The position numbers and the translations under genes are program-made. Positions 1 through 64,000 of a stretch of DNA of 64,000 nt are shown here, one piece after another; the stretch's first letter is position 1, and every line of letters begins with the position of its first letter. The DNA is from Bacteroides ovatus. GTDB lineage: Bacteria; Bacteroidota; Bacteroidia; Bacteroidales; Bacteroidaceae. The stretch lies in contig NZ_CP012938.1 of NCBI RefSeq assembly GCF_001314995.1, forward strand, positions 1,178,001 through 1,242,000. The letters are read 5' to 3'. The notes beneath the pieces were generated by a model, which saw only the letters and a program-made list of their open reading frames with translations, was not told where the DNA came from and did no database searches.

Positions 1-1377
1 ATCAAAGAAGGACTGAAACTGAAAAAAGAACTTGGCAACAAGATAAAGATCGAAAATGCTCCTGACGAATGTCTTTGGGATGGAAACGAAGATGAGTTTG
101 AAGAGAAATCAAAAACGGTCGGTGTGCTTCGCACTCCCAACGAGGATATCCGCTCACTGAAAGAACTTGTACACTATGGCCTGAAAGGAATGGCTGCCTA
201 CGTAGAGCATGCGCATAACCTGGGCTACGAGTCACCGGAAATATTTGCTTTCATGCAACATGCCTTGTCTGAACTGACCCGCAATGATATTACAGTGGAA
301 GAACTGGTTCAGCTGACTTTGGAAACAGGAAAGTATGGAGTATCGGCAATGGCACAGCTGGATAAAGCGAATACCAGCAGCTACGGAAATCCGGAAATCT
401 CACAAGTGAGTCTCGGTGTACGCAATAATCCGGGTATATTAATCAGCGGACATGACTTGAAAGACCTGGAAGAGTTATTGGAACAAACAGAGGGTACAGG
501 AGTAGATGTATATACTCACAGCGAAATGTTGCCTGCACATTATTATCCTCAACTAAAGAAGTACAAGCATCTGGCAGGAAACTACGGAAACGCCTGGTGG
601 AAGCAGAAAGAGGAATTTGAAAGTTTCAACGGTCCTATCTTGTTCACAAGTAACTGTATCGTTCCGCCACGTGCAAATGCCAGCTACAAGGATCGTATTT
701 ACATCACAGGAGCCTGCGGCTTGGACGGGGCACATTACATCCCCGAACGTAAAGACGGAAAACCGAAAGATTTTTCTGCACTGATTGCTCATGCTAAACA
801 ATGTCAGCCACCGGTAGCCATTGAAAACGGAACGATTATCGGAGGATTCGCTCATGCACAGGTGACAGCCCTGGCAGATAAAGTGGTGGACGCCGTGAAA
901 AGCGGAGCTATCCGTAAATTCTTTGTAATGGCAGGATGCGACGGACGTATGAAGAGCCGTGAATACTATACGGAATTTGCTCAAAAATTACCTGGTGACA
1001 CCGTGATTCTTACTGCCGGTTGTGCCAAGTACAGATATAATAAACTGGCTTTAGGTGATATCAACGGCATTCCGAGAGTGTTGGATGCAGGACAATGTAA
1101 CGACAGTTACTCATTGGCCGTCATCGCTTTAAAACTGAAAGAAATCTTCGGATTGGATGATGTGAATCAGTTGCCTATCGTATACAACATCGCTTGGTAC
1201 GAACAAAAGGCGGTCATTGTTTTATTGGCATTACTGGCTTTGGGAGTGAAACACATTCATTTGGGTCCTACACTTCCCGCTTTCCTTTCACCGAATGTCA
1301 GGAACGTATTGATCGAACAATTCGGGATCGGAGGTATCAGTACAGTGGATGAAGATATTGTGAAGTTTCTATCATAA
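1..1377 (+). CDS. hcp: Hybrid cluster protein / hydroxylamine reductase (5' end cut by window)
   Basis: The reading frame is open from the first base, so this is the last 458 residues of a protein that is usually about 550 long. The N-terminal FeS-cluster cysteines are outside the window. The visible part holds the cysteine motifs that bind the hybrid Fe-S-O cluster: 'TSNCIVPP', '[13 protein letters not shown]', '[12 protein letters not shown]', '[12 protein letters not shown]' and '[10 protein letters not shown]'. Family members act in the cytoplasm on hydroxylamine or as nitric oxide reductases in nitrosative stress. A GTG at 124 is in frame but internal and is not the start. The gene is convergent with the uracil permease, with a repeat-rich spacer between them. 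Identification is firm; physiological substrate is inferred from the family. Confidence 0.95.
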
Positions 1378-1426
1378 ATGATAAGGAAACAGAAGGGTAT
1401 TTTACAAGCAGATTCTCTTCTACAAA

Positions 1427-1505
1427 ATAGTGACGGTATTTGATAAGGATAGTGACGGTATACAACAACCATACCGTCACTATTTCCATCATATACCGTC
1501 ACTAT
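1427..1505. repeat. Four-copy 13-bp motif at exact 22-bp spacing, two copies inverted
   Basis: The motif ATAGTGACGGTAT occurs at 1427-1439 and 1449-1461, and its reverse complement ATACCGTCACTAT at 1471-1483 and 1493-1505. The four starts are exactly 22 bp apart. The block lies between the convergent hcp and permease genes. A second block of the same layout is at 24035-24113. It could fold as a large hairpin in RNA or act as a protein-binding array in DNA. Confidence 0.9.
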
Positions 1506-1523
1506 CTTTTTTTCTATATTAGA

Positions 1524-1549
1524 AGGACTCCTGCTTAATCAGGAGTCCT
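1524..1549. terminator. Hairpin between convergent hcp and permease
   Basis: Inverted arms AGGACTCCT (1524-1532) and AGGAGTCCT (1541-1549) enclose an 8-nt loop. There is no clean T-run on either side, so it may be a transcription end signal for either gene or only a structured spacer. Confidence 0.45.
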
Positions 1550-1590
1550 GCATTTACTCCCGCATAGTGGATGTTTTTTTGAATAGAATT

Positions 1591-2775
1591 TCAATCCTCT
1601 CTGGGTAATATTAAATTGAGAACTACTCCCACCAAAGCTGCCAGTCCAATGCCGGACAATGAAAAATCGCCCCAATTAAAAGCAGCGCCACCAATGCCGA
1701 CAGTCAGTGTCAAAGATACAATGATTATATTTCTGGTACGGCTCAAATCAATGCAATTATTCACAAGATTACCAATACCCGCACAAGCAATCGTTCCGAA
1801 AAGCAATAACATGATGCCGCCCAGTACCGCACTTGGAATGGATCTTAATAATGCACTGATTTTACCGATAACGGAGAATAAGATAGCGGAAATGGCAGCT
1901 ATTCGGATCACTTGCGGATTAGTAATCTTTGTCAGTGACATGGCTCCTGTCACTTCCGAATAGGTAGTCACAGGAGGCCCACCCAGCAATCCGGCACAGA
2001 AACAGGCCAGACCATCACCCAATAAGGTGCGGTGCAACCCCGGATCTTTCACGAAATCTTTTCCGGTGACCGTATTAACGACATAAATATCACCAATATG
2101 TTCTATCACCGGAGCAATGGCTACCGGAATCATAAACAACACAGGTTCCCATGAGAATTTAGGAAAGACAAACTGCGGCAATCCAATCCAGGCAGCATCC
2201 CTGACACCGGACAAATCCAAATCGTAGAAAAGCCATGCAGCCAGATACCCTACTACAATTCCACAGAAGATAGGAATCAGTTTCAAAAGCCCTTTGGCTT
2301 TCATTGAAACAACGACTGCGGTAACCAACGAAAGCAGTGCCAGTACCCAGTTCTCTTTTGCCATATTCACTCCTGTTCCCGCCAGTGACAAACCTATCAG
2401 AATGATGACAGGTCCTATGACAACAGGAGGAAACAGCCGCTCAATCACCCTCACTCCCTGCCATTTGACAAGCGCACTCATCACAAAGTAAACTAATGCT
2501 ACTCCAACCATGCCGGATAAGGTGCCGGGCAACCCATAAAGTTCTGTCGCTTTAATGATAGGCGCAATAAATGCGAAACTACTCCCCAGAAAGACAGGAA
2601 CCTTTCCACGCGTAACCGCATGAAAGATAAGCGTACCAATACCTGCTGTAAACAGAGCTGTAGAAGGGTCAAGCCCTACCAATAACGGTACGAGTACCGT
2701 AGCACCGAAAGCTACAAACAAGAATTGTACCCCCACCACCCCTTTCCTCAAAGGTGTAAGATTATTTGAATCCAT
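1591..2775 (-). CDS. uraA: NCS2-family uracil permease
   Basis: A 394-residue inner-membrane transporter with a near-continuous run of hydrophobic segments, as in NCS2 (UraA/xanthine permease) proteins of 12-14 helices. The family signature is visible: 'AIAPVIEHIGDIYVV' in the first half of the binding region and 'GGPPVTTYSEVTG' near residue 290, close to the substrate-contacting TTYSE segment of uracil permeases. It probably imports uracil with protons. The start is the ATG at 2775 (MDSNNLTPLRKG); the frame runs further upstream to 2895, but that extension is polar and unlike the family. Uracil is more likely than xanthine from the Glu in TTYSE, though this is inference. Confidence 0.88.
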   Translation of the reverse strand: MDSNNLTPLRKGVVGVQFLFVAFGATVLVPLLVGLDPSTALFTAGIGTLIFHAVTRGKVPVFLGSSFAFIAPIIKATELYGLPGTLSGMVGVALVYFVMSALVKWQGVRVIERLFPPVVIGPVIILIGLSLAGTGVNMAKENWVLALLSLVTAVVVSMKAKGLLKLIPIFCGIVVGYLAAWLFYDLDLSGVRDAAWIGLPQFVFPKFSWEPVLFMIPVAIAPVIEHIGDIYVVNTVTGKDFVKDPGLHRTLLGDGLACFCAGLLGGPPVTTYSEVTGAMSLTKITNPQVIRIAAISAILFSVIGKISALLRSIPSAVLGGIMLLLFGTIACAGIGNLVNNCIDLSRTRNIIIVSLTLTVGIGGAAFNWGDFSLSGIGLAALVGVVLNLILPRED

Positions 2776-2941
2776 AAGTATAATGTAGATTATTCTTTGC
2801 AAAATTAGTCTTTTTAGACAATTTAACTCCCTTTTTTCACAAAAATACATCCAAAAAGAGTTTTTATTTGTTGTTAATAATGTGTAACTTCGCACGGTGA
2901 GAATTAATACGACAATTTTATAACTTTATAATATATTGCCT

Positions 2942-4408
2942 ATGATATTTACAGCAGAAAACACCCTACTTATCGGTTCTATCTTACTTTTCGTCAGCAT
3001 CGTTGTTGGAAAAACCGGATACCGCTTTGGAGTACCTACCTTATTATTGTTCCTCGTAGTAGGAATGTTGTTTGGAAGTGACGGCCTCGGCCTGCAGTTC
3101 CACGACGCGAAAGACGCCCAATTTATCGGTATGGTGGCCCTTAGTATTATCCTTTTCTCGGGAGGTATGGATACGAAATTCAGAGAAATCAAACCTATTC
3201 TAGGTCCCGGTATCGTGCTTTCCACTGTCGGAGTACTACTTACAGCTCTTTTCACCGGACTCTTTATCTGGTGGATATCAGGTATGAGCTGGTCAAATAT
3301 TTATTTACCTATCACTACTTCCCTGCTTTTGGCCTCCACCATGTCATCTACGGATTCGGCTTCGGTGTTCGCCATTCTCCGTTCACAGAAGATGAACTTG
3401 AAACACAACCTTCGTCCCATGCTGGAACTGGAGAGCGGAAGTAATGACCCGATGGCCTATATGCTTACCATTGTCCTGATACAGTTTATTCAATCGTCAG
3501 GTATGGGAGTCGGAGCTATCGTAGGCTCTTTCGTCATCCAGTTTATCGTCGGCGCGGCTGCCGGATATGTACTTGGAAAGCTAGCTATCCGGATGTTAAA
3601 TAAGCTCAATATTGATAATCAAGCCTTGTATCCCATCTTATTACTGGCATTTGTGTTTTTCACTTTCTCCATCACCGATTTACTGAAAGGTAACGGATAC
3701 CTTGCCGTATATATCGCCGGTATCATGGTGGGAAACAATAAAATCATGCACCGTAAGGATATCTACACCTTTATGGACGGACTGACCTGGTTGTCGCAAA
3801 TCATCATGTTCCTTTGCCTGGGATTGCTTGTCAACCCGCACGAAATGCTCGAAGTAGCTGCCGTGGCATTGTTGATTGGTGTTTTCATGATTATTATCGG
3901 GCGCCCGTTAAGCGTGTTCCTTTGTCTGCTTCCATTCCGGAAAATCACGATGAAATCACGTATTTTCGTATCTTGGGTAGGATTACGCGGTGCAGTTCCT
4001 ATCATCTTTGCTACCTATCCGGTAGTGGCGGGCGTAGAAGGTTCGAACCTCATTTTCAACATTGTATTCTTTATTACCATTGTCTCATTGGTCGTACAGG
4101 GAACAACCATTTCTTTCGTCGCCCGGATTTTGAATCTTTCCAAACCGCTGGAAAAAACCGGTAACGACTTCGGAGTGGAACTTCCGGAAGAAATAGACTC
4201 TGATCTTAGTGACATGACTATCACCAAAAGTATGCTGGAAGAAGCAGACACATTGAAAGATATGAATCTTCCGAAAGGCACGCTGGTAATGATCGTGAAG
4301 CGCGGAGATGAGTTCCTGATTCCCAACGGAACACTGAAACTGCACGAAGGAGATAAACTATTACTTATTTCCGAAAAATCCAAAGAAGAAGATACTGATT
4401 CAGAATAA
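2942..4408 (+). CDS. K+/H+ antiporter, CPA1 NhaP2-like, with C-terminal TrkA-C domain
   Basis: A 488-residue protein with about twelve membrane segments in residues 1-400 and a soluble C-terminal part. The membrane half carries features of the Na+/H+ exchanger fold, including 'TMSSTDSASVFAIL' and 'ESGSNDPMAYML', where the acidic residues sit in the ion path, and 'SWVGLRGAVPI'. The tail (about 405-485, 'LPKGTLVMIVKRGDEFLIPNG') matches the TrkA-C/RCK-C regulatory domain of NhaP2/CvrA-type potassium antiporters. It probably exports K+ in exchange for protons. ATG at 2942 is preferred to the TTG two codons upstream. It stands alone between divergent uraA and a downstream ligase. Confidence 0.88.
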   Translation: MIFTAENTLLIGSILLFVSIVVGKTGYRFGVPTLLLFLVVGMLFGSDGLGLQFHDAKDAQFIGMVALSIILFSGGMDTKFREIKPILGPGIVLSTVGVLLTALFTGLFIWWISGMSWSNIYLPITTSLLLASTMSSTDSASVFAILRSQKMNLKHNLRPMLELESGSNDPMAYMLTIVLIQFIQSSGMGVGAIVGSFVIQFIVGAAAGYVLGKLAIRMLNKLNIDNQALYPILLLAFVFFTFSITDLLKGNGYLAVYIAGIMVGNNKIMHRKDIYTFMDGLTWLSQIIMFLCLGLLVNPHEMLEVAAVALLIGVFMIIIGRPLSVFLCLLPFRKITMKSRIFVSWVGLRGAVPIIFATYPVVAGVEGSNLIFNIVFFITIVSLVVQGTTISFVARILNLSKPLEKTGNDFGVELPEEIDSDLSDMTITKSMLEEADTLKDMNLPKGTLVMIVKRGDEFLIPNGTLKLHEGDKLLLISEKSKEEDTDSE

Positions 4409-4444
4409 CATCTGAAAAGAGTTATTCAGTACACTATAACTGAT

Positions 4445-4510
4445 TCGTCTCCACGCATGAAACCTCTTGCCTTTGCAAGATATTCGTTTCATCTTCATGC
4501 GTGGAGACGA
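4445..4510. terminator. Long perfect inverted repeat downstream of the antiporter gene
   Basis: Arms of 17 bp (4445-4461 and 4494-4510, core CTCCACGCATGAA) pair perfectly around a 32-nt loop that holds a smaller hairpin, CTTGC/GCAAG. It follows the antiporter stop by about 35 bp. No T-run follows, so the role as terminator is uncertain. Confidence 0.5.
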
Positions 4511-4674
4511 AATGTTTTATATAGGCCAATGAACTAGTTCTAAGGAAGAAACACGAATGACCTTTATCCGGCTGATAAAATTGTTCGCTCCCCCTCCGTT
4601 AATTAACCGTAAAACTTGAATTTAAAATTCGGTTTACATCTACGAAGTATTAATTTTGCGCAGTTTTAAACTAA

Positions 4675-6354
4675 ATGTGCAAAAATCGAATGGAACAAGA
4701 ACATCAGTTCATTGATTATATTGAGCAAAGCATCATCAAAAACTGGGACAAAGATGCCTTAACTGACTATAAAGGAATTACCCTCCAATATAAGGATGTA
4801 GCGCGTAAAATCGCTAAATTTCACATCGTCTTGGAAAGTGCCGGCATCCAGCCGGGAGATAAAATAGCCGTTTGCGGACGTAACAGTGCTCACTGGGCAG
4901 TTACTTTCCTGGCGACTATCACTTACGGAGCTGTTATTGTTCCCATTTTGCATGAATTCAAGGCAGATAATATTCATAATATCGTCAACCATTCCGAAGC
5001 CAAATTACTTTTCGTCGGCGACCAGGCATGGGAGAACCTGAATGAAGATGCCATGCCTTTGTTAGAGGGCATCGCTTCGCTGGCTGATTTCTCGGCATTA
5101 GTGTCCCGAAACGAAAAACTCACTTACGCTTTTGAACACCGGAACGCTATTTACGGTCAACAGTATCCCAAGAACTTTCGCCCGGAACATATTTGTTACC
5201 GGAAAGATCGTCCGGAAGAACTAGCTATCATCAACTATACTTCCGGTACCACGGGTTACTCTAAAGGAGTGATGCTCCCCTATCGCAGTCTTTGGTCAAA
5301 CGTGGCTTACTGCTTCGAAATGCTTCCCGTTAAACCAGGAGATCATATCGTTTCCATGTTGCCTATGGGACACGTGTTCGGTATGGTATATGATTTCCTT
5401 TACGGATTCTCTGCAGGTGCACACATCTATTTCCTGACGCGTATGCCGTCTCCGAAAATCATTTCCCAATCTTTCTCCGAAATCAAACCCAAAGTGATTT
5501 CTTGTGTACCGTTGATTGTGGAAAAGATTATCAAGAAAGATATTCTTCCTAAAGTAGACAGCAAAATCGGCAAGTTATTGCTGAAAGTGCCTATTGTGAA
5601 CGATAAAATCAAATCGCTGGCACGACAGGCTGCCATGGAAATCTTCGGTGGAAACTTTGACGAGATTATTATCGGAGGTGCTCCTTTCAATGCGGAAGTA
5701 GAGGCTTTCCTTAAAAAGATAGGGTTCCCCTACACCATCGCTTACGGTATGACGGAATGTGGTCCGATTATTTGTTCCAGCCGTTGGGAAACACTGAAAC
5801 TTGCTTCCTGCGGAAAGGCAACCAGCCGAATGGAAGTCCGTATTGACTCACCGGACCCGAAAACACATGCCGGAGAAATCGTATGCAGAGGAATGAATAT
5901 GATGCTGGGATATTATAAAAATCCGGAAGCTACGGCGCAAATTATTGATGCTAACGGTTGGCTGCATACCGGTGACCTCGGTACGTTGGATGAAGAGGGT
6001 TATGTGACAGTCCGCGGACGTAGTAAGAACCTGCTTCTCACCTCTAGCGGACAGAATATCTATCCCGAAGAAATTGAAAGCAAGCTGAACAACATGCCGT
6101 ATGTTTCGGAGTCACTGATCGTCTTACAGCACGAAAAACTGGTAGCCCTGATCTACCCGGATTTCGACGATGCTTTCGCTCATGGATTGCAGCAGACGGA
6201 TATTCAGAAAGTAATGGAGCAAAACCGTATCGAATTGAATCAACAGCTTCCTAACTATTCTCAAATAAGCAAGATTAAAATCCATTTTGAAGAATTTGAA
6301 AAGACTGCGAAAAAGTCAATCAAGCGCTTTATGTATCAGGAAGCAAAGGGATAA
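4675..6354 (+). CDS. AMP-forming long-chain fatty acyl-CoA ligase
   Basis: A 559-residue ANL-superfamily adenylating enzyme. The phosphate-binding motif 'YTSGTTGYSKGVMLP' is near residue 190, 'AYGMTECGPI' near 356, 'GWLHTGDLG' near 428, and the hinge 'GRSKNLLLTSSGQNIYPEEIE' near 447; the C-terminal catalytic lysine region 'EKTAKKSIKRF' is present. It should activate fatty acids to acyl-CoA through an acyl-adenylate at the cytoplasmic side of the membrane. ATG 4675 and ATG 4690 are both possible starts; the second gives MEQEHQF. A TAATTTTG box at 4651-4658 suggests a promoter just upstream. The exact acyl chain length cannot be read from the sequence. Confidence 0.88.
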   Translation: MCKNRMEQEHQFIDYIEQSIIKNWDKDALTDYKGITLQYKDVARKIAKFHIVLESAGIQPGDKIAVCGRNSAHWAVTFLATITYGAVIVPILHEFKADNIHNIVNHSEAKLLFVGDQAWENLNEDAMPLLEGIASLADFSALVSRNEKLTYAFEHRNAIYGQQYPKNFRPEHICYRKDRPEELAIINYTSGTTGYSKGVMLPYRSLWSNVAYCFEMLPVKPGDHIVSMLPMGHVFGMVYDFLYGFSAGAHIYFLTRMPSPKIISQSFSEIKPKVISCVPLIVEKIIKKDILPKVDSKIGKLLLKVPIVNDKIKSLARQAAMEIFGGNFDEIIIGGAPFNAEVEAFLKKIGFPYTIAYGMTECGPIICSSRWETLKLASCGKATSRMEVRIDSPDPKTHAGEIVCRGMNMMLGYYKNPEATAQIIDANGWLHTGDLGTLDEEGYVTVRGRSKNLLLTSSGQNIYPEEIESKLNNMPYVSESLIVLQHEKLVALIYPDFDDAFAHGLQQTDIQKVMEQNRIELNQQLPNYSQISKIKIHFEEFEKTAKKSIKRFMYQEAKG

Positions 6355-6447
6355 TTATCCCGGATAACACAATGAGTATCCTTGCAATAATTCTCATAGT
6401 ATTAGGCACGGATTATATAAACTGATAATGAGAACATGCTTAATAAT

Positions 6448-6486
6448 AAAAACGGTGAACAGCCTCAACACTGTCCACCGTTTTTT
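6448..6486 (+). terminator. Rho-independent terminator after the acyl-CoA ligase
   Basis: Arms AAAAACGGTG and CACCGTTTTT flank a loop, with a second inner pairing of ACAG and CTGT, and end in a run of six T. It is 94 bp after the ligase stop. Confidence 0.8.
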
Positions 6487-6594
6487 CTAACCTCTAACTA
6501 ACTTTATTTATACTACCTATTTTTCTATCTTCCTACCTAAAAACGAATCCTATTTCCATTATTAACAGTCTAACTTTATAATCAATCGATCTTT

Positions 6595-8604
6595 TTAAAG
6601 TGCCATAAATGAAATAGCCTGTCCGCCTCCGGCAGCCATTCGTATGTTCAACGTATTTTCAGAAGTAACCGTTTGTTCCGTTATCCGGTAATCCGTAGGA
6701 TTTGATTTCCAATCCGCATTCTCTCCATCCGCATAGATGACAGCTTTATACTGTTTGCCCGGTTCCAGGAAATCCAGTTTTATTTCCAGTGTACGGGGTT
6801 TCTCGTTCGTTGCCGCTCCCAAGAAATAGTTGCCTTTTGCTTTACGCACGATGGCTACAAATTCCCCCGGTTCTCCTGCCAATGCTTTCGATTCGTCACA
6901 ATCCGGATCGAAATCGCGGAAGAACTGGAAAGCCGGATGGCCTTCATAATTTTCAATCATATCAGATGCCATCTGCAAGGGAGAATACAAAATCACCCAG
7001 TTAGCAAGCTGTTTCGCCAATGTTGTATTCACACGGCTGTTTCCTTTATCCTGATCGTTCCATTTCTGGCGACGGGGAGAATCTTTGGTGTTCAGAAACA
7101 AAATATCAAACGTACCCGGTGTATAATCCAGCGGACCGGACAGCATACGGGTGAACGGCAACATGACATGATGAGACGGAGGATTTCCTTCGCTCCATGC
7201 ATTCCATTCCATCCCTCTCACTCCTTCACGTGTCATCATATTAGGCCATGTACGACGGATACCGGTATCTTTAATAGGTTCGTGCGCATCCAGCGTCATT
7301 TTGTGACGGGCAGCTGTTTCCACCACTTTCTGATAGTGGTTGACCCCATATTGGCTGTGATGAAGATAACCATTCGGGAAAGCTCCCGCATATCCTGTCT
7401 TAAGGACATGGATACCGTGGTCTGTGTACCATTGCATAGCATGATCCATCTGGCGCTCATAGTTGGGAATATTCCCTCCGGTCTCGTGATGGCCGATAAC
7501 TTCAACTCCTTTTTCCTTTGCATAACGAACCACTTCATCAATGTCAAAGTCAGCATACGGTTTCGTAAAGTCAAAGTTTTGCATACCACCCCAGCTTTCC
7601 CAGCCTTCATTCCAACCTTCAAACAAAACGCCTTCAATCTGATTGGCAGCGGCAAAATCAATGTATTTCTTGGCATTGACAGTAGTGGCTCCATGACGTT
7701 CATCCATCTTCCAGGTTTCTACGCCGAGATGCATCCCCCACCATACACCTACATATTTCATCGGACGAATCCAATCGGTCGTTTCTATTTTACTTGGTTC
7801 ATTCAGATTTAAAATCATAGCCGAATTAATCAGACTAACGGCATCCGGAACAATCTGAATAGTACGCCAGGAAGTAGTGAAATGATTACCTTTACGCACT
7901 TTCACACCATCAGGCCATGGAGCAAGTTCAGCTTTCAACGTATAGTTTCCTGCCTGCTTCAAAGTCATTTCCGAGAAATCGTACAATGCCGCTTCATGAA
8001 TACTTCCGTAGACACCATCGGCAGTTTTAAAAGTGAAAGGAGTATTGGCTGTCTCCACCTCGGAAATGGGACGTTGCGCATAAAGCAATTCATAAGTTTC
8101 GGCACTGGCAGGAATGGACCATGATGTACCGTCTTGGCGAAAACGGAAAGTTGTCAGTTCATCCGTAATCAATAGGGAATCCGCTGCGGGCACATTATAT
8201 TCATAACGGAACCCTACCCCATCATCAAACACACGGAAACGGAGAGTTAACTCCACCTGATCTTTATTGACCAAATTTACCGCCATCTCATTATAATGAT
8301 TTCTATTGGTTTTATTTTCACCCCATGGTTGCGTCCATGTTTCATCTTTACTGTCGAAAGTCGTGTTTTTTATCTGAAATCCTCCGCCCAGGTCGATACC
8401 GTTTTTCTCCGTAAATCCCAATGTCGAATTTTCAATCAACAATGAGTCACCTACTAAAACGTTATACAGCGGTTTGCCGTTGTCGTCTACTGTTAAAGCC
8501 ATTTTGATATGACCGTCCGGCGATTTCACTTCTGTTTTCGGACTGCTACACCCGTAACATCCCAGCACACACAGAAAAGCTCCAATGACATAATTTATTT
8601 TCAT
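6595..8604 (-). CDS. GH97 alpha-glucosidase, inverting type, lipoprotein
   Basis: A 669-residue enzyme with a lipoprotein signal ending at the lipobox 'GCYGC' near residue 19. An N-terminal beta-sandwich (about 25-280) is followed by a TIM barrel with 'GWNEGWESWGG' and a C-terminal sheet domain. Three glutamates, E374 ('GHHETGG'), E442 ('AHEPIK') and E466 ('RGMEW'), have spacings of 68 and 24, nearly the same as the catalytic E439, E508 and E532 of SusB. The retaining-type nucleophile Asp is absent at the 'LKTGYAG' strand. It therefore should be an inverting exo-alpha-glucosidase of the periplasm or outer membrane. Unlike susB it is not in a SusCD locus here. Subfamily assignment is inference from residue pattern. 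Confidence 0.9.
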   Translation of the reverse strand: MKINYVIGAFLCVLGCYGCSSPKTEVKSPDGHIKMALTVDDNGKPLYNVLVGDSLLIENSTLGFTEKNGIDLGGGFQIKNTTFDSKDETWTQPWGENKTNRNHYNEMAVNLVNKDQVELTLRFRVFDDGVGFRYEYNVPAADSLLITDELTTFRFRQDGTSWSIPASAETYELLYAQRPISEVETANTPFTFKTADGVYGSIHEAALYDFSEMTLKQAGNYTLKAELAPWPDGVKVRKGNHFTTSWRTIQIVPDAVSLINSAMILNLNEPSKIETTDWIRPMKYVGVWWGMHLGVETWKMDERHGATTVNAKKYIDFAAANQIEGVLFEGWNEGWESWGGMQNFDFTKPYADFDIDEVVRYAKEKGVEVIGHHETGGNIPNYERQMDHAMQWYTDHGIHVLKTGYAGAFPNGYLHHSQYGVNHYQKVVETAARHKMTLDAHEPIKDTGIRRTWPNMMTREGVRGMEWNAWSEGNPPSHHVMLPFTRMLSGPLDYTPGTFDILFLNTKDSPRRQKWNDQDKGNSRVNTTLAKQLANWVILYSPLQMASDMIENYEGHPAFQFFRDFDPDCDESKALAGEPGEFVAIVRKAKGNYFLGAATNEKPRTLEIKLDFLEPGKQYKAVIYADGENADWKSNPTDYRITEQTVTSENTLNIRMAAGGGQAISFMAL

Positions 8605-8671
8605 AGCATATCTATTGTTTGTATATAGTACAACTCAAAAAGAAGAAACACTTAAATGTAGGGCGGATTTC

Positions 8672-8703
8672 TTTCTCCGGATGCCAGGAAAAAAGTATCT
8701 TTG
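8672..8703 (+). promoter_or_regulatory. Bacteroides-type promoter for the two-component pair
   Basis: TTTC at 8672-8675 and TATCTTTG at 8696-8703 are separated by 20 bp, matching the Bacteroides -33/-7 pattern. The response regulator ATG is 20 bp further down. Confidence 0.7.
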
Positions 8704-8722
8704 CACATAAACAATCTGAATT

Positions 8723-9397
8723 ATGGCAAAGATACTATTGGTTGAAGATGAAATTAATATCGCCTCTTTCATCGAACGGGGATTAAAAGAATTCGGGCAT
8801 TCGGTAACCGTCTGCCATGACGGGAATACGGGTTGGAAAATCCTTCAGGACGAACCTTTCGACCTTTTAATACTGGACATTATCATGCCTAAAATAAATG
8901 GTTTGGAGCTTTGCCGACTTTATCGCCAAATGTTCGGGTATCAAATCCCGGTAATCATGCTGACAGCTTTAGGAACAACCGAAGACATCGTCAAAGGACT
9001 GGATGCGGGAGCAGATGATTATCTCGTCAAACCTTTTAGTTTCCAGGAACTGGAAGCACGCATCAAAGCCCTGTTGAGACGCAACAAAGAAGTCCCTTCC
9101 AATCTATTGACTTGCGATAACCTGATATTGGACTGCAATACCCGAAAAGCCAAAAGGGGTGACATAGACATCGACCTTACTGTTAAAGAATACCGCCTGC
9201 TCGAATATTTCATGACTCATCAAGGGGTTGCCCTCTCACGTATCACTCTGCTCAAAGATGTATGGGACAAGAATTTTGATACCAATACCAATATCGTAGA
9301 TGTTTACGTAAACTATCTCCGGGTAAAGATTGATCGTGACTTTGATAAAAAGCTGATCCATACAGTCGTAGGATTAGGATATATCATGAATACTTAA
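8723..9397 (+). CDS. OmpR-family response regulator
   Basis: A 224-residue regulator with a receiver domain (residues 3-115) and an OmpR/PhoB winged-helix DNA-binding domain (about 130-222). The phosphoacceptor is D52 in 'LLILDIIMPK', with the acidic pocket 'VEDE' at 7-10 and the conserved K in 'DDYLVKPF'. The gene is followed after 23 bp by a sensor kinase, so the two form one operon. The pair faces a CzcCBA-type efflux operon, and CusR/CopR-type regulators of the same family commonly control such pumps. Control of the neighbouring efflux genes is therefore the likely role, but no binding site was identified. Confidence 0.92.
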   Translation: MAKILLVEDEINIASFIERGLKEFGHSVTVCHDGNTGWKILQDEPFDLLILDIIMPKINGLELCRLYRQMFGYQIPVIMLTALGTTEDIVKGLDAGADDYLVKPFSFQELEARIKALLRRNKEVPSNLLTCDNLILDCNTRKAKRGDIDIDLTVKEYRLLEYFMTHQGVALSRITLLKDVWDKNFDTNTNIVDVYVNYLRVKIDRDFDKKLIHTVVGLGYIMNT

Positions 9398-9420
9398 ACT
9401 CACCAACACTAATCCCGGCT

Positions 9421-10752
9421 ATGAAAATAGGTTCTAAAATAGCTCTCTTCTATACATTAATCAGTGTACTGACCACTGTCATCATCATTGCTGTATTTTA
9501 TATTTTCAGTACGCAGTACATCAATAAACTTTATGCTTCTTACCTGCGTGAAAAAGCCTACCTGACCGCACAGAAGCATTGGGAAAAAGATGAAGTAGAC
9601 GAACAGAGCTACCAGATTATCCAGCGCAAATATGACGAACTCCTGCCCGAAGCCCATGAGATTCTTTTAAATATGGACAGTCTCTCCGAAGTGCATGATA
9701 CGCTGAATAAATACCTCACACAACACCAGCAGGCTCTTCTGCTGGCAGGACAGGACAGCATCCCTTTCTCCTTCAAATATAAGGATCAACTGGGAGCCGC
9801 CCTTTATTATCCGGATAATGAAGGAAACTTTATCGTACTCGTCATGTCCCGGAATGCCTACGGAACAGAAATCAAGGAACACCTATTGTTGCTTTCCATA
9901 TTTCTCATCTTAGCCAGTTCCGTCCTGATCTTTTTTATCGGAAAAATATATTCCGGCCGTATTCTGGTTCCCCTGCAACACATACTAAAGGAATTGAAAA
10001 GAATACGTGCCAACAGTCTGAACCGCCGATTAAAGACCACTGGTAATAATGACGAACTGGAGGACATGATAAAGACATTAAATAGCATGCTCGACCGTCT
10101 GGACAGTGCATTCAAGGCAGAAAAATCCTTTGTCAGTCACGCTTCACATGAGTTGAACAATCCGATTACTGCCATTCAGGGAGAATGTGAAATCAGTCTG
10201 CTGAAAGAAAGAAGCACGGGAGAATACATTGAATCCCTCCAACGAATTTCTTCGGAAAGCAAACGGTTATCCAGCCTGATCCGGCATCTTCTTTTTCTTT
10301 CACGACAAGAAGAAGAACTCCTGAAAAACAATATTGAAGAGATTATTTTGGCCGATATATTAAAAGAGTTGACAGCTTCTGATGAGAGAATCCATCTTCA
10401 TTTGGAAGAGACAGACCCGCAGATGACTGTAAAAGCCAATCCATATCTGTTGAAGATAGCATTAAAAAATATAATAGATAACGCCTGCAAATATTCTGAT
10501 AAAGAAGTAAATGTGACTCTCTACCGGGAGCAACAACAAGTCATTCTTGATATAGAAGACCGGGGAATCGGTATTCCACAAGAAGAAATAGAACACATAT
10601 TCCAGTCTTTCTATCGGGGCAGTAATACCCGGGACTATGCCGGACAAGGCATCGGACTTAGCCTGACCCTGAAAATCATTTCTGCTTATCATGCAAAGCT
10701 GGATATATCTTCAGAAATAGAAAAAGGAACAAAAGTACGGGTGATTTTTTAA
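9421..10752 (+). CDS. Sensor histidine kinase paired with the upstream regulator
   Basis: A 443-residue membrane kinase. One membrane segment lies at about 8-28, a periplasmic sensor of about 130 residues follows, and a second segment is near 158-178. A HAMP linker precedes the dimerisation helix with phosphorylated H243 in 'SHASHELNNPI'. The ATPase domain shows the N box 'NIIDNACKYS', G1 'DIEDRGIGIP' and G2 'GQGIGLSL'. Domain order is that of metal- or envelope-stress kinases such as CusS. The ligand cannot be told from the sensor region. The stop lies inside a hairpin that separates this gene from the convergent efflux operon. Confidence 0.92.
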   Translation: MKIGSKIALFYTLISVLTTVIIIAVFYIFSTQYINKLYASYLREKAYLTAQKHWEKDEVDEQSYQIIQRKYDELLPEAHEILLNMDSLSEVHDTLNKYLTQHQQALLLAGQDSIPFSFKYKDQLGAALYYPDNEGNFIVLVMSRNAYGTEIKEHLLLLSIFLILASSVLIFFIGKIYSGRILVPLQHILKELKRIRANSLNRRLKTTGNNDELEDMIKTLNSMLDRLDSAFKAEKSFVSHASHELNNPITAIQGECEISLLKERSTGEYIESLQRISSESKRLSSLIRHLLFLSRQEEELLKNNIEEIILADILKELTASDERIHLHLEETDPQMTVKANPYLLKIALKNIIDNACKYSDKEVNVTLYREQQQVILDIEDRGIGIPQEEIEHIFQSFYRGSNTRDYAGQGIGLSLTLKIISAYHAKLDISSEIEKGTKVRVIF

Positions 10753-10765
10753 TCACCCTTCTTTT
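10739..10765. terminator. Terminator between convergent kinase and efflux operon
   Basis: Arms GGGTGATT (10739-10746) and AATCACCC (10751-10758) enclose four T and are followed by TTCTTTTAT. The kinase stop codon lies within the hairpin. Confidence 0.65.
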
Positions 10766-10839
10766 ATCCCTTTCTCTCTCTACCTACTGAAAACTACAAA
10801 TTTAATCTATGAACGTTTTTTCCACAGAATAGAAATGAA

Positions 10840-13800
10840 CTAAATACGTCTTTGCAATAACTTTCCGTTTTTATCATATAACATTCGTTCATATACCACT
10901 TCCACAATAAGAGGAAAGACAAACAAGGCAAAGAAAGTCGCTCCTATCAATCCGCCGATAATGACAATCGCCAACGGACGTTGTGATTCCGAACCAATTC
11001 CATGACTCATGGCAGCGGGCATCAAACCGATAGCTGCCATTGCCGCTGTCATAATCACAGGGCGGATACGCGAGCGCACTCCTTCCTTAGTGGCTTTCTC
11101 CAAGGGCGAGCCGAGTTTTAGATTCGCCTTTATATCGGAAATCATAATCACCCCGTTCTGAATACAAATACCAAACAAGGCAATAAAACCGATACCGGCA
11201 GAAATGGAGAAGTTGAACTGCGTTATCAGAAGAGCCACAATACCACCCACGGCAGCGAACGGTACATTCAGCAATACCAGTCCCGCATCCCGCGCATTAG
11301 AGAATAGAATAAACAGGATGATAAAAATGATAGCAATACTGATAGGGACAACCTGTGCCAGACGTTTCGTGGCACGTTGCTGGTTCTCAAAATCGCCCGT
11401 CCATTTCAGAGAATAGCCTGCCGGCAAATGTACGGAAGCATTCACCTTTTTCTGCGCCTCGGCAACTGCCGTACCCATATCACGACCTCTCACCGAGAAT
11501 TTCACAGCACAGAAACGAGCGTGATTATCACGGAATATCAATAACGGTCCCGTAATCGTCGTTATATCTGCCAATTCTTTGATAGGTACCATCGTTCCAT
11601 CCATCGCCGGAACCAATATCTTACCTATCTCCTCTTCATTCTGACGGAATTGTTCGCTGTATCTTACCATGATATTAAACTTCCGCTCATCCTCATACAA
11701 CAGTGAAGCCGATTTTCCGCCAATAGCCATTTCGATAATTGATTGCATATCTTCCTTAGCAACGCCATAACGCGCCAATTGGCGTTCATTCAACTCTATA
11801 CGAAGCTCCGGCTGACCGATGTTCCGAATCACACCCAAGTCTTCAATCCCTTGAACCGTACCCAGGATTTTCTCTATCTGAACCGCATATTTCTCCGACT
11901 CATACAAATCTTTACCAAACACTTTCACCGCAATAGATCCTTTCACACCGGAAGCTGCTTCCTCCACATTATCGGTAATCGGTTGTGAGAAATTGAAGTC
12001 AATACCGGGATAAATGGATAAATCATCCTGCATCTTATCAATCAGTTCCAGTTTTGTCAACTTACTCTCCCATTCCTTTTCGGGATAAATATCAACGTGG
12101 AACTCGATATTATAGAATCCGGTAGCATCTGTACCGTCATTCGGTCGTCCGGTTTGCGACAGCACTTGCCGCACTTCCGGAAACGTTAATAGTTTCTTTC
12201 TCATTTTATTGGCAAGAGTCACCGATTCATCCAACGAAATGCTCTGTGGCAAGGTAGCACGAATATAGATAGATCCCTCATTCAACTGCGGAAGGAACTC
12301 CGTACCCAGGAAAGAGAAAAGCCATAATCCGACACCTGCTATTACGGTTGCCATTCCGATAGTCAGCTTCCTGTGCGCATAGAATAAATCAAAAAGAGCC
12401 GAACACTTCACATTGATAAAATGGACAAAACGGTTATTTTTCTCACGAACATTCTTTTTCAGTAACATGGAAGACATCACCGGAACCAATGTCAATGTAA
12501 AGATCAAAGCTCCCAACAGTGCAAAGCCCAACGTGTATGCCAAAGGAGAGAACATCTTTCCTTCTACCTTCTGGAAAGAGAAGATAGGAATCAATGCAGT
12601 GATGATAATCAATTTGGAGAAGAAAACCGCTTTTGCCTTGTCTTTTGCCGTGTGACGGATCAAGCCCATTTTAGACATCACATTAAAAGCCGGCATCCCC
12701 ACTTCCCTCGCTTTCTTGTCCAAAGCCACAAACACTCCTTCCACCATCACCACGGCCCCATCAATAATAATACCGAAGTCTATGGCTCCCATAGAAAGCA
12801 GATTGGCGGACATTCCCATCACCCGTAAACAGATAAATGCGAACAAAAGGGCTAATGGGATAACGACAGCAACAATCACGGTAGTCCGCCAATCTGCCAT
12901 AAAGATCAATACAATAAACGTAACCAATAATATTCCTTCAATCAGGTTATGCGTCACAGTCTTTACCGCCAGATTCACCAAGTCCTCCCGGTCATAGAAT
13001 GCCACTATCTTCACATCTTTCGGAAGCACATTCTGATTCAAGTCTTCTATTTTATCTTTCAGGTTGGCAATCACCTCACCCGGATTCTCTCCTTTCCGCA
13101 TGACTACAATCCCCTGTACAACATCATTTTCATCCATTCGGCCCACTTGTCCCAAACGAGGCAGACAGGATTCGTGTACATCGGCAAGATTCTTCACCAG
13201 AATCGGAGTGCCATTGATGTTTTTCACTACGATATTTCTCAATTCATCCAGATCGTTAATCAAACCGATTCCACGAACCACATAAGCTTGCGAACTTTTA
13301 GTGATAACATCTCCTCCTACATTGATATTACTTTTAGCTATCGCATCATACAGTTCCAAAGAGGTAATGCCATAATTAATCAACTGGTGAGGATTCACAC
13401 TTACCTCAAACGTCTTCACCTCCCCGCCGAAGCTCACAATATCCGCTACGCCGGATACCGAACGGAGATTACGTTCGATCACCCAATCCTGAATCGTTTT
13501 CAGTTCCCGCACACTGCGCTTGTCACTACGAAGCGTATAACGGAATATTTCCCCCGTTGGTCCATACAGAGGTTGTACTTCCGGAGTTACCCCGTCCGGA
13601 AGGTCGGCATCATTCAATAAATTATATACCTGTTGACGTGCGGTGAAATCATCGACACGATCTTCAAACATTACATTGATGACAGAAAGCCCGAAAAGAG
13701 TGGTGGAACGAATATCCGTTTTCTTCTGAACGGGATTCATCGCAATCTCAACAGGAATGGTGATAAACTTCTCTACCTCTTCGGCACTACGTCCCGGCCA

Positions 13801-13965
13801 TTGCGTGATAATCGTCACTTTCGTATTCGTCACATCCGGGAAAGCATCTATCGGAGTATGTTTAAAGGAAACAGCTCCGGCTATAACGGCAATCGCTGTA
13901 CAGAAGAAAATAAAGAATTTATTTTTCAGCGAGAAAGCCACTATATTATCTATGAATTTGTGCAT
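10840..13965 (-). CDS. czcA: Heavy-metal RND efflux pump, inner-membrane subunit (CzcA family)
   Basis: A 1041-residue RND transporter with twelve expected membrane helices and two large periplasmic loops. Helix four reads 'DFGIIIDGAVVMVEG' near residues 395-412. The D-x5-D-x6-E spacing of acidic residues there is the proton-relay signature of pumps for divalent cations such as Co, Zn, Cd (HME1 type), whereas the monovalent Cu/Ag CusA type lacks it. It is last in an operon with the outer-membrane channel and adaptor genes upstream (order on the minus strand: channel, adaptor, pump), 14 bp after the adaptor. Metal identity is inference from that motif. Confidence 0.92.
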   Translation of the reverse strand: MHKFIDNIVAFSLKNKFFIFFCTAIAVIAGAVSFKHTPIDAFPDVTNTKVTIITQWPGRSAEEVEKFITIPVEIAMNPVQKKTDIRSTTLFGLSVINVMFEDRVDDFTARQQVYNLLNDADLPDGVTPEVQPLYGPTGEIFRYTLRSDKRSVRELKTIQDWVIERNLRSVSGVADIVSFGGEVKTFEVSVNPHQLINYGITSLELYDAIAKSNINVGGDVITKSSQAYVVRGIGLINDLDELRNIVVKNINGTPILVKNLADVHESCLPRLGQVGRMDENDVVQGIVVMRKGENPGEVIANLKDKIEDLNQNVLPKDVKIVAFYDREDLVNLAVKTVTHNLIEGILLVTFIVLIFMADWRTTVIVAVVIPLALLFAFICLRVMGMSANLLSMGAIDFGIIIDGAVVMVEGVFVALDKKAREVGMPAFNVMSKMGLIRHTAKDKAKAVFFSKLIIITALIPIFSFQKVEGKMFSPLAYTLGFALLGALIFTLTLVPVMSSMLLKKNVREKNNRFVHFINVKCSALFDLFYAHRKLTIGMATVIAGVGLWLFSFLGTEFLPQLNEGSIYIRATLPQSISLDESVTLANKMRKKLLTFPEVRQVLSQTGRPNDGTDATGFYNIEFHVDIYPEKEWESKLTKLELIDKMQDDLSIYPGIDFNFSQPITDNVEEAASGVKGSIAVKVFGKDLYESEKYAVQIEKILGTVQGIEDLGVIRNIGQPELRIELNERQLARYGVAKEDMQSIIEMAIGGKSASLLYEDERKFNIMVRYSEQFRQNEEEIGKILVPAMDGTMVPIKELADITTITGPLLIFRDNHARFCAVKFSVRGRDMGTAVAEAQKKVNASVHLPAGYSLKWTGDFENQQRATKRLAQVVPISIAIIFIILFILFSNARDAGLVLLNVPFAAVGGIVALLITQFNFSISAGIGFIALFGICIQNGVIMISDIKANLKLGSPLEKATKEGVRSRIRPVIMTAAMAAIGLMPAAMSHGIGSESQRPLAIVIIGGLIGATFFALFVFPLIVEVVYERMLYDKNGKLLQRRI

Positions 13966-13979
13966 ACTATTTTCTGTTT

Positions 13980-15074
13980 TTAATCTGCATTCAACGCATT
14001 ATATACCAACAATACATTATTATTCAGCACTCTGTCTCCCTCGGAAAGTCCCGAACGGATATAGCACTCCTTGCTCAACTGCTTGTACACATCCACCTCT
14101 TTCACCTGCAAACGCTGATCCGGCTCCACCACGACCACATAATTCTTTCCTCCTTCAAATACCAGTGCATGAGCATCAATACGAGGCATGGAAGTTCCAT
14201 CCGCTTTACATTTCACACTTACATTCGTAAACATCCCCGGTTTCAACAAATATTCTTCATTCTTCAATTTGATGCGGACATTCATCGTTTTACTTTCACT
14301 ATTCAACAAATGATACACCTTATCAATCGTACCGGCAAACATCTTATCCGGATAAGCCAACGTAGAAATGCGTACGGAGGCACCTTCGGAAACCTTACTG
14401 ATATCGCTTTCATACACATCCGCCATCACCCATACGTCTGACAACCCCGAAATCGTGAACAGCACTTCACTCTGATCCGGACGCAACTGCATATCCCTGC
14501 TGATTTGTTTCTCCACAATAAACCCCGAAACGGGAGATTTCAGCTGATAATAAGCATTTCCGGAGAAATTATAAATAGAGAAAACATCCTTTATTCTTCT
14601 TTCTTCGGCTTCGGCACTTGTCAACTCCTGCTTCGCCTGAAGTACATCTTTATCCGAAGCCATGCCGGAAGCATACATATCCTGCGTAGCATCCATATTT
14701 CTGCGTGCCAGCAATAATTGTTGTTCCGCCTCTTTCAATTGCTTTTCATAATCTGCCACTTCTCCACTGCGGATGACTGCCAACACATCTCCCTTACGAA
14801 CAAAGTCTCCTATTTCAGCCTTCAATTCTGTTACCGTACCTCCAAACATCGGATATACATGTGCCACCTGATTCTCATTAAAAGTGACCCGCCCGTTCAA
14901 TGTCAGTTCGTCAATCACCTCTTGAACGTGAACCGTATCGACAGATACAATTCTCAACAAGCTATCTGTCAGGCATAAGGCAGCCGGTTCAACATTCGTT
15001 TGTTCTCCTTTACCGGAGCATGCTCCCAATACGGTAGTAAGCAATATGCAAGGAAGGAATTTATTCCAGTTCAT
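13980..15074 (-). CDS. czcB: RND efflux periplasmic adaptor, lipoprotein (CzcB family)
   Basis: A 364-residue membrane-fusion protein. The N-terminus has a lipoprotein signal with lipobox 'LGAC' near residue 19. A split biotinyl-lipoyl domain ('AHVYPMFGGTVTELKAEIGD' and 'LKSPVSGFIVEKQ') flanks an alpha-helical hairpin at about 110-170, followed by a beta-barrel and a membrane-proximal domain. It bridges CzcA and the outer-membrane channel. It lies 22 bp downstream of the channel gene. No histidine-rich metal-binding extension is present, unlike classical CzcB of Cupriavidus. Confidence 0.9.
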   Translation of the reverse strand: MNWNKFLPCILLTTVLGACSGKGEQTNVEPAALCLTDSLLRIVSVDTVHVQEVIDELTLNGRVTFNENQVAHVYPMFGGTVTELKAEIGDFVRKGDVLAVIRSGEVADYEKQLKEAEQQLLLARRNMDATQDMYASGMASDKDVLQAKQELTSAEAEERRIKDVFSIYNFSGNAYYQLKSPVSGFIVEKQISRDMQLRPDQSEVLFTISGLSDVWVMADVYESDISKVSEGASVRISTLAYPDKMFAGTIDKVYHLLNSESKTMNVRIKLKNEEYLLKPGMFTNVSVKCKADGTSMPRIDAHALVFEGGKNYVVVVEPDQRLQVKEVDVYKQLSKECYIRSGLSEGDRVLNNNVLLVYNALNAD

Positions 15075-15096
15075 AGTCTTTGATAATTTATGAATA

Positions 15097-16362
15097 TTAG
15101 TAGTTCAATATAGTTTGTCCGATAGTTGTATTCAGGTTTTCCATCGCCAGGAAAACATCTTTCTTTATTTCATGCAACTGAATACAAGTTTCTTTATAGC
15201 TGTCATAGTAATCGATAAACTCCAATAAACTGATATTTCGTTTCTTAAAGTTTTCATTCACTCCCGCAATCAATTTTTCAAAGTTACGTTCCAGTTCCAT
15301 ATTGGTAGATTGATAAAGCTGAACTGCTTTATCCAGTGAAGCATAAGCGGTATAAAGCTCCATATCCGCACGGTTAGCCGCATTTTCCTGTTCCGCTCCT
15401 GCCTGCTGGATACTAAAACGGGCAGCTTTCACATTTCCCTGGTTGCGGTTGAAAATAGGTACTGACAAGCTCACTCCTATTGCAAAATAGTTATTGATAA
15501 AGTTTCCGGCACGGTCATAACTACCATTCACCGAAAATTCCGGAAATGCCATTGATTTCTGCAATTTCAGATTTGCACGGGAAGCACTGACCGTACTCCG
15601 GGCAATCTTGAGATCCGGCCGTTCATTCACCATCGCTTTCAAGTCGGCGAACGATAGTTGAGACAAATCCAATTGCTTCAACACCTCTTCATCCAGTGAT
15701 AACTCAACCATCGTGTCTCCCGGAAGATTTAACAAGACATTAAGTTCCCCTCTAAGGGTCAACAACTCGTTTTCCCGTTCATTCTTCTCTTTCTTCAAAG
15801 AGAACAACATAGATTCCAGACGGGACATTTCCATCAATGAAATATTTCCTTTCTCCTGTTGCAGTTTCATTCCGGCAAGTAACTCTTGCAGAGAATTCAC
15901 TTCCTTCTCATAAATGGATATGGATTTCGAGAGAAAATAGACTTGTACAAACTTCTCATTCAGCTCCTGACGAAGTGTTCTCATCACCTCTTCAAACTGA
16001 TATTCTGCTATTTCCTTGTTGATTTTCTCCAGTTTCACCTGCTTATTCCGTTGTCCGGCAAGACGAATTACCTGTTCAATTCCCACAACCATTTCGCCCT
16101 CCTTACCAAAGTCAAAATACTTTCCGTTCAGGCGGTTATAAACATTCTGTTCTAACGAGATTACCGGATTCTCAAATAATTTGGCTTGCAGCACTTGTGC
16201 CTGTGCCATATCAATGTTGTACCGTTCGGCTATCAGCGATAAGTTACGTTCCAGAAAACGTTGTTCCGCCTCTTTCAGCGTTAATGTTCCTGTGGTAGCC
16301 TGTTGCGCGCATATTCCTCCTGTCAGCAGAAGAAAAAAAGAAATTAGAAATACTCTGTTCAT
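15097..16362 (-). CDS. czcC: RND efflux outer-membrane channel (TolC/CzcC family)
   Basis: A 421-residue outer-membrane efflux protein. A cleavable signal peptide ends around 'GGICAQQ' (residue 20). The rest is two repeats of long amphipathic helices with short strand segments, as in TolC-like trimers ('LKEAEQRFLERNLSLIAERYNI', shortened here to the first half). It is first in the efflux operon. A CAAAATTA box at 16403-16410, read on the minus strand as TAATTTTG, is a likely -7 element about 40 bp upstream of the ATG. It would export metals with CzcA and CzcB. Confidence 0.88.
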   Translation of the reverse strand: MNRVFLISFFLLLTGGICAQQATTGTLTLKEAEQRFLERNLSLIAERYNIDMAQAQVLQAKLFENPVISLEQNVYNRLNGKYFDFGKEGEMVVGIEQVIRLAGQRNKQVKLEKINKEIAEYQFEEVMRTLRQELNEKFVQVYFLSKSISIYEKEVNSLQELLAGMKLQQEKGNISLMEMSRLESMLFSLKKEKNERENELLTLRGELNVLLNLPGDTMVELSLDEEVLKQLDLSQLSFADLKAMVNERPDLKIARSTVSASRANLKLQKSMAFPEFSVNGSYDRAGNFINNYFAIGVSLSVPIFNRNQGNVKAARFSIQQAGAEQENAANRADMELYTAYASLDKAVQLYQSTNMELERNFEKLIAGVNENFKKRNISLLEFIDYYDSYKETCIQLHEIKKDVFLAMENLNTTIGQTILNY

Positions 16363-16551
16363 TACTATATTTATCTTTATTACCTTATTGTAGTTGTCGC
16401 GGCAAAATTACAAATCTGTAACCGGAGAGACGGGAAAAAGTCATTATAAGCCTCTCATATCAGATTAGAATTTGATTAGAAAACAGCCATAGAAGGAAGA
16501 ATTGTAAACACAACAGGAAAAATGGCTATCCTTCTTTTATCCCAACTCCCC

Positions 16552-16559
16552 TATCTTTG
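16552..16559 (+). promoter_or_regulatory. -7 box upstream of thioredoxin gene
   Basis: TATCTTTG matches the TAnnTTTG consensus of Bacteroides promoters and is 39 bp upstream of the ATG. The -33 box is poorly conserved. Confidence 0.55.
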
Positions 16560-16598
16560 CAGTAGAGAAAATGAAATGAACCATTAAAAATAGAATAT

Positions 16599-16961
16599 AT
16601 GAAAATAATAGATTTAACCAAAGATAGTTTTGTAGAGAAGGTAGCTGATTATCAATCTTATCCTGATAACTGGAACTTCAAAGGGAATAAACCTTGCCTG
16701 GTCGATTTTCATGCCCCGTGGTGCGTCTATTGCAAAGCTTTATCGCCTATATTAGACCAACTAGCTAAAGAATACGAAGGGAAATTAGATATTTATAAAG
16801 TAGATGTCGATCAGGAGCCGGAATTGGAAAGTGCATTTAAAATCCGCACCATTCCCAACCTGCTACTTTGCCCGCTGAACGGCAAACCGACAATGAAATT
16901 AGGTACAATGAATAAAAACCAATTGAAAGAACTGATAGAAACCAGTTTACTTTCAGAATAA
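16599..16961 (+). CDS. Thioredoxin
   Basis: A 120-residue cytoplasmic protein with no signal peptide and one thioredoxin fold. The redox pair is C42-C45 in 'APWCVYCK'; the usual WCGPC is replaced by WCVYC, as in a number of thioredoxin-like proteins. The cis-proline region 'IRTIPNLLL' is present. It has an N-terminal extension of about 25 residues ahead of the first thioredoxin strand. It is a single gene with its own promoter and terminator. A general disulfide reductase role is likely; the altered dipeptide may change its redox potential. Confidence 0.88.
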   Translation: MKIIDLTKDSFVEKVADYQSYPDNWNFKGNKPCLVDFHAPWCVYCKALSPILDQLAKEYEGKLDIYKVDVDQEPELESAFKIRTIPNLLLCPLNGKPTMKLGTMNKNQLKELIETSLLSE

Positions 16962-16970
16962 AAATACATT

Positions 16971-17014
16971 AAAAGTCCGGGATACTTCTGATGATGATAA
17001 ACTGCCGGACTTTT
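16971..17014 (+). terminator. Terminator after thioredoxin gene
   Basis: Arms AAAAGTCCGG (16971-16980) and CCGGACTTTT (17005-17014) pair perfectly; the arm ends in four T. It starts 9 bp after the stop. Confidence 0.75.
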
Positions 17015-17056
17015 GATATCATACAGAACATTGGCTTTTATAATAGGGAGTGTGTC

Positions 17057-17163
17057 AAAACGCAGATTAACGCGAATTATCGCAGAAATAATTTTATAAG
17101 TCATTGATTAATATATCAATATAAATGAAATAATCTGCGATAATTTGCGTTAATCTGCGTTTT
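17057..17163. repeat. 30-bp inverted repeat between thioredoxin and nagA
   Basis: Arms at 17057-17086 and 17134-17163 match as inverted repeats over 30 bp with one mismatch, around a 47-nt AT-rich loop. Each arm also contains the internal short repeat GCAGATTAA / GCGAATTATCGCAGA. It lies between convergent genes. It looks like a dispersed palindromic element and not a simple terminator. Confidence 0.85.
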
Positions 17164-17202
17164 ATTATTCATTATGACCCTCCTCTTTGGAGATTATTTC
17201 AA

Positions 17203-18378
17203 CTATTCTTTATGCAACAGAATATCAGTTCCCGGAACAATCTTTCCCATCGACCATACACATCGTACATTCAGTTCCTTATCAAGAATCACAATATCAG
17301 CATCCTTTCCCTTTGCCAACGCCCCTTTCCGGTCACTCACTCCAATTAAACGGGCAGGAGTTTCAGAAGCCATACGCACAGCATCTTCCAAAGGAATATT
17401 GGCTTTCTTTACCATGGTGTGAACCAATACATCCATCGTAGCCAGGCTACCGGCCAATGCAGAATGATCTGCCATCTTACATACGCCGTCCTCTATGATA
17501 TAGCGAGGATCAATCGGTTCATTCCCTTCATAAGCAGCATACGCCAAAGCATCGGTAACAAGACAGGTATTCTCCACGCCTTTCAACTTATAAACTAGTT
17601 TCAGGATAGTGGCAGGCAAGTGAATGCCATCCGCAATCACTTCCACGGTCATTCCATCCGTCAGATACACACTTTCCACTGTACCCTCATATTTATATTC
17701 ACGGCGTTTATGGAAACCCGGCATCGCATTATAGAAATGAGCGGCGTGAGAAAATCCTACTGCAAATGCAGCTTTAATTTCATCATATTCGGCTTCGGTA
17801 TGTGTAACAGCAGTCATAATTCCTTTCGAACGGGTATACTTTGCAAAATCATGTGCACCGGGTAGTTCGGGACTAATATCCCAACGTCTGATACAAGACG
17901 TACGCGCCAATAAAGGAATATATTCATTTTCATCCGGAGTTTTCAGAAAACCGTCATACTGTGTTCCCGCCATCTTCGGATTCAAGTAAGGACCTTCGAT
18001 ATGCAGGCCAAGAACAGGAGAATCCTTCTCTTTCATCAGGTTTTCACAGACATCAACTGCCTGGTAGATTCTTTCGAACGAGGTAGATGATAATGTAGGA
18101 AATATCCCGGTAGCACCATGTTTCAGATGTGCAGTAGTTGCCGTGCGGAATGCTTCTTCCGTTGCTTCCGTATAATCATGTCCGCCACCTCCATGTGCAT
18201 GCATACTTACAAATCCGGGCACAATCGTCATCCCTCTGGCATCAATAACCGTTGCACCGATAACCGCCAAATCACTGTTGGTCACCTCTAATATTTTTCC
18301 ATCACAAATCAATACGGAACCATCTTTCAACCAGCCTTGCGGGGTCAATATTCTTCCATTTATTATTTGAGTCAACAT
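17203..18378 (-). CDS. nagA: N-acetylglucosamine-6-phosphate deacetylase, copy 1
   Basis: A 391-residue amidohydrolase that removes acetate from GlcNAc-6-phosphate in the cytoplasm. The metal motif 'HAHGGGG' is near residue 61, followed by 'LHIEGPYLNPKMAG', 'HAAHFYNAMPGFHKR', 'IADGIHLP' and 'LVTDALA', the strands that carry metal and substrate ligands. It lies 21 bp downstream of a second nagA on the same strand, so the two are probably co-transcribed. The paralogues share the same N-terminal start 'MLTQIINGRILTPQGW' with few changes, which points to a tandem duplication. No nagB or transporter is adjacent. Confidence 0.92.
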   Translation of the reverse strand: MLTQIINGRILTPQGWLKDGSVLICDGKILEVTNSDLAVIGATVIDARGMTIVPGFVSMHAHGGGGHDYTEATEEAFRTATTAHLKHGATGIFPTLSSTSFERIYQAVDVCENLMKEKDSPVLGLHIEGPYLNPKMAGTQYDGFLKTPDENEYIPLLARTSCIRRWDISPELPGAHDFAKYTRSKGIMTAVTHTEAEYDEIKAAFAVGFSHAAHFYNAMPGFHKRREYKYEGTVESVYLTDGMTVEVIADGIHLPATILKLVYKLKGVENTCLVTDALAYAAYEGNEPIDPRYIIEDGVCKMADHSALAGSLATMDVLVHTMVKKANIPLEDAVRMASETPARLIGVSDRKGALAKGKDADIVILDKELNVRCVWSMGKIVPGTDILLHKE

Positions 18379-18399
18379 AGTTTTCGTTATTTATTAGAT

Positions 18400-19566
18400 T
18401 TAAAACAGTTTATTGGTGCCTTCTACCAGTTCTCCCATCGCCCATACAGCTCTCACATTCAAGTCTCTGTCTAAAGCAATTATATCGGCATCCTTGCCAC
18501 GCTCCAGCGTTCCTTTACGGTCGAGTACTCCCATAATCCGGGCAGGAGTTTCGGAGGCCATTCTCACGGCATCCTCCAAAGGTATTTCCGCCTTCTGCAC
18601 CATGGTACGAATCAGTCGATCCATCGTTGCAATACTTCCCGCCAGTGCTGAATGGTCTGCCAGCTTACATACTCCGTCCTCGATAATCACACGCGGATCA
18701 AAAGCCACCTGACTATCACTGGCGGCACAAGCCAATGCATCCGTTATCAGACAAGTGCGTTCCACTCCTTTTATCTTGTAAACAAGGCGCAAGATTGTTG
18801 GAGGCACATGAATACCGTCTGCCACCACTTCCACTGTCATATCATCAATCAGATAAATACTTTCTACCGTACCTTCATACTTGTACTCTTTCCGTTTATG
18901 GAATCCCGGCATTGCATTATAAAAATGAGTGGCATGCGTATATCCCGCCTCATAGGCTGTCTGTATATCCTCAAATTCTGCCTGGGTATGTCCTACCGAA
19001 GCCAACACCCCTTTCGCTGTGATATATTTACCAAATTGCATGGCTCCGGGAAGTTCCGGTGCGGCATCCCAACGTTTGATACAATGAGTTTCTTCCAGCA
19101 ACGGAATATATTCTTCGGGATCGGGATCTTTGATATTTTCGGGAATCTGTCCACCTGCCATCGCCATATTGAAATAATGTCCTTCCAGATGAAGCCCGAG
19201 CACAGGGCTATTAGGCTCCGCCATCATTTTCTCTGTAGTTTCCGCGGCTGCACGGATCATTGGAATGGTAGAAGAAGAAAGAGTAGGAAAAATACTGGTA
19301 GTGCCATGCTGCATATGAGCTTTGATTGCTGTCCGGAAAGCCTCTTCGGTGCCTTCCATAAAGTCTCTTCCACCGCCACCGTGAACATGGATTTCTACAC
19401 CTCCCGGAACAATATACATTCCTTTGGCATCAATCAGTTTGGCTCCGATAATTGCAAGGTCACAATTGGTTACTTCCAGAATTTTATTGTCACGAATAAG
19501 AACTGACCCATCCTTCAACCAGCCTTGCGGGGTGAGGATGCGTGCATTAATAATCTGTGTTAACAT
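18400..19566 (-). CDS. nagA: N-acetylglucosamine-6-phosphate deacetylase, copy 2
   Basis: A 388-residue paralogue of the downstream nagA and first gene of the pair. It keeps 'HVHGGGG', 'LHLEGHYFNMAMAGG', 'HATHFYNAMPGFHKR', 'VADGIHVP' and 'LITDALA'. A difference near the active site is HLEGHY here against HIEGPY in copy 1: the proline of the common 'EGP' motif is replaced by histidine, so the substrate preference may have shifted. A TAATTTTG box on the minus strand (19657 to 19650) lies about 85 bp upstream of the ATG and may be the promoter for both genes. Confidence 0.92.
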   Translation of the reverse strand: MLTQIINARILTPQGWLKDGSVLIRDNKILEVTNCDLAIIGAKLIDAKGMYIVPGGVEIHVHGGGGRDFMEGTEEAFRTAIKAHMQHGTTSIFPTLSSSTIPMIRAAAETTEKMMAEPNSPVLGLHLEGHYFNMAMAGGQIPENIKDPDPEEYIPLLEETHCIKRWDAAPELPGAMQFGKYITAKGVLASVGHTQAEFEDIQTAYEAGYTHATHFYNAMPGFHKRKEYKYEGTVESIYLIDDMTVEVVADGIHVPPTILRLVYKIKGVERTCLITDALACAASDSQVAFDPRVIIEDGVCKLADHSALAGSIATMDRLIRTMVQKAEIPLEDAVRMASETPARIMGVLDRKGTLERGKDADIIALDRDLNVRAVWAMGELVEGTNKLF

Positions 19567-19759
19567 ATCACAAATAGTTAAATTAATTAAAGGTCTGTGT
19601 GAATCAATGACGCTCTTTTTTGGGGGGAGTACATTGATTTTTTCGTTTGCAAAATTACGCTTTTCCGTTCAATCTATCGATACAATCGTCCGGTAAACTT
19701 CCAATATTATACAAAAAAAGGTTGCCAATCTTATCGACTGACAACCTCATCTTATATGG

Positions 19760-19832
19760 AGCGGAAAACGAGACTCGAACTCGCGACCCTAACCTTGGCA
19801 AGGTTATGCTCTACCAACTGAGCTATTTCCGC
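19760..19832 (-). tRNA. tRNA-Gly (GCC)
   Basis: The minus strand starts GCGGAAA and ends TTTCCGC plus a T discriminator, a 7-bp acceptor stem. The anticodon loop 'CTTGCCAAG' gives GCC. CCA is not encoded. It is the last gene of the tRNA operon and identical in sequence to the other two Gly copies here. Confidence 0.96.
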
Positions 19833-19869
19833 AAACTAAATTTCGTCATTCAGAAATCTGAAAGATGGG

Positions 19870-19951
19870 TGCCCAGAACAGGACTCGAACCTGCATGCCT
19901 CTCGACACACGCACCTGAAACGTGCGCGTCTACCAATTCCGCCACCTGGGC
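19870..19951 (-). tRNA. tRNA-Leu (CAG)
   Basis: Class II tRNA with a long variable arm (TGTCGAGAGGCA region). Acceptor GCCCAGG pairs with the 3' TCTGGGC, discriminator A. The anticodon stem CACGT/GCGTG (one T-G pair) holds the loop TTCAGGT, giving CAG. Confidence 0.95.
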
Positions 19952-19983
19952 AAAACTTAGTTCCATTATTTCAAAGAAACAAG

Positions 19984-20056
19984 AGCGGAAAACGAGACTC
20001 GAACTCGCGACCCTAACCTTGGCAAGGTTATGCTCTACCAACTGAGCTATTTCCGC
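19984..20056 (-). tRNA. tRNA-Gly (GCC)
   Basis: Second of three identical Gly copies; acceptor GCGGAAA/TTTCCGC and GCC anticodon. It is 32 bp upstream of the following Leu(CAG) gene, in transcription order. Confidence 0.96.
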
Positions 20057-20075
20057 ATTTCACTTTCATAAACTG

Positions 20076-20159
20076 TGAAGAGGAGGAGACTCGAACTCCC
20101 ACAACATTTCTGTCACTACCACCTCAAAGTAGCGCGTCTACCAATTCCGCCACCTCTCC
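20076..20159 (-). tRNA. tRNA-Leu (GAG)
   Basis: Class II tRNA. Acceptor GGAGAGG pairs with CCTCTTC with one G-T pair, discriminator A. The anticodon stem CTACT/GGTAG holds TTGAGGT, giving GAG. It is the only single-copy tRNA of the cluster. Confidence 0.95.
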
Positions 20160-20182
20160 ATAATTTTAAAGTTTAACCTTTG

Positions 20183-20264
20183 TGCCCAGAACAGGACTCG
20201 AACCTGCATGCCTCTCGACACACGCACCTGAAACGTGCGCGTCTACCAATTCCGCCACCTGGGC
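20183..20264 (-). tRNA. tRNA-Leu (CAG)
   Basis: Second copy, the same as the Leu(CAG) gene at 19870-19951 over the mature region. Transcribed after the first Gly gene of the operon. Confidence 0.95.
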
Positions 20265-20298
20265 AAAGATTATTGTTCCAACATTTCAAAGAAACATG

Positions 20299-20371
20299 AG
20301 CGGAAAACGAGACTCGAACTCGCGACCCTAACCTTGGCAAGGTTATGCTCTACCAACTGAGCTATTTCCGC
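20299..20371 (-). tRNA. tRNA-Gly (GCC)
   Basis: First gene of the operon in transcription order. Acceptor GCGGAAA/TTTCCGC and anticodon GCC. Its 5' end is about 20 bp from a strong promoter-like sequence. Confidence 0.96.
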
Positions 20372-20390
20372 ATTTTTTCGTTTGCGGTTG

Positions 20391-20421
20391 CAAAGGTAGG
20401 GATTTTCCGTAAACATGCAAA
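20391..20421 (-). promoter_or_regulatory. Promoter of the six-gene tRNA operon
   Basis: Read on the minus strand, TTTG (20421 to 20418), a 19-bp spacer and TACCTTTG (20398 to 20391) match the Bacteroides -33/-7 consensus very closely. The first tRNA starts 20 bp downstream. Confidence 0.85.
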
Positions 20422-20489
20422 CATTCTGCCTACTTTTTTCACAGAAATCTGTTCACTTTGCACCTACCGCAAAACAATCATTTTGATTA

Positions 20490-21629
20490 TCAACTCATTC
20501 GGTCACGATAATCTTCATAAGAAAATTGCTTGTATATTTCAGCTTTCCCCTCTTTTGTCCAAATGGCAATGGCAGGATGATGAATTCCGTTAAACATATT
20601 TGTCTTGACCATCGTATAATGAATCATATCTTCGAACACGATACGCTCTCCGATTTGCAACTCGTGATCGAAGCTCCACAGTCCCATATAATCACCGCTC
20701 AAACAGGAATTTCCTCCGAGACGATAAATATATTTTCCTTCATTTCCCATCTCTGCACCACGCACGGCAGGTTGATATGGCATCTCCAGACAATCCGGCA
20801 TGTGGCAAGTGAAACTAACATTCAAAATAGCCGTCTTGATACCACGACTTTCCACAATATCCACCACTTCGGAAGTCAGCACTCCCGTCTGCCAGGTAAA
20901 GGCCGAACCGGGCTCCAGGATAATGCGCAAATGAGGATAGCGTGCTTTTAATCCTTGCAACAGTCTTATCAAATGTTCGGTATCATAATCCTTACGAGTC
21001 ATCAGGTGTCCACCACCCAGATTCAACCATTTAATCTGTGGAAACCAATGGGCAAATTTAGCTTCAAGATGTTCCAATGTACGTTCCAGCTCATAAGAAG
21101 AAGATTCACAGTGACAATGACAATGAAAGCCTTCAATACCTTGCGGTAATGCTTCGGGCAACAAATCGGCTGTTATCCCAAAACGTGTGCCGGGTGCACA
21201 TGGATTATAAAGTTCGGTTTCCACTTCCGAATATTCAGGATTTACGCGGATACCACAAGAGATGCCACTTCCTTCTGCAACCACCATCGGATAGAAGCGT
21301 TCAAACTGCTGCATTGAGTTGAATGTGATATGACTGCTGCAACGCATGATTTCCGGGAAATCCTGTTCCGTATAAGCAGGAGAATATGTATGCGCCTTGC
21401 TGCCGAACTCTTCCAATGCCAAACGGGCTTCATACACCGAACTTGCCGTAGAATGATCTATATATTCACGGAATATGGGGAAAGAGCGCCACATGGCAAA
21501 TGACTTGAAAGCAAGAATAATCTCCACTCCCGCCCTGTCGGCCACGCTTTTTATCAAACACAGGTTCTTTCTTAAAAGCTCTTCTTCCATGATGTAACAA
21601 GGAGAAGGGAACTGATTAAAATCTATCAT
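20490..21629 (-). CDS. nspC: Carboxynorspermidine/carboxyspermidine decarboxylase
   Basis: A 379-residue PLP-dependent decarboxylase of the alanine racemase/group IV fold. The cofactor lysine is K42 in 'ILAFKSFAMW'. Further signs are 'HCHCESSSYELERT', 'LNLGGGHLMTRKDYD', 'LEPGSAFTWQTG' and the C-terminal 'CLSGDYMG', whose cysteine and aspartate complete the active site across the dimer. NspC makes spermidine or norspermidine in the carboxyspermidine route, the usual polyamine route of Bacteroides. The dehydrogenase partner is not in this window. It is a single-gene unit facing away from the tRNA operon promoter. Confidence 0.9.
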   Translation of the reverse strand: MIDFNQFPSPCYIMEEELLRKNLCLIKSVADRAGVEIILAFKSFAMWRSFPIFREYIDHSTASSVYEARLALEEFGSKAHTYSPAYTEQDFPEIMRCSSHITFNSMQQFERFYPMVVAEGSGISCGIRVNPEYSEVETELYNPCAPGTRFGITADLLPEALPQGIEGFHCHCHCESSSYELERTLEHLEAKFAHWFPQIKWLNLGGGHLMTRKDYDTEHLIRLLQGLKARYPHLRIILEPGSAFTWQTGVLTSEVVDIVESRGIKTAILNVSFTCHMPDCLEMPYQPAVRGAEMGNEGKYIYRLGGNSCLSGDYMGLWSFDHELQIGERIVFEDMIHYTMVKTNMFNGIHHPAIAIWTKEGKAEIYKQFSYEDYRDRMS

Positions 21630-21804
21630 ATATAAATTATTATCTAAAATAACGCCTTACGAACGTGGATGCAAAAATACAAATTCAAAAGCAAAGAGGG
21701 ATTGTTTTATTTTTAATTAAGATATTGGTTTTCGCGAACTTTTTCTTATTTTTACACCTTTATAATCTATAAGTAGTTATATCATCCTAAATACCTGATT
21801 GAAT

Positions 21805-22362
21805 ATGAATAAAGATTTAAGAAAAGTAGTGATCCTGCTGGCACATCCAAACATGAAAGGATCTCAAGCAAACAAGGCATTAATTGATGCCGTTGGTGAC
21901 ATTGAAGGAGTAGCCGTATTCAACCTTTACGAATTATCGCCTGACATCGCTTTCAATGTAGACGAATGGAGTAAAATCATCTCTGATGCCTCTGCTGTGA
22001 TCTATCAGTTTCCTTTCTATTGGATGTCTGCACCGTCATTACTAAAGAAATGGCAGGATGAAGTCTTTACTTTCCTATCCAAGACTCCGGCAGTCGCCGG
22101 TAAACCGCTGACAGTGGTAACAACTACCGGATCTGAATTCGATGCTTACCGCAGCGGAGGAAGGAATGGTTTCACTATGGACGAACTTTTACGCCCTTAT
22201 CAGGGCAGTGCTATCCATTCAGGTATGGTGTGGCAGACTCCTATCGTTGTTTATGGAATGGGAACAGCGGATGCGGGAAAGAATATCGCTGAAGGAGCAA
22301 ATACATACAGACAGCGGGTAGAGATGCTGGTCAATAGCAGTAACGCCGGAAATAATTGGTAA
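21805..22362 (+). CDS. Flavodoxin-fold NAD(P)H oxidoreductase (KefF/MdaB type)
   Basis: A 185-residue protein of the NAD(P)H dehydrogenase (quinone) flavodoxin-like family. The FMN phosphate loop appears as 'LLAHPNMKGSQANKAL' at the N-terminus, 'YQFPFYWMSAPSLLKKWQDEVF' (first half shown by residues 71-85) is the family signature after strand three, and 'TTGSEFDAYRSGG' lines the flavin. It probably reduces quinones or electrophiles with NAD(P)H in the cytoplasm. The start at ATG 21805 is preferred to the in-frame TTG two codons upstream. A strong hairpin follows. Confidence 0.85.
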   Translation: MNKDLRKVVILLAHPNMKGSQANKALIDAVGDIEGVAVFNLYELSPDIAFNVDEWSKIISDASAVIYQFPFYWMSAPSLLKKWQDEVFTFLSKTPAVAGKPLTVVTTTGSEFDAYRSGGRNGFTMDELLRPYQGSAIHSGMVWQTPIVVYGMGTADAGKNIAEGANTYRQRVEMLVNSSNAGNNW

Positions 22363-22370
22363 GACTATGA

Positions 22371-22405
22371 AAAGCGTAGCTTTAGATTAGATAAAGCTAC
22401 GCTTT
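22371..22405. terminator. Bidirectional hairpin after the oxidoreductase gene
   Basis: Arms AAAGCGTAGCTTTA (22371-22384) and TAAAGCTACGCTTT (22392-22405) are perfect 14-bp inverted repeats with a 7-nt loop, between two convergent genes. Confidence 0.75.
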
Positions 22406-22507
22406 ACAGATGCTAAAGCATAGCTTTAGGTATGGTTTTAGGTATAGTCTTATTTCGGTATGAAAGCAACTTCTCCAACCTAGTTTTATCTCCGGAATTT
22501 GTTATCT

Positions 22508-23863
22508 TTAATCGGCAAGTTTAAAACTTACGGGAATAGCATATTTAACCTTCACCGGTTTATCCATCTGTGTCCCCGGTTTCCACTTCGGCATAAGCCT
22601 GATAACACGGATAGCTTCTTTATCCAAATAAGGATCAATGCTTTTGAGGATAGTCAGATTGGTTACAGAGCCATTCTTATCAACCACAACTCCTACAATC
22701 ACCCTCCCCTGTATGCCATTTTTGCGAGCTATTTCCGGATACTGAATATTCTTCTTAATGAAATCAAGCATAGCGCGTACACCTCCTGGAAATTCCGGCA
22801 TAACCTCCACCATATCATAAACCAGTTCTTCCACCTGTTCCCCAACCGTCTGATGAGTGTTGTCCTGCTTCATTGTCAACAATCCTTCGGGTAAAGGCGT
22901 TCTTTTTGCCTCTTTCCATTCCTTCTCATTGTCCGACAATCTAAATTCAGCCATCATCAAGACAGGTTTCCTGTTGATGGTCACCTCGTAAAAATAACGG
23001 TAACGTCCGGCTTTATTCGGATGCACATCCGGATAAAGCGAAGCCCTCATCTCCCGTTCTCTCTTATCCTGTATAACATAAGCTATGCTAACAAAAGCGG
23101 TATTCATAGGCAATTCCCACCAGATCCCCTTTTCATCTTCAAAAGTAACATAATAACGTTCTCCACATTCTATTGTTCCACCGCTGTAGTTATTGAGAAT
23201 GAATGTTACCTGTTCTGCAGCTGTAGAATAAACCGGATATTCGGGACGGATATAAATACCGTTTATATGGTTCACACCCACTTTTTGATTGATAATCGGC
23301 TCTGTCACACCACTAAATTGAAAAGCAGGCGAGTCCATAATCTTCTCCCGGAATTCTTTTTGTTTTTCGGGAGTATTCACAATCAGACGGATTTCTATAT
23401 GTCGCAATCCTACACCATATCCCGTTACATTCCTTTTTATATTCTCATATCCCGACTCTTCCATTTTCTTATTTAACTCCTTCTGGATAGCGAGCAACTG
23501 GGTTTGCGAGTAATTACTACCACCCATAAGTTCCAGCCTGAAATTCTTACTTCCGGAAGCCTTTTCCAATATCTGCCGTGCTTTGACTGTATCTCCTGTG
23601 ACCTGAAAAACAAGAGTAGCTTTATCAAAATAGATACCTTCAATAAAGTCGGGGCAGTTGGGAGTTTCCAAAGACAACCCGGCTATATGAGGTTCATTAC
23701 CATAAACCTTACCCAGTGTATCCAATATTTCCATACCCTCCGACTGGTCATAGAACTGTTCTGTACTGTCATTTTCAGTTTTGCATGTTTCTACATGGTT
23801 TGTCTTGTTTATCCTACAGGATGAAAACAAACACAACAATAAGATAAAATAAAATTTATTCAT
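22508..23863 (-). CDS. Lipoprotein with C-terminal TonB domain
   Basis: A 451-residue protein. The N-terminus 'FILLLCLFSSCRIN' is a lipoprotein signal with the modified cysteine near residue 17. Residues from about 30 to 200 are of unknown fold, about 205-300 look like an Ig-like strand-rich domain ('YPVYSTAAEQVTFILNNYSG'), and about 360-450 is a TonB C-terminal domain ('FPGGVRAMLDFIKKNIQYP', 'GRVIVGVVVDKNGSV'). The middle is seen in Bacteroidetes envelope proteins linked to energy transduction or antibiotic sensing; the role here is unknown. A strong AGGAGG sits 10 bp before the ATG at 23863, unusual for this genus, and decides the start. A lipid anchor on a TonB domain would face the periplasm. 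Confidence 0.75.
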   Translation of the reverse strand: MNKFYFILLLCLFSSCRINKTNHVETCKTENDSTEQFYDQSEGMEILDTLGKVYGNEPHIAGLSLETPNCPDFIEGIYFDKATLVFQVTGDTVKARQILEKASGSKNFRLELMGGSNYSQTQLLAIQKELNKKMEESGYENIKRNVTGYGVGLRHIEIRLIVNTPEKQKEFREKIMDSPAFQFSGVTEPIINQKVGVNHINGIYIRPEYPVYSTAAEQVTFILNNYSGGTIECGERYYVTFEDEKGIWWELPMNTAFVSIAYVIQDKREREMRASLYPDVHPNKAGRYRYFYEVTINRKPVLMMAEFRLSDNEKEWKEAKRTPLPEGLLTMKQDNTHQTVGEQVEELVYDMVEVMPEFPGGVRAMLDFIKKNIQYPEIARKNGIQGRVIVGVVVDKNGSVTNLTILKSIDPYLDKEAIRVIRLMPKWKPGTQMDKPVKVKYAIPVSFKLAD

Positions 23864-24034
23864 TATCTTTTTCCTCCTGTTTTTCAGGTTTTTATCATTT
23901 ACCAACAAAGATAATAATATTACGATTTCATGATACTAATAGATGCCCTAATAATTATACATCATGACAGAAATAATATTATTGCAGAAAAAGTGAGTCA
24001 GCACTGCTTATGAAAAGAAAAAGATACTCCGAAA

Positions 24035-24113
24035 AGAGTGACGCTATCCCACCAACATAGTGACGGTATATGCTTAGGATAGCGTCACTATTCCAGGCAT
24101 ATACCGTCACTAT
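24035..24113. repeat. Second copy of the 22-bp-phased four-motif element
   Basis: Motif starts are at 24035, 24057, 24079 and 24101, again exactly 22 bp apart: two direct copies then two inverted. Copies 1 and 3 share the variant GACGCTAT/ATAGCGTC, while copies 2 and 4 have GACGGTAT/ATACCGTC. The element lies 30 bp downstream of the glycine-zipper lipoprotein gene. Confidence 0.9.
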
Positions 24114-24142
24114 GTTTAAACCGGATATTCGGGCTGTTATTT

Positions 24143-24832
24143 CTAGTTTCCGCGCTGTGTAGGCAGGGTAAATTCTTGCGAATCACAAATCACTCCATTC
24201 TCGTCCGCCACTGCGACACGGAATGTCACTTCACCGTCTTTCAATTTTTCACCTGCGTGAATGGAAGCGGTATAACGGATGCCTTCACCCGGAAGAATTT
24301 CCTCCACCATCACAGAAGGAGAAATGCCGAGATGCTTCACCTTCCCCACCGTTTCTACCACAGGAACTACATTATAAACAGGATTTCTCCCTTCATTCAT
24401 AATCTCAAAAATTATCTTGCTATTTTCTCCCGCATCAATCACATGACTGCGATTATCATCTATAAAACGGATCTTGCGCAACTTCAGTTGAGAAATAGGC
24501 TGCTGCACCGGCTGCTTCTTATATTTTTGCACACGGACTTCCCTCACTTCAGGAATATACGCATCTTCCTCTATTTGCTCTTGTCTCGGCGCCGTCAACG
24601 CGTTTCCAATAGCCGCACCGGCAATGGTTCCCACAATATTCCCAATAGCAGAACCACGGTAACCGCCCCTCCAGCCATGATTATTATCTCCGATAAGTCC
24701 GCCTATCGAACTTCCCAGACTACCTCCGATAGAAGCACCTGCCATGATAGCTCCCGGATTTCCCATACGCCCCGACGCACATCCACTCAAAATCAAAGCG
24801 GAAAGCAAAATTACTGTTAGTTGTTTCTTCAT
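24143..24832 (-). CDS. Glycine-zipper lipoprotein
   Basis: A 229-residue envelope protein. Lipobox 'LSGCASG' places the lipidated cysteine at residue 18. Residues 28-80 are a glycine-rich stretch with GxxxG spacing ('GASIGGSLGSSIGGLIGD', 'IVGTIAGAAIGNAL'), typical of glycine-zipper outer-membrane proteins such as SlyB or OmpA-associated lipoproteins. The C-terminal half (about 110-225) is strand-rich and may be an Ig-like or CARDB-type domain ('IIFEIMNEGRNPVYNVVP'). Function unknown; membrane association is likely. It is 25 bp downstream of the helicase gene and possibly cotranscribed. Confidence 0.75.
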   Translation of the reverse strand: MKKQLTVILLSALILSGCASGRMGNPGAIMAGASIGGSLGSSIGGLIGDNNHGWRGGYRGSAIGNIVGTIAGAAIGNALTAPRQEQIEEDAYIPEVREVRVQKYKKQPVQQPISQLKLRKIRFIDDNRSHVIDAGENSKIIFEIMNEGRNPVYNVVPVVETVGKVKHLGISPSVMVEEILPGEGIRYTASIHAGEKLKDGEVTFRVAVADENGVICDSQEFTLPTQRGN

Positions 24833-24857
24833 GAGTCTCTCTATTTAGTGTTATTAT

Positions 24858-27236
24858 TTATTCTACCACTTTAAAACGAGCGAAACGTAATAATAGTTGT
24901 TTGTCTCCCGCATTTTTAAAATGAATAGTTGCTTTCGCATTGTCTCCCGTTCCTTCTACTTTAATCACTTCACCCAATCCGAAACGTTCGTGCTCTATCA
25001 TCTGTCCGGCCTGTACTCCTGCTACCGATGCTGAAGTGAAAGAGGTTGCCTGTGCACCGCTACTTGGGCTAACAGTACTAACTTTCTTCAAATTCCTCGG
25101 TACGCTGGGAGCAATGATCTGTGCTTTCGGACGTTCACGCTGTTCGGAAGATGTACTTCCGAAAGGGGCACGCGACGGAGAAGCTGAACGGGTGAATCCT
25201 CCTTCAATCTCTCTACGGAAACGTCCTGCACCTTCATCGACAGCACGGCTCACTCCTGCCTCATGCGGCAGTTGCAAGTAATGAACATCGATATCACGCA
25301 AGAAACGACTGGGGCTTCCAAATTCCATCTTTCCATAACGGAAACGGGTTTTGGCAAAAGACAGATAACAATGTTCCTCCGCACGAGTAATAGCTACATA
25401 GAACAAACGACGTTCTTCTTCCAGTGCCCGGGGAGAATCTCCTACCATCCCACTGGGAAACAGGTTTTCTTCCAGACCGACCACAAATACATTCTTAAAC
25501 TCCAATCCTTTAGCCGAATGAACTGTCATCAACGTTATCTTTTCCCCATCATCCGCCTTGTCGGAATCCTGATCGGTAAGCAATGCAATCTCCGAAAGGA
25601 AATCGGTAAGAGACACATTCGGGTTACCCTCCTCCTGCCGCAAAGCGCAGAAGTCATTCATTCCATTCACCAACTCTTCTATATTTTCCTTACGGCTTAG
25701 GTTCTCGGGGGATGTGTCCTGACAGACATCGTTGATAATGCCGGACTGACGGATGATATTCGTTCCTATTTCATAAGCGTTCTTATCTGCCTGATCGACA
25801 ATGAAACCTTCTATCAATTCACGAAAGCCTTGCAGTTTTGCATGCGTTCCTTTATTTATATCCAGTCCGTAACTCAATGGTTCGCAGAGTGCCGCCCAAA
25901 GACTTACGCCATGATCGGTAGCCGCCGATATAATCTTCCCGACTGTCGTATCTCCAATACCACGAGCCGGATAATTAATGATTCGCTTGAATGCTTCTTC
26001 ATCATTCGGATTCACTACCAAACGGAAATAAGCAATCACATCTTTTATCTCTTTTCGCTGGTAGAACGAAAGTCCTCCGTAAATCTTATAAGGTATACTC
26101 CGTTTCCGAAGAGCCTCTTCAAAAATACGGCTTTGTGCATTCGTACGATACAGGATGGCAAAATCAGCATATCCGTAGCGATACTCCCGTCGTAGCTCTG
26201 CAATCTTATTAGCTACAATATCTCCCTCTTCCACATCGCTATACGCCTGAAATACGCCGATAGGTTCCCCCTTTTCTTTCTCCGAAAACACGGCTTTCCG
26301 TATCTGGCGTTCATTCTTCTCAATCAAGCTATTGGCAGCACAAACAATGGTTTGTGTGGAACGATAATTCTGCTCCAGTTTAAAAACTTTCGTATTGGGG
26401 TAGATTTTTGTAAAATAGAGAATATTGTCAATATCCGCCCCACGGAAAGAATAGATACTTTGCGCATCGTCTCCCACTACACAGACCCGTTGATTTTCTT
26501 TAGTCAGTTGCAGAACAATGCTATGCTGCACATAATTCGTATCCTGATACTCGTCCACCAATACATAACGGAACTGATCGCGATAACGTGCCAGCACTTC
26601 TGGAAAGTCACGAAACAGAATATAGGTATATACCAATAAATCATCAAAATCCATCGCTCCCGCCTGACGGCATCTGTCCCAATAACGAGTATAGATATCA
26701 CGGATAGCAGGCATCTTGGCAGCCATATCTCCTTCGTAAGCCTCTTTATTGGCAGCATACCCCGTGGGAGTGACCAGATGATTCTTGGCATTGGAGATAC
26801 GCGCTTGTACCACTCCCGGTTTATAAGTTTTCTCGTCCAACCCCATCTCTTTGATTATGGAACGAAGCAGGCTCTTACTATCAGCCGTATCATAGATGGT
26901 GAACTGGGAAGTGAACCCTATAAATGTTGCTTCGGCACGAAGAATCCGTGAGAAGATGGAATGGAAAGTCCCCATCCACAAATAACGTGCCCGTTCCATA
27001 CCTACCTGACGCGCAATACGCTCTTTCATCTCGCGCGCCGCCTTATTCGTAAAGGTCAGTGCAAGGATATTCCACGGATTGTAGCCGTTCTCCTGTTCCA
27101 GCAAGTAAGCGATTTTATAAGTCAATACGCGCGTCTTCCCCGAACCTGCACCGGCTATCACCAGCGAAGGACCGTCATTATAAGTCACTGCAGCACACTG
27201 ACTCTCGTTCAATTCATCTATATAATTGGTATTCAT
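24858..27236 (-). CDS. UvrD/PcrA-family ATP-dependent DNA helicase
   Basis: A 792-residue superfamily 1A helicase with all motifs: Q motif 'LNESQCAAVT', Walker A 'GAGSGKT' at about 30-36, 'DEYQDTN' (motif II), 'GDDAQSIYSFRGA' (III), 'LEQNYRST' (IV), 'MTVHSAKGLEF' (V) and 'LFYVAITRA' (VI). The C-terminal tail (about 715-790) has the UvrD/PcrA tudor-like domain ('MIEHERFGLGEVIKVEG'). It unwinds DNA 3' to 5' in excision and mismatch repair and in clearing RecA or RNA polymerase. Start at ATG 27236 gives 'MNTNYIDELNESQ'. Whether it is UvrD or PcrA in name is a matter of convention. Confidence 0.95.
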   Translation of the reverse strand: MNTNYIDELNESQCAAVTYNDGPSLVIAGAGSGKTRVLTYKIAYLLEQENGYNPWNILALTFTNKAAREMKERIARQVGMERARYLWMGTFHSIFSRILRAEATFIGFTSQFTIYDTADSKSLLRSIIKEMGLDEKTYKPGVVQARISNAKNHLVTPTGYAANKEAYEGDMAAKMPAIRDIYTRYWDRCRQAGAMDFDDLLVYTYILFRDFPEVLARYRDQFRYVLVDEYQDTNYVQHSIVLQLTKENQRVCVVGDDAQSIYSFRGADIDNILYFTKIYPNTKVFKLEQNYRSTQTIVCAANSLIEKNERQIRKAVFSEKEKGEPIGVFQAYSDVEEGDIVANKIAELRREYRYGYADFAILYRTNAQSRIFEEALRKRSIPYKIYGGLSFYQRKEIKDVIAYFRLVVNPNDEEAFKRIINYPARGIGDTTVGKIISAATDHGVSLWAALCEPLSYGLDINKGTHAKLQGFRELIEGFIVDQADKNAYEIGTNIIRQSGIINDVCQDTSPENLSRKENIEELVNGMNDFCALRQEEGNPNVSLTDFLSEIALLTDQDSDKADDGEKITLMTVHSAKGLEFKNVFVVGLEENLFPSGMVGDSPRALEEERRLFYVAITRAEEHCYLSFAKTRFRYGKMEFGSPSRFLRDIDVHYLQLPHEAGVSRAVDEGAGRFRREIEGGFTRSASPSRAPFGSTSSEQRERPKAQIIAPSVPRNLKKVSTVSPSSGAQATSFTSASVAGVQAGQMIEHERFGLGEVIKVEGTGDNAKATIHFKNAGDKQLLLRFARFKVVE

Positions 27237-27313
27237 AACAGCATTATAAAAACAATGTGGATTTTTAACAAACCCTTGGCATTCAAATTTGTTCTCAATA
27301 CAAAAGTATAATA

Positions 27314-27329
27314 TTCATTCGAGAATGAA
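27314..27329. promoter_or_regulatory. Palindrome in the divergent region of helicase and YD-repeat genes
   Basis: TTCATTC and GAATGAA form a 7-bp perfect inverted repeat around GA. A minus-strand TACTTTTG (27308 to 27301) next to it may be the helicase -7 box. A regulator site is possible. Confidence 0.35.
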
Positions 27330-27382
27330 GGTATTTTTATGAATTTTCATCACTAACTATTTTAACCTAACACCAAAAAGCA

Positions 27383-29122
27383 ATGAAAAGAAGTATATTT
27401 TTATCGATTATTTTGAGTTTGTTTCTGGTCGCCTGCATTCCACAGGCAATGGCACAAAAGCAGAGCCGCCTGGAAAAGCTGCTAAGGTATCTGAACGATA
27501 ATGACGCCGACAAATGGCAGAAAAACCGTGATAAGATAGATGACGAGACACAAACCTATTATGCCGAGGAACTGGCATTATTGGATGTGCTCAACGGATT
27601 GTGGAACGAGCAAAGCGAACAGGCTGCCACCAACTATTTCGGATGCTACGAAAGGGCAACGAAAGCTTATTTTCCCAATATCTGTGAAGAAGAGAAAATA
27701 CAACTTTCCAACGTACAAAACAAAGCAGAACTGGCCGTTATCTCCATTCTGGATGCTTCGAAAGATCAAATTCCTTTTAGCAAGACGTTGATGGACAGTA
27801 TCCAGTCAAGCGGTTATCCGGGAGATTCTGCCATCTTGCAAAAGGTGCGGGACATCCGTGAAATGGCTTTACTGGAAGGTATGCTGAAAACACCTACGCT
27901 GAATATTTATCAAACGTACATCACGGAATATCCGAACGGCAAATTTATCTCTCAAATCAACACTGCGGAAAACAAACGGCTTTACCAGATTGTAAAGAGT
28001 AATCCGACATCAGCGAATTTCAAGGCATTTTTTGATAACGCCAACATGCAGAAATTCTTCACGGATAAAGATACGCGTCCATTCCTTCCGGAAGTCCGCG
28101 CGTTATACGATGATTTTCTGTTTCAAGGGATCGACAGCCTCCGGGAGAAAGGAAACGCAACAGACATCCGGCAGATTATTGACGAGTATAAGCAATCACC
28201 TTACCTGACTTCTACAGCACGTACTCATCTGGACGACCTTGAATATCTTAGTGAAAAAGCTGATTTTGAGCTTTTAAAAGCTGCCATTGTCAATTCCGAA
28301 TCTTTGAGTATGCTGCAGGATTTTCTTTGCACACACAGGTATAAGGAATTTCGTGACCAGGCCAATGCACTACGGACACCGTTTATTCTGCAAACAATCA
28401 TATCCACTCCTACTTCTGTGAAATACTATAATGGAGGACGATTGATTAAGTCTGCGGAAAATGACAGTACGGGAAATACCTCGACCACTTATTCGTATGA
28501 TGATAAGGGGCAGCTCATTTCTACATTGTCGCTTACCGTAAAGAACGGTCAGCCAAGCAATGAAATACAAACGAACAGATTATACGATCCGCAAGGTCAC
28601 TGCATCTTTGAAGTGCAAACGAATCCGAAAACCAAAACGGATCTCTACCGACGGACACGCCGTATAGGTACGGACGGAAGTATCGAGAGTGATTCGCTCA
28701 AGTATACAGATGGAAGAGTCATCATAAGTTCCTATAATAAACAGGGGTTATTGACCGAAACCAAAGAGTATAATAAGAATGGAGAACTTCAGGCGTACAC
28801 CGCAAACAAATATGATGATAAAGGCAGATTGATTTCATCCCAACATCAAAACCTGCTTTTTGCAAATTCTTCGGATCAGATTATTTCACAAAAAGATGCT
28901 TATGAATACGATAAATACGGTTATCTGACACAAATCGTTTACCAACGGATTTTAGGCAATAACCAGAAAACATCGGGATGCCTGACCTGCCTGTACGATA
29001 AATACGGAAACCAGATCGATAGCAATTCTTATTATGAATATGATAATACGGGCCAATGGATCTGCCGGACCGACCGTGAGCATCCGAAAGAAGTGGAACG
29101 TATACAGTACATTTACAAATAA
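27383..29122 (+). CDS. Exported protein with YD/RHS-like repeats, function unknown
   Basis: A 579-residue protein. A signal peptide or lipoprotein signal is at 1-24 ('ILSLFLVACIPQAMAQ'). Residues about 25-330 are helical and charged, with some TPR-like periodicity. From about 345 on there are several copies of a YD-type unit, for example 'YSYDDKGQLIST', 'RLYDPQGHC', 'NKYDDKGRLISS', 'YEYDKYGYLTQ' and 'CLYDKYGNQID', ending at a 'YEYDNTGQWICR' unit. YD repeats form beta-spiral shells in RHS and teneurin proteins, but here there is no RHS core-box and no toxin C-terminus. It is likely periplasmic or surface-exposed. Not recognised beyond this. Confidence 0.7.
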   Translation: MKRSIFLSIILSLFLVACIPQAMAQKQSRLEKLLRYLNDNDADKWQKNRDKIDDETQTYYAEELALLDVLNGLWNEQSEQAATNYFGCYERATKAYFPNICEEEKIQLSNVQNKAELAVISILDASKDQIPFSKTLMDSIQSSGYPGDSAILQKVRDIREMALLEGMLKTPTLNIYQTYITEYPNGKFISQINTAENKRLYQIVKSNPTSANFKAFFDNANMQKFFTDKDTRPFLPEVRALYDDFLFQGIDSLREKGNATDIRQIIDEYKQSPYLTSTARTHLDDLEYLSEKADFELLKAAIVNSESLSMLQDFLCTHRYKEFRDQANALRTPFILQTIISTPTSVKYYNGGRLIKSAENDSTGNTSTTYSYDDKGQLISTLSLTVKNGQPSNEIQTNRLYDPQGHCIFEVQTNPKTKTDLYRRTRRIGTDGSIESDSLKYTDGRVIISSYNKQGLLTETKEYNKNGELQAYTANKYDDKGRLISSQHQNLLFANSSDQIISQKDAYEYDKYGYLTQIVYQRILGNNQKTSGCLTCLYDKYGNQIDSNSYYEYDNTGQWICRTDREHPKEVERIQYIYK

Positions 29123-29233
29123 AGTAAGATGCTGTGAACATTTTGCAAAGGGCTTCTGTTATTATAGTATAACAAGCCGATTAAAACTTGTAACATTATG
29201 AATACTATATTAATGTCTTTAATTATGATGACC

Positions 29234-29815
29234 ATGACTTACGAAATGCCTAAACTTCCTTACGCTAACAATGCGTTGGAACCTGTAATCAGTCAGCAAA
29301 CAATAGATTTCCATTACGGAAAACATCTACAAACGTATGTAAATAATCTGAATAGCCTCGTGCCCGGAACAGAATATGAAGGTAAAACGGTAGAAGAAAT
29401 CGTTGCAGCCGCACCGGATGGAGCTATATTCAATAACGCCGGACAAGTATTGAACCACAACCTGTACTTCCTGCAATTTGCCCCGAAACCTTCGAAGAAA
29501 GAACCGGCCGGTAAACTGGGAGAAGCCATCAAACGTGACTTTGGCAGCTTTGAAAACTTCAAGAAAGAATTCAATGCAGCAGCAGTCGGATTGTTTGGTT
29601 CAGGATGGGCTTGGCTATCCGTAGATAAAGACGGTAAACTGAAAATCACTAAAGAGGGGAACGGCAGCAATCCGGTACGTGCCGGTTTGAAACCACTTCT
29701 TGGATTTGACGTTTGGGAACACTCCTATTATCTGGATTACCAGAACCGCCGTGCCGACCACGTAAACGCCCTGTGGGATATCATCGACTGGGATGTGGTT
29801 GAAAAAAGAATGTAA
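29234..29815 (+). CDS. sodB: Fe/Mn superoxide dismutase
   Basis: A 193-residue cytoplasmic enzyme from the ATG at 29234 (MTYEMPKLPYANNALEP). The frame is open from 29198, but the extra twelve residues are not part of the family and the product from 29234 has normal length. Metal ligands: H27 in 'DFHYGKH', the histidine in 'QVLNHNLYF', and the aspartate and histidine in 'GFDVWEHSYYLDYQ'. It destroys superoxide that forms during oxygen exposure of this anaerobe. The Bacteroides enzyme works with Fe or Mn, which this sequence cannot separate. A rho-independent terminator follows. Confidence 0.95.
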   Translation: MTYEMPKLPYANNALEPVISQQTIDFHYGKHLQTYVNNLNSLVPGTEYEGKTVEEIVAAAPDGAIFNNAGQVLNHNLYFLQFAPKPSKKEPAGKLGEAIKRDFGSFENFKKEFNAAAVGLFGSGWAWLSVDKDGKLKITKEGNGSNPVRAGLKPLLGFDVWEHSYYLDYQNRRADHVNALWDIIDWDVVEKRM

Positions 29816-29846
29816 TCAAATTTACAAGCTAAACTATACTTATGGA

Positions 29847-29880
29847 AAAGGTCGTTGTGTTTTTCACAGCGACCTTTTTT
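29847..29880 (+). terminator. Terminator after sodB
   Basis: Arms AAAGGTCGTTGTG (29847-29859) and CACAGCGACCTTT (29865-29877), with one G-T pair, then a T-run. It starts 32 bp after the stop. Confidence 0.85.
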
Positions 29881-29906
29881 ACAGATTAAAAAGAAACAGA
29901 CTTTTA

Positions 29907-29937
29907 TTGTATATCAGATGCATTAGTTGTATTTTTG
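29907..29937 (+). promoter_or_regulatory. Promoter of the sensor kinase gene
   Basis: TTG at 29907-29909, a 20-bp spacer and TATTTTTG at 29930-29937 fit the Bacteroides consensus; the ATG is 30 bp further on. Confidence 0.65.
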
Positions 29938-29966
29938 CAACTCATAAAACAACATAACAAACAATT

Positions 29967-31949
29967 ATGATACTGTATAAAAGAAAAAAAATACGATTTA
30001 TTGTCTCCATTGCTGTACTCCTTTTCCTCCCCCTTTTCGGCAATGCTGCCACCACAGAAGAATCTGAGGAAGAAATCCTGTTTATCACCTCTTATAATTC
30101 TGACACTAAATATACCTACGATAACATCAGCACATTTGTAGAAACCTACACCCAATTGGGAGGAAGATATTCGACCATGGTAGAAAATATGAATGCAACA
30201 GACTTAATGCAGGCGCATCAATGGAAAAAAACATTAACTGATATTCTCGACAAACATCCGAAAGCCAAATTAGTTATTCTCCTGGGTGGTGAAGCATGGA
30301 GCAGTTTCCTTCATCTCGAAGATGAAAAGTACAAGCAGCTTCCTGTTTTCTGTGCAATGGCGTCACGCAACGGAATACGTATTCCGGAGGATTCGACCGA
30401 CATCCGAAGCTATAATCCCGAAAGCATTAACTTAATGGAACGCATGAAGGAATACAACGTAAGATATTGTAGCACATACGAATATGACATTAAAAAAGAT
30501 ATTGAAATGATACAGGATTTCTATCCGGAAACAGAACACCTTGTATTTGTATCGGATAACACATACAACGGACTTGCCGAACTGGCATGGTTCAAGAAAA
30601 ACCTGCAACATTTCCCACAGTTGTCTATCACCTACGTCGATGGCCGCATCCATACACTCGATATGGCTGCCAGTCAATTGCGCAATCTTCCCAGAAACAC
30701 AGTCATGTTGCTTGGCATCTGGAGAATCGATAACCGGGGTATTACTTACATGAATAACTCCGTTTATGCTTTTTCCAAAGCCAATCCTCTCCTGCCTATG
30801 TTCAGCATGACTTCTACCGCAATAGGTTACTGGGCTATCGGAGGATATGTCCCGCAATATGAAGGAGTGGGAAAAAGCATGGGAGAATATGCTTACCGCT
30901 TTTTAGACCAAAAGGAAACGGGTATCAGCAGCATCAATATCTTACCCAACAGATATAAATTTGATGCGAAGAAACTAAAGGAATGGGGATTTGGAAACAA
31001 GAAGTTACCTGTTAACTCAATGGTAATCAATCAGCCCATCCCGTTCTTTGTGGCCTATAAGACAGAAGTACAATTCATCCTGATTATATTTCTCGTATTA
31101 GTAGGAAGTCTAATGATTTCGCTGTATTACTATTACCGGACTAAAATCCTGAAGAATCACCTTGAAAGAACTACGAAACAACTACGGGAAGATAAAAAGA
31201 AGCTGGAAGAGTCTGAAGTCGAATTGCGTGATGCTAAAGAGCGCGCCGAAGAAGCTAATCAGCTGAAAAGTGCCTTTGTTTCGAATATGAGCCACGAGAT
31301 ACGAACTCCGCTAAATGCTATTGTCGGTTTCTCCAGCCTGATTATCGGTTCGGTAGAGCAGAATAACGAACTGAAAGAATACGCAGATATTGTCCAGACC
31401 AACTCTAATCTGCTGCTCCAACTGATTAGTGATGTACTGGATATATCACGCCTGGAATCAGGAAAGCTACAATTCAAATATGAATGGTGTGAGCTGGTGA
31501 ACCATTGCCAGAATATGATTACCCTGACCAACCGGAACAAGACAATGGATGTAGACATCAAACTGCAAATGCCTAAAGAGCCTTACATGCTCTACACAGA
31601 TCCCTTGCGCCTGCAACAGATTATTATCAATCTGCTGAACAACGCCTTGAAATTCACTCCTGCCGGAGGAAGCATTACGCTGGATTATGAAGTGGACGAA
31701 GAAAAGCAATGTATGCTGTTCTCGGTAACTGATACCGGCACCGGAATTCCCGAAGATAAACAGGAGCTGGTATTCCAACGTTTCGAAAAGCTGAATGAGT
31801 TCGTACAGGGTACAGGATTGGGACTGGCTATCTGCAAACTGACCATCCAATATATGGGAGGTGATATCTGGATTGACAAGAATTACAAAAATGGTGCCCG
31901 ATTTATCTTTTCTCATCCTATCAAAAAACAGGAATCAACAGAAAAATGA
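29967..31949 (+). CDS. Membrane histidine kinase with periplasmic binding-protein-like sensor
   Basis: A 660-residue kinase. A signal peptide or first membrane segment is at 10-28, a periplasmic sensor of about 330 residues resembles an ABC-type binding protein ('[19 protein letters not shown]', '[14 protein letters not shown]'), a membrane segment is near 366-390, then a coiled coil. H441 in '[13 protein letters not shown]' is phosphorylated, and the ATPase domain has '[11 protein letters not shown]', 'VTDTGTGIP' and 'GTGLGLAI'. There is no receiver domain and no regulator gene beside it, so it is an orphan and must pass phosphate elsewhere. The sensor ligand is unknown. It ends 43 bp before the thiamine operon promoter region. 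Confidence 0.88.
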
Positions 31950-32007
31950 AAAAAAATCGACTGATTTAGTGTTTTTCTGTTTCTTTTTCACTTACTTTGC
32001 CCCCGTA

Positions 32008-32090
32008 AAGACAAAGGGGTGCCCCATGAGGGGCTGAGATTATACCCTAGGAACCTGAGGCAGTTAGTACTGACGTAGGGATTGTGTTTC
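32008..32090 (+). ncRNA. TPP riboswitch (thi box)
   Basis: The hallmark segments of the thiamine pyrophosphate aptamer are in order: AAAGGGGTGCCC, then GGGGCTGAGATTATACCC and GAACCTGAGGCAGTTAGTAC followed by TGACGTAGGGA. It lies in the leader of the thi operon, about 70 bp ahead of thiS. A -7-like TTACTTTG is at 31992-31999. Thiamine pyrophosphate binding should repress the operon; whether by termination or by hiding the start is not visible. Confidence 0.95.
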
Positions 32091-32158
32091 TTCTTATCGC
32101 CTTTCCATTCAAGCACGCTCTTTGTATTTACTTTCAACTTATTTATTCTGATAGGACA

Positions 32159-32359
32159 ATGAAAGTACAAGTGAACAACAAAGAGGTGGAAATTACTCCC
32201 GACTCTACCCTTACACAACTGACAGCACAGCTCGAACTTCCGGTTCAAGGCATTGCTATCGCCGTAAACAACAAAATGATTCCCCGTACCGAATGGGAGG
32301 GTTTCATATTGCATGAGAACGATAACCTGGTGATTATCAAAGCTGCTTGCGGAGGATAA
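32159..32359 (+). CDS. thiS: Sulfur carrier protein ThiS
   Basis: A 66-residue ubiquitin-like carrier that ends in the diagnostic Gly-Gly ('KAACGG'), which is adenylated by ThiF and loaded with sulfur for thiazole formation. The frame continues upstream to 32084, but those residues overlap the riboswitch leader and lack the fold, so ATG 32159 (MKVQVNNKEVEI) is the start. First gene of the thi operon; thiE starts 5 bp after its stop. Confidence 0.93.
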   Translation: MKVQVNNKEVEITPDSTLTQLTAQLELPVQGIAIAVNNKMIPRTEWEGFILHENDNLVIIKAACGG

Positions 32360-32363
32360 GGGA

Positions 32364-32981
32364 ATGGTCAGTCTACAATTTATCACGCATCAGACCGAAC
32401 GGTACTCGTACCTCGAATCGGCACGTATGGCACTCGAAGGCGGGTGCAAATGGATCCAACTACGCATGAAAGAGGCTCCTCTCGAAGAAGTGGAGGCAGT
32501 AGCCCTGCAACTGAAACCGCTTTGTAAAGAGCACGAAGCAATCCTGGTTCTGGACGATCACGTTGAACTGGCGCGAAAGCTGGAAGTGGACGGTGTGCAT
32601 CTGGGCAAAAAGGATATGCCTATCGACCAGGCCCGCCAAATTCTTGGAGAGGCTTTCATTATCGGCGGCACTGCAAATACATTCGAAGATGTTGTACAGC
32701 ACTATCGTGCCGGTGCCGATTATCTTGGCATCGGTCCTTTCCGGTTTACTACCACCAAAAAGAATTTAAGCCCTGTACTGGGATTGAAAGGCTATTCCTC
32801 CATCCTTTCACAGATGAAAGAGGCGAATATCGAAATCCCCGTAGTAGCGATTGGAGGAATCACTTATGAGGATATTCCTGCCATACTTCACACAGGAGTA
32901 AACGGGATAGCCCTGTCGGGAACCATTCTCGGAGCGGATAATCCGGTAGAAGAAACACATAGAATCCTGAATCATGCGTAA
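32364..32981 (+). CDS. thiE: Thiamine-phosphate synthase
   Basis: A 205-residue TIM-barrel enzyme that joins the pyrimidine pyrophosphate and thiazole phosphate moieties. Family motifs are 'WIQLRMKEAPLEEV', 'LVLDDHVELA', 'GVHLGKKDMP', 'ADYLGIGPFRFTTTK' and 'VVAIGGITYEDI'. It is second in the operon, 4 bp from thiS. A second shorter homologue lies at the end of the operon; this copy keeps all catalytic features and is the likely main enzyme. Confidence 0.92.
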   Translation: MVSLQFITHQTERYSYLESARMALEGGCKWIQLRMKEAPLEEVEAVALQLKPLCKEHEAILVLDDHVELARKLEVDGVHLGKKDMPIDQARQILGEAFIIGGTANTFEDVVQHYRAGADYLGIGPFRFTTTKKNLSPVLGLKGYSSILSQMKEANIEIPVVAIGGITYEDIPAILHTGVNGIALSGTILGADNPVEETHRILNHA

Positions 32982-33025
32982 AGCAATGATGTACAATCAG
33001 TAATTTAATTTATAATATATATAGA

Positions 33026-33799
33026 ATGGAAAAGTTAGTAATTGCGGGACGCGAATTTAACTCCCGTCTTTTCCTGGGAACAGGAAAATTCAATTCCAAT
33101 GAAGTAATGGAACAAGCTATTCTGGCTTCAGGCACGGAAATGGTTACTGTTGCCATGAAACGAATCGACATGGACAACAAAGAGGATGACATGCTAAAAC
33201 ATATTATTCATCCGAATATTCAGCTATTGCCCAATACTTCCGGTGTACGTAATGCAGAGGAGGCTGTTTTTGCAGCACAACTGGCTCGCGAAGCCTTTGG
33301 AACAAATTGGCTGAAACTGGAAATTCACCCGGACCCACGCTATCTGCTCCCTGACTCTATCGAGACACTGAAAGCTACGGAAGAACTGGTAAAACTGGGT
33401 TTTATCGTGTTGCCTTATTGTCAGGCTGACCCTGTACTCTGCAAACGTCTGGAAGAAGCGGGCGCAGCTACTGTTATGCCGCTCGGTGCACCAATCGGTA
33501 CCAATAAAGGATTGCAGACCAAAGAATTCCTGCAAATCATTATCGAACAGGCAGGTATCCCGGTAGTCGTAGATGCAGGCATCGGTGCACCCAGTCATGC
33601 TGCCGAAGCAATGGAACTGGGAGCTTCCGCTGTATTAGTTAATACCGCAATAGCCGTTGCCGGAAATCCGGTAGAAATGGCAAAAGCATTCAAAGCGGCC
33701 ACAGAAGCCGGAAGACAGGCTTACGAAGCAGGATTAGGATTACAAGCCGTCGACTTCGTGGCAGAAGCAAGTTCACCTCTAACGGCTTTTCTTGATTAA
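33026..33799 (+). CDS. thiG: Thiazole synthase
   Basis: A 257-residue TIM barrel. The Schiff-base lysine is K97 in '[12 protein letters not shown]', and '[14 protein letters not shown]' and '[18 protein letters not shown]' form the phosphate site. It builds the thiazole phosphate ring with ThiS thiocarboxylate, dehydroglycine from ThiH and deoxyxylulose phosphate. It is 44 bp from thiE and 13 bp before thiC. Confidence 0.95.
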
Positions 33800-33809
33800 A
33801 AACGAATAA

Positions 33810-35510
<1,701 letters not shown>

Positions 35511-35589
35511 TGAGTGGGGAGAAACAAAAAGTCAGCCCACTGACCTACCCTCTCCCCTCATTTCAATTTTTAATTTTTAATTGATTAAA

Positions 35590-36714
35590 ATGTTCTCCGA
35601 CGAATTAGAAAAAATATCCTGGGAAGAGACGACAAAAGCCATCTATTCCAAAACAGATGCCGACGTACGCCGTGCATTGGGTAAAAAAGAGCATCTGGAT
35701 GTCAACGACTTTATGGCGCTGATTTCACCTGCCGCCACTCCTTATCTGGAAGTGATGGCACGCCTTAGTCAGAAATATACGATGGAACGGTTCGGTAAGA
35801 CTATCTCCATGTTCGTACCGCTCTACCTGACTAATTCATGTACCAACTCCTGCGTCTATTGCGGTTTCCACATCAGCAATCCGATGAAGAGAACGATACT
35901 GACAGAGGAAGAGATTGTCAACGAATACAAAGCCATCAAACGACTGGCTCCTTTTGAAAATCTACTGCTCGTAACCGGTGAAAACCCTGCCGCAGCAGGT
36001 GTTCCCTACATTGCCCGGGCGCTGGATTTGGCAAAACCTTATTTCAGCAACCTGCAAATTGAAGTAATGCCCCTTAAAGCAGAAGAATATCAGGAACTGA
36101 CTAATCATGGTCTGAATGGAGTGATCTGTTTTCAAGAGACTTACCATAAAGCAAATTACAAGACATATCATCCGAGAGGCATGAAGTCTAAATTCGAATG
36201 GCGTGTAGACGGCTTCGACCGTATGGGACAGGCAGGTGTACATAAGATTGGCATGGGTGTCCTGATCGGCTTGGAGGAATGGCGAACTGACGTTACGATG
36301 ATGGCTTATCATCTACGTTATTTGCAAAAGCATTACTGGAAAACGAAATACAGCGTAAATTTCCCGCGTATGCGCCCGTCTGAAAATGGCGGATTCCAAC
36401 CGAATGTAGTCATGAACGACCGGGAACTGGCTCAACTTACATTCGCGATGCGAATCTTCGACCACGACGTAGATATCTCCTATTCCACCCGTGAAAGTGC
36501 AGAAATCCGAAATCACATGGCAACGCTCGGTGTTACAACCATGAGTGCGGAGAGTAAAACTGAACCCGGAGGATATTACAGTTATCCTCAAACCCTGGAA
36601 CAATTTCACGTAAGTGATGAGCGAAAGGCGGTTGAAGTGGAACGTGACTTGAAGAAACTGGGTCGCGAACCGGTTTGGAAGGATTGGGATCAGTCTTTTG
36701 ATTTTAAAAGATAG
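35590..36714 (+). CDS. thiH: 2-iminoacetate synthase (tyrosine lyase)
   Basis: A 374-residue radical SAM enzyme. The cluster-binding C84-x3-C88-x2-C91 lies in 'TNSCTNSCVYCGF', and 'NHGLNGVICFQETYH' and 'VNFPRMRPSENGGF' are ThiH signatures. It cleaves tyrosine to dehydroglycine and p-cresol, the anaerobic route to the thiazole. The ATG at 35590 is chosen over the TTG three codons upstream. It is 79 bp after thiC, the longest gap in the operon. Confidence 0.93.
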   Translation: MFSDELEKISWEETTKAIYSKTDADVRRALGKKEHLDVNDFMALISPAATPYLEVMARLSQKYTMERFGKTISMFVPLYLTNSCTNSCVYCGFHISNPMKRTILTEEEIVNEYKAIKRLAPFENLLLVTGENPAAAGVPYIARALDLAKPYFSNLQIEVMPLKAEEYQELTNHGLNGVICFQETYHKANYKTYHPRGMKSKFEWRVDGFDRMGQAGVHKIGMGVLIGLEEWRTDVTMMAYHLRYLQKHYWKTKYSVNFPRMRPSENGGFQPNVVMNDRELAQLTFAMRIFDHDVDISYSTRESAEIRNHMATLGVTTMSAESKTEPGGYYSYPQTLEQFHVSDERKAVEVERDLKKLGREPVWKDWDQSFDFKR

Positions 36715-36718
36715 GCAG

Positions 36719-37411
36719 ATGCGGTACGATAGACAAATCATACTTCCCGAAATCGGAGAAGAAGGTCAGAAGAAACTGCAGGAAGCCAAAGTGCTTATTG
36801 TAGGTGTGGGAGGGCTAGGCTCTCCCATCGCTCTCTACCTGGCAGGCGCCGGTGTGGGATGTCTCGGACTGGTAGATGACGATTTGGTAAGCATCACTAA
36901 CCTGCAACGACAAGTTCTCTATTCCGAAAAGGAATTGGGTAAACCGAAAGCTATCTGTGCAGCGGAACGGCTCTCCGCTCTCAACAGCGAGATCAGAATA
37001 CATCCCTACTCTACCCGGTTGACGAAAGAAAATGCTTATCATATCATTCAGGAATATGATATAGTAGTCGACGGCTGTGATAACTTTGCCACCCGCTACC
37101 TGATTAACGATATCTGCATTGAACAGAAAAAGCCATACGTATATGGTGCTATCTGCGGCTTTGAAGGACAGGTTTCTGTATTCAACTATGGAAACCAGAA
37201 AAAGAACTACCGGGATCTTTATCCTGATGAAGAAGAAATGCAACGAATGCCTCCTCCGCCCAAAGGTGTGATGGGAGTTACTCCTGCTATTGTAGGAAGC
37301 GTTGAAGCTACGGAAGTGCTGAAAATAATCTGTGATTTTGGAGATGTTTTAGCCGGCGAACTATGGACAATCGACCTGCGGACATGGCAATCTAACAAAT
37401 TTTCACTATAA
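36719..37411 (+). CDS. thiF: ThiF-type adenylyltransferase
   Basis: A 230-residue E1-like enzyme with the nucleotide-binding motif 'IVGVGGLGSPIALYLAGAG' (27-45), the 'DDLVSITNLQRQ' segment and 'VVDGCDNFATRYLIND'. It adenylates the C-terminus of ThiS. The two CxxC pairs that bind structural zinc in E. coli ThiF are missing: the segment reads 'YRDLYPDEEEMQRMPPPPKG'. Start at ATG 36719; the upstream in-frame TTG overlaps thiH. It is 4 bp downstream of thiH. Confidence 0.9.
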   Translation: MRYDRQIILPEIGEEGQKKLQEAKVLIVGVGGLGSPIALYLAGAGVGCLGLVDDDLVSITNLQRQVLYSEKELGKPKAICAAERLSALNSEIRIHPYSTRLTKENAYHIIQEYDIVVDGCDNFATRYLINDICIEQKKPYVYGAICGFEGQVSVFNYGNQKKNYRDLYPDEEEMQRMPPPPKGVMGVTPAIVGSVEATEVLKIICDFGDVLAGELWTIDLRTWQSNKFSL

Positions 37412-37414
37412 AGG

Positions 37415-37446
37415 TTGGTTTCTGACATAGTTAATTAGTAACTTTG
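37415..37446 (+). promoter_or_regulatory. Possible internal promoter before the second thiE-like gene
   Basis: TTG at 37415-37417, a 21-bp spacer and TAACTTTG at 37439-37446 fit the Bacteroides pattern. It would let the last gene of the thi operon be expressed apart from the riboswitch. Confidence 0.5.
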
Positions 37447-37473
37447 CTAAGCAATCCAATTTTAACAAAAGAA

Positions 37474-38082
37474 ATGAAACTAATTGTAGTTACCACCCCT
37501 ACCTTCTTCGTCGAAGAAGATAAGATTATTACCGCTCTTTTCGAAGAGGGGCTGGATGTCCTACATCTTAGGAAGCCGGAAACTCCGGCTATGTATTCGG
37601 AACGGCTATTGACACTTATTCCGGATAAATATCACCGCCGTATCGTCACGCATGAACATTTCTATTTGAAAGAAGAATTTAATCTGATGGGTATCCACCT
37701 GAATGCACGTAATCCCAAAGAGCCGCATGATTATTATGGTCACATCAGCTGTTCGTGCCATTCAGTGGAGGAGGTAAAAAACAGAAAGCATTTTTACGAC
37801 TATGTTTTTATGAGTCCTATTTATGATAGTATCTCTAAAGTGAATTACTATTCAACATATACTGCCGAAGAATTGCGTGAAGCACAAAGAGCCAAAATTA
37901 TCGATTCGAAAGTGATGGCATTGGGAGGTATCAATGAAGATAATTTGCTGGAGATTAAAGATTTCGGTTTCGGAGGAGCTGTCGTATTAGGAGATCTTTG
38001 GAACAAATTCGACGCCTGTCAGGATCAGAACTATTTAGCCGTAATCGAGCACTTTAAAAAGTTGAAAAAGCTATCAGATTAA
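37474..38082 (+). CDS. ThiE/TenI-like thiamine phosphate synthase family protein
   Basis: A 202-residue TIM barrel related to ThiE. Signs are 'LDVLHLRKPE', 'MGIHLNARNPKEPHD', 'YVFMSPIYDSISK' and 'VMALGGINEDNLLE'. The 'SPIYDS' segment replaces ThiE's 'GPxxxTxTK' phosphate loop, which makes it more like TenI, the thiazole tautomerase, than a full synthase. In anaerobes with ThiH a tautomerase is usually considered unnecessary or redundant, so its role is open. ATG 37474 is the start; the TTG at 37444 falls in a promoter-like box. It is last in the operon, followed by a hairpin. Confidence 0.8.
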   Translation: MKLIVVTTPTFFVEEDKIITALFEEGLDVLHLRKPETPAMYSERLLTLIPDKYHRRIVTHEHFYLKEEFNLMGIHLNARNPKEPHDYYGHISCSCHSVEEVKNRKHFYDYVFMSPIYDSISKVNYYSTYTAEELREAQRAKIIDSKVMALGGINEDNLLEIKDFGFGGAVVLGDLWNKFDACQDQNYLAVIEHFKKLKKLSD

Positions 38083-38162
38083 TAAAAAGCCGATAGTAAA
38101 CTGACTGTACATTCCTATTGTATATCCAATAAAGGAAATGACTTTCTCAATCATAAAATAAA

Positions 38163-38198
38163 AAAGCCGCCGCGAATTGTCTTCCGCAACGGCTTTCT
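38163..38198. terminator. Terminator at the end of the thi operon
   Basis: Arms AAAGCCG (38163-38169) and CGGCTTT (38190-38196) with a T tail; it serves the thi operon on the plus strand and the convergent porin gene on the minus strand. Confidence 0.7.
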
Positions 38199-38218
38199 GT
38201 ATTTTCGGTGTTTTCTTA

Positions 38219-38791
38219 TCAGAACTTATATCCCACGATAATAGAGAAGTTCATGTTTTTAGGATTACCAACTTTTTCCACATCAACCAGACCAAATTGA
38301 CCATCCAAGCCTGCAATGATTCTACCAAATTCCAATGCAACTCCTACACCAAGACCTGCATCAAAACGCTTCAAAGCATCATCACCAAAAGTGTCGACTT
38401 TGCGTTCTGTGTCATTACCTAAGTCAAACTTTGTTTTACCGGCAATACCACAAGCAAAATAAGGACCTGCATTCACCACCAGATTAGTATTATCTGCTAC
38501 ATTGAAACGTGCAGCAGCCATTACTGGCAATTCCAAATACATTGCATTAATGCTATTGCCATCTTTCTTTGCACCTTTACTAGTTAAGAATAATGAAGGT
38601 TGCAGTGACCATGTATCAGTAAAAGCATATTCAAAACCTCCACCAAGTTTGAATCCAACCTTTGCATTCAGATCAAGATCACCGGTGTAATTACTAAAGT
38701 TCATACCTACTTTGGCATTCCAACCTGTAATTTGAGAGAAACCTGCCACTGAAATCAGTGCAAATAAAACAAACAAAACACTCTTCTTCAT
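38219..38791 (-). CDS. Outer-membrane beta-barrel protein, porin family
   Basis: A 190-residue protein with a cleavable signal peptide (residues 1-19, 'LFALISVAGFSQ') and alternating strands ending in aromatic F ('FSIIVGYKF'), the usual C-terminal signature of barrel insertion. Eight strands fit its length, as in the PF13568-type OmpX-like proteins of Bacteroidetes. Substrate or partner unknown. It has a good promoter upstream (TTG, 20 bp, TACATTTG). A second small barrel gene lies upstream on the same strand, but a separate promoter suggests separate transcription. Confidence 0.8.
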   Translation of the reverse strand: MKKSVLFVLFALISVAGFSQITGWNAKVGMNFSNYTGDLDLNAKVGFKLGGGFEYAFTDTWSLQPSLFLTSKGAKKDGNSINAMYLELPVMAAARFNVADNTNLVVNAGPYFACGIAGKTKFDLGNDTERKVDTFGDDALKRFDAGLGVGVALEFGRIIAGLDGQFGLVDVEKVGNPKNMNFSIIVGYKF

Positions 38792-38849
38792 AATTTTAAA
38801 GTTTTAAATTAATACTAAAGGTTTCTATTGACCTCATTGTTTAACAATA

Positions 38850-38880
38850 CAAATGTATAATTGTAATTTGTATTAAACAA
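38850..38880 (-). promoter_or_regulatory. Promoter of the 38.2-kb barrel gene
   Basis: On the minus strand, TTG (38880 to 38878), 20 bp, then TACATTTG (38857 to 38850). Confidence 0.7.
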
Positions 38881-38925
38881 CTTTTTCGTTAACAAGTGCG
38901 CAATTTATAGAGATTATACATAAAA

Positions 38926-38958
38926 AAAGGGAATTCCCTATTTTTGAGAACTCCCTTT
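38926..38958 (-). terminator. Hairpin downstream of the 39.0-kb barrel gene
   Basis: Arms AAAGGGAATT and AACTCCCTTT pair with one mismatch, and T/A runs lie on both sides; 29 bp after the stop at 38987. Confidence 0.6.
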
Positions 38959-38986
38959 CCTAATTTGTTGATTTGTTTTCTTCTTA

Positions 38987-39502
38987 TTAGAATGCGTAAT
39001 GGAAACCAATTGAAAGATCTTCACTAGTAAGTTCAAGACCAAAAGAATCTCCAAGCGTATTTATATTTCTACGATATCCCAGGAAACCATACTTGGCAAT
39101 GAAAGAGAAGTGATCGTTCAATTTAACAGCAATACCCGGTCTAAGTCCCACTTGTCCGGCTTTAGTAGTGTCTCCGTCTTTAACCTTCACGAAGCCGAGA
39201 GCAGCAGTTCCGTCCAGAAACAGGCGAACCGCACCGGTTTCACAGTAAGACCAACGAATGTATGGAGCAACAATTACTGAATTTTTTGTTAGTCCACCAT
39301 TATAATTATGTGAATAATCCAATTCAGCACCCAATGCCCATGTTTCATTAAAGTTGTATCCAACTTCCGGAGCAACTTTAAAAGAAGTAGTGTTGCCTGT
39401 GCTGTTACGCCAAACGTTCAAAGATCCGCCTACGTAAATGTCTTGTGCTTTTACAGCGATAGTTGCTAACATTACAACTACCAATAATAAACCCTTTTTC
39501 AT
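38987..39502 (-). CDS. Small outer-membrane beta-barrel protein
   Basis: A 171-residue exported protein with a signal peptide at 1-19 ('VVVMLATIAVKA') and about eight amphipathic strands ('EVGYNFNETWALGAELDYSH', 'FSFIAKYGFLGYR'), ending in 'SIGFHYAF' with a C-terminal phenylalanine for insertion by the Bam machinery. It belongs to the OmpX/OmpA-barrel-like group without a peptidoglycan-binding domain. It is 195 bp upstream of a related barrel gene with low sequence similarity. Function unknown. Confidence 0.8.
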   Translation of the reverse strand: MKKGLLLVVVMLATIAVKAQDIYVGGSLNVWRNSTGNTTSFKVAPEVGYNFNETWALGAELDYSHNYNGGLTKNSVIVAPYIRWSYCETGAVRLFLDGTAALGFVKVKDGDTTKAGQVGLRPGIAVKLNDHFSFIAKYGFLGYRRNINTLGDSFGLELTSEDLSIGFHYAF

Positions 39503-39558
39503 TTTCTTTGTTTTTTTAAATTAAACGTTAGACCCCAATTCGGTCGATTTCTGGGGTG

Positions 39559-39590
39559 CAAATGTAAAGCTGTTTTTATGATTAAACAAA
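39559..39590 (-). promoter_or_regulatory. Promoter of the 39.0-kb barrel gene
   Basis: TTTG, 20-bp spacer, TACATTTG on the minus strand, a very close match to the Bacteroides consensus. Confidence 0.8.
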
Positions 39591-39670
39591 CATTTAGTTA
39601 GTTTTTTATAATAAATACCAAATAAATATTGGGTGGTAAACGGACATCAATACCCAACAGGCATAAAATA

Positions 39671-39712
39671 AAATAGACTGCAAATACTTTCACAAGTATT
39701 TACAGTCTATTT
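39671..39712. terminator. Strong hairpin downstream of the XRE regulator
   Basis: Nineteen-base arms (39671-39689 and 39694-39712) with one G-T pair and a 4-nt loop TCAC. It could end transcripts from the regulator gene 180 bp away. Confidence 0.6.
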
Positions 39713-39892
39713 ATCAGATAGTTAAGTACCTAACCAGCGTATTTGACTATCCTTCTATTGCTGCTTGCGCCGCTGCAATACATTATTAATAATCAAAAAC
39801 TTACATTGTTATTGTAAGCGACTGATAAGCACTACATCGCATTTTTTACTCAATGATTCCCTGCTATTCGTCTATAGCAACTTTCAAGTCAT

Positions 39893-40345
39893 TTATCTCC
39901 TTTCTTTTAATAGTTCTATAATTGCGTCCTTATCCTTCAAGTTAGAGTCAAGACGGTTTATTTGCGCATTCAGACTATCCACCTGTTCTTTCAGGAGTGC
40001 AATAGTGCCCCTTTGGCTTTCTATCTCTGTCTGAGCTTTGGCCAGTTGAGAGGCGAGTTCGGCATCACCAATAATATTGTGGGCATTACCATCCAACGTC
40101 ACTGCCGCAAGATAGGCGGATATCTGGTGTTGGACAGGGCAGAACAGTGTGAAGAAATTAAAGCCTAAAGCCTCACTGACCTTGATAAGGCGTTTGGTCT
40201 CCATAGTCTCCCTCTCCAGTATGCGGTTGACATGCTGTTGCGGCACACCAATTTTCCGTCCAAGCTCGGATTTACTCAATCCAAGTTCGTTGCGACGTTT
40301 CTCGATTGCCTCACCTATATGTACGTTTTTTATGTCTATATCCAT
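39893..40345 (-). CDS. XRE-family helix-turn-helix regulator with C-terminal coiled coil
   Basis: A 150-residue protein with an XRE-type HTH at residues 12-66 ('LSKSELGRKIGVPQQHVNRIL') and a heptad-rich helix at about 100-150 ('LKEQVDSLNAQINRLDSN') for dimerisation. It is divergent from the replication module, with 145 bp between the starts. Two 14-bp direct repeats in that gap (40369-40382 and 40460-40473) bracket the plus-strand promoter and are candidate operators. A lifestyle switch regulator for the element is likely but unproven. ATG at 40345. Confidence 0.8.
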   Translation of the reverse strand: MDIDIKNVHIGEAIEKRRNELGLSKSELGRKIGVPQQHVNRILERETMETKRLIKVSEALGFNFFTLFCPVQHQISAYLAAVTLDGNAHNIIGDAELASQLAKAQTEIESQRGTIALLKEQVDSLNAQINRLDSNLKDKDAIIELLKERR

Positions 40346-40368
40346 AGGGCTAAGTCAATAATTAGACC

Positions 40369-40473
40369 TTAAACATTAAATAGTCAAACAAATATTTGTG
40401 TATATAAACCATTTTGTGTTACTTTGCAGGTGTAATACACTATATTAGTGGGTACAAAGTTAAACATTAAATA
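40369..40473 (+). promoter_or_regulatory. Divergent control region with direct-repeat operators
   Basis: TTAAACATTAAATA occurs at 40369-40382 and 40460-40473. Between them TTTG (40395-40398), 20 bp and TTACTTTG (40419-40426) make a promoter for the plus-strand genes. A repressor binding both repeats could block it. Confidence 0.6.
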
Positions 40474-40490
40474 TTAAATATCCAAAGATT

Positions 40491-40682
40491 ATGGCAGAAA
40501 ACTTGGAAAAAATTCGCCCAGCACTTACTGCCCTCGAAGTAGGCGGTACAGTCACATTCCCCATTTCAAGGCTGAAAAGCGTCCGCACGCAAGCCTCCGA
40601 ACTGGGAGCTATTTATAACAGGCAGTTCAAAACAAAGACGAACAGGGAAACCCAAACAATAACCGTTAAACGTATCATATAG
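40491..40682 (+). CDS. Small conserved-type protein of mobile elements
   Basis: A 63-residue basic protein ('SRLKSVRTQASELGAIYNRQF', first 20 residues 23-42) with no known domain. Small proteins of this look recur at the start of replication modules in Bacteroides elements, as I recall the family; function unknown. It is the first gene after the divergent promoter and is 5 bp from the next gene. The basic helix and 'QTITVKRII' end could bind DNA, but this is a guess. Confidence 0.6.
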   Translation: MAENLEKIRPALTALEVGGTVTFPISRLKSVRTQASELGAIYNRQFKTKTNRETQTITVKRII

Positions 40683-40687
40683 GGAAT

Positions 40688-40984
40688 ATGGCATTCATGC
40701 AGTTTTTAGACCGCCTTATTCCGTATGACATCTTTCTGAATGACCTTGCTGCAAGAATCGTAAAGTTTTTGAAGTCAGACAACAACGACCCTGAATTTAT
40801 CAGTCAAAGAAGGGCTTATGAAATGTTTGGCCGCCGCAACGTCGAAAGATGGAGGCGCATGGGAAAAGTGGTAGCATACAAAAGACCGGGCAAGGTCGAG
40901 TACAGGACGGCCGACTTGCGCCTGTTGCAGCGTATCGTTCAGGACTATTTCGACAAAGACATTACGAAAGATGATCTGGAATGA
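40688..40984 (+). CDS. Small helix-turn-helix protein
   Basis: A 98-residue protein whose centre (about 40-75, 'RRAYEMFGRRNVERWRRMGK') looks like a MerR/excisionase-type winged helix: a helix, a turn and a recognition helix followed by 'EYRTADLRLLQ'. It may be an excisionase-like or replication accessory factor. It is 5 bp after the previous gene. Not identified at family level. Confidence 0.6.
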   Translation: MAFMQFLDRLIPYDIFLNDLAARIVKFLKSDNNDPEFISQRRAYEMFGRRNVERWRRMGKVVAYKRPGKVEYRTADLRLLQRIVQDYFDKDITKDDLE

Positions 40985-41098
40985 CGGTAAAAAGGCGAGT
41001 ATTCAAACAATATTATGGCTATGTTGACAGTTAGAACTACCCCGTCAATGTGGCAAACAAACATATTTATGGGGCTGTTCATCATGAATTTATAGCTA

Positions 41099-41302
41099 AT
41101 GAAGGAATTAAAACCTACTTGTGACCCTAATGGGGTCTATTCAGTTAAACGGACTTGTGCCGAATTGGGCATAAGCCACAAGACATTACGCAAGTACAGG
41201 GAGCGCGGTTATATCAGGCCGATCAACCCAGACAATGTTTGCCGTCCGAAATATTTGGGACAGTCAATCATAGACTGTTGGAATATCTTAATCGCATTAT
41301 GA
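41099..41302 (+). CDS. MerR/excisionase-like DNA-binding protein overlapping the primase start
   Basis: A 67-residue protein, 'YSVKRTCAELGISHKTLRKY' at 14-33 being a helix-turn-helix of the excisionase or HTH_17 type. The stop TGA overlaps the ATG of the primase gene by the 4-bp ATGA arrangement, so the two are translationally coupled. Role in excision or replication control is inferred from fold and position. Confidence 0.7.
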   Translation: MKELKPTCDPNGVYSVKRTCAELGISHKTLRKYRERGYIRPINPDNVCRPKYLGQSIIDCWNILIAL

Positions 41303-44300
41303 TCAGTGAATCGACCATTAGCAAGGTCAGGGAACTTTCCATAGAAGATGTCCTCCGCCCATACGTCAAACTTTCAAGAAAAGGCTCGGCATTGATGGGG
41401 CTTTGTCCTTTCCACGAGGAACGGACAGGCTCATTCTCTGTCTCTCCGGCAAAGAATCTTTTCCATTGCTTCAGCTGTAACCGTGGTGGCGATGCAATCA
41501 CCTTTATCATGGAGAAGGAAGGATTTTCATTCATGGATGCAGTCCGATTCATCGCAAAACATCATAATATCCAAATAGAATACACACAGGAAGAATATAA
41601 TGAGGAACAAATGGCCGAAGAAAAACACAGGGAATCTCTCCTTGTCGCTTTGGATCATATACAGGCCTACTTTTTGAACTGTCTGAGGACAACAGATAAT
41701 ATAGAGTGCAAACAGGCCCGTGACTATGCCTATGGCAGATGGCCGGAAGAGTTCTGTTCCGTGGCTGGTATCGGATATGCCCCAATAGACGGAAACCTCT
41801 TTGTTGACTATTGCCAAAAAAGGTCGCTTAATGAAGAAGCACTCTTTGAGTTGGGAATGCTTAAACGTGGAGAGGACGGACACATTTATGCCATGTTTCG
41901 GCAACGAATCATGATACCTATCAGGAACAGATGGGGACGTATCATCGCTTATACGGCAAGACACATCGGCCACAATCCCAAAGCTCCGAAATACATCAAT
42001 TCTTCCACCAGTCCGGTTTACTCCAAAGGGGAAACCTTGTTCGGCATCGACAGGGCAAGCCGCCAACGTAACGCTGACTACTTTATCATAGTGGAAGGCG
42101 CACCCGATGTCCTGCGGATGCAGTCTGTCGGCTTTGACAATACCGTGGCCGCACTTGGCACCGCATGGACGGACAGCCAGTTTGAACAGCTCAAAAAGTA
42201 CACATCATCCTTATGTTTCATTCCCGATTCAGATGTGACGGAAGGCAAACCATACGGTGCCGGCTTTGAGGCGGTCATGGCGAACGGTGCGATGGCAATC
42301 AGGAAAGGGTTTCATGTGACGGTCAGGGAACTTCCGTTTGTCAAAGCCTCGGTTGTCGGTGAGAATATACCGTCCGAAGATACTTTCCAAGTGAAGTTTG
42401 TCAAAAATGATGCGGACAGTTTCATCAAGAGTAAAGAGGATTACACCTCGCTGGCAGAGAAGCATTTCATCATCTGGCTGGCTCAAAAACGTTTTCTTGT
42501 CGCTTCTTCATTGGTGGAAGAGCGGAAATGCGTGGCCGAAATAGCAGACCTGATGCGTTATGTAAAGGATCAGCTTGTCTTTGACCAGTGCATCGAGCAG
42601 CTGGCCAAACTGCACGGCAAGGTGAAGCTGTGGCGTGATGCCGTCGCACAGGCGCGTGGGGAAGCCCGGAAAAGGAATGAACGGCTTGAGCCCATGAATG
42701 AAATGCAACGGGATGCCGAATTATTGCGGCAGTTCGGCCTGTTTGTAAGGGAGAACTGCTACTATGCCACCGGCGACGATGACGAGGAGCCGGCAAGAAT
42801 CTCCAACTTCATCATGGAACCGCTGTTCCACATTGAGGACGAGAGCAATGGAACACGTATCTTTCGGATGCGGAACATGTACAACATGTGCCGTGTCATC
42901 GAGCTGAAAGAATCCGAACTTTGTTCGTTGAGTAACTTTCAGCAAAAGGTCGGCTCTTTGGGCAACTATGTGTGGTTGGCCAAGATTGACAAGCTCAACC
43001 GTGTCAAGGAATATCTCTACTCGAAAACCGATACAGCGGAGCGCATACGGAAATTGGGTTGGAATGACACGGAAGGTTTCTTCGCCTTTGGCAACGGCAT
43101 TTTGATGGACGGCACTTTCAGGGAAGTGGATGAATTAGGTATCGTAAGGGGTATCAATAGCAAGGCTTTTTACATTCCTGCCACGTCCAAAATCTATATC
43201 CATAATCAGGAAATCTTCCAGTTTGAGAGGCTGATGGTGCACGAGAACCGCAACGGCGTGAAACTTTACGACTATGTGACAAGGTTGGTGGAAGTGTTCG
43301 GCGAGAATGCGGCCATCGCCTTTTCTTACCTACTGTCCACCCTGTTCCGTGACATCATATTCCGGCGTACCCGGCATTTCCCCATCCTGAACCTTTTCGG
43401 AGAAAAGGGAACAGGTAAGACCACCCTTGCCACCTCTCTCCAGTCATTCTTCTTGCACGGTGTTGACCCGCCCAACCTCGGTGTCACCTCCGTACCGGCC
43501 ATGAACGACCGGGTGTCACAAGCTGTAAACACACTTGTTGTATTGGACGAGTACAAAAACGACCTTGACATCCGCAAGATAGCCTACCTCAAAGGTCTTT
43601 GGGGTGGCGGTGGCCAGACTAAAAAGAACACAAGTACGGACGGAATGGCGGCCCAGACCATCGTCACTACCGGCGTGGCACTTTGCGGACAGGACAAGCC
43701 CACGCAGGACATGGCACTTTACACCCGTGTCATCTTCCTTGCTTTCTCCAAGACATCGTTCAACCAGGCGGAGAAAAGAAATTATGAGGATTTGGTGGCT
43801 CTCTGCAATTTGGGGCTGACCCATCTGACGGTAGAGATATTGAACCATAGGGAACTGTTTGAGAAGAACTTTCCTGAAATATATGCCATCACCAAACGGG
43901 AACTGGCTACAAAACTGGAAAACGAAACGATCCATGACCGCATCTTCGGCAACTGGGTCATCCCGTTGGCCACGTTCCGCACATTGGAGACTGTCATCCA
44001 TGTACCTTTCAGTTATACGGAGCTGTTTGAAACAGCATTCAGGGGCATCCGTAACCAGAACGAGCTGGCGCAGGAAAGCTCTGAAATCGCCGACTTCTGG
44101 AATATGCTACAAGGATTCCAGACATCAGGGAAATGTATCGAAAAGGCGCATTACCGCATACGGTACTTGAAATCCTTCCGTCCCATATCCGTCAAGGAGG
44201 ACATTGAGTTCAAGGAAGCCCGTCCTATCCTCTATCTGAATATGGCGGCAGTGGCTTCCCTGTTCAACAGCCGGAACATGAACGCCACCGCTAACCGCTC

Positions 44301-44616
44301 CAACTGGTCAACCATCATGTCCTACTTAAAATCCCACTCCTCGTACCTTGGCTTGAAACAGGACAGGTTCACCATTCTCCAGCCCGGCGGATTACCGGAC
44401 TACATGATAGAAGTAATCAATGGTGAGCAGGTCAGGAAAGTCAAGGTAAACCGCCCCAAAGCGTTGTGCTTTGATTACCTGCAATTAAAGGATGCCTTCG
44501 GACTGGATCTTGAAACGGAAATTGTGTCTGACAGTCTGGACTTGTCGGAAGACAATCTTTCCGATTCAACCCCTTCCGATACCACACCTCCCATTCAGGA
44601 GGATTTACCATTCTAA
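41299..44616 (+). CDS. CHC2 zinc-finger primase fused to a helicase-like ATPase
   Basis: A 1105-residue replication protein. A CHC2 zinc finger uses C36, H39, C57 and C60 ('GLCPFHEERTG', 'LFHCFSCNRGGDAI'). A Toprim domain follows with E266 in 'FIIVEGAPDVL' and 'CFIPDSD' near 308. A long middle part is unassigned, then an ATPase with Walker A 'GEKGTGKTT' near 700 and 'VVLDEYKND' near 750. The layout is like mobile-element primase-helicases of Bacteroides. It would prime and unwind at the element's origin. The frame is open from 41155, but the upstream 48 codons lie inside the preceding gene's frame; ATG 41299 fits the 4-bp overlap. Confidence 0.88.
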   Translation: MISESTISKVRELSIEDVLRPYVKLSRKGSALMGLCPFHEERTGSFSVSPAKNLFHCFSCNRGGDAITFIMEKEGFSFMDAVRFIAKHHNIQIEYTQEEYNEEQMAEEKHRESLLVALDHIQAYFLNCLRTTDNIECKQARDYAYGRWPEEFCSVAGIGYAPIDGNLFVDYCQKRSLNEEALFELGMLKRGEDGHIYAMFRQRIMIPIRNRWGRIIAYTARHIGHNPKAPKYINSSTSPVYSKGETLFGIDRASRQRNADYFIIVEGAPDVLRMQSVGFDNTVAALGTAWTDSQFEQLKKYTSSLCFIPDSDVTEGKPYGAGFEAVMANGAMAIRKGFHVTVRELPFVKASVVGENIPSEDTFQVKFVKNDADSFIKSKEDYTSLAEKHFIIWLAQKRFLVASSLVEERKCVAEIADLMRYVKDQLVFDQCIEQLAKLHGKVKLWRDAVAQARGEARKRNERLEPMNEMQRDAELLRQFGLFVRENCYYATGDDDEEPARISNFIMEPLFHIEDESNGTRIFRMRNMYNMCRVIELKESELCSLSNFQQKVGSLGNYVWLAKIDKLNRVKEYLYSKTDTAERIRKLGWNDTEGFFAFGNGILMDGTFREVDELGIVRGINSKAFYIPATSKIYIHNQEIFQFERLMVHENRNGVKLYDYVTRLVEVFGENAAIAFSYLLSTLFRDIIFRRTRHFPILNLFGEKGTGKTTLATSLQSFFLHGVDPPNLGVTSVPAMNDRVSQAVNTLVVLDEYKNDLDIRKIAYLKGLWGGGGQTKKNTSTDGMAAQTIVTTGVALCGQDKPTQDMALYTRVIFLAFSKTSFNQAEKRNYEDLVALCNLGLTHLTVEILNHRELFEKNFPEIYAITKRELATKLENETIHDRIFGNWVIPLATFRTLETVIHVPFSYTELFETAFRGIRNQNELAQESSEIADFWNMLQGFQTSGKCIEKAHYRIRYLKSFRPISVKEDIEFKEARPILYLNMAAVASLFNSRNMNATANRSNWSTIMSYLKSHSSYLGLKQDRFTILQPGGLPDYMIEVINGEQVRKVKVNRPKALCFDYLQLKDAFGLDLETEIVSDSLDLSEDNLSDSTPSDTTPPIQEDLPF

Positions 44617-44627
44617 ATGATGAAATA

Positions 44628-44936
44628 ATGAAGAACGAAGGACTTGACAAATTAAAAAACGAAGCGGTGAACGCTTTGGTGCGTTGGGGTAAAATCGGAC
44701 TGGGTTTATATTCCATGCGCGATGCAGTCAATGCCTACATGAAGGCTTGCGGTGCTGACAAAATCCCCTTTGACGGTATAAACGGCATCAGAGAAAAAAG
44801 AAAAATAGTATCGGACGGTTTGCTAATCCATTGCATTGCACCTTTATCCAGAGAACAGTTATACAAAGTAAAGATGGAATTGAATCAAATTTCCAATTCC
44901 ATCACCACTCATATAAAGCCACGATTCAAAAGGTAA
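44628..44936 (+). CDS. Hypothetical protein downstream of the primase
   Basis: A 102-residue soluble protein, 11 bp after the primase stop and probably in the same operon. It is helical at the N-terminus ('DKLKNEAVNALVRWGKIGL') and has no domain I recognise. It could be a replication accessory factor; no evidence beyond position. Confidence 0.55.
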   Translation: MKNEGLDKLKNEAVNALVRWGKIGLGLYSMRDAVNAYMKACGADKIPFDGINGIREKRKIVSDGLLIHCIAPLSREQLYKVKMELNQISNSITTHIKPRFKR

Positions 44937-45053
44937 TATGAAAGAGGTATTATTGGCACCTAAATGCCATATAGTATTACACTGTTGATTCTGAATAAAT
45001 TATTCTCTGAAAGAAAAATGGACTACGGGCAACGTTTGTTTATAGATTACGCA

Positions 45054-45167
45054 TGTTCATAAATTCGTGAACACAATGAAATAATGAACGCAAAATTTGG
45101 CAAAGCAAAGAATGTTCACTAAATTTGCAGTGTTTATCAATTTATGAACATTATATGAACAATGAAC
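45054..45167 (+). promoter_or_regulatory. Promoter with repeated TGAAC operator-like sites ahead of the AbiEi-like operon
   Basis: A perfect consensus promoter, TTTG (45096-45099), 20 bp, TAAATTTG (45120-45127), lies 35 bp before the ATG. A palindrome TGTTCAtaaattcgTGAACA is at 45054-45073, and further TGAAC/GTTCA half-sites lie at 45085, 45113, 45145, 45156 and 45163, so the sites surround the promoter. Autoregulation by the first gene, as known for AbiEi proteins, is likely. Confidence 0.7.
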
Positions 45168-46154
45168 GATACAACAATGAGAACAGATTATTTGGAATTG
45201 TTTCATGAAGCCATCAACAATTTGAGGGCGACAACAAGGAATGACTGTATTGTCATTTGTGACGAATTGGACCAAACTATTAGCATTAATAGCTTGAAGT
45301 TTTATTGTGACATAAAGAAAACCATAAGCAACGCCAACATCTTTTCAGTCGTTGACGGAATCAGAAGTAAAAGTAGCGATAGGAATATGCCTATGGTTTT
45401 GATTACTGATAAAATCTATCCCAAATTAGCCAATACGCTTTCGGACAATCAAATCAATTGGATAGACAAAGTAGGAAATTGTGATATCAGACATAAGAGT
45501 CTAATCATTAAGATTGCCGGCCAAAAAGACAACACCCCCACTAAACCAAGTTCTACTTCAAAAATAAGTGAGACAAACATCAAGCTCATCTTATTCTTCT
45601 TGCAAAATCCTGAAAGCGTCAATTGGGCTTATCGTGAGATTCAAGAGAAAGTCGGGCTGTCTTTGGGCACTATCACGAAAGCTTTTGATTTGTTGAAAGC
45701 GAAACAGTACTTGGTGCAAACTGAAAAAGGCAGAAAGATTTCGATGCGCGAAGAACTTGTCGAATGGTGGCAACAGCAATACAATGAATTTTTGAAACCT
45801 AAATTACTCATCAATCGGATGACCTTCCGCAGTCCGGAGCATAGAAGAAAATGGAAAGAAATGCTTCTTCCCGAAGGTATGTATTGGGGAGGTGATTGTG
45901 GAGCCAACTTAGTAGATGGTTACTTAATCCCCGGTGAATTTGAAATTTATTCAGATGTAGCAAGTTCGTTGCTTCTTCGTACCGGTGCGGTAATGCCTGC
46001 CCCAAATGGGGAAATACGCATCTACAAGAAATTTTGGATAGGGGAAAGCAAACTAAACCTTGCCCCAAAATTAGTCATTTACGCGGATTTAATGGGTGCT
46101 GGAGACAGCCGTTGCCATGAGGCCGCATTAAGAATAAAAGAAAATGGAATATAA
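45162..46154 (+). CDS. AbiEi-like transcriptional regulator / putative antitoxin
   Basis: A 330-residue protein. A winged helix near residues 145-195 ('WAYREIQEKVGLSLGTITKA', with 'LLKAKQYLVQTEKG') is followed by a C-terminal domain ('EGMYWGGDCGANLVDGYLIP'). Both resemble the AbiEi antitoxin family of type IV toxin-antitoxin systems, which bind their own promoter. The ~140-residue N-terminal part is not usual for short AbiEi forms. It overlaps the next gene by 11 bp. The antitoxin role is inferred from family and from the nucleotidyltransferase neighbour. Confidence 0.7.
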   Translation: MNDTTMRTDYLELFHEAINNLRATTRNDCIVICDELDQTISINSLKFYCDIKKTISNANIFSVVDGIRSKSSDRNMPMVLITDKIYPKLANTLSDNQINWIDKVGNCDIRHKSLIIKIAGQKDNTPTKPSSTSKISETNIKLILFFLQNPESVNWAYREIQEKVGLSLGTITKAFDLLKAKQYLVQTEKGRKISMREELVEWWQQQYNEFLKPKLLINRMTFRSPEHRRKWKEMLLPEGMYWGGDCGANLVDGYLIPGEFEIYSDVASSLLLRTGAVMPAPNGEIRIYKKFWIGESKLNLAPKLVIYADLMGAGDSRCHEAALRIKENGI

Positions 46155-47019
46155 AATCACACGAGATACTTTACAGAATAATTTGCTTTATGACACCCTT
46201 GAAGCATTGAGTAAAGTAATGAACGACCTGCAACTGGATGTGTATGTTGTTGGCGCACTGGCAAGAGACATTGCTATGGAAATACTTGAAATGCCGCCTT
46301 CGCGTAGAAGAACATCTGATCTTGATGTGGCTATTGCCTTGAAAGATTGGAGTCAGTTCGAGTTATTGTCGGAAAATTTATTGAAAAACAATTTTGTCAA
46401 GGGTAAACCGAAACAGCGATTTTATTATAAAGGTGTGGATGGAAAGAATGACTACGAAATAGACATTGTGCCTTTCGGAGAATTGGAGGAAGACGAAAAA
46501 GTCGCATGGCCACCTGAAGGCAATCCTGAAATGTCGGTCAAATGTTTTAGAGACGTAATGAATATAGCCGATACAGTGGTGATTGAAGACGCCATTACAA
46601 TAAAGATGGCTCCTTTGTCAGGACAATTCCTCATTAAATTTGATACTTGGCTTGACAGGCACTTGCTCACAGACAAAGACGCAGCCGATATGCTTTATAT
46701 AATGGACAATTTCTATTTGGCATACGTTTCGTTCAAACAACCAGTTCCTGATGAGGTGCAGGAAACAAGTGAAAGTTTTGACCTCTTGAATGGTGGTGCT
46801 CGATGGATTGCTTGTGAAATGAAAGAATTTCTTACAAAAGAACACTTGCAATTCTATACCGACCAACTACAAGCGCAAATAGAACTGGATGAAAACAGTC
46901 CACTAATCAGGTCTATGAGTAGCAAGTATTCTGCAAGCGACTCACATATGATTGTGAGAAATGCACTAATCGGAATGGTTGAAGTATTAAAGAAAGGAGA
47001 AAACAATGAAAATAGATAG
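46144..47019 (+). CDS. Pol-beta-type nucleotidyltransferase (AbiEii-like toxin candidate)
   Basis: A 291-residue NTase with motif 'VGALARD' (G37, R41, D42) and acidic triad D59-x-D61 ('TSDLDVAI') and D107 ('YEIDIVPF'). Such motifs are found in AbiEii and MNT-type enzymes that modify tRNA or proteins with nucleotides. It starts 11 bp inside the upstream gene and its stop overlaps the phosphatase gene, so all three are coupled. Target unknown. A functional AbiEii role is inference. Confidence 0.75.
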   Translation: MEYKITRDTLQNNLLYDTLEALSKVMNDLQLDVYVVGALARDIAMEILEMPPSRRRTSDLDVAIALKDWSQFELLSENLLKNNFVKGKPKQRFYYKGVDGKNDYEIDIVPFGELEEDEKVAWPPEGNPEMSVKCFRDVMNIADTVVIEDAITIKMAPLSGQFLIKFDTWLDRHLLTDKDAADMLYIMDNFYLAYVSFKQPVPDEVQETSESFDLLNGGARWIACEMKEFLTKEHLQFYTDQLQAQIELDENSPLIRSMSSKYSASDSHMIVRNALIGMVEVLKKGENNENR

Positions 47020-47629
47020 CTTTTCAATAGAAGGTAAGCACAATTCAAATGAAGACAGCCTGTCAGTCCTTCAAATAATAGACGATAAGATTATCGCAGT
47101 ATTGGCAGACGGTATGGGTGGCTTAACATTTGGCAAGGAGGCAGCAGATTTGATTGTAAGCACAATTACAACTTTTGTTTGTGAGCACATAAATAAAATG
47201 ACTGTCAGCGATTTGTTGATTAAGGCATTAGAATTTGCAGACAAAGCCGTTTCCAAAAAGAGTTTGGAGATGCATAGTAAAATGGGCGCAGCCGTTGCTG
47301 TCGCCTTTATAGAAGATAGAGACATTCACTATACTTGGTTGGGCAATGTCAGAATTTATATTTCTGACCACGATGAAATGAAGCAATTAAGCACAGACCA
47401 CACTCTGAATATCGGATATGGTAAGTACCTGCTCACAAGGTGCATTAAAGGTGCAGGTTTAAGAGATGACATTCCATACCAATGCCAGAAAGCCAATGCT
47501 GGAAGTTCCCTTTTCCTTTGTACTGACGGACTTTATAAACAAGTCAAGGTCAATCAGATGTTAGACAAAGCTCTACCCACAAATGAAGAATATGAGGATG
47601 ATGCGACTTTAATAAGAATAGTTTTGTAA
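47006..47629 (+). CDS. PP2C-family protein phosphatase
   Basis: A 207-residue phosphatase with the PP2C metal ligands: D17 in 'NSNEDSLS' (the usual R of 'RxxNED' is H here), D35-G36 in 'LADGMGG', 'LCTDGLYK' near 172 and D198-D199 in 'YEDDATLI'. Its short length is at the lower limit for a full PP2C domain. It overlaps the NTase gene by 14 bp. A phosphatase in a type IV toxin-antitoxin-like operon is unusual; it may reverse a modification made by the NTase or act on a kinase-modified regulator, but nothing in the sequence shows which. Confidence 0.82.
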   Translation: MKIDSFSIEGKHNSNEDSLSVLQIIDDKIIAVLADGMGGLTFGKEAADLIVSTITTFVCEHINKMTVSDLLIKALEFADKAVSKKSLEMHSKMGAAVAVAFIEDRDIHYTWLGNVRIYISDHDEMKQLSTDHTLNIGYGKYLLTRCIKGAGLRDDIPYQCQKANAGSSLFLCTDGLYKQVKVNQMLDKALPTNEEYEDDATLIRIVL

Positions 47630-48060
47630 ACTCAGAAACAAACATTGATTGTTATTAAACTCCAATCATGCAAGACGTATTACCCCCTGCTAATAGCGTT
47701 AGCAATGTTTCATTGTGCATTTCCAAATATAATATGCACCTATTTCAAAGGTGACACCGTTGACAAAGCATAAAAATCCTCATATCAACGACTTCCTATA
47801 AGAAAATTGCGTTGACAAACGTTGACAAAGGTAGTCATTATCGGAAATGCTGGAAAAATCGAAGCCAAACGTTGACAAGACATAGACTATTATTCTAAAT
47901 TCTTTTTTCTAAGAAAAGAGATAAAATATTGTATAGCAATCGCTTTTGTAATGGCTATTTGGATAGATAGTATGTCAGCTCGCTTGTCAACGCTGTCAAC
48001 ACTCAAACATATAGGCTTCTACTTCTGCGAATGTGCATTTCTGCATAAATCGGATATATA
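47630..48060. other. Non-coding stretch with GTTGACAAA repeats
   Basis: GTTGACAAA occurs at 47759-47767, 47811-47819 and 47821-47829, with GTTGACAAG at 47871-47879, and inverted copies TTGTCAAC at 47984-47991 and TGTCAAC at 47994-48000. The two at 47811 and 47821 are 10 bp apart, in phase. Much of the rest is AT-rich. The pattern resembles iterons of an origin or a regulator's array. No gene is seen. Confidence 0.6.
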
Positions 48061-48447
48061 ATGCAGCCTTTTCTTCGTGTCAGTTCATACATTGGAACAA
48101 TTTATCATAAATTATCCGATTATCTCCTTGATATTCCAATATTTGACGTATTGCATCCCAATCGCTTTGCTTTTACCTTTATGGCAAAAATGAATGCCAT
48201 GATGGACTTGCATAAATTATTTGGAGAGATTATCCCGGAACAAATCTATTCGGTGAGTGAGGCAGCACGCTATTTTGGCGTACACCGATGTACAATATAC
48301 GCTTATATCAGTCACCCTGAGAAGCCATTATCATTTACGCGGTTTCCCAATCAAGCGAAACTCCTATTCCAAGGAAGGGATTTGATAGCCTATAAAGCCA
48401 ATGGACTTCCCAAAAGAGGGCGCAAACGGAAAAATGATATTCCATGA
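48061..48447 (+). CDS. Helix-turn-helix DNA-binding protein
   Basis: A 128-residue protein. A MerR/excisionase-type helix-turn-helix is at about 78-105 ('YSVSEAARYFGVHRCTIYAY') followed by a wing and basic tail ('[11 protein letters not shown]'). An alternative start at 48181 gives an 88-residue product. It directly follows the GTTGACAAA repeats, so it may bind them. It is near small element genes on the other strand, and similar proteins occur in Bacteroides integrative elements. Confidence 0.6.
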   Translation: MQPFLRVSSYIGTIYHKLSDYLLDIPIFDVLHPNRFAFTFMAKMNAMMDLHKLFGEIIPEQIYSVSEAARYFGVHRCTIYAYISHPEKPLSFTRFPNQAKLLFQGRDLIAYKANGLPKRGRKRKNDIP

Positions 48448-48464
48448 TGCCGTTTGCATACCTC

Positions 48465-48845
48465 TTAGTTAAGTTCATTGTTGGGAAATTGGAGCGAGGC
48501 GTTACTGCTTCCGATAAGCCCCAACAAATCATAGACAAGCAGCCAGACTTCGACACGGATATTATCCATGTCGGCCACGGCTTGCTGATAACAGGATGGT
48601 GAAACAGCACCAGACAGTATCATCCATTCAACAGCACAAGTCTCCGGGTCTATTGCATCTGCAAATGATATAATCTCACTGACAAGGTTTTCCACCTTAC
48701 CATATTCCATTTCAACGGTGAAACAAAAGGGTACGCCACTAAATGTTTTCCTTCGGAACTCAACTATCCAAATACCATCCTGCTCTTTGTGGAACACACG
48801 CCAGCCATTTCTGACAGCTATATCAAACAAATTCCTATATTCCAT
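48465..48845 (-). CDS. Hypothetical protein of element small-gene block
   Basis: A 126-residue protein with no recognised domain. N-terminal 'FDIAVRNGWRVFHKEQDG' and acidic middle. It is the last of a minus-strand block of small genes (48465-49962) of the sort carried by Bacteroides integrative elements. It is 55 bp from the next gene. Function unknown. Confidence 0.6.
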   Translation of the reverse strand: MEYRNLFDIAVRNGWRVFHKEQDGIWIVEFRRKTFSGVPFCFTVEMEYGKVENLVSEIISFADAIDPETCAVEWMILSGAVSPSCYQQAVADMDNIRVEVWLLVYDLLGLIGSSNASLQFPNNELN

Positions 48846-48900
48846 AGCACATAGATAATGTCAGCCGTAGCATTTGTTGCCACGGCTGACGGATTAATAC

Positions 48901-49263
48901 TCAATCCTCAAACCTTGCAAGGAAACGCTGTAATCGGTTGTCTTGAAGTTTCTTTAATGGGGTCGGTTGAAAGTCTTGTTGCTGTCTGACTTGCAACTTG
49001 CCATACCCCTGTTTGGTCAAGTCAAGCTCCACTTCCGAAAGCTCGTTCAGCGAGATATAGCCATACTCGTCCTCCATCAGTCCGATGACTATGCCAAAAA
49101 GGATGGTATCATTCCCTTCTGCTTCTCCTTCAAGGATGAACCATCGGGCAGAGCCGAGAATAAACACTGCACGGCAAACCGCTTCTTTTCCCTTGCCGTT
49201 CTGGGAGTAAAGCGGAAAACCTTTCAAGGCTTCCGCTAATTGGGGTGTCATTAACCTGCACAT
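48901..49263 (-). CDS. DUF2958-family protein
   Basis: A 120-residue protein that matches the DUF2958 pattern: 'LMTPQLAEALKGFPLYSQNG', 'WFILEGEAEGNDTILFGIVI', 'GLMEDEYGYISLNELSEV', 'LDLTKQGYGKLQ'. The family is found on plasmids and ICEs and has no known function. Start at ATG 49263; the TTG 9 bp upstream is less likely because the upstream gene stops at 49265, one base away, which suggests coupling. Confidence 0.8.
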   Translation of the reverse strand: MCRLMTPQLAEALKGFPLYSQNGKGKEAVCRAVFILGSARWFILEGEAEGNDTILFGIVIGLMEDEYGYISLNELSEVELDLTKQGYGKLQVRQQQDFQPTPLKKLQDNRLQRFLARFED

Positions 49264-49264
49264 A

Positions 49265-49435
49265 TCAATCAAATTTTATTTCGTCCTCATATATTTCTAT
49301 CTCTGCACCACTGCTGAACTGCACGATAAAACCTCTTGCTGTCTTGGCTACTATTGTGCCACGGTGATAGCCACGCCACGGTGTATTAAGCTCACATTGC
49401 CGTCCGTATTCGGGAAAATCATATTCGTTATTCAT
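49265..49435 (-). CDS. Small protein of 56 residues in the element block
   Basis: A short frame starting at ATG 49435: MNNEYDFPEYGRQCELNTPW, with 'GYHRGTIVAKTARGFIVQF' and 'EIEIYEDEIKFD'. The strand-turn-strand pattern looks like a small beta-barrel such as an SH3/KOW-like domain. Its stop TGA is one base from the start of the DUF2958 gene. Codon use is similar to neighbours. Function unknown. Confidence 0.6.
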   Translation of the reverse strand: MNNEYDFPEYGRQCELNTPWRGYHRGTIVAKTARGFIVQFSSGAEIEIYEDEIKFD

Positions 49436-49447
49436 GATACTTTTGTT

Positions 49448-49756
49448 TTAGGGTTGATAATTCGGGTCAAATATGAGATTGCTTTCAATCAGATGACGGT
49501 ACGCTTCCGAGGCGAGCCGTGATGCCCACTCGTTACGCTCGTCATAGAACCCTTTTTGATAGTTGTATGCCAACTGTCGCATGAAACCCATGAACACCTT
49601 GAACATCTGCTGCTGGAGATAACGGTGCGCTCTGGTAAGCTCCTTGCCGGTTTTCTCTGCGGAACACATCCGTCCATTGACGAAGTTTGTAAACTCTTTG
49701 GCAAAAGCCTTATCTTGTTCGGAGATAACCTCTCCTGAAAATTCCTGATAGTCCAT
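49448..49756 (-). CDS. Hypothetical helical protein in the element block
   Basis: A 102-residue helical protein ('TRAHRYLQQQMFKVFMGFMR', 'ERNEWASRLASEAYRHLIES') with no known domain. It is 12 bp upstream of the 56-residue gene and 11 bp downstream of the next. Function unknown. Confidence 0.6.
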   Translation of the reverse strand: MDYQEFSGEVISEQDKAFAKEFTNFVNGRMCSAEKTGKELTRAHRYLQQQMFKVFMGFMRQLAYNYQKGFYDERNEWASRLASEAYRHLIESNLIFDPNYQP

Positions 49757-49767
49757 AATCTATAGTT

Positions 49768-49962
49768 TTAGAAAGTTGCCTGATGGTAGATTTGCGGCTC
49801 TGCCGATACATTATAAACATAGCTGCCACAACGCACTAATAGACATTTATAGCCGTAATACAGCCTTTTCATGCCTCTTACGCTTCCAGTCTTGTGAAAG
49901 TTGGAAAAGCGGCTGATACCCACTCTCTTCCCTTGTTCGATAGTCATTCTTTTTACTCGCAT
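49768..49962 (-). CDS. Small basic protein, first gene of the minus-strand block
   Basis: A 64-residue, arginine/lysine- and tyrosine-rich protein ('MRVKRMTIEQGKRVGISRF'). It is 11 bp from the next gene on the same strand. No domain recognised; it may be a nucleic-acid-binding protein. Lower confidence because it is short. Confidence 0.5.
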   Translation of the reverse strand: MRVKRMTIEQGKRVGISRFSNFHKTGSVRGMKRLYYGYKCLLVRCGSYVYNVSAEPQIYHQATF

Positions 49963-50753
49963 AATCCTTCGTTTTTAGAGTTCCAATTCTTTTCCCTTTT
50001 GTGAAGCTCTTTTTGAGCTTCTTGGTCGGGAGAACCGTTTTTCGTGCGTTTCCTACACTACGGACAAAAGGGGGATAAGGCAAGTATGAGGTCAGAGAGC
50101 GCGGACGGAATACCCAAATTTTGGAGATACGAGAAAATTTGCGGAAGGCTGCCGGCAAGCCCTCCGACCGAAAAAGACAATGGTACTTGATGTTCCTCCT
50201 GTCCGTAGTAACTTTGCACGTAATATGGTATCGAGCAAGAAGCACCAATAATCCTCACTATTAGGGTGTTTCCTTATATTTCTGTGAGCAAAGCAATCTT
50301 TTTCAGACTAATCTTTCCGATACATTATCAATGTGAGAGCCTTTGAAGTGAAATGAAATGGAGCCTCAAAGGTTCTCTCTTTGGATAGTATTTCACCTTT
50401 TCAAATAGTATGTAATATACTATTGACAGTTTTATTTGATGTCTTTGACTTGAAGTGAAACTGTCCTTCAAATTTTCTCTGACAAATACAAATAGACTAT
50501 TGCCTAATACATTACGTTTCAAATCGGTAGTAAATAGACAAGAATCAGATAATATTCTGTTAAATATCAAATATTAGACAGTTATTTCAAGTATAATTGC
50601 TACCTTTGTAAAATAGCACGAATTTATCTGAAAAAATGAGCCAATAAGAAATAAAATATTTAGAAGAAGTATCATAAGAGATGTCCTTGATTGTAGTGTG
50701 ATATGGTTTGGCTAACCTTCGGATAACTGCAAGAGAGGACTTTTTTGATTGCA
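49963..50753. promoter_or_regulatory. Non-coding control region between small-gene block and RM cluster
   Basis: No convincing gene in 790 bp. It holds: a GAAGCTC/GAGCTTC hairpin at 50003-50021; a plus-strand promoter with TTG (50187-50189), 19 bp, TAACTTTG (50209-50216); an imperfect hairpin at 50335-50379 (GAGAGCCTTTGA with TCAAAGG and CTCTC); the palindrome AATAGTAT-N5-ATACTATT at 50404-50424; a second TTGAAG/CTTCAA hairpin at 50450-50471; and TACCTTTG at 50601-50608 as -7 box for the RM gene. It may carry a regulatory RNA. Confidence 0.5.
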
Positions 50754-53700
50754 ATGACTTTCAACGATATACTACATAAATTTAGATCGGAGTCCTTTAC
50801 ACAAAAGGATAAAGGGACCCAATTTGAACGTTTGATGCGCTCTTGGCTGCTTTCAGACCCTCGGTATTCCAACCTCACTAAAGTATGGCTGTGGGATGAT
50901 TTTCCAAGCCGTGCAGATCTTGGAGGAAAGGATACAGGTATAGATCTTGTTGCACGTACCGAAGAAGGTGATTATTGGGCGATTCAATGTAAATGCTACA
51001 AGGAGGATTCAGTTATTGACAAGCCAGCTGTAGATTCATTCCTTGCAACATCAAGCCGCCAATTCAAAGATCCAGAGACTTTGCAAACGACCTCATTTGC
51101 AAAACGGATGTGGATTTCAACGACAAACCATTGGGGAAAGAATGCCGAAGATGCAATCCAAAATCAGAATCCTCCTTTTAACAGGGTCGGACTTGTAGAT
51201 TTACAGAACTCTCCAGTTGATTGGCAACTGCTCATTGATGGCCTTAAAGGTAAAGAGGCTATGCTTCCGGGCAAACAGCCACGTGAGCACCAGTTGCGAG
51301 CTATGTCTGCCGCACATGCTTATTTTCAAGAACATGACAGGGGAAAACTTATCATGGCTTGCGGTACAGGAAAGACATATACCGCATTAAAAATAGCGGA
51401 AGATTTACTGAACAATAAGGGGTTGGTACTTTTTATGGTGCCCTCTATTTCTCTTTTAGGGCAAAGTCTGAATGCTTGGTGTGCAGATGCAGTAAATCCC
51501 ATTAAGGGCATTTGTATTTGTTCGGATAGTCGTGCTTCACGAAAAATTAAGAAAGACTTTGATGATACGCAAGACAGTGTTGTTGACCTTGCTGTTCCGG
51601 CTACGACAAACCCCAAGAGCATTGCAAAGCAGTTGAAATTATATAGGAACCATAACGGACTGACGGTTGTATTTTCAACATACCAATCCATAGAGGCTAT
51701 ACATGCAGCCCAACATGAAATCCTCAAAGAAACTGCCGGAACGTATGGAAAATTCGACCTTATCGTTTGCGATGAAGCACACAGGACAACTGGAGTTAAA
51801 CTTTCAGATAGAGACGAAAGCAACTTTACGAAAATACATGATGCTGAATATATCAAAGGCAACAAACGCCTTTATATGACTGCAACCCCTCGTTTGTATG
51901 GGCAATCCGCAAAGATTAAAGCATCCGAAAAAGATGCGATACTTTGCTCTATGGACGACCCTAAACTTTACGGAGAAGAGTTTTTCAGAGTTAATTTCTC
52001 ATACGCAGTTGAGCATGGACTTTTAACGGACTACAAAGTTCTTGTACTTACAGTGAATGAGGATGACTTACCAGACAATATCCTTTCAGATATAAAAGAC
52101 CCTAATAATGTCGAATTAAATTTTGACGACACATCAAAGTTAATCGGTATTGTAAATGGCCTTTCCAAAATCATCCGTGGTGATAAACACGCAACATGGG
52201 ATGCAGATCCAACGGTGATGCACAGAGCTATCGCTTTCTGCTCCGCCATTGGAAACAATCATTCACCCGGTACTTCGGTTAATACAGCAGAAGTATTACC
52301 GACTATCTGCGAGAAGTATCGCGATTCCATTAGTACAGAAGAGCGAGAGCATGTTGTCGAAGTACAGGCACGTCATATCGACGGTTCTATGAACTCACAA
52401 GCACGCAATGAGCAGCTGGCATGGCTTGCAGATGAAAATATAGGTGAAAATGAATGCCGTGTACTTACAAATGTCCGTTGTCTTTCCGAGGGTATAGATG
52501 TACCGGCTCTTGATGCCGTTCTATTTCTCTCATCACGCAATTCACAAGTTGATGTTGTACAGTCGGTTGGCCGCGTCATGCGAAATTTCCGCAAGGGACA
52601 GCCTGACGAAAAAAAGTACGGATATATCATTATTCCCATAGTAGTGCCATCAGACGTTAAGCCAGAAGACGCATTGAATAACAACACTTATTTTTCAACA
52701 GTGTGGAGTATTCTCAATGCACTTCGTTCACATGATGACCATTTTAATGCAGAAGTCAACAAAATTGCACTCAACAAGAACAGGACATCAAAAGTTGTCG
52801 TTGGAGGGCCGGGCATAGGTCATAATGCAATTTCAGACAAGCAAGACCAACAAGATGCACAGCACATTGAAGATGCCGAAGTTGCGCGCCAATTACAACT
52901 TCGCTTTGGTGAGATGCAATCCGGCATATATGCCAAACTTGTTGAAAAATGTGGAGATCGGCTTTATTGGGAAAATTGGTCTAAAAAGGTAGGTCTTATC
53001 GCAAAGAAATTCATAGAACGAATTTCTAAGCTCGTATCTACAGTGCCTGCAATTAAGTCCGAATTTGATATATTCGTGAAAGGCTTGCAGAACAACCTAA
53101 ATCCATCCGTGGATGAGGGGCAAGCTATTGAAATGTTGGCACAGCACCTAATTTCTCAACCTGTTTTTGATGCTTTATTCGCGGATTATAACTTCGTAAA
53201 CAACAATGCAGTCAGCCACTCTATGCACAAAATGATAGAGCAGCTGGAAACTGTTGGTGGCTTTGAGAAAGATACCACTGAGCTTGAATCTTTTTACGAA
53301 TCCGTGCGCGTTAATGTTGGTAATATAGATAATTTGGAAGGAAAGCAAACAATCATCAAGAACCTGTATGAGAAGTTCTTCAAAGGTGCATTTCCTCTGA
53401 CTGTTGAAAAACTCGGCATTGTCTATACGCCAGTTGAATGTGTGGACTTCATCATTCACTCTGTCAATGACATCTTGAAACGGGAATTTAACACATCCCT
53501 TTCAGATGAAAATGTACACATTCTTGATCCATTCACAGGAACAGGTACATTCATCACACGCCTACTCCAGTCAGGACTTATTAAACCCGAAGACATGGAA
53601 CGCAAGTATCGCAATGAAATACATTGCAATGAAATAGTCTTGCTTGCCTATTACATTGCCGATGTAAATATAGAAGCAGTATATCATGACCTGATGAAGC

Positions 53701-55709
53701 CAGATCACTATGTGAACTACGACGGAATTTGCTTAACAGATACTTTCCAACTTGCAGAAACCAAACAACAATCACTTTCACAAGAATTTTTCAAAGAAAA
53801 TTCAGAAGGAGTTTTGCGCCAAAAGAAAGCTCCAATTCGTGTTATCATTGGAAATCCTCCTTATTCGATAGGGCAAAAGTCTGCAAATGATAATGCTGCA
53901 AATATGACTTATCCCGTATTGGATAAACGAGTTTCTGATACTTATGCAGCAAAATCCTCAGCTAATTTGACGAAAGCATTATATGATAGTTATATTAAAG
54001 CTTTTAGATGGGCTACTGACCGTATTGCAGACAATTCAGATGGAGGCATAGTGGCATTTATTAGTAATGGTTCATGGCTTGACGGTAATGCTCAAGATGG
54101 TTTCCGTGCCTGTCTTGAATCTGAATTTACGGACATTTATGTGTTAAATCTTCGAGGAAATCAACGGACAAGTGGGGAATTATCTCGCAAAGAAGGTGGA
54201 AAGATTTTTGGAGGAGGTTCTCGTACACCTATAACGATTACAATTCTTGTTAAGAATCCTGCGAAAAATAGTAAAGCTGCTACAATCCACTATCATGATA
54301 TAGGAGATTATCTGACTCGTGAACAGAAGCTAAACTTTATCAAAAAATTCAAGTCGGTACATGGTCGTACACTTGACTGGGAAGTTATAAATCCAACAGA
54401 GAAACATGATTGGATAAATCAACGCGATGGCATTTTTGACCAGCTTATTCCAGTAGCCCCTGAGAAGAAGTTCAAAATAGACGAGCAATCTTTCTTTTCT
54501 ACCTTATCATTAGGTATTGCTACCAATAAGGATACTTTTTTGTATGATTTTTCAAAAGAATCATTATGCAATAAAATAGAATCATTGATTTCGTTCTATA
54601 ATTCGGAGCGTATGAAATTAGCATTAAATGCCAATTATGAATTACAAACTGATCCTACAAAAATAGTATGGACAGATATGTTTAAGAACTCTGCAAAAAA
54701 ACAGGAGATATTCAAATTAGACTATTCGCGGTTTGTAGAATCCTGTTATCGACCTTTTACTAAGCAAAATTTTATTTTTCAAAAAGATTTAATTCAGCGT
54801 ACATATCAGCAACTAAGATTATTCCCTACGGGCATCACTTCTAACAAATTAATTTGTGTTAGTGGTATTGGTGTAACAAAGGACTTTTCTTGTATAATTA
54901 CTGATCAACTACCAGATCTTGAACTCATCGGCAAAAGCCAATGTTTTCCTCTTTATTGGTATGAAGAGCGAAAAGACATTCAAGGCTCGCTTTTTGACAC
55001 AGATGAATCAAAAGACCGTTATAAAAGACATGATGGCATAACAGACTGGATTCTAAAAGAAGTGCGTAAACGCTTCGGCAATTCCAAGGCTATCACTAAA
55101 GAGCATATTTTCTATTATGTCTATGGTATCTTGCATTCTCCGCAATACCGCGAACGTTTTGCAGCTGACCTTAAGAAATCTCTTCCACGTATTCCCATCG
55201 TTGACAATGTGGAGGACTTCATGGCTTTCTATAAGGCAGGGAAAGCTCTTGCTGATTTGCACTTGAATTACGAGCAAGTTCCACCCTGTCCCGATGTTAC
55301 TCCAAAGGTCGCTGATGCTGTATTTGAGGAAGATTCCGCTGAAAAGCCTTTTGCTTACACCAAGTATAGCCATTTCTTTGTAGATAAGATGACATTCCCC
55401 AAAGTTAGGAATGAAAAAGGTAAACTTGTTCCTGATAAATCACGTATTATTTACAATGATCATATTACTATAGAGAATATTCCGGCGAAAGCCTATGAAT
55501 ATATAGTCAACGGTAAATCAGCGATAGAATGGATTATGGAGCGATATGCTGTTTCTCAGGATTCAAAATCTCTCATTATAAATGATCCTAATGAGTGGAG
55601 TCGTGAGCATAAGAATCCTACTTACATTTATGACCTCCTTCTCTCGGTAATAAATCTTTCGGTTCAGACAGTTGACATAGTCAACTCACTTCCGAAACTG
55701 AAATTCTAA
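50754..55709 (+). CDS. Type ISP single-chain restriction-modification enzyme
   Basis: A 1651-residue protein, near the size of LlaGI/LlaBIII. Domains in order: Mrr-like PD-(D/E)xK nuclease ('GIDLVARTEEGDYWAIQCKC', about 65-90); SF2 helicase with Walker A 'CGTGKT' near 203, 'CDEAHRT' near 340 and 'QSVGRVMR' near 605; an amino-methyltransferase with motif I 'DPFTGTGTF' near 925 and motif IV 'NPPYSIG' near 1037; and a C-terminal target-recognition region. Such enzymes methylate one strand, translocate and cut when two head-to-head sites meet. It could work alone, yet 11 kb of genes follow on the same strand. ATG at 50754 is preferred over the upstream TTG. Promoter-like TACCTTTG is 146 bp upstream. 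Confidence 0.92.
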   Translation: MTFNDILHKFRSESFTQKDKGTQFERLMRSWLLSDPRYSNLTKVWLWDDFPSRADLGGKDTGIDLVARTEEGDYWAIQCKCYKEDSVIDKPAVDSFLATSSRQFKDPETLQTTSFAKRMWISTTNHWGKNAEDAIQNQNPPFNRVGLVDLQNSPVDWQLLIDGLKGKEAMLPGKQPREHQLRAMSAAHAYFQEHDRGKLIMACGTGKTYTALKIAEDLLNNKGLVLFMVPSISLLGQSLNAWCADAVNPIKGICICSDSRASRKIKKDFDDTQDSVVDLAVPATTNPKSIAKQLKLYRNHNGLTVVFSTYQSIEAIHAAQHEILKETAGTYGKFDLIVCDEAHRTTGVKLSDRDESNFTKIHDAEYIKGNKRLYMTATPRLYGQSAKIKASEKDAILCSMDDPKLYGEEFFRVNFSYAVEHGLLTDYKVLVLTVNEDDLPDNILSDIKDPNNVELNFDDTSKLIGIVNGLSKIIRGDKHATWDADPTVMHRAIAFCSAIGNNHSPGTSVNTAEVLPTICEKYRDSISTEEREHVVEVQARHIDGSMNSQARNEQLAWLADENIGENECRVLTNVRCLSEGIDVPALDAVLFLSSRNSQVDVVQSVGRVMRNFRKGQPDEKKYGYIIIPIVVPSDVKPEDALNNNTYFSTVWSILNALRSHDDHFNAEVNKIALNKNRTSKVVVGGPGIGHNAISDKQDQQDAQHIEDAEVARQLQLRFGEMQSGIYAKLVEKCGDRLYWENWSKKVGLIAKKFIERISKLVSTVPAIKSEFDIFVKGLQNNLNPSVDEGQAIEMLAQHLISQPVFDALFADYNFVNNNAVSHSMHKMIEQLETVGGFEKDTTELESFYESVRVNVGNIDNLEGKQTIIKNLYEKFFKGAFPLTVEKLGIVYTPVECVDFIIHSVNDILKREFNTSLSDENVHILDPFTGTGTFITRLLQSGLIKPEDMERKYRNEIHCNEIVLLAYYIADVNIEAVYHDLMKPDHYVNYDGICLTDTFQLAETKQQSLSQEFFKENSEGVLRQKKAPIRVIIGNPPYSIGQKSANDNAANMTYPVLDKRVSDTYAAKSSANLTKALYDSYIKAFRWATDRIADNSDGGIVAFISNGSWLDGNAQDGFRACLESEFTDIYVLNLRGNQRTSGELSRKEGGKIFGGGSRTPITITILVKNPAKNSKAATIHYHDIGDYLTREQKLNFIKKFKSVHGRTLDWEVINPTEKHDWINQRDGIFDQLIPVAPEKKFKIDEQSFFSTLSLGIATNKDTFLYDFSKESLCNKIESLISFYNSERMKLALNANYELQTDPTKIVWTDMFKNSAKKQEIFKLDYSRFVESCYRPFTKQNFIFQKDLIQRTYQQLRLFPTGITSNKLICVSGIGVTKDFSCIITDQLPDLELIGKSQCFPLYWYEERKDIQGSLFDTDESKDRYKRHDGITDWILKEVRKRFGNSKAITKEHIFYYVYGILHSPQYRERFAADLKKSLPRIPIVDNVEDFMAFYKAGKALADLHLNYEQVPPCPDVTPKVADAVFEEDSAEKPFAYTKYSHFFVDKMTFPKVRNEKGKLVPDKSRIIYNDHITIENIPAKAYEYIVNGKSAIEWIMERYAVSQDSKSLIINDPNEWSREHKNPTYIYDLLLSVINLSVQTVDIVNSLPKLKF

Positions 55710-55728
55710 CATTAAAATATATAGAATA

Positions 55729-56691
55729 ATGGCATTATCAACAGAAATGATTCTTACCCTTCAACAGTTAGATGGAGTTGGTAATAAAACGATATTCAAA
55801 ATTGCAGATCAAGCAGACACTCACATTACGACAATGGAAAGCCTGTGCAAATTTTGGAAAAGTCTAAAAGGGAAAAAGCTGCAATCCATTACTGCAGATG
55901 ACTTGGAAGATGCACATCGAGTAGCGTTACGTATTATTTCAAAATGTAAAAGTGAAGATGTTGGCATAATATCTTTTTATGAAAGCATTTTCCCAGAGAT
56001 CTTGAAATCTTGCGTAAACGAAGAAGGCAAATTAGACCCGCCCATACTTCTCTATTACAGGGGTAATCTTGATGTATTGAAAAAGCTTGGAATTGCTGTC
56101 ATTGGAACCAGAGAGCCTACTCGAAATGGCATTTTGGCAGGAAAACATTTTTCTGGTGAATTTGCCAAACGAGGGTATAACATCGTCTCAGGCCTTGCCA
56201 TCGGATGCGATACTACTGGGCATCAGGGTGCATTAGCCGTAGGAGGAGCTACTACTGCATTTCTGGCAAATGGCCTTGATTGGGATTCAATATATCCCAA
56301 AGAAAACCTCGATTTGGCAAAGGAGATCGTTGTAAAAAGAGGCTTGCTATTAAGTGAATACCCTGTTGGCCAAAGTTGCGGAAGATACGGTTTGGTTGCA
56401 AGAGATAGATTGCAAGCCGGCCTATCTTATGCTACTGTCGTAGTCCAAACAGGTGTAAAGGGTGGTACTATGCACGCTGTTAATGCAACTATTCAGTCCA
56501 AAAAGCCTCTTTTTGCTGTAGAGTATAAGACAGATGAAGACACTTCCAATGAAAAAGTTCAAGGTAACATTAAACTTGTGAAGGAACAGAAGGCTTACGC
56601 TCTCCGTTCTACTGGTATAGATGATGCCTGTTCTATCATTGAAAAGGCTCATAAGAGTATCAATCCAGTTCAGCAACAATCACTTTTTTAG
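55729..56691 (+). CDS. DprA-like Rossmann-fold protein (ShosA-like)
   Basis: A 320-residue DprA/Smf homologue. Core motifs: 'AVIGTREPTRNG', 'VSGLAIGCDTTGHQGAL', 'LANGLDWDSIYPKENLDLA', 'LLSEYPVGQ' and 'GLVARDRLQAGLSYATVVVQ', then 'GGTMHAV'. The conserved RNR of DprA is 'RDR' here. There is no N-terminal SAM or C-terminal winged helix, only a short N-terminal helical part. DprA-like proteins paired with a PRTase toxin are the antitoxins of ShosTA systems; the next gene encodes that PRTase. It is 19 bp downstream of the RM gene. Competence DprA function is less likely in this setting. Confidence 0.82.
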   Translation: MALSTEMILTLQQLDGVGNKTIFKIADQADTHITTMESLCKFWKSLKGKKLQSITADDLEDAHRVALRIISKCKSEDVGIISFYESIFPEILKSCVNEEGKLDPPILLYYRGNLDVLKKLGIAVIGTREPTRNGILAGKHFSGEFAKRGYNIVSGLAIGCDTTGHQGALAVGGATTAFLANGLDWDSIYPKENLDLAKEIVVKRGLLLSEYPVGQSCGRYGLVARDRLQAGLSYATVVVQTGVKGGTMHAVNATIQSKKPLFAVEYKTDEDTSNEKVQGNIKLVKEQKAYALRSTGIDDACSIIEKAHKSINPVQQQSLF

Positions 56692-56753
56692 TAAAGGTCA
56701 TTATTGAGTTTATTGTTTTATCACGAGAAAGACGAATCATTAAACAGTTGGAT

Positions 56754-57434
56754 ATGTACAATTATTATTATCTTAAAGAATATCTTCCAAAGAGATATAG
56801 TGCTGACATTCAACAGGAGCAGGATAGAGAAATAGTCTATGCTTTCAAAAATGGAGAACTTTCAGAAAGTATTAAGAAAAGTTTTCTCGATAAAATAAAA
56901 GAGATTACCGGCAACTCAAAGAGCGAATGGGTAGTTTGCTTTATTCCTGGTTCTACAGAGCATAAGACATCCATAAGATTTTCTAAGTTAGCAGATGCTA
57001 TCCGAAAAGAAGGATATTCTGTTGAGCAAAAAGCCATATTTAATAAATATGACAAAGATGCAGGTTATCTTACAGGAAAAACCGGCAATCCAATTGAATC
57101 ATTTGGATTTGACGGAACTGGAATCGTGAACAAGAATATTCTTTTAATAGATGATGTTATCACAAGAGGCACAACATTCAATTTAACAGCAGATAAATTG
57201 AAATCACTTGGTGCAAAAAATGTGACAGGTCTCTTTTTGGCACACACGATCAATCCTGATTACAGCTCATGCTATGAAGAACCGTATAATGAGGAGCCAG
57301 ACTATGACCCTTATGAGGAAGAAACATATGAAAGGTATAACGGCTCATATGCGCAAGACGTTGAAGGTTGGAGTGATCAAGATATAGATGATGTATTTGA
57401 TGGCGATCCAGATGCGTACTGGAATATTGATTAG
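56754..57434 (+). CDS. Phosphoribosyltransferase-domain protein (ShosT-like) with acidic tail
   Basis: A 226-residue protein. The PRPP-binding loop is 'LLIDDVITRGTT' at about 131-142, with 'VVCFIPGSTEHKTSIRFSKL' upstream, as in ComF-like PRTases. The last ~60 residues are very acidic and tyrosine-rich ('EEPYNEEPDYDPYEEETYER'), a feature outside the family core. The upstream gene is DprA-like, so the pair resembles the toxin and antitoxin of ShosTA. ATG 56754 is used; the TTG two codons upstream is less likely. It is 62 bp after the DprA-like gene. Confidence 0.75.
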   Translation: MYNYYYLKEYLPKRYSADIQQEQDREIVYAFKNGELSESIKKSFLDKIKEITGNSKSEWVVCFIPGSTEHKTSIRFSKLADAIRKEGYSVEQKAIFNKYDKDAGYLTGKTGNPIESFGFDGTGIVNKNILLIDDVITRGTTFNLTADKLKSLGAKNVTGLFLAHTINPDYSSCYEEPYNEEPDYDPYEEETYERYNGSYAQDVEGWSDQDIDDVFDGDPDAYWNID

Positions 57435-57491
57435 AATAAAATCCATTGTCGGCAGGTAAAAACAACCAGCCAAATTAGTAACAATGACTTA

Positions 57492-57995
57492 ATGATTATG
57501 AGAAGTATAATTTTCGATATGGACTTGACATTGGTTGATACCACATGTTTAGAAGAACTACGACATAAAAGGGAATGGAGTCAGGTATATAACTTGATTC
57601 CCCAAACATCAATGTATGCAGGCATGGCTGATGTTTTAGAAGTTATCCGTAAGCATAACATTAAAACAGCCATTGTCAGTACATCCCCACGTCCTTATAT
57701 AGAGCGACTAATAGCTTTTTATAATATTCCAGCCCAATACATCGTGAGTTATCATGATGCAAAGCCAATAAAGCCGCATCCTGCTCCGATGCTAAAAGCC
57801 CTTGAATTTATGCAAATCCCTGCTTCAAAAGCTATCTCTTTTGGTGACAGAGTCATTGATATTCAGGCATCGAATGCTGCAGGCATTGAAAGTGTGGCTT
57901 GTTTTTGGGGAACGAAAGAAAAGAGCGAGTTGCTACAATCAGGCTATTCTCATGCAATTGTTAGACCTGATGAGATATTAACCTTGATAAGATAA
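57492..57995 (+). CDS. HAD-superfamily phosphatase
   Basis: A 167-residue hydrolase of the phosphoglycolate phosphatase/PpaX type. Motif I 'FDMDLTLVD' has the nucleophile D9 and acid D11, motif II is 'AIVSTS', motif III K in 'KPIKPHPAP', and motif IV 'SFGDRVIDIQAS'. All catalytic residues are present; the cap domain is small. The substrate is probably a phosphorylated nucleotide or sugar in this setting, inferred from the PRTase genes on both sides. It is 57 bp after the PRTase gene and 5 bp before the 857-residue gene. Confidence 0.85.
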   Translation: MIMRSIIFDMDLTLVDTTCLEELRHKREWSQVYNLIPQTSMYAGMADVLEVIRKHNIKTAIVSTSPRPYIERLIAFYNIPAQYIVSYHDAKPIKPHPAPMLKALEFMQIPASKAISFGDRVIDIQASNAAGIESVACFWGTKEKSELLQSGYSHAIVRPDEILTLIR

Positions 57996-58000
57996 TCAAT

Positions 58001-60574
58001 ATGGGTGTATTTGATAGTATCCTGGGCTTCCTTAATCCTGAGGTTATTTCTACATACAATGATTTGGTAAATAACCACTCTGAAGCATTTCGCAGATGGC
58101 GGGGCAAACAGATTGTAGGCACTCTTTCTAGCTGTTTTGACCTCCGCCCAACATATAATGACAAATTGTATGTTGTAAATCATAAAAAAGAAATTTTGGA
58201 TTTTGAGAAAATAATTGCTGAAGAAAAGGCGTATGACAAGCGTAGGCAAGATGTTATCCAAGCCGCTTCTCTATATCCACACGCATTTTATGAGTTAGTA
58301 AAAAAACTTTCGCTTAATGATATACCCGGAGTTTCTGTAACATTGCCTGGTAACAGGAAAAGCAAATATGCTATTCGCCTTGAGAATGAAGCAAGATTGA
58401 AAAAAGGAGAGAAATCCGACCCTCTTATAAATCCAATGAAAATAGCATGGGAATCCTTTCATTCCAGTGATTTAATTCGATTTAGAGAATTTCAAAAAAA
58501 GTGCATTCCTCAAGAACATATAAATAGAACCGCACCTCGTTCAATAGACAATCTAGACAAAGAAGAATACGAGAAAATTTATTTGCATATTAACGAGTTG
58601 CGTATGGATGAAGATCGTATTAAAGCTGAGCTAAGAAAGGAAGATTTACGGATTCAATATGAAGATGAAGTTTTAGCCAATGAAAGGCGAAAAAAATATC
58701 ATGAAAGTTTCTTGGTATTTTCACATCGTAGTCAAAGTGATATAGAATATTTGTGCCTCCATTTAAGCGAGTTAGATGCTTATGCGTTGAAATGCATAGA
58801 TGAAGAGTATGCTAAAATCGCAAAACAATATCCGTTTGGCCTTTCCGCATACAAATGTCAAAACACATATGGAAATGACAAAGAAATAATTATTCATAAG
58901 ATAGATGAAATACAAAAACTAGATGTTGCACAAAGAAAGTATAATCAACTAAAAAAGAAATACCCCAAAGGACTACCAGCCCTTGAAAGATATTATACAT
59001 ATGATGATGGAAAAAATAGTGCTGATTTATCAATATATGAGATCGTAGAGCGTGAAGACGAAATTTGTCTTTTTGAAAAATCTGCCGATGAAGCCTCCTT
59101 CTATGAAAAATGGATACATTCACAAGAGGAATATGCTGCAGAATGTAGAAAACTTATGCCTAAAATACTTTCAGATTACGGGTGCTACATTTATGAGATA
59201 CCATTTGAAATTTTAAAAGTAAACGGTGAAAAAGGAAGCGGACCATACAAGGTATGGAATTTATTCAATTCGGGATATAGCGAGGTTGATGGCGTAGATT
59301 TAAGTTATTTTCCTACCTACAAAAGCAATAAGGAAAATTTGCCTCAATTTTATAGAAAGCAGCGTTATTTCATCCAAAGAGTATATGATGATTTATTAGG
59401 TTTTATAGGAAAACTAAGTGAGATTTATAAAAAAGATGAGAATATAAAAATAGTATTTGCCATTGACGAACTTTTGACAAAGGATGTAGCAAACTATCAT
59501 TTTAAATATTTAATGGAACAACTCAACATAAGAGGTATTCCGTATGGATTTATCAATCCATCGCCCATTTCTGTTGAGGATCAAGTTCGTTATGTCGTTA
59601 TTGATTTGATTTCTACTGTCAGTCGAATGAAAGAAAACTGTCAGACATTAATCAACCTCAAAAGAAACTGCCGTAAAGATTGCTTAAAGAAAGGTCGCTA
59701 TGACTGTTATACGGATATAGTGTACATTTCTCTATTAAAAGGCTTTGAAAAAGAGGAAATTGTAAATGCCACAAAGAGGAAAATAAAAGAAAAAGCCAAA
59801 CAAGAAGCTGAAAGAATTAAGCGGGAGGAAGAAGAAAAGAAACGCATTGAAGAGGAAAAAAGAAAAGCGGAAGAAGCTGAAAGACTTAGAAAATTAGAAG
59901 AAGAAAGAATACGTTTGGAAGAATACAAACGGCAACAGGACATCAGTAATTTAAAGTCTTATGTATCTTCGTGGCCACAACCCAATCGTTCTACTCTTCA
60001 TTGCTTTTCACTCTATTACTATTATCCTACGACTTGCGACTGGGACGCATCTGAAAGGGAATGGGATATAAGAAATTTAATCTGGGATTTTAAGGCAAAT
60101 CCCAATAGGCCACAATCTGAGTTAGAAATCCAGAGCAGGCATAAAAGATCTATGAATGAAATTCTTCCTTTATTAAGGCGAGTAATAAATAAGTTTTTTG
60201 GAAGCAGAGCTTCTAAACTAACACTTGTTTGCATTCCGTCATCCAAGAAAATTGTAACGGAAAGAAGATACAAAGATTTTTCTGAAAATCTTTGTTCTTT
60301 GACCGGCATGAAAAATGGCTATGATTATGTTTACATTTTGAATGAAGGTGAGGCTAAACATTTGGGAGGAGTTGCCCAAGCCCAATTTAGTATAAACTCG
60401 GATTATTTTAAGGATAAATATGTTATACTATTTGACGATGTAATTACATCTGGAAGATCAATGGAAAATTTCAAGAGACTTTTGGAAGGATCAGGTGCAA
60501 AAGTAATAGCAGGTTTATCCATTGGAAAAACAAGACATGAAAGAGAATTCTCACAACCTATAGATAACATATGA
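58001..60574 (+). CDS. Large protein with coiled coil and C-terminal PRTase-like domain
   Basis: An 857-residue protein of unknown family. Residues 1-580 have no domain I can name: charged, helical and soluble. A long charged coiled coil is at about 585-648. The C-terminal ~170 residues carry a PRPP loop 'ILFDDVITSGRSM' near 808-820 and 'LVCIPSSKKIVTERRYKDF', which is similar in layout to the smaller PRTase of the same cluster. So the cluster has two PRTase domains. A nucleotide-salvage-like or base-exchange activity on a signal or DNA precursor is possible but not shown. It overlaps the next gene by ATGA (60571-60574). Confidence 0.75.
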   Translation: MGVFDSILGFLNPEVISTYNDLVNNHSEAFRRWRGKQIVGTLSSCFDLRPTYNDKLYVVNHKKEILDFEKIIAEEKAYDKRRQDVIQAASLYPHAFYELVKKLSLNDIPGVSVTLPGNRKSKYAIRLENEARLKKGEKSDPLINPMKIAWESFHSSDLIRFREFQKKCIPQEHINRTAPRSIDNLDKEEYEKIYLHINELRMDEDRIKAELRKEDLRIQYEDEVLANERRKKYHESFLVFSHRSQSDIEYLCLHLSELDAYALKCIDEEYAKIAKQYPFGLSAYKCQNTYGNDKEIIIHKIDEIQKLDVAQRKYNQLKKKYPKGLPALERYYTYDDGKNSADLSIYEIVEREDEICLFEKSADEASFYEKWIHSQEEYAAECRKLMPKILSDYGCYIYEIPFEILKVNGEKGSGPYKVWNLFNSGYSEVDGVDLSYFPTYKSNKENLPQFYRKQRYFIQRVYDDLLGFIGKLSEIYKKDENIKIVFAIDELLTKDVANYHFKYLMEQLNIRGIPYGFINPSPISVEDQVRYVVIDLISTVSRMKENCQTLINLKRNCRKDCLKKGRYDCYTDIVYISLLKGFEKEEIVNATKRKIKEKAKQEAERIKREEEEKKRIEEEKRKAEEAERLRKLEEERIRLEEYKRQQDISNLKSYVSSWPQPNRSTLHCFSLYYYYPTTCDWDASEREWDIRNLIWDFKANPNRPQSELEIQSRHKRSMNEILPLLRRVINKFFGSRASKLTLVCIPSSKKIVTERRYKDFSENLCSLTGMKNGYDYVYILNEGEAKHLGGVAQAQFSINSDYFKDKYVILFDDVITSGRSMENFKRLLEGSGAKVIAGLSIGKTRHEREFSQPIDNI

Positions 60575-61293
60575 ATGCAGAATTTGCAAAAACATTAAGA
60601 AGGAGATTATATCCTTTATATGAGAGCCTTATACAATCTGTAAAAGGTTTTTCATATTCCAAGGCTTTTTTCTGTATGCAATGGGGACGTAACTTTCCAG
60701 AGAGTGAACATGCCGGCATTCTGTTTGTAGGAAGAGCTACAAATGGATGGATTACTGACGAAGAAGATATTGATGTATTATTTGGGAATACTGCTGATAG
60801 GATCTTTAATAGAGATGACCAGATGCAGTGGGTAGAAAACTCTGAGGGAAATAATAATGGTTACAATTCACGTCGGTCTGCATTTTGGAGGGTTATAAAA
60901 AGAGTCTCTGAATATTATTACCCAGAAGATTGGTCAAGCTATATAGCATGGAGTAATGTCTGCAAGGTCGCCCCATTCAATGGAGGTAATCCAAACAACG
61001 AACTGTATTACGCACAATTAGAAACTTGTCTAAAAATATTGGAAATAGAGATTGAACAACTTTCCCCCAGGATAATTGTATTCCTAACAGGTGAAAACTG
61101 GGTTCAGGATTTTCTATCATATCTAAATCATGAGAATTACGATCAAGCCATTGAATGTAAATCATGGGGAGAATACAAATCTACAGCTTACTTAATTAAG
61201 AATACAATTATGATTTGTTCCGAACACCCACAGGGGAAAAACGAAAACTTACATTCAAAAGCGATAATAGATATAATTAATGATTTGAAATGA
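60571..61293 (+). CDS. Uracil-DNA-glycosylase-like superfamily protein
   Basis: A 240-residue protein. Motif A-like 'LFVGRATNGW' (48-57), then 'WSNVCKVAPFNGG', 'IIVFLTGENW' and motif B-like 'SEHPQGKNENLHSKA' follow the order of UDG-superfamily proteins. The GATNGW stretch and the HP-x3-N motif recall base-binding loops, but the catalytic Asp of family 1 is not obvious. It may bind or remove modified bases in foreign DNA; binding without catalysis is equally possible. It shares ATGA overlaps with both neighbours. Confidence 0.6.
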   Translation: MNAEFAKTLRRRLYPLYESLIQSVKGFSYSKAFFCMQWGRNFPESEHAGILFVGRATNGWITDEEDIDVLFGNTADRIFNRDDQMQWVENSEGNNNGYNSRRSAFWRVIKRVSEYYYPEDWSSYIAWSNVCKVAPFNGGNPNNELYYAQLETCLKILEIEIEQLSPRIIVFLTGENWVQDFLSYLNHENYDQAIECKSWGEYKSTAYLIKNTIMICSEHPQGKNENLHSKAIIDIINDLK

Positions 61294-61844
61294 GTTTACT
61301 ACAATACATATTACCAATTCAAAACACCAACTACGTAGATGGTTGTGGTTTTCTAATTGATGGGTATTTCATTACTCCTGGGCACGTAATAAGGGATTCT
61401 GAAAATCCCTTTATTTTTTTATCAAAAAGGAAACGTTATCTTACGCAGCCCTCGTTTTATGAAGTAAATGAACAGGATGCCTCCAAATATGACCTTGCAG
61501 TATTCTCCATGCCAGAAGTGAAAAGCGAACTTAAACTGTACAATGGCGTTATTGAAAGTGGAATGAAATTAAAGAGTATAAGTTTCAAAACAAGTACGTC
61601 TGGGTTTGATTTAATTGAGTGTGATGCTTTTGTAGAGTGTTATAAGCAAGAAAATTATTTTGGGGCATTAACAAACACACATCTTAAAGCAGGTTGTAGT
61701 GGAGGTCCAGCCATTATAGGTAACGAAGTTGTTGGTATTCTAACAAAGGGGAATAATAATGGGAATAACGAACCATGTAACAATATGCTACCTATTAATT
61801 TCTGTCTGTTTTTATCATCCAAAGCCATACGTAGAATAATATGA
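61290..61844 (+). CDS. Trypsin-like serine protease domain protein
   Basis: A 184-residue protein made almost only of a chymotrypsin-fold protease. The triad is H32 ('ITPGHV'), D68 ('KYDLAVFS') and S137 ('AGCSGGPAI'). No signal peptide or PDZ domain is present, so it acts in the cytoplasm, unusual for this fold. In defence loci such proteases can activate an effector by cleavage; the adjacent gene product has a long accessible coiled-coil region that may be a target, but this is inference. ATGA overlaps link it to both neighbours. Confidence 0.82.
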   Translation: MSLLQYILPIQNTNYVDGCGFLIDGYFITPGHVIRDSENPFIFLSKRKRYLTQPSFYEVNEQDASKYDLAVFSMPEVKSELKLYNGVIESGMKLKSISFKTSTSGFDLIECDAFVECYKQENYFGALTNTHLKAGCSGGPAIIGNEVVGILTKGNNNGNNEPCNNMLPINFCLFLSSKAIRRII

Positions 61845-63322
61845 ATGAAATCATAAAACAAGAGTCCTCTTCTGTTTCACAGAACATTTATAAGCCATCG
61901 GAAATTATTGGTATATTCAATTCCGTTTTAGCAAGACAATCTGTTAATGCTCAGATTGTATATCTGCGTGGTATCTATCTGGCAAATCAAAAACAAGGGA
62001 ATTGGGCATATTGCTATGACTCTTTAAGAGATGAAGATAGTCAAGAAGAACTCACACTACGGCTAACCCAACAACAGAGAGAGAACTTGAAAAACGGAAA
62101 TCTCGTAAGTGTAGGCGGCGTACTAAATCGAAATATCTCATCAAAAGGATTCATTCAAATTGTACTAAATGTTAGTCGCATTGAAATTGTAAAAGAGCAA
62201 GCCATAAGTGAGGATGAAATAAAACAGTCTGAATTAAGGCAGAAGAAGTCATCAATAGGATTTAAGAATGTCGATACTATCATTGAAAATTTGCTATTAT
62301 CAGACCGACGTCCTAAGATAGCACTAATTTTCGCTGAAACTTCAATTACTATGGGTGATTTTGAGGCAGGTATTAATGCTGCACGTACTGCTATTGATTT
62401 TGAAGAATACAGGGTTAGTTTCTCTAATTCAGCAGAGTTAGTGACACAGCTTAAAAAGGTTGATAAATTACAATATGATATAATTGCTATTGTAAGAGGC
62501 GGTGGTGGAGGAATCGAGAAATTGGATGACCTTAAAGTATTGGCTGCAATTATAGAACTAAAGACACCTATAATCGGAGCTATTGGCCATGTGGAGGAAA
62601 AGTTGTTTATCAAACAACTGGTAGATAAATGTGCTCCTACACCAAATGGCTTAAGACAATATTTTTCAGAAATGGTAGAAAGTGCCAATGAAAAGAAAAC
62701 GCATTCAAGGGCAATTTTAACAGAACAGATAAAAAAACAATTCAAAGAACAGATTGATGCCGGGCATAAACAGAACAAAGAATTGCAGGAGAAATTGCGT
62801 GTGCTTACTGAAAATCAAAAGAAAGCAACTGAGGCACAAGAAATAGCAACAAAGAAGCATAACGAGCAAGTAGAAGCCGCTAATAAACTAAACAAAGAAC
62901 TGCAAGATAAACTTCGTGTCCTGACAGAGAATCAAAAGAAAGCAGATGAAGAACAGCAGATAGCAAATAAAAAACATATAGAACAAATTGAGGCTGCGCA
63001 AAAGCAGAACCAGAGTCTACAAGAACAGCTAAAAACTCTCAATGAGAGCCAGAAAAAGCTTCAAATAATTCATCAAAAACAGCAGGAAGACTTAGGCAAG
63101 AATCTGACTAAGATGCAAGATGCGAATACTCTGTTACAAAAAAGTTTGGAAAAGGCTACCATGCAAAATGCAGAAACTTTGAAAGAGCTTAATCACGCAA
63201 AAGAGCAAGCAAAAGAACTCGAACATTCTATGTCCGAGCTTAAATCAAAGAAAGGCACAAATATATGGATGTGGATAGCTATATCTGCAATTCTTATATT
63301 ACTATGTATGTTGGTTCTATAA
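61841..63322 (+). CDS. Exonuclease VII large-subunit homologue with coiled coil and C-terminal membrane anchor
   Basis: A 493-residue protein. An OB-fold is at about 35-125, then an XseA-type catalytic domain at 150-270: D173 ('TMGDFEAG'), R219 ('VRGGGGG') and H250 ('AIGHVEEK') match the E. coli catalytic residues D155, R205 and H238, while D241 is E253 here. From about 290 to 465 lies a heptad-rich coiled coil with a repeat 'KLRVLTENQKKA'. The C-terminus (475-493, 'WMWIAISAILILLCMLVL') is a transmembrane helix. No xseB is nearby. Membrane anchoring of an ExoVII-like nuclease is unusual. It overlaps the protease gene by 4 bp and ends 16 bp before the polymerase gene. Confidence 0.82.
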   Translation: MNEIIKQESSSVSQNIYKPSEIIGIFNSVLARQSVNAQIVYLRGIYLANQKQGNWAYCYDSLRDEDSQEELTLRLTQQQRENLKNGNLVSVGGVLNRNISSKGFIQIVLNVSRIEIVKEQAISEDEIKQSELRQKKSSIGFKNVDTIIENLLLSDRRPKIALIFAETSITMGDFEAGINAARTAIDFEEYRVSFSNSAELVTQLKKVDKLQYDIIAIVRGGGGGIEKLDDLKVLAAIIELKTPIIGAIGHVEEKLFIKQLVDKCAPTPNGLRQYFSEMVESANEKKTHSRAILTEQIKKQFKEQIDAGHKQNKELQEKLRVLTENQKKATEAQEIATKKHNEQVEAANKLNKELQDKLRVLTENQKKADEEQQIANKKHIEQIEAAQKQNQSLQEQLKTLNESQKKLQIIHQKQQEDLGKNLTKMQDANTLLQKSLEKATMQNAETLKELNHAKEQAKELEHSMSELKSKKGTNIWMWIAISAILILLCMLVL

Positions 63323-63338
63323 AGGTTATACTTTTAGT

Positions 63339-64000
63339 ATGGATTCAGAGATTCTAAAACAATATATCGCCATAGACTTGAAATCATTCTATGCTTCTGT
63401 GGAATGTGTGGAACGAGGATTGGACCCGCTTGATACCTGCCTTGTCGTTGCTGACCCGACACGGACGGAGAAGACGATTTGCCTGGCTGTTTCCCCTGCC
63501 TTGAAGCAGTACGGTTTAGGCGGCAGACCACGGTTGTTTGAAGTGGTACAGAAGGTTCGTGAGGTAAACCGACAACGTGGGCATCAGGGAAAATCCTATT
63601 CAAAATGTAAGCTTGATTCAAACAATGACCTTGCCTTAGACTATATTGTGGCCAAGCCCCGTATGGCTCACTACATCAAATACAGTACACGTATTTACGA
63701 GGTGTATATGCGCTATGTTGATCCAGAAGATGTGCATGTCTATTCCATCGACGAGGTGTTTATTGATGCAACACCCTATCTTTCCACATATAAGATGACG
63801 GCTCATGAACTGGCCATGAAGATGATTCGTGAGGTGCTGGCTAAAACGGGTATTACTGCTACTGCCGGCATTGGAACAAATATGTATCTGTGTAAGATAG
63901 CCATGGATATTGTAGCTAAAAAGATGCAGCCTGATAAGGATGGAGTGCGCATAGCGGAACTTGATGAGATGTCTTATCGTCGGCAGCTTTGGGAGCATAC
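63339..64000 (+). CDS. Y-family DNA polymerase (DinB/UmuC-like), 3' end cut by window
   Basis: An open frame from ATG 63339 to the last base, 220 codons. The first residues hold the metal-binding D13 in 'YIAIDLKSFYASVECVERG', and D138-E139 in 'YSIDEVFID' complete the polymerase active site. The 'TAGIGTNMYLCKIAMDI' segment is the start of the thumb. It is an error-prone or translesion polymerase. It may be part of the element backbone, since Y-family polymerases are common on Bacteroides ICEs, or the last gene of the preceding cluster (16 bp gap). The little finger domain is outside the window. Confidence 0.9.
   Translation, partial: MDSEILKQYIAIDLKSFYASVECVERGLDPLDTCLVVADPTRTEKTICLAVSPALKQYGLGGRPRLFEVVQKVREVNRQRGHQGKSYSKCKLDSNNDLALDYIVAKPRMAHYIKYSTRIYEVYMRYVDPEDVHVYSIDEVFIDATPYLSTYKMTAHELAMKMIREVLAKTGITATAGIGTNMYLCKIAMDIVAKKMQPDKDGVRIAELDEMSYRRQLWEH

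Follow-up and report, generated by a model that had tools for sequence, protein, structure and literature searches.

The gene cluster at positions 50,757-63,322 of the window (the whole stretch of 64,000 nucleotides of Bacteroides ovatus DNA analysed here) is probably defence cargo of a conjugative-type element, in which a type ISP restriction-modification (RM) enzyme is followed by an expanded ShosTA system with a split toxin and by optional UDG-like, protease and ExoVII-like additions. This reading rests on sequence comparison; the ShosTA core is already known, and its enlargement seems to be new. ORF calling placed eight intact ORFs in the cluster, all on the plus strand and all genuine:

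50757..55709, plus strand: type ISP single-chain RM enzyme, 1650 aa from ATG (Pfam and PADLOC; ORF call)
55729..56691, plus strand: DprA-family ShosA-like protein, 320 aa, predicted antitoxin or DNA sensor (PADLOC; solved chains)
56748..57434, plus strand: PRTase-1, a short phosphoribosyltransferase (PADLOC ShosT, 1.6e-14; aligned loop)
57492..57995, plus strand: HAD phosphatase (Pfam HAD_2, 3e-20; alignments; fusions elsewhere)
58001..60574, plus strand: PRTase-2, a large PRTase of 857 aa (PADLOC ShosT, 2e-13, at residues 691-852; DprA-HAD linkage)
60571..61293, plus strand: UDG-superfamily protein, 240 aa (Pfam UDG, 2e-8; alignment of 33 homologues)
61290..61844, plus strand: trypsin-like serine protease, 184 aa (Trypsin_2, 0.0046; RT-Protease_XI, 5e-10)
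61841..63322, plus strand: nuclease resembling the ExoVII large subunit, 493 aa (Exonuc_VII_L, 3e-16)

The intergenic distances are, in gene order, 19, 56, 57, 5, -4, -4 and -4 bp, the last three being ATGA overlaps, read in the sequence, that link the genes for PRTase-2, the UDG-like protein, the trypsin-like protease and the ExoVII-like nuclease. An earlier note on this DNA had described eight plus-strand genes with short gaps, the last four tightly coupled, and both points are borne out; its assignment of the genes to defence or DNA-processing families also holds, several of the matches being weak (those of PRTase-1 and PRTase-2, at Pfam 6e-4 and 9e-6, and the Trypsin_2 match of the protease fall under the Pfam cut-off). 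The ISP gene could alternatively start from a TTG at 50745. Promoter-like sites in the cluster number 53, compared with 45.6 ± 8.3 in shuffles, and terminator-like sites 14, compared with 8.3 ± 2.9; four of these 14 are on the plus strand, all intragenic, and one of the four (57407-57423) lies where PRTase-1 ends, ahead of a promoter-like match at 57484. By eye, an ORF resembling a Y-family polymerase lies 16 bp 3′ of the ExoVII-like gene, and an AbiEi-like gene and PP2C form a second defence-type group nearby, at 45162-47629.

The best reading of genes 2 to 5 is a ShosTA-type system whose toxin is split. The DprA gene matches Pfam DNA_processg_A (4e-51) and PADLOC ShosA (4e-63), which, together with the ShosT matches of the PRTases, confirms the ShosTA-like part proposed earlier. 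Residues 7-262 of its product match two solved chains at 1.3e-25: 9vzo, which is named ShosA, and 8zva, which is named DprA. The product is 38% identical to PfAC02a ShosA and 30% identical to the protein of the DprA gene adjoining a P2-like ShosT. Both PRTases carry the PRPP-binding loop in alignments: PRTase-1 keeps LIDDVITRG, and PRTase-2 joins an N-terminal part of ~610 aa that has no Pfam match to a C-terminal PRTase with LFDDVITSG. The HAD protein keeps the DxD, Ser/Thr, Lys and GDxxxD motifs and was recognised by none of the PADLOC models scanned; the cassette HAD of S. meliloti matches the model named Hydrolase weakly (1.2e-4). A protein of a P2-like phage, whose record leaves it unnamed, matches PDB ShosT 8zvb end to end (E 7e-294); its N-terminus is HAD-like (Pfam 3e-4, under the cut-off; cassette-HAD profile 3.6e-6) and its C-terminal part is a PRTase. 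The record of phage PfAC02a likewise annotates ShosT as a HAD hydrolase/phosphoribosyltransferase. Psychrobacter and Bradyrhizobium (by Pfam), as well as Priestia and Raoultella (by PADLOC ShosT, 5e-6 and 2e-7), have single chains combining HAD and PRTase, and Deinococcus has a HAD-DprA fusion alongside which no PRTase was recognised. Judged by the HAD-PRTase fusions and the ShosT domain plan, the window HAD is equivalent to the HAD-like N-terminal portion of ShosT, and we rejected the idea that it forms a layer of its own, since it corresponds to half of that toxin. The HAD-like domain of ShosTA is thus present, but as a separate gene, the fusions elsewhere connecting both forms; in place of a two-gene operon there are four core genes plus additions, and we therefore term the locus a ShosTA variant rather than a plain member.

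The pairing of HAD with DprA recurs well beyond the window. Among the best 28 of 71 plasmid records matched by the HAD, 25 have a DprA on the same strand at most 2 kb away, these 25 including 10 enterobacterial and 7 Bradyrhizobium plasmids that represent one form each. For DprA, 28 matches were likewise compared, the listed matches being the best 60 of 234 records for DprA and the best 60 of 71 for HAD; three of the 28 HAD matches had no listed DprA (the remaining listed DprA matches were inspected by eye for these), and three of the 28 DprA matches no listed HAD. Within the family of the window, five of 398 genomes, among them those of the window and of B. finegoldii, carry the HAD at E 1e-30 or better, all five with DprA adjoining and a PRTase beside it, and the DprA-HAD-PRTase set is found again in other phyla. 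A large-PRTase search matched 45 of 149 genomes of the genus, at full length only in the window and G482, and a 649-aa PRTase form (P0173) matched the window alone among 393 genomes of the order at E 1e-30. Scans of viral sequences with the single HAD, PRTase-2 and protease sequences gave no relative; the PRTase-2 alignment reached 33 viral loci that lack any match to DprA or HAD at E 1e-3, and the UDG alignment reached one, in which the other cluster members were absent.

The whole cluster is carried by B. finegoldii DSM 17565 with a single mismatch across 12,578 bp, inside a segment that is common to both genomes and contains conjugation-type genes; a near-identity search for the cluster in plasmids gave no match. 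This near-identical copy and the recurrence of parts elsewhere place the cluster beyond chance. A distant locus, L003, encodes UDG-protease-DprA-HAD-HIRAN-PRTase-ExoVII on one strand, no gap exceeding 7 bp, and its retention of six of the seven non-RM families (PRTase-1 is missing), rearranged and with an additional HIRAN protein, speaks against pure chance. Two further loci have the arrangements DprA-HAD-HIRAN-large PRTase (G809/L231) and DprA-HAD-large PRTase (G893/L232); the 19.9 and 15.1 kb read there, respectively, gave no match to UDG, protease or ExoVII. Because DprA, HAD and the large PRTase stay together in all three loci, PRTase-2 is, by linkage, part of the ShosTA core and not of the block of four in which it had been placed earlier. 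Only two arrangements bearing all additions were found, neighbours having been sought by phmmer with single window proteins at E 1e-3, by which distant members may escape.

The genes flanking this core are more loosely attached. The ISP enzyme combines an Mrr-type nuclease, an SF2 helicase, a coupler, an N6-methylase and a C-terminal specificity domain in one chain (Pfam; Type_ISP_C 9e-106), the plan of type ISP enzymes of the LlaGI/LlaJI/LlaBIII type. No match to its gene was found in L003, L231 or L232; L003 instead has two DNA methylases with no nuclease recognised, and L231 a type I HsdR. Across these relatives the restriction gene is evidently swappable. The UDG-like protein, matched at superfamily level only, has conserved GRATNGW and SEHPQGK stretches, the former standing where canonical motif A would be expected; this motif is unlike those known for UDG families, so that the activity of the protein is uncertain. 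Among the 80 of 94 UDG-like relatives kept (contig ends cut some flanks), a ShosTA-type core lies alongside in two loci, one of them the same element, and the other 78 lack it, two having an isolated DprA and one an ISP-like gene. The protease aligns with that of L003, and its stretches TPGH, YDLAVF and CSGGP may supply a His-Asp-Ser triad. The ExoVII-like protein has a long coiled coil and a C-terminal hydrophobic helix, likely a membrane anchor, and a profile search of solved structures returned mostly coiled-coil matches and one ExoVII large subunit (0.003).

ExoVII-like relatives at 13 other loci all lack the core, the protein search for this family having scored 8000 candidates; one is in a BREX-type operon, and the relative at L112 lies alongside PglZ and BrxL genes. 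The ExoVII-like protein matched 120 of 393 genomes of the order at E 1e-3, strongly outside the window only in G372 (6e-86), and the remaining matches (best 1.2e-10) are read as housekeeping XseA, seven of which were aligned; in the family, seven of 399 genomes, the window and B. finegoldii among them, reached E 1e-15. By these counts the UDG-like and ExoVII-like families are independently mobile and mostly away from the core. We therefore rejected a fixed, conserved eight-gene system, as envisaged by the earlier note, given the content of L003, L231 and L232 and the UDG and ExoVII loci that lack the core. That note had named random, independent carriage of the genes as grounds against a system: the RM, UDG and ExoVII genes do move separately, but the content of L003 points the other way. 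The full set was not found described as a named system in open-licence papers, as the note had supposed.

Such mobility also fits an ordinary defence island, in which the ISP RM enzyme, a split ShosTA and UDG, protease and ExoVII passengers would have been brought together by cargo build-up with no joint mechanism. The variation of restriction or methylase genes among relatives and the AbiEi-like and PP2C genes next door agree with this explanation, but the three ATGA overlaps and the compact, one-stranded recurrence of the same families in L003 do not. It is further opposed by contig sharing above expectation: PRTase-2 and ExoVII matches have exactly the same longest-contig size in three cases versus 0.07 expected (best 120 matches per family, expectation estimated from near-misses), on contigs of 33-211 kb where sharing does not equal adjacency, and the same test gave no shared longest contigs for UDG and ExoVII. 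We consider a mere island rather unlikely.

Returning to an expanded ShosTA carried as defence cargo, gene content, splits and fusions, linkage and conserved active-site motifs are observations, from which onwards we infer each step of action. ShosT, a single HAD-PRTase chain in P2-like E. coli phages, would here be divided between separate HAD phosphatase and PRTase genes, the PRTase being present twice (short and long); the UDG-like, protease and membrane-anchored ExoVII-like genes would be optional accessories that are coupled to its long form. DprA, as the ShosA antitoxin and sensor, could bind DNA and hold the PRTase/HAD pair silent until infection or cut DNA upsets it, whereupon PRTase and HAD would distort the nucleotide pool and stop replication. 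The UDG-like enzyme might then excise unusual bases and the ExoVII-like enzyme, at the membrane, degrade the single-stranded DNA that this leaves, the protease possibly acting as a switch by processing a large protein (the long PRTase or the ExoVII coiled coil). A poison-and-excise defence seems improbable; here the split ShosT (PRTases and HAD) would make or enrich unusual nucleotides, which replication would build into DNA, the UDG-like glycosylase would remove them, the tethered nuclease would degrade the broken strands, the protease would be the switch and DprA would protect host DNA.

Least probable, and by our estimate very unlikely, is a Ter-like or other nucleotide-signal system in which the PRTases and HAD would make a nucleoside-type signal that turns on the protease and so releases the ExoVII-like nuclease. 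Two sources propose PRTases with HAD phosphatases as signal makers in Ter systems (PMC7824862) and PRTases alone in the same role (PMC5512222), the former also counting DprA in the SLOG superfamily, and the protease gene does lie between the UDG and ExoVII genes. Against this, TerD/TerC/TelA-type genes are absent among the Pfam matches of the eight genes (the rest of the element was partly scanned), and the closest families are those of ShosTA, with a toxin role reported in a review (PMC12593503).

Linking the HAD phosphatase beside DprA in several phyla to the solved ShosT domain plan makes split and fused ShosTA forms recognisable as one family. The cluster also reveals an ExoVII-like family, predicted to be membrane-anchored, that travels between defence contexts, and offers a natural gene set for asking whether nucleotide-pool toxins couple to base excision and exonuclease digestion.

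Compared with known systems, the type ISP enzyme is an ordinary member with complete domain order and no difference noted, and the eight genes include no PglZ or other BREX gene by Pfam. PsyrTA/RqlHI also pairs a DprA-type partner with a PRTase toxin, in which, according to PMC4670107, the PRTase is joined to a RecQ-like helicase; both window PRTases differ in having no helicase domain by Pfam. The antiviral DNA glycosylases Brig1 and Brig3 resemble the cluster, by description only, in placing a UDG-superfamily protein in a defence locus (PMC11078745 and PMC13160076). With XseA, the exonuclease VII large subunit, the nuclease shares the ExoVII_L catalytic domain, in which the D, RGGG, GH and TP positions align, and differs in the C-terminal hydrophobic helix, found in all 117 ExoVII-like homologues of at least 440 aa among the best 120 and in none of seven XseA proteins; the short proteins of L112 and L114 lack it in the alignment. 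No small-subunit (XseB) gene was noticed among the listed ORFs by inspection. The closest comparison is with ShosTA of P2-like E. coli phages and Pf phage PfAC02a (PDB ShosT 8zvb and 9w2p, ShosA 9vzo), which has in common a DprA-type ShosA, a PRTase and a HAD; according to the review, ShosT is both a PRTase and a pyrophosphatase and, as a toxin, distorts the nucleotide pool, and ShosA binds DNA (PMC12593503). In contrast to that system, the window has HAD and PRTase on separate genes, an extra 857-aa PRTase and attached UDG, protease and ExoVII genes, and its HAD keeps the DxD motif, at the position of which the P2-like ShosT begins MYLKAVIFSIAD.

The cluster occupies positions 50757-63322 on the plus strand of the window, within a genome of 6.47 Mb, and encodes a type ISP restriction-modification enzyme, DprA, a first phosphoribosyltransferase (PRTase-1), a HAD protein, a second, long PRTase (PRTase-2), a UDG-like protein, a trypsin-like protease and an ExoVII-like protein. 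An ORF listing and reading of the sequence confirmed the eight plus-strand genes and ATGA overlaps described in the earlier note, with all eight genes intact, intergenic gaps of 19, 56, 57, 5, -4, -4 and -4 bp in order, and ATGA at each of the three overlaps. The family calls of that note also agree with Pfam and PADLOC, albeit weakly for the PRTases and protease. The next ORF begins 16 bp after the cluster and, by eye, looks like a Y-family polymerase.

Judged by sequence, the core of this cluster is probably a ShosTA toxin-antitoxin system with its toxin split into separate genes. The DprA matches ShosA in PADLOC (4e-63) and the solved chains 9vzo, named ShosA, and 8zva, named DprA (1.3e-25), while PRTase-1 and PRTase-2 match ShosT in PADLOC (1.6e-14 and 2e-13). 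A protein of the P2-like phage P24C9 that matches the PDB ShosT chain 8zvb over its full length begins with a HAD-like region (Pfam Hydrolase, 2.9e-4; cassette-HAD profile, 3.6e-6) and ends in a PRTase, and the record of the Pf phage PfAC02a assigns these two domains to its ShosT. Since the ShosT chain thus consists of a HAD-like part and a PRTase, the HAD and PRTase-1 of the window correspond to its two halves. Fusion proteins link the separate HAD, PRTase and DprA genes: HAD-PRTase in Psychrobacter and Bradyrhizobium; PRTase-HAD in Priestia and HAD-PRTase-nuclease-RecQ in Raoultella, the PRTase of both being detected by PADLOC only or nearly so; and HAD-DprA in Deinococcus, beside which no PRTase was recognised. 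On plasmids, DprA lies less than 2 kb away on the same strand for 25 of the 28 best HAD matches, 17 of these 25 belonging to two sets of look-alike plasmids. A Segatella copri plasmid (L148, 14812-18234) carries three tandem PRTase-1-like genes followed by DprA-HAD, with a NACHT protein about 8 kb away, so PRTase multiplication is not unique to the window. Elsewhere on plasmids, a 1558-aa protein combining HAD, a weak PRTase, a DUF559 nuclease and a DpdF/PsyrT-like helicase adjoins DprA (L221, 5001-9677), and cas1 and cas2 precede a cluster-type HAD in Cyanobacterium (L152, 4653-6498), with no DprA among the matches listed.

A HAD search (E 1e-30) across 398 genomes of the window's family returned five matches, the window, B. 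finegoldii DSM 17565 (G482), G809, G893 and G775, and DprA adjoins HAD in all five. The gene orders below, including that of the distant locus L003, indicate that the long PRTase is a member of the DprA-HAD core.

Gene order at further core loci
L231 (G809): DprA, HAD, HIRAN protein, 646-aa PRTase
L232 (G893): DprA, HAD, 654-aa PRTase
L233 (G775): PRTase, DprA, HAD, PRTase
L003: UDG, protease, DprA, HAD, HIRAN protein, 641-aa PRTase, ExoVII; without PRTase-1

Identity to the window proteins at L231, L003 and L232 is 72%, 58% and 47% for DprA and 78%, 70% and 61% for HAD. Between L003 and L231 the HIRAN proteins share 42% identity; their HIRAN matches score 2.5e-4 (under the cut-off) and 5e-6, respectively. 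Of the window and these three loci, all but L232 have restriction or modification genes nearby: the ISP enzyme in the window, a pair of DNA methylases at L003 and HsdR at L231.

Among 80 UDG-like loci fetched of 94 found, several other cluster genes occur in only two, L003 and the B. finegoldii locus on the same element as the window. The ExoVII-like family is large: 1843 proteins, probably including housekeeping XseA relatives, matched at E 1e-3 among 8000 scored candidates. In the 13 further ExoVII-like loci that were read, the DprA-HAD-PRTase core is absent. At one of these (L112) the gene's neighbours are PglZ, BrxL and an Eco57I-type methylase, suggesting BREX; at L114 (from annotation) and L162 it adjoins a PD-(D/E)XK nuclease gene, and the remainder show the gene alone or in mixed surroundings. 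Of the 120 best ExoVII-like homologues, 117 reach 440 aa or more, and every one of these 117 has a strongly hydrophobic C-terminal helix, whereas none of seven XseA proteins has one. At L169 (8733-11392) the ExoVII-like gene directly follows two genes resembling, by eye, ADP-ribosylglycohydrolase and Nudix hydrolase. In the database protein P0287, ISP residues 1-94 are fused to ExoVII-like residues 182-493, resembling the product of a single deletion of everything between or of an assembly error.

As a proxy for linkage that does not imply gene distance, we compared exact sizes of the longest contigs common to matches of two families. Three were identical for PRTase-2 and ExoVII (33107, 79175 and 211419; 0.07 expected), one for UDG and PRTase-2 (16579; 0.05 expected) and none for UDG and ExoVII. 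ExoVII and the long PRTase are probably linked at other loci besides the window and L003.

In alignments, the HAD motifs, the PRPP loops of the PRTases and the ExoVII core positions D, RGGG, GH and TP are kept, as is a plausible protease triad between the window and L003. The UDG-like family conserves the stretches GRATNGW and HPQGK, which to our knowledge are unlike UDG motifs.

The cluster lies in a segment 99.94-100% identical to B. finegoldii DSM 17565 (genome 1217763, window 39763, to 1285550), with one base difference in 12,578 across the cluster. This segment measures 67.8 kb here and 58.5 kb in B. finegoldii, where about 9.3 kb (genome 1266806-1276096, outside the window) is missing and the matches on either side share 9 bp. 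Identity drops to 80-89% on the right; on the left, the 1.3 kb compared gave no match of at least 300 bases, close to where the B. finegoldii contig ends. The segment encodes a TraG/TraD-type coupling protein, ArdC, DUF4138 and a DnaG-type primase protein. Taken together, these features suggest that the two species recently came to share a conjugative-type element. Near the cluster, mutually overlapping plus-strand genes (45162-47629) encode an AbiEi-like antitoxin (Pfam AbiEi_2, 3e-18), a PP2C phosphatase and, between them, a protein of 291 aa that has no Pfam hit. Elsewhere in the window, six tRNA genes (Gly, Leu) cluster on the minus strand at 19757-20371.

According to a review (PMC12593503), ShosT acts as both PRTase and pyrophosphatase and perturbs purine metabolism, ShosA is DNA-binding and T7 Gp0.7 is one trigger. 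From these roles, the window DprA would therefore be expected to guard DNA and hold the PRTase and HAD enzymes in check. Gene order suggests that this core may be coupled to base excision, exonuclease digestion and proteolysis.

ShosTA, type ISP enzymes and ExoVII are already known. The earlier note proposed an undescribed system, and we found no description in the open-licence papers searched of a split-toxin ShosTA that has gained an additional, long PRTase together with UDG, protease and membrane ExoVII genes; related literature comprises PMC9122126, PMC4670107, PMC7824862, PMC5512222, PMC11078745, PMC13160076 and PMC11878078. In its text or figure legends, a recent machine-learning study (PMC13092281) names a PRTase and a HAD phosphatase among validated systems and a UDG among predicted ones, and these systems may overlap with the gene set of the window.
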